Assembly (NCBI GenBank): GCA_963681505.1 | Contig: OY811986.1 | Span: forward strand, 3,065,922-3,129,921 | Reading direction: 5' to 3' | DNA length: 64,000 bases | Origin: Eunapius fragilis | Lineage: Eukaryota > Porifera > Demospongiae > Spongillida > Spongillidae | Part shown: in pieces, positions 1-64,000 of the stretch | Layout: the number at the start of each line of letters is the position of its first letter | Numbering within the stretch: position 1 is the first letter of the stretch | The notes under the pieces: generated by a model | Database searches by the model: none | Told to the model about the DNA's origin: nothing | Seen by the model: only the letters and a program-made list of their open reading frames with translations | Made by a program: the position numbers and the translations under genes

Positions 1-3
1 CAA

Positions 4-143
4 TTTGGGCGCTGCCCCATCGGACCATGGACCATGTGCGCCGTCAACTCCTACATTGTCTCGATGGAGTACCATTTTTGCTTGCCTGCCAGCCTGCTGT
101 ATACTAATAACTTCTTCCGTGGTCCAGTGGGGCAACGCCCAAA
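4..143. repeat. Short inverted-repeat element at left edge
   Basis: About 29 bases at 4-32 reappear in inverted orientation at about 115-143 with a few mismatches (core TTTGGGCG then TGCCCCA). This makes a roughly 140-bp fold-back typical of a small MITE or a MITE end. The open frames across it (5-330) have no coding character that I can see. Confidence 0.5.
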
Positions 144-800
144 TCAGTCTTTGTGTTGTGGTCTCTGTGTCATGCGCTCTACGTCATCTGCTCTATGCTC
201 TGTCAATTGTTTTGTTGCGGGCCACCGTACAGAGCTCTCTGAAGTAGAGCATGTAATTTGGTTTAGATACTCTATATGTGTAGTGTGTAGTGTAGTAGTT
301 TTAATGTGTGCATTATCTTATAATAATTAGTAATAATATTGTGTATTTATTCTTGCTTCTGCACTTATTCATTCATTTTTTCTTTAACTATGTTTAAAAC
401 AAGTTTAAAACAAAAGAAATTCCAATATTTGTAATGAAATTCACTTGAAAATGGTGTATTTTTTAAGCCTCGACGTTTACAACCAGAGTTTGACGGAAAA
501 TGTAACAGTTACATTACATCGTAAATTCTGGTTCCTACAATGCAGTCACCATCCAAACAATGTATTGTGGCACACAATGTATGCTGTGCTAAATGGCATG
601 CTAAACACCCTAGATAAACGTATCTCACTCAAAAAAACATAAAGTATTTCTTGGGTTTGAAATCTGACTTGGCCAAAAGCTGGGAAGGTACGCTTTTGTC
701 TTATATTCCTAAGTTTGTGTTGATCTGCTGTCCTCCAGCTGAGATATATGCTATAAACCGTTTTATGGACTGGTGACACTTCTTATTTCCAGTACTTGTT
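144..800. other. Intergenic, no gene recognised
   Basis: AT-rich sequence with only short open frames on both strands, none with recognisable protein similarity or convincing splice context. I see nothing further in it. Confidence 0.4.
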
Positions 801-1168
801 GACGGGTCATTTGACAGGAACACCCTCAAACCATCACCATCTCATATCCTTGTACAACTTTCCATATATATTCTTGAGAACTTTCAAACTACACTAAATT
901 GCTTGTATATTTGAATACCCCAAGTTATTTGGTTTATAAAATGCAACCATTTGAATAATTAATTTTTTGGTGACCTTTAGCACTTTGAAGGGAGATTTCT
1001 AAAGGTCTTTACAATTGTTAGTACAATATTTGCTCTGTATCATAGGTGCTAGCCCATACAGCAAGCAATTTAGTGTAGTTTGAAAGGGAGAATATATATG
1101 GAAAGTTGTGGAAGGTTACGAGATGGTGGTGGTTTGAGGATGGTCCTGGTTCCTGTCAAATGACCCTG
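801..1168. repeat. Fold-back (MITE-like) element
   Basis: The left arm (about 801-907) and right arm (about 1060-1168) are long imperfect inverted copies. The shared core runs from GGTCATTTGACAGGAAC through CAACTTTCCATATATATTC to CTACACTAAATTGCTTG. The central spacer is about 150 bp. No coding capacity is seen. It is most simply a non-autonomous DNA transposon; target duplications were not resolved. Confidence 0.75.
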
Positions 1169-1816
1169 ACAGATGTAAGACAGTGTTGTTAGATTTTCAA
1201 CATGCGTTAATGTTAAACAATCAAGTAAACGATAAAGCACACCCTAAAAATTTTATGGAGAAGTATCACGAATTCCACCATATGTTAAACACTACTTAGC
1301 TTAGATAAGAGCCAATACCGGTGAGTAAAGAAAACCAAAGGCTTAGTGCACGTGGTGCCCAGGGTTTACTAATACTAATTCAGAAGAACTCATGGCTACA
1401 ATTAAATCAGAACTTGATTATCACCCTGAGCAATACTTCCATTACGTAAACTGTGTTTTAAGCAAAAATAATTTAACTCTTTTAGTTCCACTAAGAACAA
1501 GCTTCAATTTGATGTCAATTATATTAGTGTCTGTATTGTTGTGGCAAAGATATGAGCTAACCAATTAGTAAAAAACCAATTTTCAGGTGGATGTATTTCA
1601 TAAACCATTAAAGCTATTAAGTTGAAAATGGTGTATATAATTTACATTCGTATGAAGCAAATAAAAATGATAAGTTGCATCAGTATCTGAAGCAGAAAAG
1701 TTATTGACATATAGTGGAATAACGCTATATTACAGTATTGTGTATGCTTGTTATTCAACAATTCCTACAGATGTTTGTAGGAGTTTGAATATTGCAAAGC
1801 CCTAAACCTAAATAAC
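1169..1816. other. Intergenic, no gene recognised
   Basis: AT-rich. One short plus-strand frame (about 1391-1570) has no recognisable similarity. No repeat or RNA gene was recognised. Confidence 0.35.
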
Positions 1817-2510
1817 AGTGTTCTGGTTCGAACCATTCGAACCGAACATCGAACAGTTCGTGATGCCAATTATAACTGGTGGTTATAATTGGCTGTTATA
1901 ATTAGCAAATTGATTCCTTCGGTCGCGCACGGTCCATATAATTTATCGATTCTAACTTTAGTACTATAAACGCGGACGCACAAACGTGTACAGGGTGGTT
2001 GAAAAGTCGTGCAAAATCTTTGAATTGGTATAGCTCCAGAACTGAACAATGACTGTTTAAACCAAAAAATATACCAATGACCAGCTTAAAGTTATTGATG
2101 TGTATTATTAAAAATTATTGCTCAGTTTATTAACACCTTGACAATGCTTGATCAACATTCAACACCACCCAGCTGGGCGGTGTTGAACAAAGAACTGAGC
2201 AATAATTTTTAATAACTACTCATCAATAACTTTAAGCTGGTCATTGTTATATTTTTGGTATAAACAGCAAAATTTTTCATTGTTCAGTTCTGGAGTTATA
2301 CCAATTCAAAGATTTTGCACGACTTTTCAATCACCCTGTACATGTATATGTGTTAGGTAGCAAATCATACAATTATTGGCGATGGTTTATACGCAATGAA
2401 TATTTAATGAGAGAACCTTCGAAAGGTTCGAAATTCGTTCCAACCAAGCATCAAACCGAGTCAAACCTCAAACTGCTCGATACCGATTTGAACCGAACCG
2501 GAACACTACT
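1817..2510. mobile_element. Outer inverted-repeat element carrying a nested MITE
   Basis: The ends are inverted: AGTGTTCTGGTTCG at about 1817 and the complement (CGAACCGGAACACT) ending near 2510. Both flanks also carry runs of TTCGAACC-type sequence. A second complete inverted-repeat element (1991-2338) sits inside. No transposase frame is visible, so this is a non-autonomous element. Confidence 0.6.
1991..2338. mobile_element. 348-bp MITE with TA target duplication
   Basis: The terminal inverted repeats begin CAGGGTG(G/A)TTGAAAAGTC and extend for about 75 bp with few mismatches. The inner part (a GCTCAGTT...AACACC segment) is also symmetrical. The element is flanked by TA on both sides (1989-1990 and 2339-2340), as expected for Tc1/mariner-class insertion. 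It is nested in the 1817-2510 element. Confidence 0.75.
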
Positions 2511-4153
2511 AAATAACCATCCATACGGAACTATGTACATGTACATGTACAACATCTATGTACAAGCTACTACCACACCACTTACCGAATCTTTGTAGCA
2601 CTGACGTCATTCACTATCACTTCTGGTATTATGTGAATATGTTCCTGCACACAAAACAACCTCAAAGGTAAATCAATTATGTGATGGCAAAGGAAGTTAT
2701 ATACAAAAAAAATTGATTTGTACTGATATTGCTGCTAAGAAATTAAATTTAGCTACATACACACATCCAAGTTCACTTTATTCCAGGTTGGGATACCCTT
2801 AAAGTAATAACCAATACTAAATGATAGCATGAAAAATCTTTGCGGAGTCTAGTTACTATACATTTGTGGGCAAAATACACACATTTGCACATCATGATAT
2901 GTAGGTTAGTTCTGGTCCAAAAACAAGTTTAGTTTACGAAACATAACCATTATAAATTATTATTTTTCACAAAAACTGCTTTGTTGTGTCATACATGTAC
3001 CTTTATTAGCCACTCATTGTCTTTACTAAATCAGAAGTCAGACTATGACTACATACTACAGGCATCTCTAGGGGTTAAGCAGCTAGACACGCCTACTTTT
3101 TTACATGTAGCACTATTGGCAAGTGACGTATGTAAACATAAGTGTCATTTACATGTCATAAGTAATATTATGTAATACTGTCCTCAGCTATCACATAATT
3201 ACTGTAGGTATCATTCATAACTTTCTGCGCCAACAGCCATTGTCCCTACAGTTTGTCCACATACAGCAGGTTGTGAATTTAAAACATTCCATGACACTGT
3301 ATGGGGAAGCCTTTCAGGGACAATGGCTGGTGAATTCATCAAAAGGGTCAGCCAGTATTGAAGGAGGGTGGATCCGTCGGTACATGAGTTGACAGCGCTG
3401 GTAGAAATACAGAGGCTACTGGTTCATAACTTTCCATGGCTGGTTGCTGCTTTTTAGTTTCAAAGATGCACATTTGATGTGCACGTACTTTGCACAGCTA
3501 TATCTTCACAACGGATAGAGTAAAAACGACAAATCAATAGCGACAGGACACTTCTACATGTAAACCTATTTTGAAGCAATTGGGACTCTCCTGCAGAAGA
3601 ATAATGGGGTAATGCCCTTTGTATGCACTGTATGGAGAGGATCTAAGGGACAGAAATACAATATACCATAGTAGAATGGTGTGATATTGTAAGTACATGT
3701 AGGTTACACCATTATAGCAATTTAAACAAGAGCATTTTTATAACGCATTATATATAACGATACGATATTATATATATATATATATATATATGACATTATA
3801 TATATCTATATATACATGTATATATATATATGGGACATTTCACTACAACATTTTGTGATCTATATATCAATGATTCACATTTGAATCACTATAACTTCCG
3901 AACAGTAACACTGCTTAATTCCTATTTTCAATACTTCATAGATGTACATTTCTCTCCGGTAAAATTAATTCAGGGGCCTTGCATTTGTGTCATACCAGTG
4001 TTGCAACGTCCAATTGATTCCCCTTAGCATTCAAACCCACCATATCTTTCTGCAGGAAAATGCAATTCACTTCAAATTTGGTTTATACGTAGAGGGATTT
4101 TGTACCTATTGATTTGCACTTTTCATTAAACTTTCCTTGATCCATTACTGAGA
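2511..4153. other. Intergenic with simple AT repeat and a dispersed repeat copy
   Basis: No gene recognised. About 3480-3640 is a diverged copy of a dispersed repeat (TTTGCACAGC.ATATCT and AATCAATAGCGACAGGA motifs) also present near 15.5-15.8 kb; a weaker relative lies near 6.98-7.08 kb. A TA-rich microsatellite occupies about 3745-3830. A minus-strand frame at about 3345-3465 looks slightly protein-like but cannot be assigned. Confidence 0.4.
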
Positions 4154-5051
4154 TACAGCTGCAGGGATTTATCTGACCCATCCTTTACCCACCCTTGACC
4201 TTTGGGCTTACCCACTCGTAACTTTGGGCTTACCCACCCATGAATATTGGGTGGTACCGCTTTTTATGCTTAACCACTTTCTCACCAGCGGTGCAGGCGT
4301 GATCGTTTCAATGTGCAGCGTGATGGTGAATAATTTCATTACCACATAAACCACTCTGCCTACTAGTATTTTTTAAAAACATTAGCGATCACAAAAAAGT
4401 ACACGTAATGTTTGCGTAGCGTTTTGTGTCGCATTGTTCAAATGTATAGCGCTTTAACACATAATCTACGGCAGTTATGCAGCAATCACTAGCCACACCT
4501 GACCACTTAGTCTGTGAGATGTTATCTGTCCTTTTAATATGAAATGAATAAATCTACAGGCATGGATAAAGCATGAGCATAGCGTTTGCGTAGGAATGGC
4601 AAAGCGTATTTCAAAGCAGTGTCACACGTAAACGCTATATGCATACGTTACGTGTACATTTTTGTACTGTAATATGCAGTGGCGTTACACAAGTGGCTAC
4701 AATCTAGCTAGTTCGATGTTTCCACACCTACTTTTCTGTGAAATGGACGGACAGGATACTCCTGATCCTCGAGGCAAAACGGAAGATATTGAGGCATGTA
4801 CGAAATATATTAATGGAGTTTTTTTTCTATGGCGTAATTACAGGGTATAATAGTTTTACATCAACTGTGCATCGCTATGTGGAAATCAATTTGTGTGTAC
4901 TGCTGTTTATCTATGTAACTATTACCACACTTTGAATCATGAATTGATTGTCAGAATTCTGGCATGTCACATATCTTCCATGGTTGACATAATTAATCCA
5001 CCCGTGCCCAGTTGCCCACCCACCCATCATACAGATAAATCCCCGAGCTGT
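4154..5051. repeat. About 0.9-kb element with inverted ends
   Basis: The ends share ACAGCT, then GGGATTTATCTG near 4154-4176 and its complement near 5032-5051. Subterminal TACCCACCC / CCCACCCACCC runs lie on both sides. An internal inverted pair (TACACGTAATGTTTGCGTAGCG at about 4401 against its diverged complement near 4632-4660) supports a fold-back structure. No transposase is recognised. Confidence 0.5.
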
Positions 5052-5809
5052 GCGAAGAAATTGCACATTTCCCTGTCATTTCACGCCATTAACCTTTTAC
5101 AACTGGCTTCCTGTAACACCAGGTTCATATATATGCAATTACTTCCTGTGCCACTCCCACGTCTCCACCCACATAAGTGAGCCATAAAACTACTGAGACT
5201 TATCACTTCTTGCAAACGTCAGTCTGGTTCTTTTTCTACTTCTATAGCGAACAGAATTCGTTAAGGATCAAAATGAATCGCCAGATTCAGCTGCCAACTG
5301 CCATCACCTTACATAAAACGGTATGTACGATAACAGTATTAAATACGCATGCACACAACATCACTTAGAAATCGTGTTCCTCTCACTTCTTGCATGGCCA
5401 TTTATCGGCATACAATGCTATAACAGTACACAAAACCATGAGATAAAGTCCATGCATGGGGAGGGGTGGTCGAGTTAAAGCCACAGCTAGGCCGAAAAGC
5501 ATCTGTACGCACAGATGTATTAACCAACCACCATATCTCACCATTTTTAATTCAAATGCATGTTACACTCTCTTGCAGATATATGTACATGTAAACACAC
5601 ACACATAACAAACACACACAGTGTCTCATAGCCTGCATGGTTCAGTCTTATAATTCCCACTACATCATTATATGCTTGTGTCTCATCACCTTCAGAGCAT
5701 GCCCATGTTTCATAGCCTCCGTGTCACATTAACCTCTGCTCATCCCCAACAAGTTTATGTCACGTAGCCTCCATTACAGCTTTTGTGGCCCTTTCTCATA
5801 CCCTCCCCA
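5052..5809. other. Intergenic, no gene recognised
   Basis: AT-rich with short open frames only. There is a short CA-rich run near 5590-5620. Nothing else could be supported. Confidence 0.35.
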
Positions 5810-6907
5810 GGTCATTCCATACCTAATCAACGAGGTTTTCGGCAACATGGTTCCCAAGGGATAATTTTTGTTTTATTCAGTTCATCCTATATTGAAGATT
5901 ACATTTACACATTATCGTGTAATTAAGCTATTGCTATTCAAAGTTCAAAGTTCAACATAAGTATCTCTCGTACTGTTTGTCATACAATTACAAAAGTTAT
6001 TATGCAATAGCTATCATATAGGGCTATCTACGTGTAATGATCAAATTTTTATGAAATTGAAAGTGAAGTAGTTATTTGTAATAATAGCACTAAATGTTGC
6101 ATTTCTCAAAAAGTTCAATCCTATTTTTTGCATGCAATTAGTCATTATTATTAGCCTACCCCCAAAAACTCAGAGCAGGGATATGCTTAGGTTTTATTTT
6201 AATTCCCTGTTGTATCAAGGAACTGCTTTAGCCAATATGGATTCAATAAGTGGGCGGGCACATTGACAATCATATATTTATTGCTCTAATGTAAACTTAC
6301 AATCATAACAATTTGTACATTCAAACCAATGTACATTGTATTACAAATGATAGTGGAATAACAATAACAGTTTTAGACTGTAATAAATTGGGTTTGATTG
6401 TACAAATTGTTATGATTGTAAGTTTCATTAGAGCAATGAAATATGATGGTCAACGCGCCCACTTATTGAACCCTAAAGCAGTTCCCTGATACAACAGAAC
6501 TACGTGTATCCTTACTCTGAAGTTTTGGGGGTAGACTACAAATAATAAGGACTAATTGCATGCAAAAAATAGGGTTTTTTAAAAAAGAAACGTTTTGAGA
6601 AACGTAACATTTAGTGCTATTATTACTAATAATTACTTAACTTTCGATTTCATCAAAATTTCATCATTACATGTAAATAGCCCTATATGATTGCTATTAT
6701 ATATATAACTTGTATGACAAACAGTACGAGAGATCCTTATGTGCAAAGTCCAAAAAGTGTTCCAAAAGGTCAAAAGTTCAGAAGCCAAGAACTCTGAATA
6801 ACAATAGCGCTTAATGTGTAAAATATAGGCTGAACTGAATAAAATGAAAATCATCCAAATTGGGAACCATGCTGCCGAAAACTTCGTTGATTAGGTATGG
6901 AATGACC
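5810..6907. mobile_element. 1.1-kb giant fold-back element
   Basis: Nearly the whole segment is one imperfect palindrome. The left arm (about 5810-6335) starts GGTCATTCCATACCTAATCA. The right arm (about 6385-6907) ends with the complement TGATTAGGTATGGAATGACC. Matching interior landmarks include CAGTACGAGAGAT, TAGTGCTATTATTAC, AATTAGTC..TTATT and ACAATTTGTACAATC. No coding frame is recognised. This is a Foldback/MULE-like non-autonomous transposon by structure only. Confidence 0.85.
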
Positions 6908-7889
6908 CCCACTACATAATCTCATATCCATATTGTATAATACAACAATTAGCAACAGAACTCTTTTATGTATATATACCAATTTAGAAGCGATTTGAAC
7001 TCCTGGGCAGAAGGATATTTTTGTTTTGAACCCCTAGCGGTAACGCTCATTGTATGTATTGTAAGGAGCCCAACGTAAGAAATGGCTCATGATCATGAAT
7101 GTTAAAACGTCCACAACTCCATAAGCACAAATGCCTGCTCCAAGTTGAACTTTTCAGGAAGTAAAATGGTACCCATACATGATTATGAAAAAGATACATG
7201 GAAGCGTTCAAATTTACAAAGATGGGGATGTTTAAACACGAGCTGCCTTTTTTTCTGGGGGGGGGGGGGGGGGGTTATGAGGAGTAGCTTACACTACGCA
7301 AAAACTGTTTCACAGAATAGGACAAAAAAGCAATGCTGTGAACACTGTGAACAGATTCAAATGCCAGTGCAAACAGTTTACTGGACTGCATTATTTGTAT
7401 GGCCAAAAAGTATTGAAAGGATTGTTTTTCACACCATTAGGAGTTGTGCATACTAAGCAGTGCTTTACACAATACGAGTACAAACTAAAATATACATGTA
7501 CGCCTTATGAAAAGATGATATTACTTATTACCATATTTATACTACTAAGTATAAAAATTACTTTGTATAACAACACAGTTGCTAAAGGTTTTGCATGTAA
7601 GCAGATGTTTATAAAGTGTGTTCACCCTAACATGTCAAGCTATTCAAACTACAGTAATTCATTACACAAATGTGGATAGAGTTTCTGACGCATGTAATTC
7701 ATTATGTACAGAAATGAACAGGAATCATCCATTTGTGGTTTCAGAAGATACATGTACAAACGCAACTGGAATAAATTTTTTGGATCGACCAAAACCACTA
7801 CTGCAAGGAATGAATATGCAGTGTCCCAACAACTGTGACTGTTTACATGATATACCAAGAAAAAGTTTGGCCTGGTACTGCCACATTAC
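6908..7889. other. Repeat-derived intergenic, downstream of NMNAT
   Basis: Contains an 18-base G run (about 7257-7274). Segment 7145-7275 resembles one at about 50.62-50.76 kb beside another fold-back (shared AAAATGGTACCCAT and ATGTTTAAACAC motifs, partly in inverted orientation), so it is a dispersed repeat. The expected last exon of NMNAT was searched for on the minus strand and not found. Confidence 0.45.
7257..7274 (+). repeat. Poly-G tract
   Basis: An uninterrupted run of about 18 G on the plus strand inside a dispersed repeat. Similar long G or C runs recur at 11.94, 12.16, 17.07, 30.41, 31.77, 32.11 and 58.50 kb. Confidence 0.9.
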
Positions 7890-10800
7890 CTTCCGCATTC
7901 GTAGCTCTTCTCGACTTTCAACGAACGTTTCAGCATCATGTCCACAGCGAGTAATAACAGCCAATCCATACTTTGAAACAAATTCAATTATCTACAGTTG
8001 ATAAGGTTTTATACTGCAAGTATGAACTATGATACACCCAAACATACATCTTCTGATGCCCACAAGCCCGGCTTTGAGAAGGACTCCAGAAGATCTGCTC
8101 CACACAACATCTTTATTGTGACACTCTGATCTGGCAACAAAATTGTCAAATAATAAACTAAGTGAAGGAGTGAGAGTACACAATTACCTTTATATTCAGC
8201 TGAGACTTTGCCTTGTAAATGTGAAAGGATTTCTCGTGTCCTCTTCCAACCATCTTGCTCTGACTCCCAGCTGTCAACCCTATACAAATGCAAGCAGAAA
8301 ATACAATAAGTTACTACAAAAGGTGTAGTTGTAGCAACAGCCATTTCTAAATACTAATCACTGTGTAAACTGCATTAAAGAAACATGACGAAGAAAGTAA
8401 TTATTTACATCAACAATTAGATACAGCGTACTGATACTGTTAAATACAAATTAGGTAGTAATTGAAATCACAAATAGTTATGCAGTATCAAGAGGAAGCC
8501 TCATGAGGATAGCCCTGGTGTTGCACCGAACCAGAGTCATGTTGAGGCGACCATATAGTCCAGCAACCGCCTTGGACTTGGGTTCATTGTGTCTGGTGTC
8601 AAGGCTAGAGGCCAGGCGAAACATGATGACAAAAGAAAAATAGGCTGCCAGCCCAGCGCATGGTACAGCTCACCCAGTTAGACAATCGCAGAGATATGGT
8701 GTGATGAAAATGTTGTTCATTTAGAAATTTTATATTTTTGGCAACATAGAATCTCATGATACACTTTAACTCCAGTATTGCAGTATATAAATGTTAAATA
8801 CCCTTTTTGTATACTTACATAGCAACTATGTTCTGCTTGTCACAATTGAGATTGATATAAATAATGCAAGGTCAAAGATGTGCAGCTGAATGGACTAACG
8901 TCACAGGAATTAAATACCACAGAACTGTTGGTATACAATTGTACAGCAATGGCATATTTATACAGGACAACTAATAATGGAAATGGCACTTCATTATTAG
9001 ACAATGATGTTACTTGGGTAGCACGATTGCATTTTTAAAAAGAAAGATATCAAGCGATATCATGATTAGTTAATAACATTTTGTAACCTCCCTCTTTAAG
9101 GGTCATTCCCTTATAAATGGGTGTAATTGTAGATACATCTTCAGATCTTGACACAATTACACATGTTTATCTTAGGATGAATGTAACTTGAACAATTTGT
9201 CAACATAATAACCTTCATATACTGCACTGAATAATTACATTATCCAGAAATTTGCAACTTGGGAGGCTCATAACTTTCCAATGTTTGTCTGGTAGTGACT
9301 TCTTGGTTCCATATTTAAGCTCAATGAATATATATATATTAATAACTTTAGAAGGTGATAAAAGGGTTACATTGACATTATTATCATTATAGTACAAATT
9401 TCTAAATTGAAACGGTTTCCGGATTGATACACTGAATTTTTTTTTTTCCTGGTAGATTTAAGGGACCATCAATACTGTTTTTCTTATAAAATAAAAAGAC
9501 AAGCTCTAGGCACCACATCGAGTTTTACGAGTGACCGCCATCTAGCAGTTTATTTTAGCACTAGGTGTTTTTTTTATACGCCACAAGGGTGTTACAAAAG
9601 TATCGTGAAGTGCAGCTAAGATATTTGTAACAAATTGGTAGTACCACTCAGCTAGTAAAAAATTAATCTTTTGATTTTAAAAAGACATGTATCTTGAGCT
9701 TGCGCTTTCTATAGAAGTGTCAACTGTGCACGTTATTGCTCTCAGATAATTTGCAGCACACAACATCTCTGCATTTTAGCATGAGAGACAGGTGTTCTGC
9801 TATTAATGTTGCTGATAGAACTTGAAGGTGAAAAAAGTATGACCTTCTCTAATCTAGTTCAAACTTTACCCAACTACTGACCTCATATACCTATACATAT
9901 TGTTCAATTATTTCGTCCCCAGGCCAAACCACTTTTGAATTACGCGGATTTACAATGTTTTGTAATAACAAGACTCATTCACGGGGGCATTCCCATCCAT
10001 AACTCCCATAGCCGTTGCAGTTTTGCAGTAGTACGTAGACCCGCACATGTGGACCACAATTGGACCACGTGCGCGTACATAAGTCGAGCGCTTGATGGTT
10101 AATACGGTAGTTAAGGTAAATATCTTTGATTCAAGATTGCCAAAAAGTATATTTGTAGAATAAAGAGATATTGCACAGCAAGCATCTACGATAGTTGTTA
10201 AACAACGAGCAGCACAATACCAGAGTGGCAATCTAGCTTTTAATGAGTTATTAACCAAAATCGTAAGCAAACCTATACTATTTGAATAGCACTTCTCCAC
10301 ATAATATATTCATCGCCTTGTGGTCTACACAACATACTCGCGGAGAGGATACATAAGCCACAAGAGTTTATCTCCTCTACTCCAAAAACACCCATCACAC
10401 TCAGCAAGCTAATAGCAGGCTTCCGTGCTCAGGTAGTTTAGTACATGAAGTTCAGTAGAAACAAACACTCAATAGCCTAGACTCAAGGACTAAACAGCTT
10501 TTGCAAAAAGGCTTCGTTCTCCATACAGGATGTCATAGGTATGGAAAAAAAAATCGTTAGGGGGCATAGGGATTTTTTCCCACATTTCAACGGAATGAAA
10601 CAATCATGATTCCATGTCAGAGAGACAAAGATAATGACCCCCAGCATATATCTACTGCATTCCAGAAGCTCCAGAAGAGTACTACGGCACTCAGAGAGGA
10701 TTGATGAACATGCCAACTTGAACCAGAAAATGCCAAACACAAATCCATGAGTTCATCTTGATATTGGGATAAGCACTGCTCCTGCTGCAATTGGATGTAT

Positions 10801-13800
10801 GGTGGGTGGTATTAAACAAGTAAGCACACCAGGCCTCCAGTCAACTTAGTACTCGAGGTGAAATTGATACATATAGTCAGTGATTACCAAGACAGGACAG
10901 CGAAGTCAGCACCATGGCAAGGAACTATGTCTTTTGAAGTCAAAAGAGCATGATGGTCAAGCAACATGGAACAATAAATCCAACACAACTGGTGCCCACT
11001 GATCACTGTTGTTTGCGGCTGGACACAATTCAGATAATTGGCTAATACGGTATACTTTTGAATAGTGTAATATAATTTACTTTTAGAGCTCATTATAAAT
11101 CGTACTTTTTGTGACCCACATTTCGTGCTTTTTTCAAGTCATAGCTTTGAGATGACTTGATATTTCGTACTCCCTATCATCACACTAAAGAAAATCTCCA
11201 ACGCGCACAACCTACAATATTACTCGAATCGTTGCACATCGTTTTTATACGCCCATGTGATGGAGGCGGTAACCGAAAGGTGGTACTTTGATCGTGTGTG
11301 GCAAAGACGGCGACAATAGAATTTAGGTCAGCGAGTTATGACATTAACAAGACAGATCAAGAAGCATATTTATAGCAATTAGAACAAACCACAGTTTTGT
11401 TTTACCAACCTACGCAGCGTGTGTATTTTTGGAATAATCGGTGCGGTTTGAATGGAGCATCACTACATTAACAAAGGTCAGGAGCGATGCAGGGTGTGTG
11501 GTCGCTTGCTTGTGGCACCTGATAAGAAACCAAAGCGTTCAAATCAACGCACAGAGTTTGCAGCAGATTTACACTTGGTATTCTATTAACAACATCCACC
11601 CATGCACTCAAATTCTGTTATCAATGCAAACAAGTTAATGAGGGTGGTATTGATAGCTGAGATGAGGGTACAGGTGGCTTAAATGAGGCTCAGGCTAGTA
11701 CTGGTGTCTGAGATGAGACTGGTACTGGTGGCTGAGATGAGGCTGGTACTGGTGGCTGAAATGAGGCTGGTACTGGTGGCTGAGATGACAGGTGGCTGAG
11801 ATGAGGCTGGTGCTGGTGGCTGAAATGAGGCTGGTACTGGCTGACATAAGACTGGTACAGGTGACTGAGATGAGACTAGATGAGGTTGGTACAGGTGGCT
11901 GAAATGAGACTGGTACCATGGGCGCCCCCAGCTTTTCTGGAAGGGGGGGGGGGGGGCCAGGATAGGGCAAGGGGGCGCCATTTGACAGCCATGAATATGT
12001 TGTCTGCTTTCGGTGGATTCAACCAGCAGGGAGGGGGGGGGGTTGCTGTCCGCTTTTGGCTGATTCAACCAGCAAGGGGGGTGGTGCTGTCCGCTTTTGG
12101 CTGATTCAACCAGCGGGGTGGGGTGCTGTCTGTCTGCTTTCGGCCGATTCAACCAGCGAGGGGGGGGGGGGGGGGGTGCTGTCCACTTTCGCCCGATTCA
12201 ACCAGCAGGGGGGCGCCATTCAGTCCCGAAGGTGGGGGGCCCATGGGTACAGGGTGCCTGAGATGAGGCTGGTACTGGTGGCCAAGATGAGACTGGTACA
12301 GGTGCCTGAGATGAGGCTGGTACTGGTGGCCAAGATGAGACTGGTACTGGTGGCTGAGATGAGACTGGTACTGGTGCCTGAGATGAGGCTGGTACTGGTG
12401 GCCAAGATGAGATGGTAGTAAGACATAAGTAAGATCCAACAGTTGCTCTGAACTATGAAAGAACAACAGCTGTTCATTGCCCTACATAACGCGCCGCCAA
12501 TCCCACATTAGGACCTACTAGTAACCAAACATATTAACGATACTCCCGGTATTTCTTGCTAACTTTTAGTACATTTGTTCGCCATCAGAAAAAAACTGTG
12601 GCTACAAACCATTGCAAATATCTATTAGTACCTTTAGTTCCCTTTACGAACCAACCTTTATTTCTGATTTCCTATTGTCGCAGGCGTGGAGAATCGCTTC
12701 TGTATTGAAGAGGTATGCAAAGACTAACCCGCTTTCAGGGTCCGTAGCTTGCTGTAGCAAGTTGACTACGCCTCATGGTTTGCGACACAAATAGAAAAAA
12801 GGTGTTCCTTTCCTTGTACCGTGTTAAAATGGCGATTAGTCCATCGGTGTTTTTGAGTAAGCTCACGTTCCAAAGGTCTTCGGTTGTCAAGGTCGTTGTT
12901 AAGGGCATGACATAATCATTTCAATTTTTCGGAAAACGGATCTAGTGTCCACAAAACATTGGGCCGCAAACACCAGTGTGATACATCTAGATAAGGCAGC
13001 CACAGAGGTTAATTGGAGCACAAGTAGTTAATAAGACAGTGCTTTGTGTTACTGTATTGTCACATGTTGACTACAGAGACAGTAGAGCTGACACCTGTAG
13101 TTATGGGCTGTGAAATGCTACAGCCACATTTAATTCTCTTACACTGCACCATTCCCATTGCTTATACCCTAAACTATAACTACAAACTGTACAAGGATTC
13201 ATGTGGATGACCTCTGAGACCTCACACACCATTGAAGTGTATTTATTATCTCATTACAAATACATGAGTCATCCAACTGCTGACTTAGAGAAGTTAAAAT
13301 GATTTTTACCATTCATTGTACCAGTTATAAAATAACACCATGAACAACTCACCTGATCCAGTCGGAAGTTTGGACAGCACGTTCACACATAGTCACTCTG
13401 TGTTTTGATTCAACCAGCCCCTTGTAAGGATAGAAAAAACCTGCCGATGTGAGCAACACTTCCCACCCTATCCCTCTCCGCCCTAAGTTGAGTCAACCTT
13501 AACACACAAGACAAGATACACATATAGGTTCCCTTTGGTTTTCAGTCTTAAGGATATATTATAAGGTCACTGCAAGGCCACTAAGCACTAAGTTATCTGT
13601 TCCGTTAGTAGCGCTGTGAAAATCGGCGCCTAACGAGGCCTAATGCAAATGAGCATTCCAAAAGGCATGCGTTATATGTATACGGAACAACATACTATAG
13701 GTTTTACCTTCTTGCCATAAGCGTCGTGTACAGGGGTGATGATTCCACCCTCGACCTTGTACTTTCCCGTTTGTTGAAGCCAGTCTCGAGCGCGCTCTAC

Positions 13801-13982
13801 GGCCAACAGCGGTTATTAAACAGGAGTATCAGCGTAAAAACAATGGCCTCCAACTCACCGAACATACGAAGGTGCAGGTGCGTGATAGGGTTGAACGACC
13901 CGCAAAGCACCAGAACAATTCTAGACCTCATCTGTTCTGAATCTGCACTTGACGTATTAGCCACGTCTTGGCCTGCATGCAT
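7890..13982 (-). CDS. NMNAT: Nicotinamide mononucleotide adenylyltransferase (NMNAT), 3' end not found
   Basis: Transfers AMP from ATP to NMN (or NaMN) to make NAD, the last step of NAD synthesis. Exons on the minus strand: 13859-13982, 13708-13796, 13353-13420, 8188-8279, 8048-8130 and 7890-7991, all with GT/AG borders and matching phases. Family landmarks are in order: [18 protein letters not shown] (nucleotide-binding GSFNPxT(x)xH), [61 protein letters not shown], and ITRCGHDA. The C-terminal exon, with the ISSTxxR and SVxYLxPDxV part, should follow 7890 but I could not see it. It may lie beyond the window or within repeats, or the gene may be broken. Intron 3 is about 5 kb and full of repeats. 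Start: Met at 13982; a second Met lies 17 codons in. Which vertebrate paralogue it matches cannot be told. Confidence 0.85.
8280..11400. other. NMNAT intron 3, distal part, no gene recognised
   Basis: No assignable gene. About 8485-8700 is a GC-richer patch that might be a short interspersed repeat. At about 10163-10290 (plus) an open stretch reading [18 protein letters not shown] and on to VSKPILFE and a stop has exon-like composition. About 10620-10715 (plus) is similar in character. Both look like remnants and cannot be named. Confidence 0.3.
11452..11640 (+). pseudogene. Fragment of a Cys-rich (zinc-binding-like) domain
   Basis: The plus frame from ATG 11452 reads [20 protein letters not shown], then a basic stretch, then [11 protein letters not shown] and a stop. 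The same frame then resumes [15 protein letters not shown]. The CxxCG near the start and the HP..H..SV..(C) pattern after it resemble the paired-cysteine zinc modules found in sponge-type multi-copy proteins. The in-frame stop and the lost second cysteine pair indicate a decayed piece. It lies in NMNAT intron 3, antisense to that gene. The family assignment is inference. Confidence 0.35.
11640..12420. repeat. 24-bp minisatellite interrupted by a G-rich repeat
   Basis: Blocks of a 24-bp unit (GAGATGAGGCTGGTACTGGT plus GGCT) occupy about 11650-11930 and 12245-12415. Between them (about 11940-12235) a second repeat of roughly 50 bp (GATTCAACCAGC then a G run then GCTGTCCGCTTT) occurs about five times with runs of up to 18 G. 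The apparent proteins (MRLVLVAE.. on plus, QYQPHLSH.. on minus) are translations of the repeat. Confidence 0.9.
12421..13352. other. NMNAT intron 3, proximal part, no gene recognised
   Basis: Only short open frames, none recognised. No repeat structure was noticed. Confidence 0.35.
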
Positions 13983-14123
13983 GAATTAATTTTCGACTTA
14001 TTAAAAATAAAAAATGGATGATGTCATGCTATATATTGATGCGCATGCGCGGACGAAGTATAGCGTCTCTTCGCGCCGCCGTCAATAGATCAATTGCTAA
14101 CTTATATATACGTAGGAGGGCAG
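13983..14123. promoter_or_regulatory. Shared head-to-head promoter region
   Basis: The 141 bp between the NMNAT start (minus) and the EF-hand-like gene start (plus) include the GC-rich stretch TGCGCATGCGCGGACGAAG and TCGCGCCGCCG. The palindromic TGCGCATGCGC core resembles an NRF-1-type site (TGCGCATGCGCA), common in bidirectional animal promoters. No transcript evidence is available. Confidence 0.5.
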
Positions 14124-14716
14124 ATGTCTGTTGCGTACATCGATCTACGACAATCTGAGAAGAGAGTCCAAGTATACGTATGCATTGCTGATATTGATTA
14201 TAATTGATCTATTCTAATAGGAAAGTATAGATAGAAAGTTACCTGGATTTTCGTCTGAGCAAGTTCAAGGTTATTATAACGTTCATCATTATATGTACTC
14301 AGTTCATCACGGCACTATCTTTAAATAGCATTCGGGACTGCATATGACAATATTGGAAGCGCTAGTATCCTATGGCTGCAAGCTGCTATGCAGTCGATTA
14401 ATATATCGCTGCCAGTGAGCCATTTGCGTGATATATTGTATGCTGTGAAAGAAGATAGTAAGAGCATCTTACTTCGCCTTTCCGTATATAAGTTACTCCT
14501 GTCATCAACAGCAATTGCTGGAAGAGTTATAGAATTCGAGGAGTTCGTATTTCTCTCGCTATTCCTGGCTAGATATTTGAAAAGGACAGACAGTGAGTTT
14601 TATTCATGATCAACTAGTTCACACACATTTCCTTGTTAACAGAGCAGCAAAAGATGCGCAGTTCCAAAGAGATTACCAAATCTTCGTTCGCCAAAGCCCA
14701 AGACATCAAACAGTAA
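14124..14716 (+). CDS. Small EF-hand-like (calmodulin/troponin-C-like) protein
   Basis: Five exons (14124-14171, 14221-14269, 14329-14457, 14512-14592, 14643-14716) join in phase into 126 residues ending at TAA. The layout resembles an EF-hand pair: FSSEQVQAFGTAYDNIGSAS, then a helix, then LRDILYAVKE-DTIAGRVIEFEEF. The last loop has Asp at position 1 and Glu at 12 but lacks the usual acidic residues at 3 and 5. The first loop ends in Gln, so calcium binding is doubtful. The C-terminal tail is basic. Intron 3 is 54 nt, in frame and stop-free, so an unspliced form would add 18 residues in the second loop. Introns are 49-59 nt. The precise family is not known; EF-hand identity rests on pattern only. 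Confidence 0.6.
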
Positions 14717-14844
14717 TCCTTTATATTAGCACATAAGAATGTTTCCGAGTGTCTCAGTATGACGTAGGCACATTCTCTTCCACTTGTAGGGAGAAACCTC
14801 AAAAGGTTCCTCATGTTATTAGTCACTATACCGCAGGAGTAAGG

Positions 14845-15048
14845 ATGGAGGGTGCATCCGAGGTGCAGATGGCAAGAGAGGTGATCCGCCTGAGAAAGAC
14901 CTTCGTGGAGAACAGCAGTTCTCCTTATGCTGAGCTGCTTGTACTAAATTATTTTAACCACCGCTTCTTTCCACGCAAAAGAAGAGTTCGTTCGAGTAAC
15001 AAAATTCAGACTAGCGCTACAAAAACGATAACCTGTGTACGTACGTAA
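14845..15048 (+). CDS. Possible orphan exon or small ORF
   Basis: The frame from ATG 14845 reads MEGASEVQMAREVIRLRKTF, then VENSSSPYAELLVLNYFNHRFFPRKRR. GC-rich third positions in its first half set it apart from the surroundings. A GTAAGT donor lies at its end (about 15045). No family was recognised and no partner exon was proven; the 16.3-kb ORF downstream is a candidate. It may be a fossil. Confidence 0.25.
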   Translation: MEGASEVQMAREVIRLRKTFVENSSSPYAELLVLNYFNHRFFPRKRRVRSSNKIQTSATKTITCVRT

Positions 15049-15126
15049 GTTGCGAATGGCTGTATATATGGGAAAATGGGTCTTGTGGATTTATATTTTA
15101 TAGCATAAAAAGCAAATCGATATATG

Positions 15127-15368
15127 CAGTGTCCAGCTAAATCACCCTTATGGTACTTTTTCAAAATTTCTAGAACAAGCAAAAGAAAAGTAACGCTCGC
15201 ATTGAAATGTATGGCTAATCATAAATTCAGTGCCTAATAACTTTGTGATGGATAGTCCGATTTAGGATGCGTAAGGACCATTTGACAGAAGCTCATGGGT
15301 GTTCAAGGAAAATCAAAAAATTTGAAAACTTGAAAAACTAGCCAGAAGGGTGATTCTGCTGGACACTG
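15127..15368. mobile_element. 242-bp MITE with CAGTGTCCAGC ends
   Basis: Terminal inverted repeats: CAGTGTCCAGCTAAATCACC at 15127 and the complement of CAGTGTCCAGCAGAATCACC ending at 15368. A second inverted pair (AGTAACGCTCGC..TGAAATG) shows internal structure. A related truncated segment lies at about 32.35-32.54 kb (AATCACCCTTCTGG, AACGCGAGCGTTACTTTTAA). Confidence 0.75.
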
Positions 15369-15925
15369 TCCCATATCTTCCGAAATATTTACGCTATCGG
15401 GTACCTATTTTTAACACAACATACCACACCATTATTATATGTGAAAATCCATTTTGGTGTCTTAATCACCGACGTTACAAGGTCCGATGCCCCATATGGT
15501 TCAAAAAGGCCACATCTTCAGGTAGGAGCGTCCAAATCGGTTCAAATTCGGTACGTACGTGGAAGGGTCCTGTCGCTATTGATTTGTTTTGTTCGTTAAT
15601 TTTAACTTTATGAGATATATAGCTGCCGCTCGATTCGCTCCAGTAAATTAGACATTCAATGTATGGGAGACGAGTGCCTAAATCATTGGCGCGAATCGAG
15701 CGGGAAACCGTGCACTCACTTTGCACAGCCATATCTCCGTAACGATAAATAACGGACAGAATAAACCAAGCGACAGGATCGTACCGATGTGGCCTATCGG
15801 GTATCGGACCTTGTAACGTCGGTACTCCGCATGAGTAGTGCATCAAAATGGATGATCACATATAGTAATGGTGTGGATTGAAAAATAGGAATCCCATGGC
15901 GTTAATAGTTCGGAAGATATAATTG
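15365..15925. repeat. About 560-bp inverted repeat next to the MITE
   Basis: The arm at about 15368-15500 (ATATCTTCCGAA...ACCACACCATTA...CGACGTTACAAGGTCCGAT) is matched by its complement at about 15790-15925. Further inner pairing (GACAGGA..GTACG) surrounds a core with TTTGCACAGCCATATCTCCG. The flanks at 15070-15125 and 15935-15990 are direct copies (TGGGAAAATG.GTCTTGTGGA), so the whole may be one composite element with a smaller MITE inside. Confidence 0.65.
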
Positions 15926-16017
15926 GAACGTTCTATGGGAAAATGCGTCTTGTGGATTTATATATATGGCATGAAAAGCAAATCGATATATATATATATA
16001 TATACATAATGGAGGTT

Positions 16018-16240
16018 GAGGCAGCGAAAAGGGACCTAGCACATATTTCCAGGAAGGAGCATCAAAGTTGGCGCGGGAAATTAAAAGTACGCGTAATTAA
16101 AAATTCAGGCCACTGTAACTCCCTGATAGACAGGCTAATGTCTAGTGCGTAAGAATAAAGTTATATACGACATATATGTGTGTCTTTTTGAATATGAAAT
16201 AATTAAAAATGCGCCTATAGGTCCCTTTTCGCTGCCACGA
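16018..16240. mobile_element. About 220-bp MITE
   Basis: Inverted ends GCAGCGAAAAGGGACCTA at about 16021 and TAGGTCCCTTTTCGCTGC ending at about 16236 match over 18 bases. The interior is AT-rich and non-coding. Confidence 0.75.
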
Positions 16241-16311
16241 TCTCATATAGTTAATAGCAATGAAATTATAATTATAATAATAATATTATTATAATTATAT
16301 ATATATAAACC

Positions 16312-16660
16312 ATGCATTCTATTATACTGCAGCCCGATATAAATCTGCCTCCAATTCAATCCAAGCAGCTTCATCAGGTGATTCATGTTCATACTAATTC
16401 CAATTTCAGCACTAGTACTCGACCCAGAACTAGTCCAGCACCTGCATCAGATGCTGTATGTATTCACTCACAAGGAAGGTTTATTTTGCATGTTATCACT
16501 GTTATTCTTTATGTAGACTTATGGAAAGCTACTAATGAGGCGACCACAGAGTTGTGGGACAAAGATAATTAACATCAGCAATGTATCACCAAGGATTATG
16601 CAGCAACGGCTGAAATGCACAGTCCATGACTACAGATTTTACCCGTGCTGTGGGTTCTAG
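16312..16660 (+). CDS. Possible two-exon small protein, unknown function
   Basis: Exon 16312-16455 (MHSIILQPDINLPPIQSKQL...TRPRTSPAPASDA) ends at a GTATGT donor. Exon 16517-16660 (TYGKLLMRRPQSCGTK...CTVHDYRFYPCCGF) starts after an AG and ends at TAG. The join is in phase and gives 95 residues with a 61-nt intron, in line with neighbouring genes. No signal peptide, membrane segment or known domain is seen. If intron 1 is retained the frame also stays open to 16572. It could be a transposon remnant. Confidence 0.35.
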
Positions 16661-17377
16661 CACACACAAAACTGAGCCCTGTATAGTGCTACTGCATATA
16701 TTATTTTTAAGTTAATAAATCATTCAGTACAACACATGCGGACACAATTATGCACGTTAAAACTACTACACTACGATAATTTACATGCTCTACTTGGGCA
16801 TTCCACCGCGCGCGCAGCAGGGATATGGTTTCCCATATAATTTAAAATATCTTTGGCTTCTGATGCCTTACGCCATATGTGGAGAGAGCCAGCCTGGCTT
16901 CGATACCCTAGTTCCTAACTCTCCGATCCACCCGCGCAAGAAGGGTTCCATCTGAACATATGACACTTGGAGTTATAAGCTTCCTCTGCTCTGCCAGTAG
17001 TGCAGTTGTTCCGCCTGAGAACATAAAACGATGTCTCCACTATTGCTGTACATGTAGACCCATCGGATGGGGGGGGGGGGGGGGGGGGGGGGGGGGGAAT
17101 TGATGGGACATTATTAGATAAAAGTCATAACTGCGACAGTCCAGAATCACATGAAAGAAATTGAGGATTTATAACTAATGCATTTCTAATACCTCATTTT
17201 TAAAAACCTGATAGTCTTTTTCCATCCAGTGCTCTTGAGCCTTTGCTGATCTTTCTCAACAAGGCCATGAGTGGACGTCCAATCATATCTATGCAGACTC
17301 GCAAGCCAGACGTACTATCCCAGATGGGATTCGACGATTGCGGTTTTCAAAACCCCCACTTCTGGGTCATTTTAACT
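16661..17377. other. Intergenic with long poly-G
   Basis: No gene recognised. A G run of about 30 bases at about 17068-17097 is the longest homopolymer in the window. Confidence 0.5.
17068..17097 (+). repeat. Poly-G tract, about 30 bases
   Basis: Uninterrupted G run seen directly. Tracts this long are prone to length error in assembly and to quadruplex formation. Confidence 0.9.
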
Positions 17378-17520
17378 AAAGGCGTTTCCACTAGCAAGGG
17401 CAAACCAGATCGATCCGCATTGCGGCCAATGAATTTAATCAGCGAGTACACACTGATTAAATTCATTGCCCGCAATGCGGATCGATCCGGTTTGCCCTTG
17501 CTAGTGCGGAAATGCCTTTA
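17378..17520. mobile_element. Palindromic MITE, copy 1
   Basis: A near-perfect hairpin. The arm begins AAGGCGTTTCC(G)CACTAGCAAGG and continues through GGATCGATCCGCATTG and AATGAATTTAATCAG. It then reverses after a spacer of fewer than 15 bases. It directly abuts copy 2. Confidence 0.85.
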
Positions 17521-17675
17521 AGGCGTTTCCGCACTAGCAAAGGCAAACCGGATCGATCCGCATTGTGGTCAATGAATTTAATCAGTGTATATGGATCAAT
17601 GTACTCACTGATTAAATTCATTGGCCACAATGCGGATCGATCCGGTTTGCCTTTGCTAGTGCGGAAACGCCTTAA
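17521..17675. mobile_element. Palindromic MITE, copy 2
   Basis: A second hairpin of the same family immediately after copy 1, with a slightly longer loop (GTATATGGATCAATGTAC). The junction reads TGCCTTTAAGGCG. A TA lies at the junction and at both outer edges, consistent with TA-targeted insertion of one copy at the end of the other. Confidence 0.85.
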
Positions 17676-17927
17676 GTCTAATCCTCAAATTTCTCATGAA
17701 AATTAAGCACACGGTAATTTGTCAAATTCCCCATACCTGCCCGGCAAGAATTATCCCCCAAATGACCCATCTGTGCTCGCACTGGGGAGTATTCGAAGAA
17801 CGACGTAAGAAGACTGGAGAAGTACGTCCCTTTGTCCCCAGTCCGCCGTACGTTACCCTCTAATAAAAGGGGTAGAAAAACCAACATAAGTACATTTAAT
17901 ATAGTTTGCACCACAGTATATGCACAT

Positions 17928-20016
17928 CTATCTACGCTGTGTCTTTCCCATCTTCCTTTTTCCAGAGTACAGATGCTTGGGTAGCAAAGTACCAATCTTT
18001 CTATCTGCTTCACCACCTTTGCCTTCCTGCACAAATTTGCGTTGGTCTAACTTCATCTTCTTTCTTGCCTTAACCACCTGCCCAGCATCTCTCAGTCCTG
18101 ACTTATCACGAGGCAATCGTACCACAGAATGTGACTTTGATCGTGATGCAACAGCTGACTGGCTTCTAGCCCTCTTCTTGCCAGCCAATGTTGACTTTAC
18201 TGACCCTATAGGAAAAAAAAAAACAGTAGTCAATACACTTGGGAGTACATGTAGGTGCATGTGTGCAAGTATGAGATCACACCCTGAATGCCTAAATGTG
18301 CAGACAATAGACACAGATCAATTATGGGGATAATACCTCTGCAAGCAGAGGCAGGCAAATACACAAGTGAACATCTTCGCAAATGCTTCATTTACCATCA
18401 GCCACAACTTCTTGTCCCTCGTCCATATCCTGCTCACTCTTATCCTTGCGCTGTGCACGACTCGCTCTAGCTGCAGTACGTGGCATTACTGGGTAATTGG
18501 TTGACTTCTTGTTCCAGCTCTTCATACGCAAGAGCTTCTTTTTTGCACGGATCTGCGCTGCTGTGCGACGTGTCTCTAGTGTTTCTTCATCCTCCACCTC
18601 CACATCATATTCACCAGCTGCTTCTCTGAGTTCCTCCTCCTTTTCCAGCTCTTCCAGCTTCTGCATTATATCAGGGTCGATAAAGTCTGCAATGTTCTTT
18701 CCTTCATATATTTCAGGGATTACATCATACTTCTGAGACTCGTCACTAAGTAAATATTTCTTCTTCAGGTCAAGGAAGTAGTCATCTCCCATCTCCAGTT
18801 CAACATCTCTCTCAGTTTTCTTTTTTGTGCTGGTGGTATCCATAGCAATATGGGCTCCAGTTTTGTGCAACTTTGCACCCGGAGGGATAAATGGAGGTCT
18901 TTCAACTCCATCTCTTGGTGTCGGCACTGCAACATGAAGTCTGTTTAAGATGTCTGGCATTTTCTTCCCCTTCATTTTTGTTTCCACCCTCTGAGACAGG
19001 AGCATGTCACAAGCACGGGTTTTCACATCTATTATACCTTCCTCTGTGATGGTACTCATGGGAAGAACCAATGCCCCATCGCCTTCCAGCTGACGAATCT
19101 GCTCCCTAACCTCCTCCTTAAGATCCTCGGGGCGAACAATGTCTATTTTATTCAGTGCAACAATCAGAGGTTTGTTGGTGAAAAGCGGCTTGATGCTATT
19201 AAAGAGGTGGACCTGCTCAGTGAGAGTATGCCCACACTGCTCAGATATGTCCATCACATACAGTATGGCAGCCCTAAGGTGAGCAAGGGCAGTGATTGCC
19301 TGCATTTCTATCGTGTTCCGTTCCTCCAAGGAGTGGTCAAGGATCCCTGGAGTGTCCACCACCTGCCAGCGAAGGTACTTGTAGTCCATATGGCCAACAA
19401 AGAGTGACTTTGTGGTGAACGCATAAGGCTGTACCTCCACGTCTGCCCTAGTGACCTTGTTGATGAAGCTGGACTTCCCAACATTCGGAAACCCACAGAT
19501 GAGGATGGTGCGTGTGTTAGGGTCAATTGACGGCAGACGTGCCAAGTGCTGGCGAACCTGCTCAAGGTACTGCAGGCTCTGGTTCTGACGTCTCATAATG
19601 GTGCACATCCTTCCAAGAGCTGCCCTCTTCAACTGCTTGCAGCGGTACAGGGAATCAGCAAACTTTATCAGACGGGCATAGTCCTTGGCAACGTTGTCAA
19701 TGAGGTTCTTGGCTGTGTTGACTTGGCCCAAGGCCAGCTTGTAGTGGTCTTTGTCATACAGTACATTCATGAGGTCAGCATAGAAGGGATGAATGTCATC
19801 CAACTTGGGAAACTCTGTGATAATCAATGCCAATTTGTCATGGTAGGTCTGCTGGGTGAACTTGATTTTGCGGACATAAAACTGACGAATGCGTGATATT
19901 TTGTACCCAGGGTGGACAACAGTGGGGGTTTTGCGTTGTGTCTTTGAGAGCACTATGTCGATAAAGTCCTTTGCAGAGGGGACAACTGCAATTTTTTTGA
20001 AATTATAGTGCGCCAT
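17928..20016 (-). CDS. GTPBP4: Nucleolar GTP-binding protein 1 (NOG1/GTPBP4)
   Basis: OBG-family GTPase needed for maturation of the 60S ribosomal subunit in nucleolus and nucleoplasm. Two exons (18396-20016 and 17928-18205) join in phase to 632 residues, close to the usual animal length. The start at 20016 is chosen because [20 protein letters not shown] is the conserved N terminus; an in-frame Met 14 codons upstream follows an AG and is probably 5' UTR. GTPase motifs: [13 protein letters not shown] (G1), TTK (G2), DTPGILD (G3), NKID (G4). The NOG1 helical N domain precedes them and an acidic/basic tail follows. The C terminus ([15 protein letters not shown]...[20 protein letters not shown]) is the typical nuclear/nucleolar tail in exon 2. 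Nothing is broken. Confidence 0.97.
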
Positions 20017-21952
20017 AACCCTGAATGAAAGCATAGACATTTCATAATTAATTGCCATGCAAGATACTATGATTTTCTTCTGTATTAATCAACCATGTAC
20101 TGTTTGCATTGTAAGTGGGGGAAATAGCAGTCAGAAAAAACAGAAGTCCTTCCACCCCCCTCCAAATATATATATATGCCCTGGCAAGTGTTAATTGCAT
20201 GTGATTTCAAGAATATTAAAAAGTGCGAGTGTGGTAACTAAATGATCATAAAACCAAATTGCATGATTAAATCATAAGGTATGCAAGCCAGCAGAATTCT
20301 ACTCAGTCCTCAAGGGCTATCGATTTGAGTAATACGAAGCATGGGCCAGACTTCCAGTGATGATTTGGAAATTGAGCCGTGCTTAACAGCAACTCTATGT
20401 GTGTGTAGGCATGATTAACCAGTTGTACTAGATGAGGGGGTCCACTACAACAATCGGCAAAGGTGAAATGAGTTTTGCTGTGAGTTTAAACAAGAGAGAA
20501 TGAAACAAGGAATGTTTTGTAAAAAAAGCATGGTTGTGGCAATAAAAAAAGGATAGGGATGTGGATGTACTGTAGTACAATTTACTCTATTCTTAAGCAT
20601 TGTAACTTGTCCAAAATGATTTTAACTACACAAGCATTGTCCTATGGTACGAAATGGAATCAAACATAATTTAGTGCACAATAAGTTTTGCACATTAAAT
20701 GTTCATGTTTATTGTAAATAAACCACTTATACGGTTATGTACTGGTCAGATTTGTGCAAAACAATCTGCATACTAACCAGTGATGAAAGATTTGGAAATG
20801 ATAACTATATCCCTACAGTGACTTGCTAAGCACTAATGATATAAAGATACTGTTATTAAATCGCATCAGGGGGCAACATTGCATTACTCATTGAAGTTAC
20901 AACAATCCCATCACCCTATTGTTTATCACTACTAATGTTGAACAAATCTGCATACAAGGAAAATGGGTTTAAAACAATCAGTAGTTACTACCTGAATAAA
21001 ATATTACTTCAAACTTTTTATTCAAATCAAAACCACTACACTGAATATCTGCGCAAAAAACCATTTATGGCACCAATATAATGCATTACTTAATGCCTAC
21101 GACAGCCCTATCAGCATTGTACACATCTGTACACATCAACCTCAATGTGAAAGCATCTACTCAAGTGCTTGGGTGTTGGGTTTTATCCCTGGTAATGATC
21201 AATAACCTATGACACAATGGTTTTACAGGCTATCACTTGGTTTTAACCAACATATTTACAACATCCATCCCTTGAGTACTAAAATGATAGATGAAGGAGA
21301 TCATGATAGTGGAAACTCATTAGTGGACTTACATCAAAATGCCATACAAGTGTGTCTAATTCTGTTCAGTATTTTTTTACAGGCAAAATTCACAGTGGGA
21401 AGACCAAATATGATAAACAAGGTGCCACTCTAATGTTCTATGAGATGGGCACATGGTTGGTGTTTACCCAGTGAACAATCAGAAAATATGCAACAACTTA
21501 CGAAGCCCACAACAATGAGCACTGCACATACACCCCCAACATGGCACAATGTTGGCAATGGTACTAGAAATGTACATTATGCTGAAGGAAGATTATACCC
21601 ACAGGAAATGGGGATGAACAGACCCATTATTATGTCAAAGCTACACTATCTGGGCATAGCAGAGTACTTCAATACACTTCCTGATTTTAATTCATACATA
21701 CTACATGATATAGAACCGCTATCTGTTAGCGTATTCATGAGAATGAACAGAATATGGATCACATCAAGCAAATGGTTGCAAATGAGTTAAGTTAGTCAGA
21801 AGCACCACGGATGAACTAGGTAACAGGGTCATGAAATAGACAACAGCCTAGTTTCACAGGTCTTCAAGCACCTCTTGCTTTGCCGTAAATCAAACGATGG
21901 CCCAATATCCAACCACTACAAACCTCCAGAGAGGGATGATAGCATCATAACG

Positions 21953-22012
<60 letters not shown>

Positions 22013-22481
22013 GATAACTTCTGAATAAGAAGCGTACTATCATCCGATTCCATCAATTATAAGGTCTATAGAAAGTTGCTAAAATGCAGCAGCTGACTAA
22101 AATATATATGCACTGACCACACATTCAAGCTTAAAACATGCTATAGGAATAGGGAATACGGGTAGGGAGTAAAGTTTTGGTATGGATTAGATTATTGGTT
22201 CTGGTACACACTACGTGACATCTCCAACTAAGTGTATCATTAGTGGGATCGAGGTAGGGTGAGACGAGGGAGGGATGATACGTGGACTGAAAATTGGATG
22301 TAGATGATACAAGAATTGGTATTTCCCATTATGAAACAATACCTTATAACATACCTGGCCGACACGTGGGATATATATATATATATATATAATCAACTGA
22401 AATGTTTTACCGCGCGTAATTAGAATATGAAACCGTATGTTCCATCGATCAGCGCTAGTATTAAAAAATGCGTGCTATTAA
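20017..22481. other. Intergenic between NOG1 and esterase-ABCG copy A
   Basis: No convincing gene. The longest frame (21440-21790, plus) has no splice support or recognised family. A CA microsatellite lies at about 21955-22012 and a short TA repeat at about 22371-22391. The first few hundred bases are the expected NOG1 promoter/5' UTR. Confidence 0.4.
21955..22012. repeat. (CA)n microsatellite
   Basis: About 28 CA units with one interruption, seen directly. Confidence 0.95.
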
Positions 22482-25400
22482 TTAACTAGGAGTTGAAATT
22501 GCAATAGACGGAGGAACAAGTACAATGGATGGAAGTTCGTCATGCTTTTCCGCCTCTGCGATCGCTTGTGCCGTATTTTGTTCCACTACAGGAGAGCTTG
22601 AAGTTTCTTGTAATCTTAGAGAAGCCACTGCTCTTATTTTTGCAATAGACACCGGGCGAATTCTACTGATGTCTCCAACAGTGCTGCGTCTCGGCGGGCG
22701 GTGATGTTTCGTAATAGCTTCAATTGAACTCGTAAGATGATCGTTGTACAGTTTCATGGCATCGGAATGAGTGTAGAGTGTGTTGTTAGGGTGCTGCAAT
22801 ATTCTACCCACAACACTTTCTTCTATGCTTTTCATCGCCTCTACCGTAGTGGATACCTGGCGGGCTAACCTCTTCTGCCTCTCTTGTATTTTGTCTAAGG
22901 TGCGAATATATTTCGGCGTGATAGGAACAGGCTCTGCACTAGAAAGGCCTTCCTGTATCGAATCCATCCGACTAGCCGCACTGAAAGGAGTTTCAATTTC
23001 AATTCGGTCCATACTTGCATTCCTGGTTTGTGCTATTTGGTCAAGGTATAATTTTCCGGCTTTTTTCCAACGTCGTCTTGCAGTCAATGATCCCTCAGTA
23101 GATGCCTGCTCATGCAATGATTCCTGCATTTCAATCACATTATCTGATTCAACTGAAGCCTTCTTATGTTTGGTCCTACACGAGCAGGGATGTACAATGT
23201 GATGTAAACAAATTATAATATTGTTCATACTCATATATTGGAATTACCTCTTCAGCCTTTTGCAGGGTAGCCAGACTGCCTCCAATGATGAGCCATGAAA
23301 AGCATTGCTGATCACAGCAGCTGATAGGTAGAACAGAGTGAAGCCAAGCAGTATCTGTCACAAGAGATACAATAATATGATGCCAACTGCAATGCTCCTT
23401 TCTCTTACAGTGACATGGAGATATGGGTTTGTATCATCCATATTAAATTGCCTTAAGACATACACTCCAGATGTAGAATAGCATTGAAGAGCTGTACTGT
23501 GCTCTGAGCAACCAACGTTATAGTCAGCGAGAAGTAGTTTGGCAGATGCAAACAGCCCATAATAATTTGGATTGATGTAGCAGATCCACCGATAGCTGCG
23601 CGTGAACACAAGAATAAACAATGCAATATGCACATTGTCTTACTATAGTGGCATGGTGTCTCTGGGTATGAAAAATCCACTAGCAAAACCAGCAACGCTT
23701 GATAGTACAGGTGAAAGCCGAACAGAATGATTTGGGAAGGAACATATTAGAAAAATGAGAAGGGCAATCCATGTTTGATTCAGTGCCATGTTCACAACCA
23801 GTATCTGCCCAAATACAGTCCAACTATATGCTTTTGACTTCACCAGCTTTATACGAGAAGTAGATGCATTTAAAATGATATGCAGTCAGCACACATGAAT
23901 GTGGTTTACCATCAAATAGAGGATTCCAGCACAAATGATCACAGGAATTATGCTCATGAATACTGCTTTAATAAATCCTTGAATAACAATATCCCATGGC
24001 CTGCCTATGCCATCTGCATGCTCATATTTATATACCTGGGCAAAAGAATGACTCAAAATTGCATCCATGTACGCACAAATGTAATACCTCCAAAGCTTTT
24101 TGGTAGTAAGCATTGAGAGCTGGAAACATGAACAATGCACTTGCAACAGAGTAAACACAAAAGCCAGATAGTGCAAGATATGGTAGTGTAGTTTGCCAGT
24201 AAGCAGTGCCTAAAGTAATAATAATAATATTGGTTAGTGAATCAAAGATTGCACTGTGCTTACCCAATAAAAATCCATAAGCAAGAAATAAGCACGGCAA
24301 ATACAACAGCTGCCATAATCCACCTTGCTTTGCATTCCTGGCCTCCAAGGTAGCCAAACGTGTAAGCAGGTTGGCGTCATCTTTGTAGTCTCTAATATTC
24401 CACAGAGAATAACACATAGCTATGTTTTGTAGTTGCCTTACTGTTCATGTGGAAAGTCTTCTTGTAGTTGCCTGCTTGCACCATCAGTTTGCTCCTTACT
24501 AAGCAACTGCAAAATACGACTCTGTTCACCTGAATGTTGGTAATAGTCAGTTATGATTTCTCGCACTACCGGATTCCCAAGAATGTCCATTATTAGATCT
24601 GTTGATGAAATTAGTACAAAGTGTTCACATCGCTTCAAAAGTAAGTAATAGAAATGCCAAACCAGCTGGATTGTGGTCCTCAACTTCTGGTATGATAAAA
24701 CCTTGTTCTAAACAGCGAGTCTTCAAAGCTGTTACGAACACCTCATAGGCCTTGTCAGGAAGGCCATGGTATGCAATCTTAACAATTTGTAGCATCATGT
24801 TAGAAACAAGTTTTGTACAAATTTACATCTACCTTGCCCTCTGTAAGAAGCACAAGCCTATGAAAAAGATGGAAAATCTCCAATCGTGGTTGGTGAATTG
24901 TGATAATGACAGTTCTGTTAGAGTCTGTTAATTTGTTGAGATGGGTTAGAAGTTCAAATGAGGATGAAGAATCCAAGCCCGAGGTTGGTTCATCTAAAAT
25001 AATAAGACTTGGCAGTTTTAGTAGCTGCATAGCCACTGTCAGTCGTCGTTTCTAAAAAAAGTTTCATTGTTATGATGATTCCTAAATTAGCCATGCCATG
25101 TTTAGTTACAAGGTTTTCTGATAAAGAAACAGCAACCATTAATTATGTCTCATACCTGTCACTTTTGTATTTCTACTACTGTACGAACCTCATGTATATG
25201 AAAAAATTAATAATTGTGATGTAGTATTAGAATGAACATATTAATTGCATTAAACCAGAATGTGATGAAGTGGTATTTGTATAGCAATTGAAATTTAGTT
25301 ATAGCTAGCAACATGATTAATGATAAGTCTGTTTATTGTCACATCCTATTAGTACCTACCAATTATATAATAATAATTATATATAATTATGGTTGTATCT

Positions 25401-28295
25401 AAAACTCATGACTATTATGCATGGTAACCCAATTTTTTTACCTGTCCACCACTTAGTCCAGGTCCCGTAACATTGCCAACAACTGTGTCAGCCACTGATT
25501 GCAGACCTGTCTGTTGAACACACTCATATAGGTATGTTAGAATGTGAACTCTTGTTACATACCACTGCCATGACCTGCTCCACACGTTCAAATTTTTGTT
25601 GACTGGTCAGTGATCTAGATAGTTTAATTTGAGCTGAAAGGATAAGGTTTTCTCTGACAGTCAGTTTCTCATAGTAGGGCAGAGCCAGCTGGAGTACATA
25701 ACCACTATGGGCAGCAAACCAGTGCTGCATATTCTCCAATGGTACACCATTTATGAATATTTCTCCCTATCCATATAAGGACACCTGTGTACATACACGT
25801 GAACATATATGTAAGGCTTCATACCTCCGTAGGTTTGCGACGCCCAGCCAACAAGTCAAGCAAGGTGGTTTTGCCACACCCTAAACAGTGGGGTGACATT
25901 TAGGACAAATATGCTACTTATTGTATCCTTTTCATTAGAGCACCTGTCTGTCCAGCACTTACCTGATGGTCCCATAATTCCCACTAGCTGTCCAGCCGTA
26001 AAATATGCTGAAACACCTTTAAGAATCTTCTTGTTTGTGCGTTTGAATGTTTTAAAACTGAACTGCCCATCAGTATTCTTGCGAGCTTTATTTCCTACTT
26101 GTTCATTACCTGGCTATTTAAATACAATGAAAATACCACTTAAAGAGTAAATTGAAGTATACTACTAGCCCACCATTCTATCCTCCACACCAGCATTGCA
26201 TTGATCAGGCATAGTCGTGGACACTGCAAGGGTCGTAAGGATTAGTGTGTTGACATTCAGAAAAGCAGCGTATGCATTATTTAGTCATGCACATACAAGT
26301 GAATTCTCCATTATCGAGGCCACTCAATACAACAGGGAGTGTAGTATCACTTTTTTCATCTTTTATCTGCCCAGGTTTCAGATTTATAGAATATGAGAGG
26401 TTCTTGCACGCAATGGACACTGGTTGAAGGCATTGAGGGAACTATGTGGGGACATTGCAGTAATGAATTTTATGTAGTAAATGGGGCATAAAAATTAGAC
26501 ATGTAGAAATGTCATGCAAGTTCATAAGTGTAAATTGACTGACCTCCTGTTGTTCATCAGCGTTCTGTTCAGTATTGGAAGAGAGAGCTTCTTGGTACCG
26601 TTGGTGCTTTTTCATTAATACCATAAGCCAGAAGGCAAATGTAGCTTTGAACACCAAACACACTACAGTGACACTAATCACAATACATATGAGGATAGCT
26701 TTAATGTATACAGGCCAAACATCTCCCCCTAGAATTGTGGTGAACTTTTCTGGACATTTACTGTTGCAGTGAGGGCTGTAGCAGCCGTCCCTGATTTCAA
26801 GTCCTTGGTCATCAAAGCGACTTGCATTCCACATGACCAATGCATCACTTATGGTCACGTTGCCAAACCCCATGGTTCTCCACACGTCTGGATCCATTGT
26901 GTGCCTATTGATTACTTATTATAAAACCTTATGAACATATCATTTGCACTTGACTTACCGAAATGAGCCAACATCTGTGTCTATTTCAATGGTCTGGGTT
27001 CCTAATACCCTTCCTTCTCCCCACAGTGTAGAGGTCACTAAATAAATGTGTTGAAAACACTCAGAAACGATGTAGCTGAATTTCCCAGCCCTGTTCACTA
27101 CAAAAGAGAGGGAAGTGTTCATTGCTCCTCCGTACTCTTCCACAACCTCCAAATAGGGTATGAAGCCAGAATTTTGGATTGCGTTTGGGGAAACTCCAGG
27201 TAGTGTTCTTATGGTGTCTGCCAGGAGGTACACGTCGTATAGGCTAATAATGGCGAGTGTTGGCACCTTTGCTGATGGATAGTACTCTGACTTAGTCAAC
27301 ATGCAATGCGCTGATATGCAGCAGGGAGATCCGTAGCTGAAATCATTGCAATTCGCAGCAATGTCACCTTGAACGGCGTTCAGGAAGTTCCCCTGAATGG
27401 GGGAGTCTTTATCAGCACGCAATTCATAGAACGCTTTGTTGATATTGTCGTGGAAATTTAGAAACCAGGCCGAGTCAATGATCACGTTAAGGGTGGAATC
27501 GTTTGTATAATTGTGGAGGTAATTTAACAGCCATTTCGCCTGGTTAATCGCTCCTACTCCACCTGCACTAGAGCCAGCTAGTACTACGTCTGTTGCATTA
27601 GCGAGCACCAGCTGCTTTATGGCTTCGCGAAATATCACCGAACCGCGGTAGATAAACTGTAGTCCGCTTGAATTAGCAAGAAAGCATTCCTTGAAAAACT
27701 TATCACCGATTAGCTTGCAAGACTCATAGGTCTTATTGCTATAGCACGCGTCGTACATGGATGATGGAATATCACAATTTGATGGAATCGCTCCGTCACC
27801 AATCCACAAGTCGCTGCTGCAATACGGCAATATAACACGGTTGTAAGAGCAAAATACAGGATTTAGACTGCAATTTCTATCCAGCACTCCTAAACCTGTG
27901 ATCTGAAAACCCGATGAGAAGTACGAAGTATTGTAAAAGGTCAGCATAGAAGTTACTAACGGAGATACAACGGTATGTCCTGCTACCCCGCTGGATTTTG
28001 CTTTCGTTGCAGTAAATTTCCCGGCACCGTCTTGATACAAAGGATTTGTTCGAACACTATCACGAAAGTACCTATTGGTACAAGAAGTATTCGAGTAGCA
28101 GGTACCTCCACTTTCTAAGAATATTAGCCACTTGTTTATGTTCGGAATTACATCGGCAAAGAATCCTGCAGGCGTGAAATCGTTGCAAACAGCAGCTCTG
28201 TTGAGGATTGTGTTCCACTCCATATCACATTTCGTATTTACAATGAGTACAGCCAAACTTTGTAGTGCTATAATCCCCGTCAGTTGTCGTCGCAT
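22482..28295 (-). CDS. Notum/pectin-acetylesterase - ABCG half-transporter fusion, copy A
   Basis: Eighteen exons (28295-26959, 26904-26544, 26441-26297, 26223-26174, 26113-25963, 25880-25825, 25766-25563, 25510-25442, 25051-24833, 24777-24663, 24598-24500, 24419-24264, 24209-24088, 24035-23910, 23846-23644, 23595-23409, 23354-23248, 23175-22482) sum to 1466 residues with every phase matching. Only the 24500 border has alternatives. Order: signal peptide (about 1-23); alpha/beta hydrolase of the Notum/PAE family with LESGGTCYS, nucleophile elbow GSSAGG (Ser243), Asp in SLYDVYLL, His in CFQHIYL and Cys-rich end PHCNSKCP; one membrane helix (about 500-530); ABC domain with Walker A GPSGCGKT, LSGGQ, LIILDEPTSGLDS and H-loop TIHQPR; six ABCG-type helices with WICYINPNYYG; a 230-residue cytosolic tail. 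The predicted topology puts the esterase outside and the ATPase inside. ABCG half transporters move lipids or sterols as dimers; Notum-type enzymes cleave acyl esters. Coupling of the two is inference. Confidence 0.9.
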
Positions 28296-29153
28296 TTCGT
28301 TTAGTAATAAAATACTGAGGCCCTTGTCAAAGGGAATCATTTATATAAAAATATTATGATTATTAATTTAACCTGTGTACAATATTATATATAAATACCA
28401 TGGGCTATACGGTTTAAAGCATTCCGATTTATCCCACGATATAATATAGGCGAGGCATAATTTATCTAGCGTATCCTTGCGAGGTGTGGTAATGAGAGTT
28501 GACATTCCTCCATTATGCAGCTTTGGAAACTAAACACTTCTCTTTATATGGCAATATCGATTTGCAACATCTATAACGAGCTCAGGCCAACTGAGATCAG
28601 TTGTGACAGCATATGTGTTGTGGCTCTCTCTGTATCTATGCACACTGTTGATCACATTTATTCTTCCCCATGCAGAATTCTAATCAGTCACATTACAGGC
28701 ATCCATTGGTTTACACTTTCAGCTTAGTGTGATAAAGCCTTCAGAAATAGACATCGTCATATGAAGTTGTCTTTGGTGCTGTCATTACCCAAGGCTATTG
28801 CCTTCTAAGATCAAAATTAGAATTTTCCATAAGTCTAGGTTCGTATTGAACCCCAGCATTGGATTCGTATCCACTTCATTCTGGTTTCTTTTCACAGCAA
28901 GTGGCTCGTTGGAGAATAATGTTTATAATACTGGGTCATTGTTGACCACCTCTTTCCAAATATGCCTCAGGGACCCATGTATTATCATTGTATGTCATGA
29001 CAAGGACTGGTGTGGTTCCAACCAACACAGGCCTTGGTGTCTGTGGTCCCAGTCAGATTAATTTGTCTTAAATCTAGGCCACAGGCTCATATTATCCGGT
29101 TGAGCTGGCCTCTTGACCTCTATCGCCCGGGTCAAGCCTATATGTTTTTTTGT
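28296..29153. promoter_or_regulatory. Upstream region of esterase-ABCG copy A
   Basis: No gene recognised. Around 28480-28510 the sequence GTGGTAATGAGAGTTGACAT recurs with small changes upstream of copy B (about 39268-39292) and at about 40178-40202, which makes it a candidate shared upstream element. No further promoter motif is assigned. Confidence 0.35.
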
Positions 29154-30640
29154 TCAGTTATTGAAGAAACCACTAATGAAACTCATGTTTTTAAAGTGGT
29201 AAATAGTCATCTGGACTTGGGTAGTGTAAATGCTTGGATGCATAACTAGTTCATACTCCATACAGACTGAGGCCTGCGGATATACCTTGGCATCCCATCC
29301 ATCATTCAATAGCTGGGAATATGTCCAAGTACTCAAATGCATGTGGTTGAATATTCTTCTGGCCAATCACATGTGTATAGTAGTCACATGATCCACATAA
29401 TGGAGGTGGGTGTAGCCATTCTTGGATGTTGTGGAGCACAAGCTGCTATGTACCTAGTGGTGCCATATGGTGTCAAGGCTCAGCAGGGAATGTTACTGTG
29501 TATCATACATGTCCATTCCCTGAATGTCAGTAACGCCAGCAAATATGCCATTGTGCTGTGAATGAGATCCTCCAATGTATCTTAGTTGCTTGCCAGTTAT
29601 TTGTTCATCCAATTTCTAAGACCATCAAAAACCTCAATATGGTTACTAGTGCTATGCACATAACTTAATTACTGTACTTCAAGTTCTATCTTCTATTTGC
29701 AATGTTGGAAAAATCTATCCATACTCCTAATGAGTTGTAATTAGACAAGACATGCCAATGGCTATAATATTGAACAGATTTGTTTATCAACTTATATTGG
29801 TATCTGCAAGGAAGAGCACCAAAATATTACTTGTGGCCTCTACTTTTGTTAGTGGGATGTCGTGTGCCTTTTAGGCAATAGAAGACATATTTCGGCGCCA
29901 GCTGTCCTACTCCCAGCCAACATGAAATTTACTAAGAACGTTCGCTAGTAAATTATTGGAACCTAGCTAGCTACTAAGTAGGTACCATTGCGGCGTTATG
30001 AAGTCATTAAAAAACGTAATTCGCGTCTAGCGGAAAGCCGAGTCTGGTAATTTATCTTACAATATAAGGCTCCTGCTGGGTACAACAATACAATGCATCC
30101 ATTGTATATCCATTAATAAGGTTGCAAGCATTTGTTGAAGAGCATTAAGATGTTAAAAACTGCCAGCATTATAATTATAAACGCTCGCCTTAAAAACCTA
30201 CTAAATTGTGATAGAAAGAAAAACTGATCTGAGTAAGTTGGTTTTCATTTTACCCAAACTATGGTCTCGTGCCCAGACCCTAAAATTCGCGGATGGATGA
30301 CATTACATCACCGCTACACGAGACTTTATCGTGGAAATGTTGGAAATGCCACTCCACAAAGAAACATGCAGTTTTAGCCTTGATGTGCTCTTATTAGGGT
30401 TGAAAGGGGGGGGGGGGGGAGATGATAAGTAGCAAGCACGTGCTCAGCAATAATTGCAGTGTATTCATATTACATTCCGGTGGTCAACATTTGTCAGTCG
30501 TAGCGGTGATGTAATCCACCTCAGCTATGACGTATTTAGGGTCTAGGCACGAGACTACCCGAATGATTACCATTTTACAACAGTTCCTTGGGCAAATATA
30601 AGTCTGACCATTGATGACATGTCAGATAAATATTAAATAT
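29154..30640 (-). pseudogene. Decayed duplicate of the secreted glycosidase-like gene
   Basis: Corresponds to parts of the intact gene at 40328-43603. Recognisable pieces: the exon pair around 29200-29560 (SQHNGIFAGVTDIQGMDM, then YIAACAP, then the PLSTWTYSQLLNDGWDAK region), the DEP-containing exon near 29800-29925, and intron sequence near 30150-30220 and 30575-30620. An inserted base after the CAP codons shifts the frame, and large parts (first four exons and last exon) are missing. A MITE (30263-30558) interrupts it. Between the pieces the sequence is diverged. Confidence 0.85.
30263..30558. mobile_element. About 296-bp MITE inside the pseudogene
   Basis: Inverted ends GGTCTCGTGCCCAGACCCTA and its complement, with inner pairing TACATCACCGCTAC / GTAGCGGTGATGTA. 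It carries a 13-base G run (about 30407). It splits sequence that is continuous in the intact paralogue near 42290-42300, so it inserted after the duplication. Confidence 0.8.
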
Positions 30641-31724
30641 AGACACATGTGATTCAAGGCAAAAAATATATTAAAATGTAGATACATGCATATCTAATAT
30701 CCCATAAAAGGCTCAAGATTATGTGGCAATACATATCCCATTGCCAAACAAACGGCAATCCTATTTTACTCAAGACAAGTTTGTTTGTACACAACATTGT
30801 CAACTTGATCTCTAATCGATATATGAACATATGTAGTTCCATATGTACTACCATGAGCAGGACCCCTGACGTTTTAGCATTGATTTCACAGCAACTGCCA
30901 CATGTGTCTTACATGATGAGGATGCTGAACTTTAGACACCCATGTTAACTTCCATGTTCTCATTTGTTCACTGGGTGCGCATGCACGTGTGCAAGGAGTT
31001 CAGAACAACACGCTTAGAACACTTTGCCACTTTAAATCATTTACCATTTGCTAGGACACACTTCATTCACTTGGTCATACAACATACAGCTGAGAGGGCT
31101 ATAACTATATCTTGTTCAAATAATGCGATGCCAATTACAACAGTTGCATCAGCAAGTAGAGGGGTTCAGCTCTGCTCTTTCATTCACAGCTGAGATGTAA
31201 TCACCTTCCTCTTTATTACCAATAACATTTGTTGTCTTCATTTGTGGTTGTTTCATTAAAGCCATCTTCATCCTCCAAGACAATTTCTTGATCAACTTGA
31301 TTTTTAATTTCTCATAAATATTGCAATACATGTCACAATAGGCAAACACTATCAGCCTAAGATCTAGCATACAGCTTTGGTGTTGGTGTTGTATGTGCAA
31401 ATCAGCAAATTGGTCCAATTCTTAGTAAATGTCATTCGATCTAGAAAAATGGGCTTCAAATAAGCTACATGTGCATACTTTAGCACAAAAACCCTAAGGC
31501 AGTTGTTCTGAGAAAAGAGTGAAGTGGTGGCATCAATTAAGCATGCAGCCTAGAGAATGCAGGGGACTTCAATATCTGTAAAGGTAGTGGTTTTACGTGT
31601 TTGTACTTAAATTAGCTACTGCATGCTTAGATAATAGAGCACTCAATTCTACAATGGCTCTAATGCATGATCTAGGAACAACAAATAGCAGCTGCGAAAT
31701 GTAATTAAAAAATTGGCCTTGAAA
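30641..31724. other. Intergenic, possible decayed coding fragment
   Basis: About 30645-30725 resembles 45.41-45.50 kb (the NOC3L intron), a further scrap of the duplication. A minus-strand stretch at about 31190-31320 looks coding-like in two frames (for example DQEIVLEDEDGFNETTTNED) but cannot be named. No complete gene. Confidence 0.35.
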
Positions 31725-31886
31725 GGGAGCATTCACAAATTACGTCATGCTATTTCCATTATGGACCCCCCCCCCCCCCCTCGTCACACATTATCCCATA
31801 CAAATGTATGTTTAATGTATACATCGTCACACTGGCTGATACCCCCCCTCCCCCCCTTCAGCGTGACGTAATTTGTGAATGCTCCC
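31725..31886. mobile_element. 162-bp MITE with GGGAGCATTCACAAATTACG ends
   Basis: Inverted ends of about 23 bp (GGGAGCATTCACAAATTACG then TCA) at 31725 and 31886. The centre has two C-rich runs (about 31766-31782 and 31844-31857). Ends of this GGGAGCATTCAnAAATTACG type are seen in non-autonomous DNA transposons of many invertebrates, to my knowledge. Confidence 0.8.
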
Positions 31887-32109
31887 AAAAGTGGTCTGGA
31901 AGAGGAAGACAAAGATAAGGATGAGGTGTTACCTATATTTAAAATGCAAAATGCAATTCATAACACGATTTGAATATATTTGGGACAGAGTTCGACCTGG
32001 GTTAAAATTTTATCATTGTAAAAATTTTGCTTACGTATATCTTCGCAATCTTACAATGCTTTCGGATTGTTTTAGTTATTTTCACTGCCAGGAATACAAA
32101 GTCCACCAA

Positions 32110-32124
32110 CCCCCCCCCCCCCCC
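32110..32124 (+). repeat. Poly-C tract
   Basis: A run of about 15 C on the plus strand (poly-G on minus). Confidence 0.85.
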
Positions 32125-32349
32125 TCCATACTGTTAGAATTCCACCATAGATATTAGAGGTAATCTATGATTCCACTTACGCGCTTACGAGAATTCGATC
32201 CTGACAGGTCGGGGAACTTTTTACTCACTACAGCGAAAGTACCTAGAGCACCAAAGTCAGTTTGCTTGGAGAAAAATGGTGAGTGATCGCGTAAGGGAGA
32301 TTTGAAAGGAAAGAGTTGTACGCGTACGATTCCAAAGATATGGGACATT

Positions 32350-32540
32350 GACTAGCAAAATCACCCTTCTGGGGAGTTTTTCAAGTTTTCAAAAAAAAAT
32401 TCTATGTACTCCAAAGAGCCTTTATCAAATAGTCCTTACGCACCCTAAATTGGACTATCCATCTTAAAGTTATTAGGCACTGAATTTATAATTTTCATAC
32501 ATTTCAACGCGAGCGTTACTTTTAACATTAGTAACCCCAG
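32350..32540. repeat. Truncated copy of the 15.1-kb MITE family
   Basis: Contains AAATCACCCTTCTGG, TCAAGTTTTCAAA, GTCCTTACGCACCCTAAAT and AACGCGAGCGTTACTTTT, which occur in inverted order within 15140-15355. Only one terminal repeat is present, so it is a partial copy. Confidence 0.65.
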
Positions 32541-32698
32541 AAGTATAATTTTGCATGCTGCAGACTGTTCCAATAACTTTTAATTGACCAGTGTGTATTT
32601 AAATACAGTATATTCACTTGTCAACACGTTTTCAGAATCATACATGCACATTGGTATCATAAGAATAATAAAAATAATAAAAAAACAGAAGAAACAAG

Positions 32699-32846
32699 TA
32701 AAGAAAAACATTCTCTAATGAGAAAGCTGGTGGAATGGAGGTTTTTGTCTCATTTTATTTTCCCCAAACACCTTGTTTCCTTCTCACATTTGCCTTCAAT
32801 TCTTATCTCACCAACTTTCTCATTGAGGAATGCTTTTCTTTACTGG
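32699..32846. repeat. About 148-bp fold-back element
   Basis: The left end AGTAAAGAAAAACATTCTCT (then AATGAGAAAGCTGGTG) is the near complement of the right end ending CTTTTCTTTACT. It lies just downstream of the copy B stop codon. Confidence 0.7.
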
Positions 32847-32851
32847 TCCAA

Positions 32852-35800
32852 TTAGTTAGTGGTGTGTTCCGTGATAGGAGTTGCGTTTTCATTTGTAATT
32901 ACAACGCATGGTAAGTCGTTTTGATTTTCCGTCTCTGCAACTATTTGTGGCATACCATTTTGTTCCACTGCAGAGGGGTTTGACGTTTCTTGTAATCTTA
33001 GAGAAGCCACTGCTCTTATTTTTGCAATAGGCACCGGGCGAATTCTACTGATGTCTCCAACAGTGCTGCGTCTCGGCGGGCGGTGATGTTTCGTAATAGC
33101 GTCAATTGAACTCGTAAGGTCATCGTTGTACAGTTTCATGGCATCGTAATGGGTGTAACGTGTGGAAGGGTGCTGCAATATTCTACCCACAACACTTTCT
33201 TCGATGCTTTTCATCGCCTCTACCGTAGTGGATACCTGGCGGGCTAACCTCTTCTGCCTCTCTTGTATTTTGTCTAAGGTGCGAATATATTTCGGCGTGA
33301 TAGGAACAGGCTCTGCACTAGAAAGGCCTTCCTGTATCGAATCCATCCGACTAGCCGCACTTAAAGGAGTTTCGATTTCAAGTCGGTTCATACTTGCATT
33401 CCTGGTTTGTGCTATTTGGTCAAGGCATATTTCTCCGGCTTTTTTCCAACGTCGTCTTGCAGTCAATGATCCCTCAGCAGATGCCTGCTCATGCAAAGAT
33501 TCCTGCATTTCAATCATTTCTGATTCAACTGAAGTCTTCTTACGTTTGTCCCTACACGAGCAGAGATGTGCAATGTGATGTGAACAAATCCTTTAAAAAA
33601 TAATATAGTATTGTTTGTACTCATACATGCAATTACCTTTTCAGCCTTTTGCAGGGTGGCCAGAATGCCTCCAATGTTGAGCCGTGAAATGCATTGCTGA
33701 TCACAGCAGCTGATAGGTAGAACAGAGTGAAGCCAAGCAGTATCTGTCACAAGAGATACAATAATATGATGCCAACTGCAATGCTCCTTTCTCTTACAGT
33801 GACATGGAGATATGGGTTTGTATCATCCATATTAAATTGCCTTAAGACATACACTCCAGATGTAGAATAGCATTGAAGAGCTGTACTGTGCTCTGAGCAA
33901 CCAACGTTATAGTCAGCGAGAAGTAGTTTGGCAGATGCAAACAGCCCATAATAATTTGGATTGATGTAGCAGATCCACCGATAGCTGCGCGTGAACACAA
34001 GAATAAACAATGCAATATGCACATTGTCTTACTATAGTGGCATGGTGTCTCTGGGTATGAAAAATCCACTAGCAAAACCAGCAACGCTTGATAGTACAGG
34101 TGAAAGCCGAACAGAATGATTTGGGAAGGAACATATTAGAAAAATGAGAAGGGCAATCCATGTTTGATTCAGTGCCATGTTCACAACCAGTATCTGCCCA
34201 AATACAGTCCAACTATATGCTTTTGACTTCACCAGCTTTATACGAGAAGTAGATGCATTTAAAATGATATGCAGTCAGCACACATGAATGTGGTTTACCA
34301 TCAAATAGAGGATTCCAGCACAAATGATCACAGGAATTATGCTCATGAATACTGCTTTAATAAATCCTTGAATAACAATATCCCATGGCCTGCCTATGCC
34401 ATCTGCATGCTCATATTTATATACCTGGGCAAAAGAATGACTCAAAATTGCATCCATGTACGCACAAATGTAATACCTCCAAAGCTTTTTGGTAGTAAGC
34501 ATTGAGAGCTGGAAACATGAACAATGCACTTGCAACAGAGTAAACACAAAAGCCAGATAGTGCAAGATATGGTAGTGTAGTTTGCCAGTAAGCAGTGCCT
34601 AAAGTAATAATAATAATATTGGTTAGTGAATCAAAGATTGCACTGTGCTTACCCAATAAAAATCCATAAGCAAGAAATAAGCACGGCAAATACAACAGCT
34701 GCCATAATCCACCTTGCTTTGCATTCCTGGCCTCCAAGGTAGCCAAACGTGTAAGCAGGTTGGCGTCATCTTTGTAGTCTCTAATATTCCACAGAGAATA
34801 ACACATAGCTATGTTTTGTAGTTGCCTTACTGTTCATGTGGAAAGTCTTCTTGTAGTTGCCTGCTTGCACCATCAGTTTGCTCCTTACTAAGCAACTGCA
34901 AAATACGACTCTGTTCACCTGAATGTTGGTAATAGTCAGTTATGATTTCTCGCACTACCGGATTCCCAAGAATGTCCATTATTAGATCTGTTGATGAAAT
35001 TAGTACAAAGTGTTCACATCGCTTCAAAAGTAAGTAATAGAAATGCCAAACCAGCTGGATTGTGGTCCTCAACTTCTGGTATGATAAAACCTTGTTCTAA
35101 ACAGCGAGTCTTCAAAGCTGTTACGAACACCTCATAGGCCTTGTCAGGAAGGCCATGGTATGCAATCTTAACAATTTGTAGCATCATGTTAGAAACAAGT
35201 TTTGTACAAATTTACATCTACCTTGCCCTCTGTAAGAAGCACAAGCCTATGAAAAAGATGGAAAATCTCCAATCGTGGTTGGTGAATTGTGATAATGACA
35301 GTTCTGTTAGAGTCTGCTAATTTGTTGAGATGGGTTAGAAGTTCAAATGAAGAAGTAGAATCCAAGCCCGAGGTTGGTTCATCTAATATAATAAGACTTG
35401 GCAGTTTTAATAGCTGCATAGCCACTGTCAGTCGTCGTTTCTAAAAATAAAATGTTTTTTTGTCATAATGAATTATTATGTCTGTTGGTTGTATGGTACT
35501 AGAGTTGTATGTCTTTGATCCTTTACCTTTTAGAGGTTATTGTGCAATCATTAGGCATGATTTTACAACCATCTCGTGTCCACAAAAGAATGGAATGCTT
35601 TTAAACACTATAACTCAGGATTGACATAAGTTGCAGTAGTTAGCCACATACTAATAACCCAATTATGGGAAGCGGTTAAATAAGTATCATAACCCTCATA
35701 AATCGAAAATGCATAGCTCTCTATTATCAAAATTATTTTGAGATAGTTGATTTTAATAACTAACGCAGTTCTGGATATGCAGTGGAACAGCACTGATTTT

Positions 35801-38800
35801 GAGTTACGAAGTTCAACAGTGAGTTATCACAATTTGCTTTAACGTTATTCCGTTATGGATGACCAATATTAATAACCATCAAAATTTAAAATTATTTCAT
35901 TTTAAAATGAAGTAAAAAATACCATTAAATTTGGTATTAGATTATGTCATGGCGAGTTATTAATCTCAAATTTAATATAAATTGGTGCTTAGGGATAGGA
36001 AGCCATGGACTCATTTAAAATCCTGCCCTCATAACATCAGGCAAAACAAAGTCAGCTGTTCCATGTGAGCTGTATAGTCGGCTAAACCTGCATTTGGTGA
36101 GGACAAATGCAACAGCAATCGTCTCCAGGTGAATCCCTTCTTAATGTTTAACAGCTAGTTATATATCTAAAACCTCATGACTATGCATGGTAACCCAATT
36201 TTTACCTGTCCACCACTTAGTCCAGGTCCCGTAACATTGCCAACAACTGTGTCTGCCACTGATTGCAGACCTGTCTGTTGGACACACCCATATAGGTTTG
36301 TTAGAATGTGAACTCCTCGTTACATACCACTGCTATGACCTGCTCCACACGTTCAAATTTTTGTTGACTGGTCAGTGATCTAGATAGTTTAATTTGAGCT
36401 GAAAGGATAAGGTTTTCTCTGACAGTCAGTTTCTCATAGTAGGGCAGAGCCAGCTGGAGTACATAACCACTATGGGCAGCAAACCAGTGCTGCATATTCT
36501 CCAATGGTACACCATTTATGAATACCTCTCCCTATCCAAATAAGGACACCTGTGTACATACATGTGAACATATATGTAAGGCTTCATACCTCCGTAGGTT
36601 TGCGACGCCCAGCCAACAAGTCAAGCAAGGTGGTTTTGCCACACCCTACACATTGGGGCGACATTTAGGTAAAGACAAATTTGCTATTTATGTATCCTGT
36701 TCATTAGAACTCCATCTGTACAGCACTTACCTGATGGTCCCATAATTCCCACTAGCTGTCCAGCCGTAAAATATGCTGAAACACCTTTTAGAATCTTCTT
36801 GTTTGTGCGTTTGAATGCTTTGAAACAAAACTGTCCATCAGTAGTCTTACCAGCACTATCTTCCACTTCTTCATTACCTGGCTATAAACAACGAACATCC
36901 AGTTAAAATATCACTTAATAAATAATGAAGTACATTAGCCCACCATTCTGTGCTCAACAGCTGCATTACTTTGGCCAGGTAGAGTCATGGACACTGTAAG
37001 GGCCATGCAAATTAGTGCATAAATTGGAAAAGTATTGTTACGATTGAAACTTTGCTCATGCACATACAAGTGAATTCTCTTTCATCAAGGCCATTCAATA
37101 CGACAGGGTGTGTAACATCATTTTTTTCATCCTTTATCCGCTCAGGTATCAAATTTACAGAATATGAGAGGTTCCTGCACGCAATGGACACTGGTTGAAG
37201 GCATTGAGGGAACTGTGTGGGGACAGTGCATTCATGAACTTAATGTAGTAAATGGGGCATAAAAATTAGACATGTGTAAAGGTCATGCATGTTCATGCAT
37301 GTAATCACAGCCATTGACTTACCTCATGTGGTTCATCAGCATTTTGTTCAGTATCATTATCAGTAGAGAGAGCTTCTTGGTACTGTTGGTGCCTTTTCAT
37401 TAATACCATATACCAGACGGCAAATGTTGCTTTGAACACCAAACACACTACAGTGACACTAATCACAATACATATGAGGATAGCTTTAATGTATACAGGC
37501 CAAACATCTCCCCCTAGAATTGTGGTGAACTTTTCTGGACATTTACTGTTGCAGTGAGGGCTGTAGCAGCCGTCCCTGATTTCAAGTCCTTGGTCATCAA
37601 AGCGACTTGCATTCCACATGACCAATGCATCACTTATGGTCACGTTGCCAAACCCCATGGTTCTCCACACGTCTGGATCCATTGTGTGCCTATTGATTAC
37701 TTATTATAAAACCTTATGAACATATCATTTGCACTTGACTTACCGAAATGAGCCAACATCTGTGTCTATTTCAATGGTCTGGGTTCCTAATACCCTTCCT
37801 TCTCCCCACAGTGTAGAGGTCACTAAATAAATGTGTTGAAAACACTCAGAAACGATGTAGCTGAATTTCCCAGCCCTGTTCACTACAAAAGAGAGGGAAG
37901 TGTTCATTGCTCCTCCGTACTCTTCCACAACCTCCAAATAGGGTATGAAGCCAGAATTTTGGATTGCGTTTGGGGAAACTCCAGGTAGTGTTCTTATGGT
38001 GTCTGCCAGGAGGTACACGTCGTATAGGCTAATAATGGCGAGTGTTGGCACCTTTGCTGATGGATAGTACTCTGACTTAGTCAACATGCAATGCGCTGAT
38101 ATGCAGCAGGGAGATCCGTAGCTGAAATCATTGCAATTCGCAGCAATGTCACCTTGAACGGCGTTCAGGAAGTTCCCCTGAATGGGGGAGTCTTTATCAG
38201 CACGCAATTCATAGAACGCTTTGTTGATATTGTCGTGGAAATTTAGAAACCAGGCCGAGTCAATGATCACGTTAAGGGTGGAATCGTTTGTATAATTGTG
38301 GAGGTAATTTAACAGCCATTTCGCCTGGTTAATCGCTCCTACTCCACCTGCACTAGAGCCAGCTAGTACTACGTCTGTTGCATTAGCGAGCACCAGCTGC
38401 TTTATGGCTTCGCGAAATATCACCGAACCGCGGTAGATAAACTGTAGTCCGCTTGAATTAGCAAGAAAGCATTCCTTGAAAAACTTATCACCGATTAGCT
38501 TGCAAGACTCATAGGTCTTATTGCTATAGCACGCGTCGTACATGGATGATGGAATATCACAATTTGATGGAATCGCTCCGTCACCAATCCACAAGTCGCT
38601 GCTGCAATACGGCAATATAACACGGTTGTAAGAGCAAAATACAGGATTTAGACTGCAATTTCTATCCAGCACTCCTAAACCTGTGATCTGAAAACCCGAT
38701 GAGAAGTACGAAGTATTGTAAAAGGTCAGCATAGAAGTTACTAACGGAGATACAACGGTATGTCCTGCTACCCCGCTGGATTTTGCTTTCGTTGCAGTAA

Positions 38801-39080
38801 ATTTCCCGGCACCGTCTTGATACAAAGGATTTGTTCGAACACTATCACGAAAGTACCTATTGGTACAAGAAGTATTCGAGTAGCAGGTACCTCCACTTTC
38901 TAAGAATATTAGCCACTTGTTTATGTTCGGACTTACTTCGGCAAAGAATCCTGCAGGCGTGAAATCGTTGCAAACAGCAGCTCTGTTGAGGATTGTGTTC
39001 CACTCCATATCACATTTCGTATTTCCAATGAGAACAGCTGAGCTCAGTAGTGCTATTATCCTCGTCAGTTGTCGCTGCAT
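32852..39080 (-). CDS. Notum/pectin-acetylesterase - ABCG half-transporter fusion, copy B
   Basis: Same 18-exon structure as copy A (39080-37744, 37689-37323, 37212-37068, 36993-36944, 36881-36731, 36645-36590, 36531-36328, 36274-36206, 35440-35222, 35166-35052, 34987-34889, 34808-34653, 34598-34477, 34424-34299, 34235-34033, 33984-33798, 33743-33637, 33551-32852), giving 1470 residues with all phases kept. The hydrolase and transmembrane domains appear identical to copy A over long stretches. Differences concentrate in the signal peptide, the linker between membrane anchor and ATPase, the start of the ABC domain, and the cytosolic tail (ends EHTTN instead of STPS). All catalytic and ATPase motifs are intact. 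The intron between exons 8 and 9 is about twice as long as in A and unrelated in sequence. Both genes look functional. Confidence 0.9.
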
Positions 39081-40327
39081 ATCGTTTTAATATTTATAAC
39101 AAGTTGAGGCCGTTGTCAATGGCATATATCTGTGTCATAAAAGAATGCCACGTTGCATGACCGCCAATTTATGTATCTTATAGCTTATATATATAATTAT
39201 ATATATATATATATATCTGCAGTGCCTTGACCTCACCGCATGAAAAGTGAATTCATGACTTACGAGTAGCGTGGGAATGATAGTTGACGTATTGCAGCGT
39301 TGCAAACCACCACCTTAAATGGCAAAATGGTTGTTATGAGCTAGCTCAGATTTTGCAAGGGCAGATCCAGCGAGCGGTCAAGATCCAGACCCCCCCACCC
39401 CCTCTAATAATGACCATGAATGGGTATAGCTACTAAAACCAGGTGCAAGATCAGCAGCAGCTGCCTGTGTGTGTGTGCATGTGTTTTTGTGCATGTGCTC
39501 ACAGCTGATCCCTGCACATATACTGTGCATACACATTGTTATGAATAGCTGCCACTAATCCTTTGTAGACAATGTCCCTCTAACCTCTCCACAGTAAACA
39601 TACATGTACATCAGTCAGATCAGCAAACACTGCAGTCTAAAGCAAAATAATTGGATGAGAATATTGTGTTAGTGTTACTATATATACCTCTCCCACACAT
39701 ATTACACCTACCCCTCCCTCCCACACCAGTGTTACTATTACACTACCCCCTCATGTTACTCTTACCTCTGCCCCCTCCCCATTGATTCAAGAAAAGTCTG
39801 ACAAGCTTTCTTTGATCCAATACGAAACTAGTATTGTTTAGTCACACTATCAAACAAATATGATCACTCTAAGACTAGCGCTTCAGTACATCAGACAAAA
39901 TTTTACAATGAACCACATCCTACTTTTCCTCATTTTCATTTCGAGGGTCTTGGAGAGCTTTGCACACATACATGTAGAGTGCCTTGCACACATCTTAAGT
40001 ACATGTGGAGGAGCTTTCACACATCCTAAGTACATCTAAAGTACATGTAGAGGGTCTAGGTAGCAACTCCTGCTCCTGGTTTTAGGTAGCAACTCCTCCC
40101 TAGAAAAAATTCTTACAACTTTTTGGCAAGTCTTATCAAATGCACATACCACGCCAAAAGAAGAGGCGAATTCATGAGGCATGTGGGAATGAGCGTTGAC
40201 ATTCCACTGTTTCAAGCTCGCATTCATTCCCCCAGAGGTTTAATATATGGCCAACAGGTATTTTCAAAAATATTCAGTTTAGAAATATACATGTTTAAAA
40301 TCAATATCAACCATACCAACAGACCAC
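39081..40327. promoter_or_regulatory. Upstream region of esterase-ABCG copy B
   Basis: No gene recognised. It contains a TA microsatellite (about 39188-39216), pyrimidine-rich runs (about 39390-39405 and 39700-39780), short tandem copies of AAGTACATGTAGAG/TAGGTAGCAACTCCT (39970-40100), and two copies of the GTGGGAATGA..GTTGAC motif (about 39268 and 40178) that is also upstream of copy A. Confidence 0.4.
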
Positions 40328-43300
40328 TCATAGTTTCAAGTTATTTTCTACAACAGCACGAACATTAATTGTATTAGCTAACACAAACAGTCTTGTTATT
40401 AAGTCAGCTGATACCACAACATTTTGAAAAATGACATTTTGTATCTTAATTGGGCCTTTTCTGTGGTCATGTAGTGCACTGGATATTATGAATGAATTCG
40501 ATATGTTCAGGATTACTCCATTCTGCACCTCAAAGATGTCAACAATCTCACCAAAGTCCAGAGGAATCGTAACATTCACTTGTGAAATTGTGTGGGTATC
40601 AATATTCCAGTGAAGATTAACTCCAATGGCACACTCTTCATCATTGTAGCCACCATCATTTTTTAAACCGATGATAGGTACAATTATGGCATCGTGTGAT
40701 CGAATAGCTTGCACTATGGAGTTAGCCTCCCACTGCTCCCCATCACTGCTGCTAATCATATCTGTGCAGTCACCTTCGCGTAGATACTCTCGAACTGCAA
40801 CAATATCTTTATTAAATTTACCAATTTCTGCCCATGTATCTGGGTAGTACTGCACTTCACTTATCTAAGTGTTGAGAACAAGGAAACACGTTTTAAAAGC
40901 AGTTAGCTTACTCTGTATATTAATGCACTAATGGTATCACTAGGGTAAATGCAATTGCGCCACACATGGAAGGGACATGAAAAGGAACTGCTCACAACTA
41001 GAGAAAGAGTTGATTATATATTATATATACCTCACTTTGGAAGTACATTATTCCTTTAGCACAAGCTGCCACTACAGACATGGCCTGGAGGCGAGCTTCT
41101 GCAGCATCTGGTCCACGGTGAGAAATAATCAGACTTCCCACCTGCATGTGGGTAGTATAAATGGTTGGATGCATAACTAGTTCATACTCCATACAGACTG
41201 AGGCCTGCGGATATACCTTGGCATCCCATCCATCATTCAATAGCTGGGAATATGTCCAAGTACTCAAAGGCATGTGGTTATTTCTGGTCAATCGCATGTA
41301 GTCATATGATCCACGTAATGGAGGTGGGTGGAGCCATTCTTGAATGTGTGGAGCACAAGCTGCTATGTACCTAGTGGAGCATATGGTGTCAAGGCACAGC
41401 AGGGGAATGTTATTGTGCATCATACATGTCCATTCCCTGAATGTCAGCAACGCCAGCAAATATGCCATTGTGCCGCGAACGAGAACCTCCAATGTATGTT
41501 AGTAATGAACTCTCTGCTTGCCAATTGTTTGCTGTACTGTTCATCAGACTTCTAAGGCCATCATCAACCTCAATAGGGTAAGTTTATGCATTACTGATAC
41601 ACATAACTTAGACACTATAATTATTCCACTTTTAATGTTATTACAATGATGAAAACCCTTCAGTACCATACATTGCATACGGCTAATGCTAATGAATCGT
41701 AATTAGAGAACACATACCAATATTGAACAGATTTGTTCCATCAACTTACATTTGCATCAGGTTCATCGGCAAGGAAGAGTGCCAAAATATTACTTGTGTT
41801 CTCTACTTTTGCTAGTGGGATGTCTGTGTCTGTTAGGCAATAGAAGCCATATTTCGGTGCCAGCTGTCCAGCTATAGTGCTTCCTGGTACAGTGCTTCCA
41901 CACGGACCAGCTGCTCCTTCTCCAAAGAACAGTGTGTCGATACCATGACTGACATGAAACTGAGAAAGTAATGGTTGATAGTGTACATACAAAGGATATA
42001 ATTATTTCTTACAAAATGCAATCAAATTGTAATGCTAGGTATCTACATAAATTTGTGGCATACATATCTACAATACAAGGTATTTACATATATTGGGTAG
42101 CATCCCTTTTACACCCATTATTACGTGTTTGATCATTTATTGCTGACTATGCCAATATATATATTTGCTTTTCAACAGCAATATGATAGTAAAAACTGCC
42201 ATTATTATAATCATAATCGCTCAAAGACCTAGTAAGACCTTTGAAACCTAATGGAATATACCAAATTGTGATACAAAAAAAAACTGGTACCATTCTACCC
42301 AAATGATCCACAGCTATCACACTACCACTAATAGGTGCTCCACTACCAGTACCATAGCTACCCACTACCAGAGCAATAGGTACCCCACTACCAGTGCATT
42401 TGTTATCCCACTACCACTAATAGGTACCCCAGTACCAGTGCCATAGCTATCCCACTACCAGAGCAATAGGTACCCCACTACCAGTGTCACCATTACGTTA
42501 ACAACAGTTGCCTGGGCAAAAGCAAAAAACACACGAGTTTGACCAATGATGACAAAGGCAGCATGCATGTGGCATGAATGCTAACTACAACTTTGCATGG
42601 GCTGTTTATTCATTTACAACAACCTCCATTGCATGCATTAAAAAGTACCTCAAAGTTTGAATCATTGATGGTGGGGAAAGGACACTCTGAAGATTTTGGC
42701 CAAGATTCAATAGGAAAGTGGGCTTTGGGTATCCTGCCACCTGCCACACTTTCAGCAGCATCATTCTCCACATACTGCAGCACCACAGTGTACAGGGAAC
42801 CTGGTGTCAGCAGGGTAGACAGAGGAACAGTGATAAGTGTAGTGGTTTGAGGAGGAAGGGACAGGCTCAGGTTATTCTGAATATCCCGCGTCACATCGAC
42901 ACCATTCACAATAACCTGAATGAAACGTAGTAGTACAGTAAATGCAATAATGAACTATGATTACTCACGGTTTCTATAGTTCTGAAAGTATTACTAGTAT
43001 ATCCATTGTGCACGTGGATTAGCAGAACCGAGTAGTTTGCTGTTGTTGCCACGTACGTTATATTGCAGTAATTAACATCCACAGGGAAGGATCCATTTAT
43101 CGCAACTAATCCCGTTGCAGAGTGCAGTTCAAACGTCGCTGAGGTAATCGTATCAAAAAGAGACTGCCTGCATGCAAATGCATTAAAAGATAAAGCGAAG
43201 GGACAAAATATTTACATATTACCTTGTATGGAAGGATATCCATACATCTGCTCCAGCTGTGAGAACAGGGGGATATATGTGCATCCAGTCAACGTACCAA

Positions 43301-43603
43301 TCATCAGGGTTCTCTCCTTTTGGAAATGTAATATGTTTGCCATTGAGGAAGGCATCGCCAGGTATTCCGTTCGCTGCTGAGAACGCCACTAAATGAAAGC
43401 GCCCACCATTGACAGGATCTGGAAGATGAGCTTCTTCGTACCACGTATACGGGTAGAAGTAATCCTTCCTGCATGCATGTATAGTACGTACGTGCTGGCA
43501 TTGTGTGCATGCACGTGTCCGTAACTCCTTACCTATAGCTGGCGTGGATAGAACTACCTTCAACCGCTGCAATAATTGTTAGCAAGAATAAAAAAGCTAG
43601 CAT
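40328..43603 (-). CDS. Secreted TIM-barrel glycosidase-like protein
   Basis: Nine exons (43533-43603, 43223-43468, 42969-43167, 42649-42915, 41750-41959, 41426-41568, 41217-41370, 41031-41141, 40328-40864) sum to 645 residues with consistent phases. It starts with a clear signal peptide (MLAFLFLLTIIAAVEG), then a beta-rich region with many N-glycosylation sequons (about 25-260). A hydrolase-like region follows with GIDTLFFGEG, LFLADEPD (a DEP typical of acid/base segments in (beta/alpha)8 glycosidases), GMDMYIAACAPHIQEW, NHMPLSTWTYSQ and GIMYFQSE, then a C-terminal beta domain. The 55-nt intron at 41371-41425 must be removed to read through GMDMYIAAC. The glycoside hydrolase family is not identified. 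Its first exon starts 152 bp after the NOC3L stop, on the same strand. Confidence 0.75.
42290..42490. repeat. Short minisatellite in intron 4 of the glycosidase-like gene
   Basis: Imperfect repeats of CCACTACCAGTGCCATAGCT and AATAGGTACCCCACTACCAG, about 30-60 bp in period. The equivalent part of the pseudogene lacks it. Confidence 0.75.
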
Positions 43604-43755
43604 GTTGCAGGGCCTGGGAAGCAACAACATGTACATGTAATATGGCTTATTCGATTGTAATCATGATTGCGGCTCGTGTGATTGTGCATACTCGTGACTA
43701 CATATACAAACATACATGGTTCAATGAATTTAATTCATATATCACCAATGGTGTT

Positions 43756-46700
43756 TCACTGTTCCTGAAAGGCAAACTTGATCGGACTTCCCATTTCAGC
43801 AGTTGCTGCTTGCTGTACTACTTGACTTTTAATACCACGGTCAGGATAGTAGTATAGATTTCTCTTGGGTGTAAAAAGTAAGTGTATGCACATACTCAAT
43901 GAAGTCGTGTGTATACCTTCTTTTTTAGTGATGGATGTGGACGAGGATGAGCTAGATTGGTGAAACTGCTGACTTCAGACATACTACTAAGAAGTTCAGA
44001 GCAGGTCCTAATTAATAGAAAAATTTAGATATGATCAAATGCATTTTTAGTACAGTGAAAACATGTACATAATATTATAATGTTATGCAACCTACATGAT
44101 TTGATTTAATCAATTTTCAGGTATAATGGCATGTACATGCACATATATTTTCTGCTAGAATGCATACACTTTACAACATTTTGGTAAGTCAACTCGAGAT
44201 AAGGTGTGACTTGAAAGTTTGAAGGCTTGTGACTTCAACAACATTAGGAGGTAAAGAATACCAAACTTTTATAACTCATTGTTAGAAATAATTATATCTA
44301 CAAAATACAACAGTAGACTTCTACCAGCAGGTTTCAGTTTAAGGGAGTGACCCCTTAATTGTATTTTGGGAATTTAAGTCGATGGAAAAAATTGTCCACC
44401 AGTATGTCCACTAACTGGTACACAATGACATTGTAGCACTGCACAAGGTCACAACACACCCTTCTGTATTCCAGTGACCAAACATTAACGTTTTGCAGTA
44501 GTAACACAGGTTTTCCCTGTGTTTACTGCAAAACTTTAATGGATAGTGACACATGTGCTAAATGATGTGATTAATGACCCACCACCAACGTGACATTATT
44601 GCCTACATAATAAATTGGCTTACATTCTGGTCAGCTCAGGATGAAGTGATCCCTTTCCTTGGGAAGGTGCCCCAAATAACAAATGTGCAGCATAAGCCCT
44701 AACCGTTGGCTCATAGTGATGCTTAAGGGTTAAATACACATATATTGATGCACTACCATACATACACAATATTGTTTATGCAGAAGTGGAATGAGGATTT
44801 AACTGCAACAGTTGTATAATAAGAATAAGCAAGACATAGCAAAAGAGAAATTTTAAGTATCTAAAACAGTGTTTCAACAACAGAAACTGAAACATGAAGA
44901 ACTATAATATTTCAAGTTTTCACTGGTAACCACACACGCAATATGCATATCTTGGCATTAGTTGGTTAAAGCAAGTTGCATTGTAAGTCTGAGATAATAA
45001 TATAATCAATTCAGAATGGTTAGAAACATTTGATGGATGGGGAACTAACTAAACCAGTCCTTGCAGGCTATACTAACCAGACAAAATCATCCAAGTGCAC
45101 AAAAGAATGCCTGAGCAGCTATACCAAATTGCCTTAAGTTGCTTAAGTTGTTGTCTGTGTGCTTTTATTAATGGTAATATCCAAATGATGAAACACATCT
45201 TCGTGTTTCTACAGAGTGATTCCAACACACTCAAACACTAACACAAATTTATAGTACCTTTTGTAAACTAAGCTCCCATAGAACAGTAGAGGTAGCGTGA
45301 CTCATTTCGGGATCAGAAACATCAGGCCGAAACAGTTCTCCAGCTATACATTCGTTATCCAGCAGTTGCTGACATTGTGAGTATGTCTGATAAATGTTAA
45401 AAAGCAATCAATATAGACACCGTGATTCATGGCAAAAAAAAAGTTGTAAGAAGGATAACACTTTGGCTACATGTAATATCCCAAAAAGACTCAAGATTAT
45501 CCATTATTCTGCTGAAGATGAATACAACATACATTCATAAATTTCCTGAGAGTGGCCATAATAGCCAGTGAGGCACCAGGCAGCAGCTGAAGACTGACCA
45601 TCGCCAACCTCTTTACAAATCCAAAGATCCTCAATATAGACACCTACAAGGCAAAAGAAAATGCATATCATTTTAATGTCTGCTAGCTAATAACTACAAT
45701 TTAATAACCACAGGAGTAATTGGTGTGTAGCAATCAACGTAATACACACAGATGTTTCTCACTAATACATTAATATCCACATTGTCATTGAAAACTGAAT
45801 GAAAGACACGCTTTGGGAATATCGAAATGTAAATGTACCAGTCACAATTTAAACTTTGTATGCTAAGAATATTGTAGTGGCGCATAGGTGTTATGGGCAA
45901 TATGGAGGGAAAATATCTAATAAGCAGAGAAAAACACTCATACTAGTCTGGGTTTGTGGAGTCAGACCACAGAGAGTGAAGCACAAATGGAATTGGACAG
46001 TGCATGCAAAATTATACAAGGAATACACAGTTCACTTAGCAATCACAAACATACCTCCCTGCGCTTTCTCATCATTTTATCAAGGCAATCCACTGCCAGC
46101 ATAATATCTTCTCTCTCAGACACTTAAACAGTAAGGAAATAATTCTGGACTTATACATGTATGCAATTCGACTTACAGGCATCAAGCTGAAGAATAGTTT
46201 CATACAGTTGTGTATAGAACTGTCTTGAGTCAATATTCAGTGCCGCACCTACGAAGGAAGGGGGAAAAATATGACTACTATTTCCCTATGCTCATTTCAA
46301 TGTGCACAATTCACAAGGGCACCATGCATGACAAGCTGAAGGCACATGTATGTATACATGCGACAATTGTCATGCACATTGAAGTGCTTCTTGAATAAAT
46401 GGCAGTACTTAAAGGAAATGCTGACCAGAAGGCAAATAACACTATCACGAAGGTCACCTACCTTGGCCAGAGAGAATCTCGAATGCAGTTAGTACGCATT
46501 GCATGCACTCTCTGTTTGTCAGAGTCTATTCAGAAAATTAAAAAGATAACAAATAATTATGTTAACATTCCACTTGCACTTACCCCAGCTTCTGACAATG
46601 AATGAAGCACACTCATTAAATCTTGAAAGAAATCAATATTTATGAGATGAGCAAACCTGACAGGAAAAAAGACAACAAAGCACAGTAGTATACATGTCAC

Positions 46701-49700
46701 ATACATTGGTACATGCAAATAATATAATACTAGCGCAACTGGCCACACTATGAAGTTGCAGGAATGTTTAATACTACGAGAAGTAAATGATGTACGAAGC
46801 TGCTTCATACCTATGTAAGCAGAAATGTGCACTAATACACACAAACAAGTGGCAAATTATTGGTGGGAACATAGTTGGCCACAAGAGATGACAAGTACTC
46901 ACTTGGCCAGCCCTTCAAGTACTGGTGGTAGCAGAGGAGAGTCGGTCGCATGTTTGAGTATACGAAAGTAGGTCAAGAATACAAGCTTGATTATCTCTGT
47001 TTGCTGAAAGAGGGCAAATGAACTAACAGGAAATGGAGAGTAATAAAGAACATACTAATTTAGTCTTTTTCTCAGTTCTCTCTACAGCTTCGGTCTCCCT
47101 TAACTCCAAGTCCAATTTCTTTTCTTCCTTCAGTCTCTGATAGTGCCAAAAATTAAAAATAAGGATCAAGCATAATCCCATACCGCATTAGTCTATCACG
47201 AGACGACTACGCATCTAGTATAACATTTTTTACAGGACAAAACAATACACTACTACTAACCAATGCTCATGCATACATTTATATTGTAAATGCACATACT
47301 TTCCTTTGTCCTTTGGACATCTTTAGAAGCTTCATTTTCAACTCTTTCTTTTTCATTTTGCTTTCTAGGCTCTCATAACTACCTTGAGCTCCTACTTGTT
47401 CACCCACATGCTGTAGCTGAAGATGCAAAAATGTTCTCAATACCTGCAGGGGTAAAAAATAGTCATTTAAACAACAAAATATTAGTCTCAATTAACTGAA
47501 ATAGCAGAATAAGTACAAACAATTAAATGAAGAGCTGAAAACACACACATGCACACACACACACACACACATGCTCTACTACCCTAATATTACAGCAGAC
47601 ATTTTGACATCATTATACCTCAGGTTTGGCTTTGTAATTTTTCCCTTTCACCATCTTTGTTATGAGTTGCACAGCCTAAGGAGAAATTATTATTGCATAC
47701 AATTATGGGTTGCAAGTAATTTGAAATGTGAGAATACCTCACCTCTAATGATACTTCTCCTATGATATCACCCTGAAAGAGTTTCTCAATTGCACTGCAG
47801 CAAAGCTGCGATACCTAAAGGAACAATGCATGTGATTAGATGTGCAGAAAAAATTGTGCGGAGAAACTGTTCATCCATCCAACCTTTGAAAATGAAAATG
47901 CCAGTGCTGATAAAAACATACAAATTAGCATTACATTATTAGCTGAGGTGAAGTAGTTTGAATGTAGTGTTTGAATATAAATGACATACAATGTCTTTAC
48001 TATAGCAAGCAGATAACAATGGATTGAGCAACATAAATGTTTACCTTTCCACTGAGAGCGTTGGAATTCATTCTGGGTACCAGGATAACCAGAATGTTGT
48101 TGCAATAATTGAAGTGTGGAAGTGACACTATTAGATCACAGAGGCATGTTAGGGCAACTTCAGCCAATCCCTAAGATGTAAACAATACATTGATGTAGCA
48201 TATGCAAAAGAAAGCACACATAACAGAATCTGAACAGCCTGTAACAGGATGCACTGCTTATCACGATCTATTATGGATCTATTATGGACAGAAATTTTGG
48301 TCACTTAAATCTATATCCTGTTAAAGGCTGTTTAGATTTTGTTGTATATAGATCGGTAGCAGTTATGTAGATGAACAGTTGTTAAAGTTAGGTTAGAGTA
48401 CACAATAAATATAACATTCCTGCAATTGTCTTAATCATCAGATTTACCTGCAAGATCGATTGTGATATCTCCACATCACCCTCGAGTAGAGCTACAGCTG
48501 GTTTTTTTTTCCTTTTTGAAGATGATGGGACTTTTTCACTTAAACCAACTGAAGAAATTTAAGAGAAACTACCATCTTTAAACAAATCAACATGTACTGT
48601 ACATGCACTTAAACTATCTAGTTCACATCAAAATACAGGGAGAACATAGTAAAACTTCACATTGCAATCTTACGTTGGGAAAATTGTTTATTAAAATATA
48701 GCTTTATTGTACAATACAATTATACATTGCACTACCATCGTTTAAACAAAAAGCAATAAAAATATTATATTTGAACAGAATACAGAAATTAATAAAAACA
48801 ATGAATTTGAAATAACTTTGTAATTGAAGTAATATATGAGATTTGATATATAGCCCTGGTGGCCATTGCCCCCCACCTCCAAAGCTGCAAGAAGCACAAG
48901 GGGTACCCTTTTTGATAACTACATATCCCTCTTTCAGCATTCTTCTTTGTAGAAATTAATTACATTAAGGCACAATATAGGAGTATCAAAAAAAAAAAAA
49001 ATACTTATCCTTATTGGCTCTGTACAGGTGCATTAATGGCCTGATGTACTTTACCATTTGAAATAAAAATAATAGTACATGTGCCCTTTGCCTTTAATTA
49101 CTGCACTACGAACATTTACTTGCCACAGCAGTCATTACTATCACCAAGCATACCTTGCACTGCCTTGTCGAGGAGCTCCAAAAACAACCTGTAGTTTGAA
49201 ACCAAGGATTGTTCAAATTGCCGCAGTTTAAGCACATCCTTTGACAACTGCATGAAATACAAACCACTCGGTAAATTTATACTACGTCAGTGATAATAGC
49301 CAAGAAAGGTGAAGCCTATCACATTTACATATGTTTACATCAAATACCTGTGCCCTAAAACCTTACATCTGCACATACATGGTTGGTTACAGAGTGACAT
49401 TACAATGTAACTATTGAAATCATTAACTAAATGATGGCTAATGTCAACCATCATCTACTAGTATTAACCTTTGAAAGTTATCAATTCAGGAAAAATAATC
49501 CCAACCTTGTGCTGGCACTAAGTGAAATCACAAAATAGTAAAATACCCCCTTTCCTCCCAGCCTGGAAGGAAACAAAACCTGTACTGTAAGGTACTGTTT
49601 ATAAGCCTCCTGCCTCCCAAAGTAAATTGTCATTTAAAATGTCAGTATTGTCATAATCACAAAACCCTTCTGTGTATCTTTTCACAAGGATCATTGTATA

Positions 49701-52700
49701 CCATTTCAACAAGCAGATGGACACCACCATTTAGATTGTGTATGTTAATTTGTCTTGTCTTTAGATAAGAGGTATTTAATGAAGTAATTATTTTTTTCAC
49801 TCTTAACAGTTTACAAGGTAATCGACATTGAAGTTTGCAGTGTCTTACCTTGGTGCCCACTATGAAAACAGGACCATGAATGGCAACAAATTGATGGGCC
49901 TGACAAGTACAATCGTACTTCATTAAGCTTTTTTGACGGGAGATACAAGGGTTAAACCATGTATTGGTTTATAACACATATTTCGTAATTACTGTGAAGT
50001 AGGTTTATAATTGCATATTTTATTTTATAATACTATGTGCCACATTTTGTTCAACATTTATTATTGAAAACCTATGGTAACTACAAATGGTTTTGTGTAT
50101 GGCAGCCATTTTTGTGGGGGCTATTAATAAGGTAGGTGTCCCTAAGTGGGATACTAACATCCCAAACTTCATGTAAGAATTTGGTGCCACACTTGTAATA
50201 TATTCATACTGCTGTGGTGATAGTTGAGGTTTGGGGTCTTAGCAATGCCTAAAAACACCCCCACAAAAATGGCTGCCATACATTAAACAGTTTGTGGTTA
50301 TCAGTGGTTATCAATAATCAAAATTTATGTATGTTGACACAGTATTATAAAATAAAATATCAACCTTCTTCACACAGTAATTACGTGCTATAAACCAATA
50401 CATTATTTAACCCTCTCACCTCTTGTCAAAATGCTTGACATAGCAGGTACCAAGATAAGACACTGCAAAGTTCAGATTATATGTAAACTAATTAATTATT
50501 CAATATCAACTATCTTGTAAACCATTAAGGGTTGAAAAAATAATTACTTCATTAAATGATCTCTTATATAAAGACCAATTAACATAAATGGTGGTGTCCA
50601 TCTGCTTGTCGAAATGGTATACAATGACCCACAATCATGCATGGGTACCATTTTATTTCCTGAATGTTCAGCAAGTTTGCTGAGGCATTCACAGTCAAAG
50701 AGATTTGCATGTTTAAACACAGCCTTTTGTTTTCTTTCGGGGGAAGGGGAGGGACTTATAAATGGTACCTTTCAGTACACGTGCAGACAGCCAGTAAATG
50801 TGCCTATAAGTTGTGCTTGTTCTTCACATGAGATGCAATTCATGCTGAAGTGTGCATTAGTTGTAATTAGTTGTGCTGATGGCTGCCACATCTTTTTATC
50901 AAGTACACTATAAAGGCTTTGTAATGCAAGTATCAACTTAGTGCAATTCCATAATAATATACAAGGGACTTTATGAAATATACATGTACATGCAGGGAAA
51001 CCGCACCTTCACTCCTTTGTCAATATCCTTCCAGTCTTGGATCCGATAACTAGTGAAAAATAGAACTTAGGTTTAAAAATCAAAACGATAAGTATCCACC
51101 CCAGGATAGCATTACAATGCATCATTAACAATATGCTGTGTCACAAGTTGGTGCACATACAACAATGCATAGTAATGTGAGAATAAAGGTAACTTTCTAC
51201 GCCATTAAGTTACAGTTATATGCTACATAATGTCTGCATCATTCAACAGGAAACAACACTACCAAGTGCTGCACCCACCTGTACAGTAACTGTTGAATAA
51301 AACGTAGAACTTTGAAGGCCCCACCCCATGATATATGCAGGTATTTTTAAAAGAATTAGCTTATTGAGAGTTACAGTGTACATGAGATGTTTGCTAGAAG
51401 TATTGCTTATATGAATATTAGTCTTTTTAAAAAAGGTTATTATTAAAATGATGTACATGTATAGGTAGGTGTACACAAAAAACTTTCTAAGACACTTTAC
51501 TCAGCACAAGGTAGCATATTTGCTCTACTATTCAATGCTTTGTGTCTCCCAATCCCATTAATAACATTGGCAAATTTCAAAACTGAACAAATTATACACA
51601 AGGCATACCTTGGAACAATATCTTTGAACACAGCCACAAGTGATATCATTGCATACTTCCTCACAGTAATTGCAACATCAGAATCTTTATCAATGCACAA
51701 GGAGCGAAGGTTTTTGAGCAGTCCAATCTAAAAGATGTAATTGATTGCATAACAAGGTAACATTAAAGATTAGTGTAATAATTTCTTGTGCCTTTATTTT
51801 GATGATATTGGCACACATTAAATTTGTGTTTGCATCTATTTGTGATTATGTGTAATAGTGTATTGCGTACATATATGTACAGTGGTATGTTATCAATATT
51901 ATATTAGATAACAATATTTAATTTTGTTATAAGAAATATCTATTGTTGTATTTCTTTTTATATATAGTTGCGAACATGTATCCTGCTTGTAATCCTGTTG
52001 TAAGTATTCCTTAGAAATACCTAATTTTTTACAGTCTACTTATAATTATAAACCTAAGAGTCACAACAAGAAGTAAGCATTCCTCAGATGGAGGCTGCAT
52101 CTTTCCTTTGTATAGCCACTGAAAGGCGCCAGAGCAGGTTGCCATAGCAGAAATTATTTGTGGTTACCTATTATTATAATAGAGGTATTCATTAAAAATT
52201 ATGCATTATAAAAACATTAACACAACACCTCTGATTATCTAAAAAGACAGCCACAAATCACATAAGTTGCTATTGCTAATATTAAGCATCAAAGCTTACA
52301 TATTCTTCTGGATTAGTAACTATTTGGGTGGAGAGATCTGCAATCATTGTCTTTCTCTCCTCCAGTTTAGCGTGTCTTCTTGCATAAAGTTGGGCCACAG
52401 ATAGCACAGGAGGAATTTCAGTTGCTGTAAGGCAAGCAACACAGTAAAAATGATCATTGATACAACCAGGTATAAAATAAATTAGCAGTACTGGAAATAT
52501 TGGAACTAGTCTGACATGTGCGAAACCAACTGGCAAGCAGCCCAGAAACCTATCACCTTAGAAAAATTCATAACAGGACATTGTGCACATTGATGGTGTA
52601 AACTGAATTGTGGAAAGCAAAAAATTAATGGAGAGTAGGCATGTAGCAATTCAGTTACATGGTGTAAAAAAACTGACAGCATTGATAAAAAAAACTATGT

Positions 52701-54329
52701 GCGAAATTTTGTGATACCAGTACCATTTGTAGGTGGTATTGAAATTCAAAACTGTAAATAAGCTCTATGATCCTAGGACACAGTTGTGCTATGCATACAT
52801 GTAGGCACACAGAACATTAAGTACTTATTATGCAGGAGTTGAGTGATGGAATGATGTGTACATAACTAAAGTATCACTACATAGCAACATAACACCTGCA
52901 AGAAAACAACATATATACAGAGAATTAATACATACCAGCCTGTTGAGATTGTTGTTGTTCTTGTGGATGTTCTTGTGGTTGTTGCTGTTGTGTTACTTCT
53001 TGCAACTCCGAATCTAAAGAAACAAACCTCTTAAAGTCTGATTGATGAATAAAAAACAGAACATTTTACCCATTAATTACAAGATATGATTAATGGGTAT
53101 CCAGACAATGCTCACAATTTTGTCAATTATAGGAGGTTCCAGCGAGCACCTAACACCCACCCACACACACCCTGGTGTAGGTAAAGATCAGAGTGCAATG
53201 GTAGACTTTCCATAAGGTAAATTATGTTAGCATTTGATGTTCCCACCATTGATAATAGATAATAGACAATAGATTGATTGGGAACTTCAACAACAGGCTT
53301 GGGATTGTTGAACACAAGCCAAAAATTAGAAAAGGGGAAGGACATTTCCTTGTGGCATAGATACAGTATTTAAATGACTGCAACATCAAATAAGCAAACA
53401 AACACAGTGAAGGTCAAGTGCAAATACAGTGATACCTGATAACACACCATCTGAATCCTCATCTTTATGTGCTGAATAAAGAAAAATAATTCCATTGCTT
53501 ACTAGTTAAAAAAAAAAAAAAACTACCATTCCTGCACAAGCAATGTGTGCACTACAATCCATACAACGTGAAAAACAATTGCGCAACACAAACATATAAT
53601 AAATAATCAATATCTAAAATATGGATTGGGAATTATCAATTGGAAGACAAACCATGAATACAGACCAAGTTCAAAGCGCAACAGAAATATACACTTTTGC
53701 AGATGTTGACCTTAGTGCAGCACCAATATCACTCAAAACTGATCCAAAACAAGTGCAGGTGTGCCTGCTTACCTTGTTCTCTAAGAACTGCACTTTGGTG
53801 CACTATTCCAAACTTAGTCTTGAGTGGTAACAAGAAATGCATCTGGTTTGGATCCTCTTCCTCCCAAGTGGCATGTCGGGGAACATGTTCAAACTCAGTA
53901 ACATCGTCATCACCACTTTCACCAGAATCAGTTCTTTTCCTCTTCTTGCCAGCCCTGGTATGTGCATCAGCATTGCATAATGGGACTGACGATATATACT
54001 TTCCTTTGGAATTTCAGTTCTCTCCTTACGCTTTTTGCAAAAACTTATATGAAGATTATTACTGATATCTCTTGCAGACACTTAAGAGAGAGATCACACA
54101 CTGAAATATTCAACAAAAGTACCTAAAAATGTTTGCTACAGCAAAGCTTTAGTCTTTAAAAGGACTAGGCCTATATATATATATATATATTATATATATA
54201 TAACGACAGTACAGGTTTGTAGGTTTTAGAAGACGTACGTAACCTCTACCTTTCCTTGTGAGCACTGCATTTTTTCATGCTTTTTGGCACGTTCAACTTT
54301 CTCTCAGCGCGTCCCGCACGGCCTGCCAT
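43756..54329 (-). CDS. NOC3L: Nucleolar complex protein 3 homologue (NOC3L)
   Basis: Ribosome biogenesis factor that in yeast pairs with Noc2 to move pre-60S particles from nucleolus to nucleoplasm and also acts in DNA replication licensing. Twenty-four exons (54250-54329, 53773-53954, 53436-53471, 52936-53013, 52300-52424, 51609-51727, 51007-51049, 49154-49247, 48448-48548, 48045-48170, 47743-47814, 47619-47675, 47300-47443, 47056-47136, 46903-47003, 46584-46656, 46462-46525, 46177-46248, 46055-46122, 45533-45643, 45258-45386, 44624-44721, 43917-44007, 43756-43863) total exactly 750 residues plus stop. Landmarks: basic N terminus, [15 protein letters not shown], a Gln-rich stretch, [39 protein letters not shown], then the CBF/NOC domain with [20 protein letters not shown] and [21 protein letters not shown]. 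The last exon is the least conserved. Intron 7 holds a 0.94-kb fold-back. Confidence 0.95.
49688..50628. mobile_element. 0.94-kb fold-back element in NOC3L intron 7
   Basis: Long arms are inverted. The left runs from GGATCATTGTATACCATTTC to about 50120, and the right from about 50265 to GGTATACAATGACC. Matching landmarks include GCAGATGGACACCACCATTT, TGAAGTAATTATTTTTT, GTATTGGTTTATA and TATGGCAGCCATTTTTGTGG. It is flanked on the right by the dispersed repeat shared with 7.15-7.27 kb. No coding frame recognised. Confidence 0.85.
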
Positions 54330-54978
54330 TGACGATACATACATTTATATATCAAACCACCAATAAATACTACCACCACATGGCAAGGGCGTTAACATTG
54401 GAATTACGTCATCGAATGTAAAGACTCCTTGCCGAGTTCTAAAATCGCTACGAACATGTAATTATACGCTTGAATTACATTTTTTAAAGTGCATCCAATC
54501 CGCTACGTATAGCATTGCCGTTCTATTTCAACAATGGAAAATTACAACGCTTTATAACATACCACCTAATGACAGAATCTCCTTGTCAAAGGAAACTGAT
54601 TTTAAAATAAGGAAATCGTCCAAATTGGCCTTTGGGCGATGGAGTTCAATAAAAGATTAAAGTATAGCACAGGAAATGTACCTTGGTGCGACTTGGTATA
54701 GTGACTTGTTGGCATTTTAACTACACTCTGCATTTTATATGGAAGTCTCATGTCACATCATACATACTTGGTTATTAATCTATGCTGGTATACGGCCGGT
54801 ATCCCCCACGATCTGTACACTAACATTTTACAATCCAAGTTTGCATGACACACATGGAATGGGAATTTAATAATCTGTGAATATGTGCATACACTTATGA
54901 TCACACAAGTTGAGATTACATGCAAATGAGTCGCAAGATGTAGTACCAGAGGAAATCAATCAACACTCATAAGAAACA
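54330..54978. promoter_or_regulatory. NOC3L upstream region and 3' flank of the next gene
   Basis: No gene recognised. It holds the presumed NOC3L promoter and the 3' UTR/terminator region of the C20orf27-like gene. A TA-rich repeat lies just inside NOC3L intron 1 (about 54172-54200). Confidence 0.35.
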
Positions 54979-56426
54979 TTATAGTTCATCTTCAGCAGAG
55001 ATTTTCTCTTCTATGTCTTCACCATTGTTGCCATCAGCCTCTCCTTCAGGTTTGTCATCAACTTCAATGTCAGAGGGGACTGCTTTGCCTGGCCACTCAG
55101 GGACTTCATCTTCATCACGATCATGAGAGATCATATGAACCCCATCTTTTAGCAATGGATTTCCTTGGTGAGATTGTAGCACTTTGGCTGTTATCAACAC
55201 CTCCACCATGTGCTTGGGACTACCCTCCTTAATGACCTGAATCTTTTCTTGAAGTGGGCCATCCTTTGTGGTTTTTACTTCCACTGTCACAATAGTAGAA
55301 TACTTCCCACCACCTTTAGCGGGTTTTGCAATTTTCTCAGTAGCTGAAACACCTAGCACCTTGATGCTGGCATTGCCTTCTGGTGTTAGTGCAGCAACTT
55401 TGGAACTAAGGGAATGGGTAACTGGGATTTCAGCATGATACGTATGATGAACACTAAGAAGTCCAATGTGTGCTTCTGGATTAGGGGCTTTGCCATCAGC
55501 AGCCTTCACCTGCACGTGCTCTGGTTCTAGAACTGTATCTTGTGCAAAACGAACATGTGACCCTACATGAAAAAGGTACACAATCAAATATTGATATGCT
55601 GTTATATTTTTATTTATGAAGTTCTGATATGAGGAGTTAGTTGCACATGTACATGTCAGATCTTTGGGAAGAAAAGCCACACATCTATTATCCCCACAAG
55701 AACACTACATCTCTATGCATGTTGTGAGATTCCTGGTAACTCCACATGCAGATAAACACCAAAACAACTGTTGATGAATGTTTTTAAAAGTGTGAAAAAC
55801 GGCACCAGCAGGTTTCATATCAAGATGGCAAGCTATTGACATCAATATGTGACTTATAATGAAGCCAGAGTTACATATTTAGGTAATGCTACACCAGCAC
55901 CAGTAAGCATGGCTGGCATGTTTGTGGTTCCAACTACTGCAGCAACTTAGAATGTTTTGCACAACGGCAAAACATCAGCTTCAAGTTTAGAAAATGCATT
56001 CCCAATACTTGGAACTTACATTCTGACACCTACAAGAAAGGAACGACTCAAGTATATAAAGTACGGCAACCGATTTATATTGTTCTACAGTGCTTTTAAA
56101 AGTGATCAAATGTAGCTAATGGAGTGTATAGGAATGCTCACACATCCGTAGCTAAGATAACCACAGGAATGTTACTAAATACAGGGGTACGCGCGACGTG
56201 TATAAGCGGCAAGAACGGAAAACTTCAAGTGAATTGTGAACGATTTTCTCTTCATTCGATCACATTGCGATTACACCCAGATGTACGTACTGTGTCCAAA
56301 TACAAAGTTGTAATTATAGGCCTATTCGATTGGCTGTATGTTCGCGGGCGTCACCAACTAAGCGATCATCAATTTAAACGTTAACACAGCATTGTTACAA
56401 TCACAACTGGAGCACTTACGCGACAT
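54979..56426 (-). CDS. C20orf27-like protein (UPF0687)
   Basis: The main exon 54979-55562 joins in phase to a 7-nt first coding exon 56420-56426 (ATGTCGC), giving 196 residues that begin MSRSHVRFA. Similarity to the vertebrate C20orf27 family is seen in the order SHVRFA, the hydrophobic beta segment HAEIPVTHSL, NASIKVLGVSA, the HMVEVLITAKVLQSHQGNPLLKDGVHMI block and the acidic end. The acidic C-terminal extension (DDKPEGEADGNNGEDIEEK) is longer than in the human protein. The family is soluble and its biochemical role is not established to my knowledge. A 10-nt AG/GT-bounded segment at about 56020 would break the frame and was not used. Confidence 0.75.
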
Positions 56427-56552
56427 TTCTTCGCTTCTTCGCTGGTGTGAAGTGCAGCAAATAAATAAATTTATAAAGCAAAGCGACACAAAATAGGAAA
56501 TATTAATTTACTTACTGACTCGCGTGATGACGCTATAATTAGATAACCTTAC
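56427..56552. promoter_or_regulatory. Shared head-to-head promoter region
   Basis: Only 126 bp separate the C20orf27-like start (minus) from the DENND10 start (plus), so a bidirectional promoter is likely. No TATA box at a fixed distance is evident. Confidence 0.5.
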
Positions 56553-59500
56553 ATGGCTTCTAACAGTCTACTGGCCGTATCGCTTATTGGTGAGTTGCAT
56601 GGTTATTTTGTTGACAACATCATTTCTAGGGGTCATCGCAAGTACCTTAATTTACACGTGGACCAGGCGTACGTTGGCATTATACCTACGGGGTATCGGT
56701 ACGCACTGTTTAAGCATTCCAAAGGTTCTAATACAGCTATTGTGTTGTAAGTGGTCAACTAGTTGCACAATCAAAGGTCCTCAGTTTAAATTGACGGTTA
56801 TTGTCCTTGTGTAAGAAGATTTGTTTGTCCCAGAGCACCTTTGTTCGCAGAGATGTAGTATACCGGTATTATTATATCCAACATTTTAGTGGTAAAAAAA
56901 AAAAAACAAACACAACAACAATGTGAGGTACCTTTATCTTTTGGTGTTCAACACCCTGGGGTAGCATGGAGTGATACCTATAAAAGAGTAGTACCTTGAA
57001 TTCTCAATTTGTATTATTATTTTTTTTTGAATTGGAATTTGCAATTTGCATGATGTTGAGTTTTAAACGCTAGCATGTAATCAGTTGTATGTATGTGTAT
57101 ATATTTTTAGAAAAAGATACTAATAATGAGATTCTATGGGTGTGGTCATATCCTACTATGGATGAACCAACGAGAGAGCTTCTTTTGCGCAAGTGTACGC
57201 TGAGCCAGGAAGAGGGGAAACAACTGGAGTATTCATTTGGACACATCGGACAAAAGTGGTATTACTTGAAAAATTTCCAAACTGGAGGGACAGAGAAATT
57301 ACCTAAGGTGTTTAATTTAGCATTGTATTTTGGTTTCAATATTAATTACTTGTGCTTTTAATTTCAATCAGGTGGTCTCATTCTGTGTTGCTGTTCTTAC
57401 CAAGGTACATATTAATAACTAATTTAAAATTGCATGCAAAGCCAGCATAGTGTTGTGTTGTCATGGTTTCATGTTATTATAAATGGGAAGGAAATAAAAT
57501 TAAAATAAGCACTGATTGGTTTGTTCAATAGCTGGAATACACTGCTTCTATGAATTCTATGATGGCTGAATTAATTTCATCCCTACTTTTTTGTATGGTT
57601 TTTTTACTGAAATGAGTGGACTATAAATTGGCAATACTAATCAGATCAATATTACTGATTAGTAAATGAAAGTAATAAACATAGTCACTGTATTAGATCA
57701 ATATTACTGATTAGTAAATGAAAGTAATAAACTTAGTCACTGTATGTATCTGGACTTGCATGCACATATTGTGCAAAGGAAGTCTTCACCTTAGTCCGCT
57801 TTGTCATCTTTCAATCTTGCAGGACTTTAGCCCAGATCAGTATTCCCATCTTGCAAAAATCTTTGGGCAAAGTTATCTTTCATCTGGCAGTCCTGTATCC
57901 ATTGTGGCTAACTACCTCAGTGCCTACACAAAAGGTCAGGTGTCAAACCCTCCAGGCACATGTGAACCCTACCTAGCCTCAAGTTATGATGTGAGAAAGG
58001 CATATGCAGCATACTCCTTAAGAGGTTAGCCTGTGGAGTGTCACAGTCATAGCGTTCACATTATCAACTGTTCAGAGTATAGCAATGTCTGAGGCCTGCG
58101 ATCCCATTTTGTATTGTTCGTTGTTCAAGGATTGAGGAAATTATTATGGGTAAAATTTTAAAGCATGCATTTAAAGTATTGTATTGTAATGTATTATATC
58201 TTTTGTTTATTGCTACATGTATATTAACATACATGTATGTTTGTTTGCATTTATACTTGAGAATATTTCTAATACCATCCATAGATGTTGTTCGCCAATT
58301 TGGAATTGAGACAGTCCTGGTGTATAATGCACTGTTGCTCAAGAAGCGGGTTGTTGTGTATGCTCCTGCATTGGAAAGTGTTCTTCAACTTTGCCAGTAA
58401 GTTCTACGATCTTATTCATAACAGACTGCTATACTAAGATCTTCATTGCATTGAACTATAAGTAGGTTATTAAAATGTTAGTAATTGTAATTGCTTAAAT
58501 TGGGGGGGGGGGGGGAATTAAACAGATGTAACTAAGATCAAAAAATTATAGCACTTTTTCTACTTCTAAATTACAATGGCAACTTATATTTCTGATATAT
58601 ATGTGTATGAATTTAAATTTAGTAGCCATTTCTTGCTTTAATGATTTGAGTTTAGTGACATATGAGAGGGAATGAGGGTGGGGGCAATTTGAAACGTGCT
58701 CAACACCATCCTAAAAAATCAAGTTCAGGTCTCCCCTCCCCTACACACCCATTATCTGACCATACCCCTCAATGAACCTTACTTAGCCATCCATTAATGA
58801 CCACAGATGCCAAGGAATAATGGTGATAGCACTACCTTACACAATTGTCACATTGCAGTATATCAAGCCAGTTTTACTAAATTTTGGGTGGCTGTAGTTA
58901 GTAAGTTGATTTCATTGCTCTTCGGTATTTGATGTTCAGGATACTGAGTTGTACAGATCAACTGAATCACTCTAGAGGGGCAGTTAAAATGCACTACAAA
59001 CAATATGATTCAATCATTCATTATGTTGCTGAGCTAAGTTGCATATGAAAGTGATGAAATCTTTCTTAAGGCCGGCATACATGGGTCGACTTTCTGCCGC
59101 TTTATCGCAGGCTGCAACTCCAATGAATATGCGTAAAAACTCCATAAAAACTTAGTTTACTGAATTTTCACCCATATTCATTTGAGTTGCAGGCGATAAA
59201 TTGGCAGGAAGTCAAACTTTATTTTCCATACAAACACCTGAAAATAATAAGGATATGTCAATGAGCTATACAAAATGGGGGTTGGTGTCTTCCATTTTGT
59301 TTTTGTAACCCCCCTCCTCCCCCTTGCATAAATGATTTTATTTAGAAGGTGGTAAGAAACAATCTTTTTGGCACCCATGATGAATAATCGTTGTACAGCG
59401 TATAGTGAGACATTATGAACTGCGGGTCTTAGAACTTGTGGGAGGGGTAGGCAAAATTATTTGTCAAAGAGGTGGCACCCCATCCTGTAATTTATGGAGC

Positions 59501-61017
59501 ATCACATTAATATGGGCATGAGACCACAAATGATTTTATATAGGCTTACATTCCAGCCTTGGATTCTTGAAATGCTTGGCTGCTTGGTCTCCAGTTAAAT
59601 TGGGGAATATTCCACACACTGGTTGACTGTTTCACATAAGCACAGTTCCACATAACCAATAACCAGTAGTAGTTAAGGGGTAAATATAGCAATTCTGAGG
59701 CTTGTATCCATGAATAAAATTTGGATTCTGGACTAAATACATTCCTTCAGGGCACAGAGATCAGAAAATGTTTCACAAAAAGAACTTGTTTACTTAATTA
59801 CCATGCATTGTTTTAATAAAGATTTGTCCTCATGGAGACATATGTGATTTGGAAATCTTTATGCAGTGTAAACATAGTGCAAAATTGGTCTTCCTGTGTG
59901 GAGTGATACATCTTTTAAATGTGTGATTAGATCCATAAATGTATACTAATATTGTTTCTTTAGGACTCTGCCATTACTTGTCTGGCATCGCCAAAATTGG
60001 AATATCGTGTATCCTAATGTAGATATGAATGAACTGGAGCTAAGTGATCTTGCTACTCACAGCACATACATTGCTGGTTTTACTGATGCTGCTGTAGAAG
60101 GAAGGTCAGAGCTGTATGACCTTTTCATAAATGGTAAGCATAATTTTCAACCTTTAAAAACCTTCTCTGATAATGATAGAAAAAAGTAGGCAGGTCTTTG
60201 CGCACTTCAAATGTGTACATAAGTAGAAGAGTCTTTTCGCTATTGATTTGTCAGGACTATCAGGTAATGGGTGAAGTTTGTACCAATTTGCAGTGATATG
60301 AAAAAAATAGTAGGGGTTCTTTCTGTAGGTTTCCTAGGGGAAATATACGTTAGGGAAAAAAAATTTATTTGTAAATGGTGTAGCTTGGATGCATTACACT
60401 GTGGATAGTCCAAATCATTCTGAAGACATAGCAATAGAAAAGTTAAGCATATATACTGCATTGTATTTAGACATGTGATGTATCATCATCATGGGAGTTA
60501 ACTGTCTACATTTATATCTATGTATTTGCCTTTAGCTTAAAATGAAAATTGTGTATCCTGAATATAATTTTGACATTTTCTCATATCTAGTTGCAGCTGC
60601 TACGGTAACTGTAGCACAGCATGCTAAAGGTAAAGGGTTTGATTTGATCACGTTTAAATAAACTTTTAATTTCTACAGACAGTTTTGGAATGACCAAATT
60701 GCACAAGGACATCATTATGCACCTGATGCAGTGTGTGCAAAACGACTCATTTAGTGATAATGCAATTATCAAGGTATTGTGTCTTACAATAAAACAAATA
60801 AACCATTCCAGTGAGCAGTTTAAACTGACGTACATGTTTCCATCACTGTTTTAAGGAATTGTCTTCAAAGACTAAAGAACTGTTGGTCAACATAAGTAGC
60901 TTAGCACCAAATGGTGGGAAACTAACTCTAGATTTGCTGAGGGCCCGGAAACTGTCTCCAGCAACAGAGAACTTCCTATTCTCACTGGCTGCTGCTGAAG
61001 GCCTAGTACAAATGTGA
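56553..61017 (+). CDS. DENND10: DENN domain-containing protein 10 (FAM45)
   Basis: Compact DENN protein acting in late endosome and exosome/Rab27 regulation in mammals. Nine exons (56553-56589, 57111-57307, 57372-57404, 57823-58024, 58285-58396, 59964-60133, 60591-60629, 60679-60773, 60856-61017) sum to 348 residues and a TGA, near the usual 357. The start is confirmed by LAVSLIEKDTNNEILWVWSYP, which aligns with the family N terminus across the first splice. Other family blocks: RELLLRKC, VLTKDFSPDQYSHLAKIF, DVRKAYAAYSLRDVVRQFG, LLLKKRVVVYAP, LPLLVWHRQNWNI, GFTDAAVEGRSELYDLFIN, MTKLHKDI and PATENFLFSLAAAEGLVQM. All splice sites are GT/AG. The gene is intact. Confidence 0.97.
57643..57745. repeat. 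52-bp tandem duplication in DENND10 intron 3
   Basis: The unit beginning GATCAATATTACTGATTAGT occurs twice in tandem with almost no change, so it is recent. Confidence 0.9.
58502..58515 (+). repeat. Poly-G tract in DENND10 intron 5
   Basis: A run of about 14 G seen directly. Confidence 0.9.
59083..59214. repeat. Fold-back in DENND10 intron 5
   Basis: CGACTTTCTGCCGCTTTATC followed by GC..GCAACTCCAATGAATATG is matched by its complement ending GGCAGGAAGTCA. It is an imperfect hairpin with a spacer of about 45 bp. Confidence 0.65.
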
Positions 61018-61897
61018 AGTGTATAATGTAATTAATGTATGTGATTGATGTTTAAAATGTTTCTATAGTGTATAGTTAGTGTTGAATATGCTGCTGTATT
61101 TATACCTAATGAGGATAACCATAGTTACATTTTCTATACCTGCCACATATTATAGCCACTGTAAGCCACATGAGCTAATAGTCAGTTGAGCTTTAGTTTT
61201 CAACCACTCCCATGGCAAAATGCCCATGTTGTCCCGGGAACTTGGTCCCTCCAGGTGCCCAGGTACATTGTGTATGTGTCAGTCGTGTAACAGTATTTTT
61301 AAATATCAAATTTGAATGAAAGTTATCTGCCCTCACTGATTGGTGGAGTAAGGTGTCCACCTGACATCATCCAATTTTCACAAGTTTTATTTATGATCTC
61401 GACTGAATATTTTGTTCTTATCATGCAACTACTAGACTTGTAGTTACTAATAGCTCAGATGGACCAGCCACTGGGCAGAATGTTTATTTAAAAGACAAAC
61501 TTCACTACATCTAAGTTGCTTTGATGCATTACCTCTTGAGGTTGTTTCCCTATGGCATTACAGCCAGTGTTCCATGTCATTACAATAACCCAAGTTACTG
61601 ACTCATACTTGCACAACTTAGTACCATTTTAAGATGACTGAAATGATGAAGATATTAGTGCATTGGCTGTAATCATGGCTGTGTGGTATAAAATGACACT
61701 AGTGTGAATTATATGTATAGCATTGACGTGGTATAACCAATAGAATCCTATGAAAAATAATACTCAACAGATGCAAGATATTGAAAATTATGATTAATCA
61801 AGGAAATAGTAGAGCACACATGAAATGATGGCTTGATATCTAACCTAATTAATGATGCAGTTAATATACCTGTTGTAATAGTGCTCAATGTTTGCTG
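61018..61897. other. Convergent intergenic region
   Basis: Lies between the stop codons of DENND10 (plus) and the receptor-like gene (minus). It should hold both 3' UTRs. No gene or repeat was recognised. Confidence 0.4.
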
Positions 61898-64000
61898 TTA
61901 ATCTTTTGGCATTTGAGTACCATAAACTGGGTTGTTGATAATGTGTTGCGGATTTTCCTGAGTGCTAGGTTCACATAAGGAGCTATATACATTGGTGCCA
62001 TTACTTGAGGCACCATCATTTAAAGTACTATAGACATCATCTAACTGGCCCGTGTCATTTTTGGCAGTGAAGAAAGCCAATCGGTTATATTCATCAGGTG
62101 GTTTGCCAATATCCTGTCTGTGATTGCTGGTGTTGTGGTGAGTCAATTTATTGTAACTGTCAGCAGGCAAGACTACACTATCCTGAGTGTGATCCAGAAT
62201 AGAATCCTCTGATTCTAAAGACAATCAAAACACATCTTACCAAATGTGAACATAAATTGGCACACTACCTTTATCAGCATTCCCAGATCCCACATCGTTG
62301 ACAACAGCTGGCATAGTGTGTCTATACACTGGATTATTCACGCGCTTGTCCAAAAAGCATCCAGGTGTCGCTGCATACATATATTCCAACTCCAATCCAG
62401 TGCTTTCATCTTCAGTTCCTGTTGTATTTGGGATGATACCAGTGGTGCAAGAGGTAGGGGTGCTACTCATATCCATCTGCTCATAAGTGTGGGTTTGGTC
62501 AGCTTTGGACGCACCTTGTATATAACAAAAAAAGACCAGTTTAAATAATAATCCCAGAAGATGATGGCCTTAAAGATAGTGTGAACCTTCACTTATGGTC
62601 AGCTGCTGGTGAGCACTTGGTACTTTTACAATGTACTATGCTACCTGTGCCTTCACACATCAAACAATGATCACTAAGTATGTCTACTTTGACCATTGCC
62701 AGCCCATGGCTGATTTCTTCTGCATTCCAGATCATGACTAGCAAATTATCTACTGAGCAACAACTCAGGGCCGGCTTCCTTGCGTGTGACACACACAATG
62801 TTAGGATGAAGCACTTCTTGGGATGAAGTGTGCTGGTCAATTGGACTCAGTGGTTTGTCATTTTGCCTCATGCTGTAAGTAATGCATTATTTACTGAATA
62901 TAGCAAAACAAATATATACCATCCCACAAGTTTAAAATACAAACTCCCTCAACCCCTCCCCCATCTCCACAACTTTGTTTTGACCCACAGGTTGTCACCA
63001 AAGAGTACACACAGTTGCACTCACCTTTCACTTGACACCTTGAGTGAGACTTCCTGTACATGAGCAATGCAGCTAGTACCACCACCACTGCCACTATCAC
63101 CATCACCACTGCAATGGTGGCTAGGGTTGCCAGCAATGGTGCTACCCAACCACCATCACCTTCACTTGCGTGAAGTCCTAATGAATAGACAATACATTAC
63201 TCCAGCAACTTTATTCTTCCCCCTTTCACAAACTTGTCATGTTACTGGGCGTATCATCACTGGTGCAAAGGCAGCTCATGGCAGTAGTATTAAAGTAGTA
63301 CTTCTGTTGTGGAATAAATGTGCTGTGTGATGTGTGTAGTGCACACAGAGGGTTCTTTACTAACATACCAAACAGGTACTTCCATTCTGACAAGACAAAT
63401 TATTGCTCAAGTCATCACACAACCCTTCAAAGGAAACAAGTAACATATAAGTACCTAGTCCACTAGCATATGAGTTGGTATGTGTGAACAGGTGAGCATA
63501 TGATCATGAGGTGTATGTGTGAGCTGTGTTAACAGGTGATCAAGGAGACAAAGCAACCAGTAGTTGAGAGTGCCTTGTATCCAGGAAAATATAAGAAATG
63601 TAAATATCATGGCATCATAACACCCTGGAGAACCAGTGCAATAATAAATCTAATTAGCACTATTGAATAAAACAATATGGCCATCAAGCACCATAAATGG
63701 TGCATTTCCGATGTCATCACCTTGTGTTTGTGTTGGCAGGGCACACATCATAGGTCCAGGTGTGTCTGCTAGTACTGCCCACACACAGCAGGTATAGTAG
63801 GTGGATTGCATAAGTCCTCCAAGAGTAGCATTGGTCAACCGACCAACAAAATAATCGACACGGTGACTGCCATTTTTTGAAGTACATGATGCATTGAAAG
63901 ATGGCAAAGAGTTATTACTGTTGCCAAGAGACCAGACAGCATACAAAGTGCTAGAGCTCCTGGCAGTGACAGACACTGTACTCAGTGAAGGGTTGGAAGG
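61898..64000 (-). CDS. Receptor-like type I membrane protein with FN3-like ectodomain and tyrosine-motif tail (partial)
   Basis: The visible exons are 63721->64000, 63025-63177, 62268-62514 and 61898-62214, in phase; the 5' end is beyond the window. The ectodomain piece (TLYAVWSLGNSNNSLPSFNA...RLTNATLGGLMQSTYYTCCVWAVL) has the spacing of a fibronectin type III repeat with several N-glycosylation sites. A membrane helix follows (VAPLLATLATIAVVMVIVAV then VVVLAALLMY) and then a basic stop-transfer. The tail of about 190 residues carries YEQM, two NNPVY (NPxY-type), YNKL, YNRL, YSTL and YSSL. YSTL and YSSL are 11 residues apart, within ITAM spacing (YxxL/I-x6-12-YxxL/I). No kinase domain follows; the tail ends MPKD. 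A phosphotyrosine-docking signalling role is inferred. Confidence 0.75.

Follow-up and report, generated by a model that had tools for sequence, protein, structure and literature searches.

The question raised by this locus is whether a hydrolase of the PAE/Notum family and an ABCG half transporter are encoded as one polypeptide and, if so, what an enzyme joined to an exporter would do. The window, i.e., the whole stretch of 64,000 nucleotides from Eunapius fragilis that was analysed, carries two related genes in tandem on its minus strand, and in the predicted gene models of both, 18 exons are spliced into a single open frame. The parts of these models are as follows (all on the minus strand).

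Copy A, whole gene: 28295-22482, minus; ATG at 28295, 4431 nt including the stop codon, 1476 aa
Copy A, exon 1: 26959..28295, minus; residues 1-446, signal-peptide-like start and nearly the whole PAE/Notum hydrolase
Copy A, intron 1: 26905..26958, minus; 54 nt, GT-AG, with an in-frame TAA at its opening
Copy A, exon 2: 26544..26904, minus; end of the hydrolase, then the membrane anchor, then the start of the linker
Copy A, hydrolase end DGCYSPHCNSKCP: about 26789-26751, minus; residues 485-497, within exon 2
Copy A, membrane anchor: about 26705-26649, minus; hydropathy peak, residues 513-531
Copy A, exons 3-9: 24833..26441, minus; linker and ABC ATPase with Walker A, LSGGQ, Walker B and H-loop
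Copy A, exons 10-17: 23248..24777, minus; ABCG-type membrane domain
Copy A, exon 18: 22482..23175, minus; tail of about 230 residues, stop codon at 22484-22482
Copy B, whole gene: 39080-32852, minus; 18 exons, 1480 aa
Copy B, exon 1: 37744..39080, minus; signal-peptide-like start and hydrolase
Copy B, exon 2: 37323..37689, minus; end of the hydrolase, membrane anchor, linker
Copy B, exons 3-9: 35222..37212, minus; linker and ABC ATPase, including the 765-nt intron 8
Copy B, exons 10-17: 33637..35166, minus; membrane domain
Copy B, exon 18: 32852..33551, minus; tail and stop codon

All of the introns of copies A and B (34/34) are of the GT-AG type, and 32/34 measure 48-110 nt, the exception being intron 8 with 390 nt in copy A and 765 nt in copy B. 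When copy A is spliced, the start, end, strand and exon number given by the initial annotation all prove correct, its junctions 26959/26904 and 26544/26441 are exact, and the intact frames it had claimed for both copies are confirmed by translations of 1476 aa (A) and 1480 aa (B) across introns that are exclusively GT-AG.

Other features of the window lie on either side of the pair or next to it. The minus-strand ORFs 18388-20088 and 17928-18317 encode the nucleolar GTPase NOG1 (GTPBP4), the second looking by eye like its C-terminal exon. With positions 18391-20046 as query, the nearest solved chain is 6lss_4 with 825 bits, which we take to be human NOG1, followed by three chains with 575-657 bits, presumably fungal. 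These scores are consistent with an animal, or a near relative of animals, as the source. An ORF at 54979-55704 (minus) contains DUF4517 (PF15006, E 5.7e-30), and densely packed minisatellites (repeat units of 24-84 bp) at 11698-12417 overlap with open frames of repetitive protein. Four minus-strand ORFs (40328-40864, 41741-42001, 42610-42954, and 43219-43578) look by eye like pieces of a single extracellular protein; none of these four between 40328 and 43578 has a Pfam match at E 0.01.

The predicted protein is composed of a short hydrophobic start, the PAE/Notum hydrolase, a hydrophobic helix, a linker, the ABC ATPase, the ABCG-type membrane domain and a tail, in this order. On spliced copy A, PF03283 (PAE/Notum) is matched with an E-value of 3.4e-28 (99.2 bits versus a cut-off of 26.6; the best of three stretches comprises residues 210-445), PF00005 (ABC ATPase) with 5.3e-30 (residues 662-815) and PF01061 (ABCG-type membrane domain) with 2.3e-14 (residues 991-1162). 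Each of these scores exceeds its curated cut-off and is far beyond chance, and all three matches fall in a single spliced protein. Splicing and Pfam thus bear out the proposal of the initial annotation that one frame joins a hydrolase of the PAE/Notum family, through a membrane anchor, to an ABCG half transporter. In copy B, the hydrolase ORF and the anchor ORF were scanned with Pfam; the former matches PF03283 with an E-value of 7.8e-31, the latter gave nothing under E 0.05, and the remaining domains of copy B rest on pairwise alignment with copy A. The exon 18 tail of copy A has no family match at E 0.05, and NCBIfam gave no match for exon 1 or for the exon 2 piece.

Motif searches place the hydrolase motif GSSAGG of copy A at 241, with Ser243 as the putative nucleophile, and the ATPase motifs GPSGCGKT at 679, LSGGQ at 787, LIILDEP at 807 and TIHQP at 842. 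Hydropathy analysis of copy A finds the anchor and 5/6 helices of the transporter. The one missed, the fifth, does not reach the threshold used, yet falls inside the ABCG1 alignment. The signal-peptide-like start was judged by eye and by hydropathy, and the same stretch of copy B is below the hydropathy threshold. The predicted ectodomain of copy A (residues 24-506) holds 11 of the 18 N-glycosylation sequons as well as 18 cysteines, which is as expected if this part were extracellular. Structure prediction for exon 1, intron 1 and exon 2 (4 sequences) failed, with a mean pLDDT of 33.8 and blocks near the anchor helix at 68-83.

As to the kind of hydrolase, Ser243 (GSSAGG) aligns with the nucleophile motif of Notum, Asp354 is aligned with an Asp in 4/4 bacterial rows, and His416 is aligned with the His of L002 and L008 (2/4 rows; L003 and L004 are gapped there). 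With Notum (chains 4uyz and 4uyu), which is a palmitoleoyl-protein carboxylesterase, the predicted protein shares the hydrolase family (7e-16), the GSSAGG nucleophile motif, the PYCSSD.W block and the C-terminal D.C..PHCN..CP. It differs from Notum in having two regions (query 77-133 and query 168-211) that are each longer by about 40 residues, and in adding a membrane anchor and a transporter. According to the available part of a published account, the oxyanion hole of Notum is formed by the amides of Gly126-Gly127, Gly127-Trp128 and Ser232-Ala233, and Trp128 lies beside the palmitoleate pocket (PMC8172013). In the predicted protein the oxyanion strand reads ESGGTC instead of the EGGWYC of Notum, Trp128 being opposite Gly64, so that a Notum-like palmitoleate pocket is unsupported. 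The identity with Notum suggested initially is therefore unsupported as a statement of function; “Notum/pectin acetylesterase” is best taken as a family label only.

The bacterial PAEs also lack the oxyanion Trp of Notum. L002, L004 and L008 match the predicted hydrolase with E-values of 3.6e-17, 9e-13 and 2.7e-12 in a search of seven proteins only. The bacterial PAEs looked at (five loci: L002, L003, L004, L008, and L009) are stand-alone proteins, unlike the predicted fusion. By eye, L002 (2580-3959), L004 (1183-2637) and L008 (1390-2523) have a Trp-containing stretch and a Cys near the C-terminus. In the main text of a paper on plant PAEs (PMC5465549), a term search finds neither “ABC” nor “transporter”.

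The transporter half seems to be of the ABCG type. When anchor, ATPase, membrane domain and tail together were used as query, the best match among the best 60 of 573 was a pleiotropic efflux pump (1.5e-55), ABCG1 followed with 5.9e-49, chains of ABCG2 and ABCG5/8 were matched as well, and chains of ABCB were matched via the ATPase. Up to an E-value of 1, the membrane domain alone retrieved no chains other than those of ABCG1, with 1.4e-4 over most of its length. In common with the ABCG half transporters ABCG1, ABCG2 and ABCG5/8, the predicted protein has the ATPase ahead of the membrane domain in one chain, the four ATPase motifs, the ABC2_membrane family and a membrane domain that aligns with that of ABCG1. 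Yeast Adp1 and plant ABCG24/28 possess a signal peptide, an ectodomain and one helix ahead of the ATPase and thereby seven helices; their ectodomains are Cys-rich or EGF-like rather than hydrolases. Their layout would resemble that of the predicted fusion, with different ectodomains. In contrast, the ABCG proteins covered in the available part of a 2026 survey are reported to have a cytoplasmic N-terminus with no membrane association there (PMC13257379), whereas the ATPase of the predicted protein comes after a hydrolase and an additional helix. On the basis of domain content, the protein may be classed as an ABCG half transporter bearing a hydrolase ectodomain.

Whether hydrolase and transporter belong to one protein is judged mainly from the junction of exons 1 and 2. 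Notum chain 4uyz matches the predicted protein in four colinear segments, with 7e-16 over the whole chain and segment i-Evalues of 9.6e-7, 0.012, 0.12 and 430, of which the first alone is significant by itself. In the fourth segment, DGCYSPHCNSKCP (residues 485-497, exon 2) is aligned to DSCPWPHCNPSCP of Notum. The C-terminal Cys motif of Notum, D.C..PHCN..CP, is thus present in exon 2, in a segment that is non-significant alone (i-Evalue 430), and the hydrophobic stretch 502-545 comes shortly after it. When the ectodomain part of exon 2 (447-506) is aligned locally with the Cys piece of Notum, the score is 54, a value reached by 0/20000 shuffles (best 48) against a target that was picked post hoc, after the match of DGCYSPHCNSKCP had been noticed. 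Because of that choice and of the i-Evalue of 430, the fourth segment counts by its order and motif. A profile built from three bacterial PAEs (L002, L004, and L008, with L003 left out) ends before exon 2 and brings no gain (84.1 bits, equalled by 266/500 shuffles), and a search of the solved structures with only the C-terminal 165 residues of the ectodomain retrieves no Notum chain up to E 10. Taken together, the hydrolase seems to continue from exon 1 into exon 2, and the best internal evidence for a fusion would be that the exon encoding the anchor opens with the end of the hydrolase. The TAA at the opening of intron 1 is in frame in both copies. Because the 54-nt intron opens with this codon, splicing alone would supply the last piece of the enzyme, and retention of the intron would yield a soluble enzyme devoid of the C-terminal Cys piece.

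How far the second copy supports this view depends on where the two genes differ. Two conversion-like tracts on the minus strand are 100% identical between them.

Tract 1: 26644..28146 (copy A) = 37429-38931 (copy B), minus; 1503 bp, from about residue 50 of the hydrolase across intron 1 to a point far into exon 2, most of which is included
Tract 2: 23302..24927 (copy A) = 33691-35316 (copy B), minus; 1626 bp, starting within exon 9 and stopping within exon 17, every intervening intron included

Both tracts have sharp edges. Elsewhere, the difference in 150-column windows of the A/B alignment ranges from 0.7 to 51%. Around and upstream of the start codon, 37-45% of the aligned columns are mismatched (two alignment windows), against 43% in intron 8 and 33% of aligned sites in intron 3; in exons 6-8 the mismatch is 0 to 1.5%, and for the signal-peptide region the synonymous distance is 0.44 over 23 codons only. 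The two identical blocks resemble what recent gene conversion would leave in tandem genes that had duplicated earlier, or else an effect of the assembly. Because the identity includes the introns, copy B is not an independent witness within tracts 1 and 2, and it was rejected as independent support for the first junction and the greater part of the hydrolase. Copy B counts as independent evidence over the first ~50 codons, between the last part of exon 2 and a point within exon 9, and in exon 18 together with the last part of exon 17. The “two intact copies” of the initial annotation hold insofar as both frames are open, but they are weaker evidence than this wording implies since tracts 1 and 2 are not independently conserved.

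In the parts that have not been homogenised, the introns have changed in both length and sequence but retain their splice sites, and gap columns in exons sum to multiples of three, namely 6 in exon 2 and 18 in exon 18. Values of dN/dS between A and B, given without a significance test, range from 0.21 to 0.76 by region outside the identical blocks, with 0.49 for residues 541-681 and 0.21 for exons 6-9. This comparison of gaps and dN/dS covers the diverged parts, excluding most of the hydrolase and most of the membrane domain, and it suggests that linker, ATPase and tail may be under protein-level constraint in both copies. Upstream of each gene lies one member of a repeat pair (29208-29586 and 41139-41503; 95% and 92% over two pieces). 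Its spacing of 11.9 kb is out of register with that of the gene duplication (10.4-10.8 kb), and the pair is therefore probably a dispersed repeat.

Relatives of the hydrolase were searched for in several collections. Plasmids gave no match to exon 1, no relative was confirmed among viral contigs (2 and 48 pattern matches in 2/8 scans), and genome contigs stood at 2/16 pattern matches. PF03283 is found in 59/290 genomes of the phylum of G001, the same phylum as that of the bacterial PAE-family proteins L002, L004 and L008. ORFs were listed for 5/35 relative loci (L002-L036), i.e., L002, L003, L004, L008 and L009, and a motif filter on the relative loci caught seven loci that represent four distinct proteins. 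The literature search returned, among the matches listed, no description of a fusion between a PAE/Notum hydrolase and an ABCG protein. As far as searched, this combination of domains is new, and it may already stand unremarked in public annotation.

The spliced frame, the domains and their order, the positions of Ser, Asp and His, the ATPase motifs and the end of the hydrolase within the anchor exon can be read directly from the DNA. From these data, the likeliest product is an ABCG half transporter that works as a dimer and bears an extracellular carboxylesterase next to the export path. Cleavage of the signal peptide, topology, dimerisation and a coupling of export to deacylation are the further steps that we infer. 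The start would serve as a signal peptide and be cleaved off; the hydrolase would reside outside and the ATPase in the cytosol, with a single membrane-crossing helix between them. If the half transporters pair as ABCG proteins do, the dimer would place two esterase domains over the outer mouth of a single export path. ATP hydrolysis might then drive the export of an amphipathic or lipid-like ester, which would be deacylated (or deacetylated) while emerging; alternatively, an acylated partner at the membrane could be processed there. As a whole, the best explanation seems to be that of tandem genes with one polypeptide each, in which an exported ester is deacylated at the outer mouth or an acylated partner is processed, and we hold it with somewhat less than even confidence.

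The main rival also takes the fusion to be real and supposes that a tethered ectoenzyme acts on extracellular glycans or acylated ligands independently of transport, the ABCG part having a substrate of its own. Conservation of the catalytic residues by alignment, the extracellular nature of the ligand of Notum (in the available part of PMC8172013) and the differences in linker and tail between the copies are all compatible with it, and it must be regarded as quite possible without being probable; it leaves unexplained why the anchor runs straight into an exporter with all four ATPase motifs searched for. A different role for the same ectodomain, which would regulate the transporter or mediate its dimerisation without being an enzyme, could be argued from the changed oxyanion strand (ESGGTC versus EGGWYC of Notum). 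But Ser243, Asp354 and His416 are kept and aligned with bacterial PAEs, which are themselves devoid of that Trp, and a loss of catalysis is quite improbable.

Two further explanations concern the transcripts rather than the ectodomain. If there were two neighbouring genes, a secreted hydrolase would end at the TAA of intron 1, which comes directly after exon 1, and an ABCG half transporter would start in exon 2 or 4. In-frame Met codons do exist in exon 2, before and after the anchor, and there are two in exon 4, with none in exon 3 of either copy; as those of exon 4 lie upstream of the Pfam ATPase match at 662, a separate internal start of the transporter in that exon is possible. Copy A also has possible polyadenylation words inside the gene (ATTAAA at 26705 in exon 2, AATAAA at 26092 in exon 5, and further ones), and the 580 bp scanned past its stop codon contain none; the sole AATAAA of copy B, at 32759, is situated just past the stop. 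Against two genes, the parts are just 54 nt apart and the enzyme would lose the C-terminal Cys motif matched at exon 2, which makes this arrangement unlikely. One gene might instead toggle by alternative splicing between a soluble enzyme, with intron 1 retained, and a tethered exporter form, as the shortness of that intron (54 nt) and the in-frame stop at its opening, in both copies, would allow. Such a soluble form would also be devoid of the Cys motif, the identity of intron 1 between the copies is explained by tract 1, and we consider this switch highly improbable.

If export and deacylation are indeed coupled in these tandem genes, they might represent a new class of export-coupled ectoenzymes, in which an ABCG exporter brings its own carboxylesterase to deacylate its cargo outside the cell, and in which gene conversion homogenises catalytic and membrane modules between tandem copies while linker and tail diverge. 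This proposal is tentative, and we think it rather doubtful in its full extent. A pump and a carboxylesterase in one chain would be a direct hint that the substrate of the pump is an ester. Should the targets of the enzyme be acylated signals, the export of lipids would be tied to the deacylation of ligands in an animal lineage, by a hydrolase of the family shared with the Wnt inactivator Notum.
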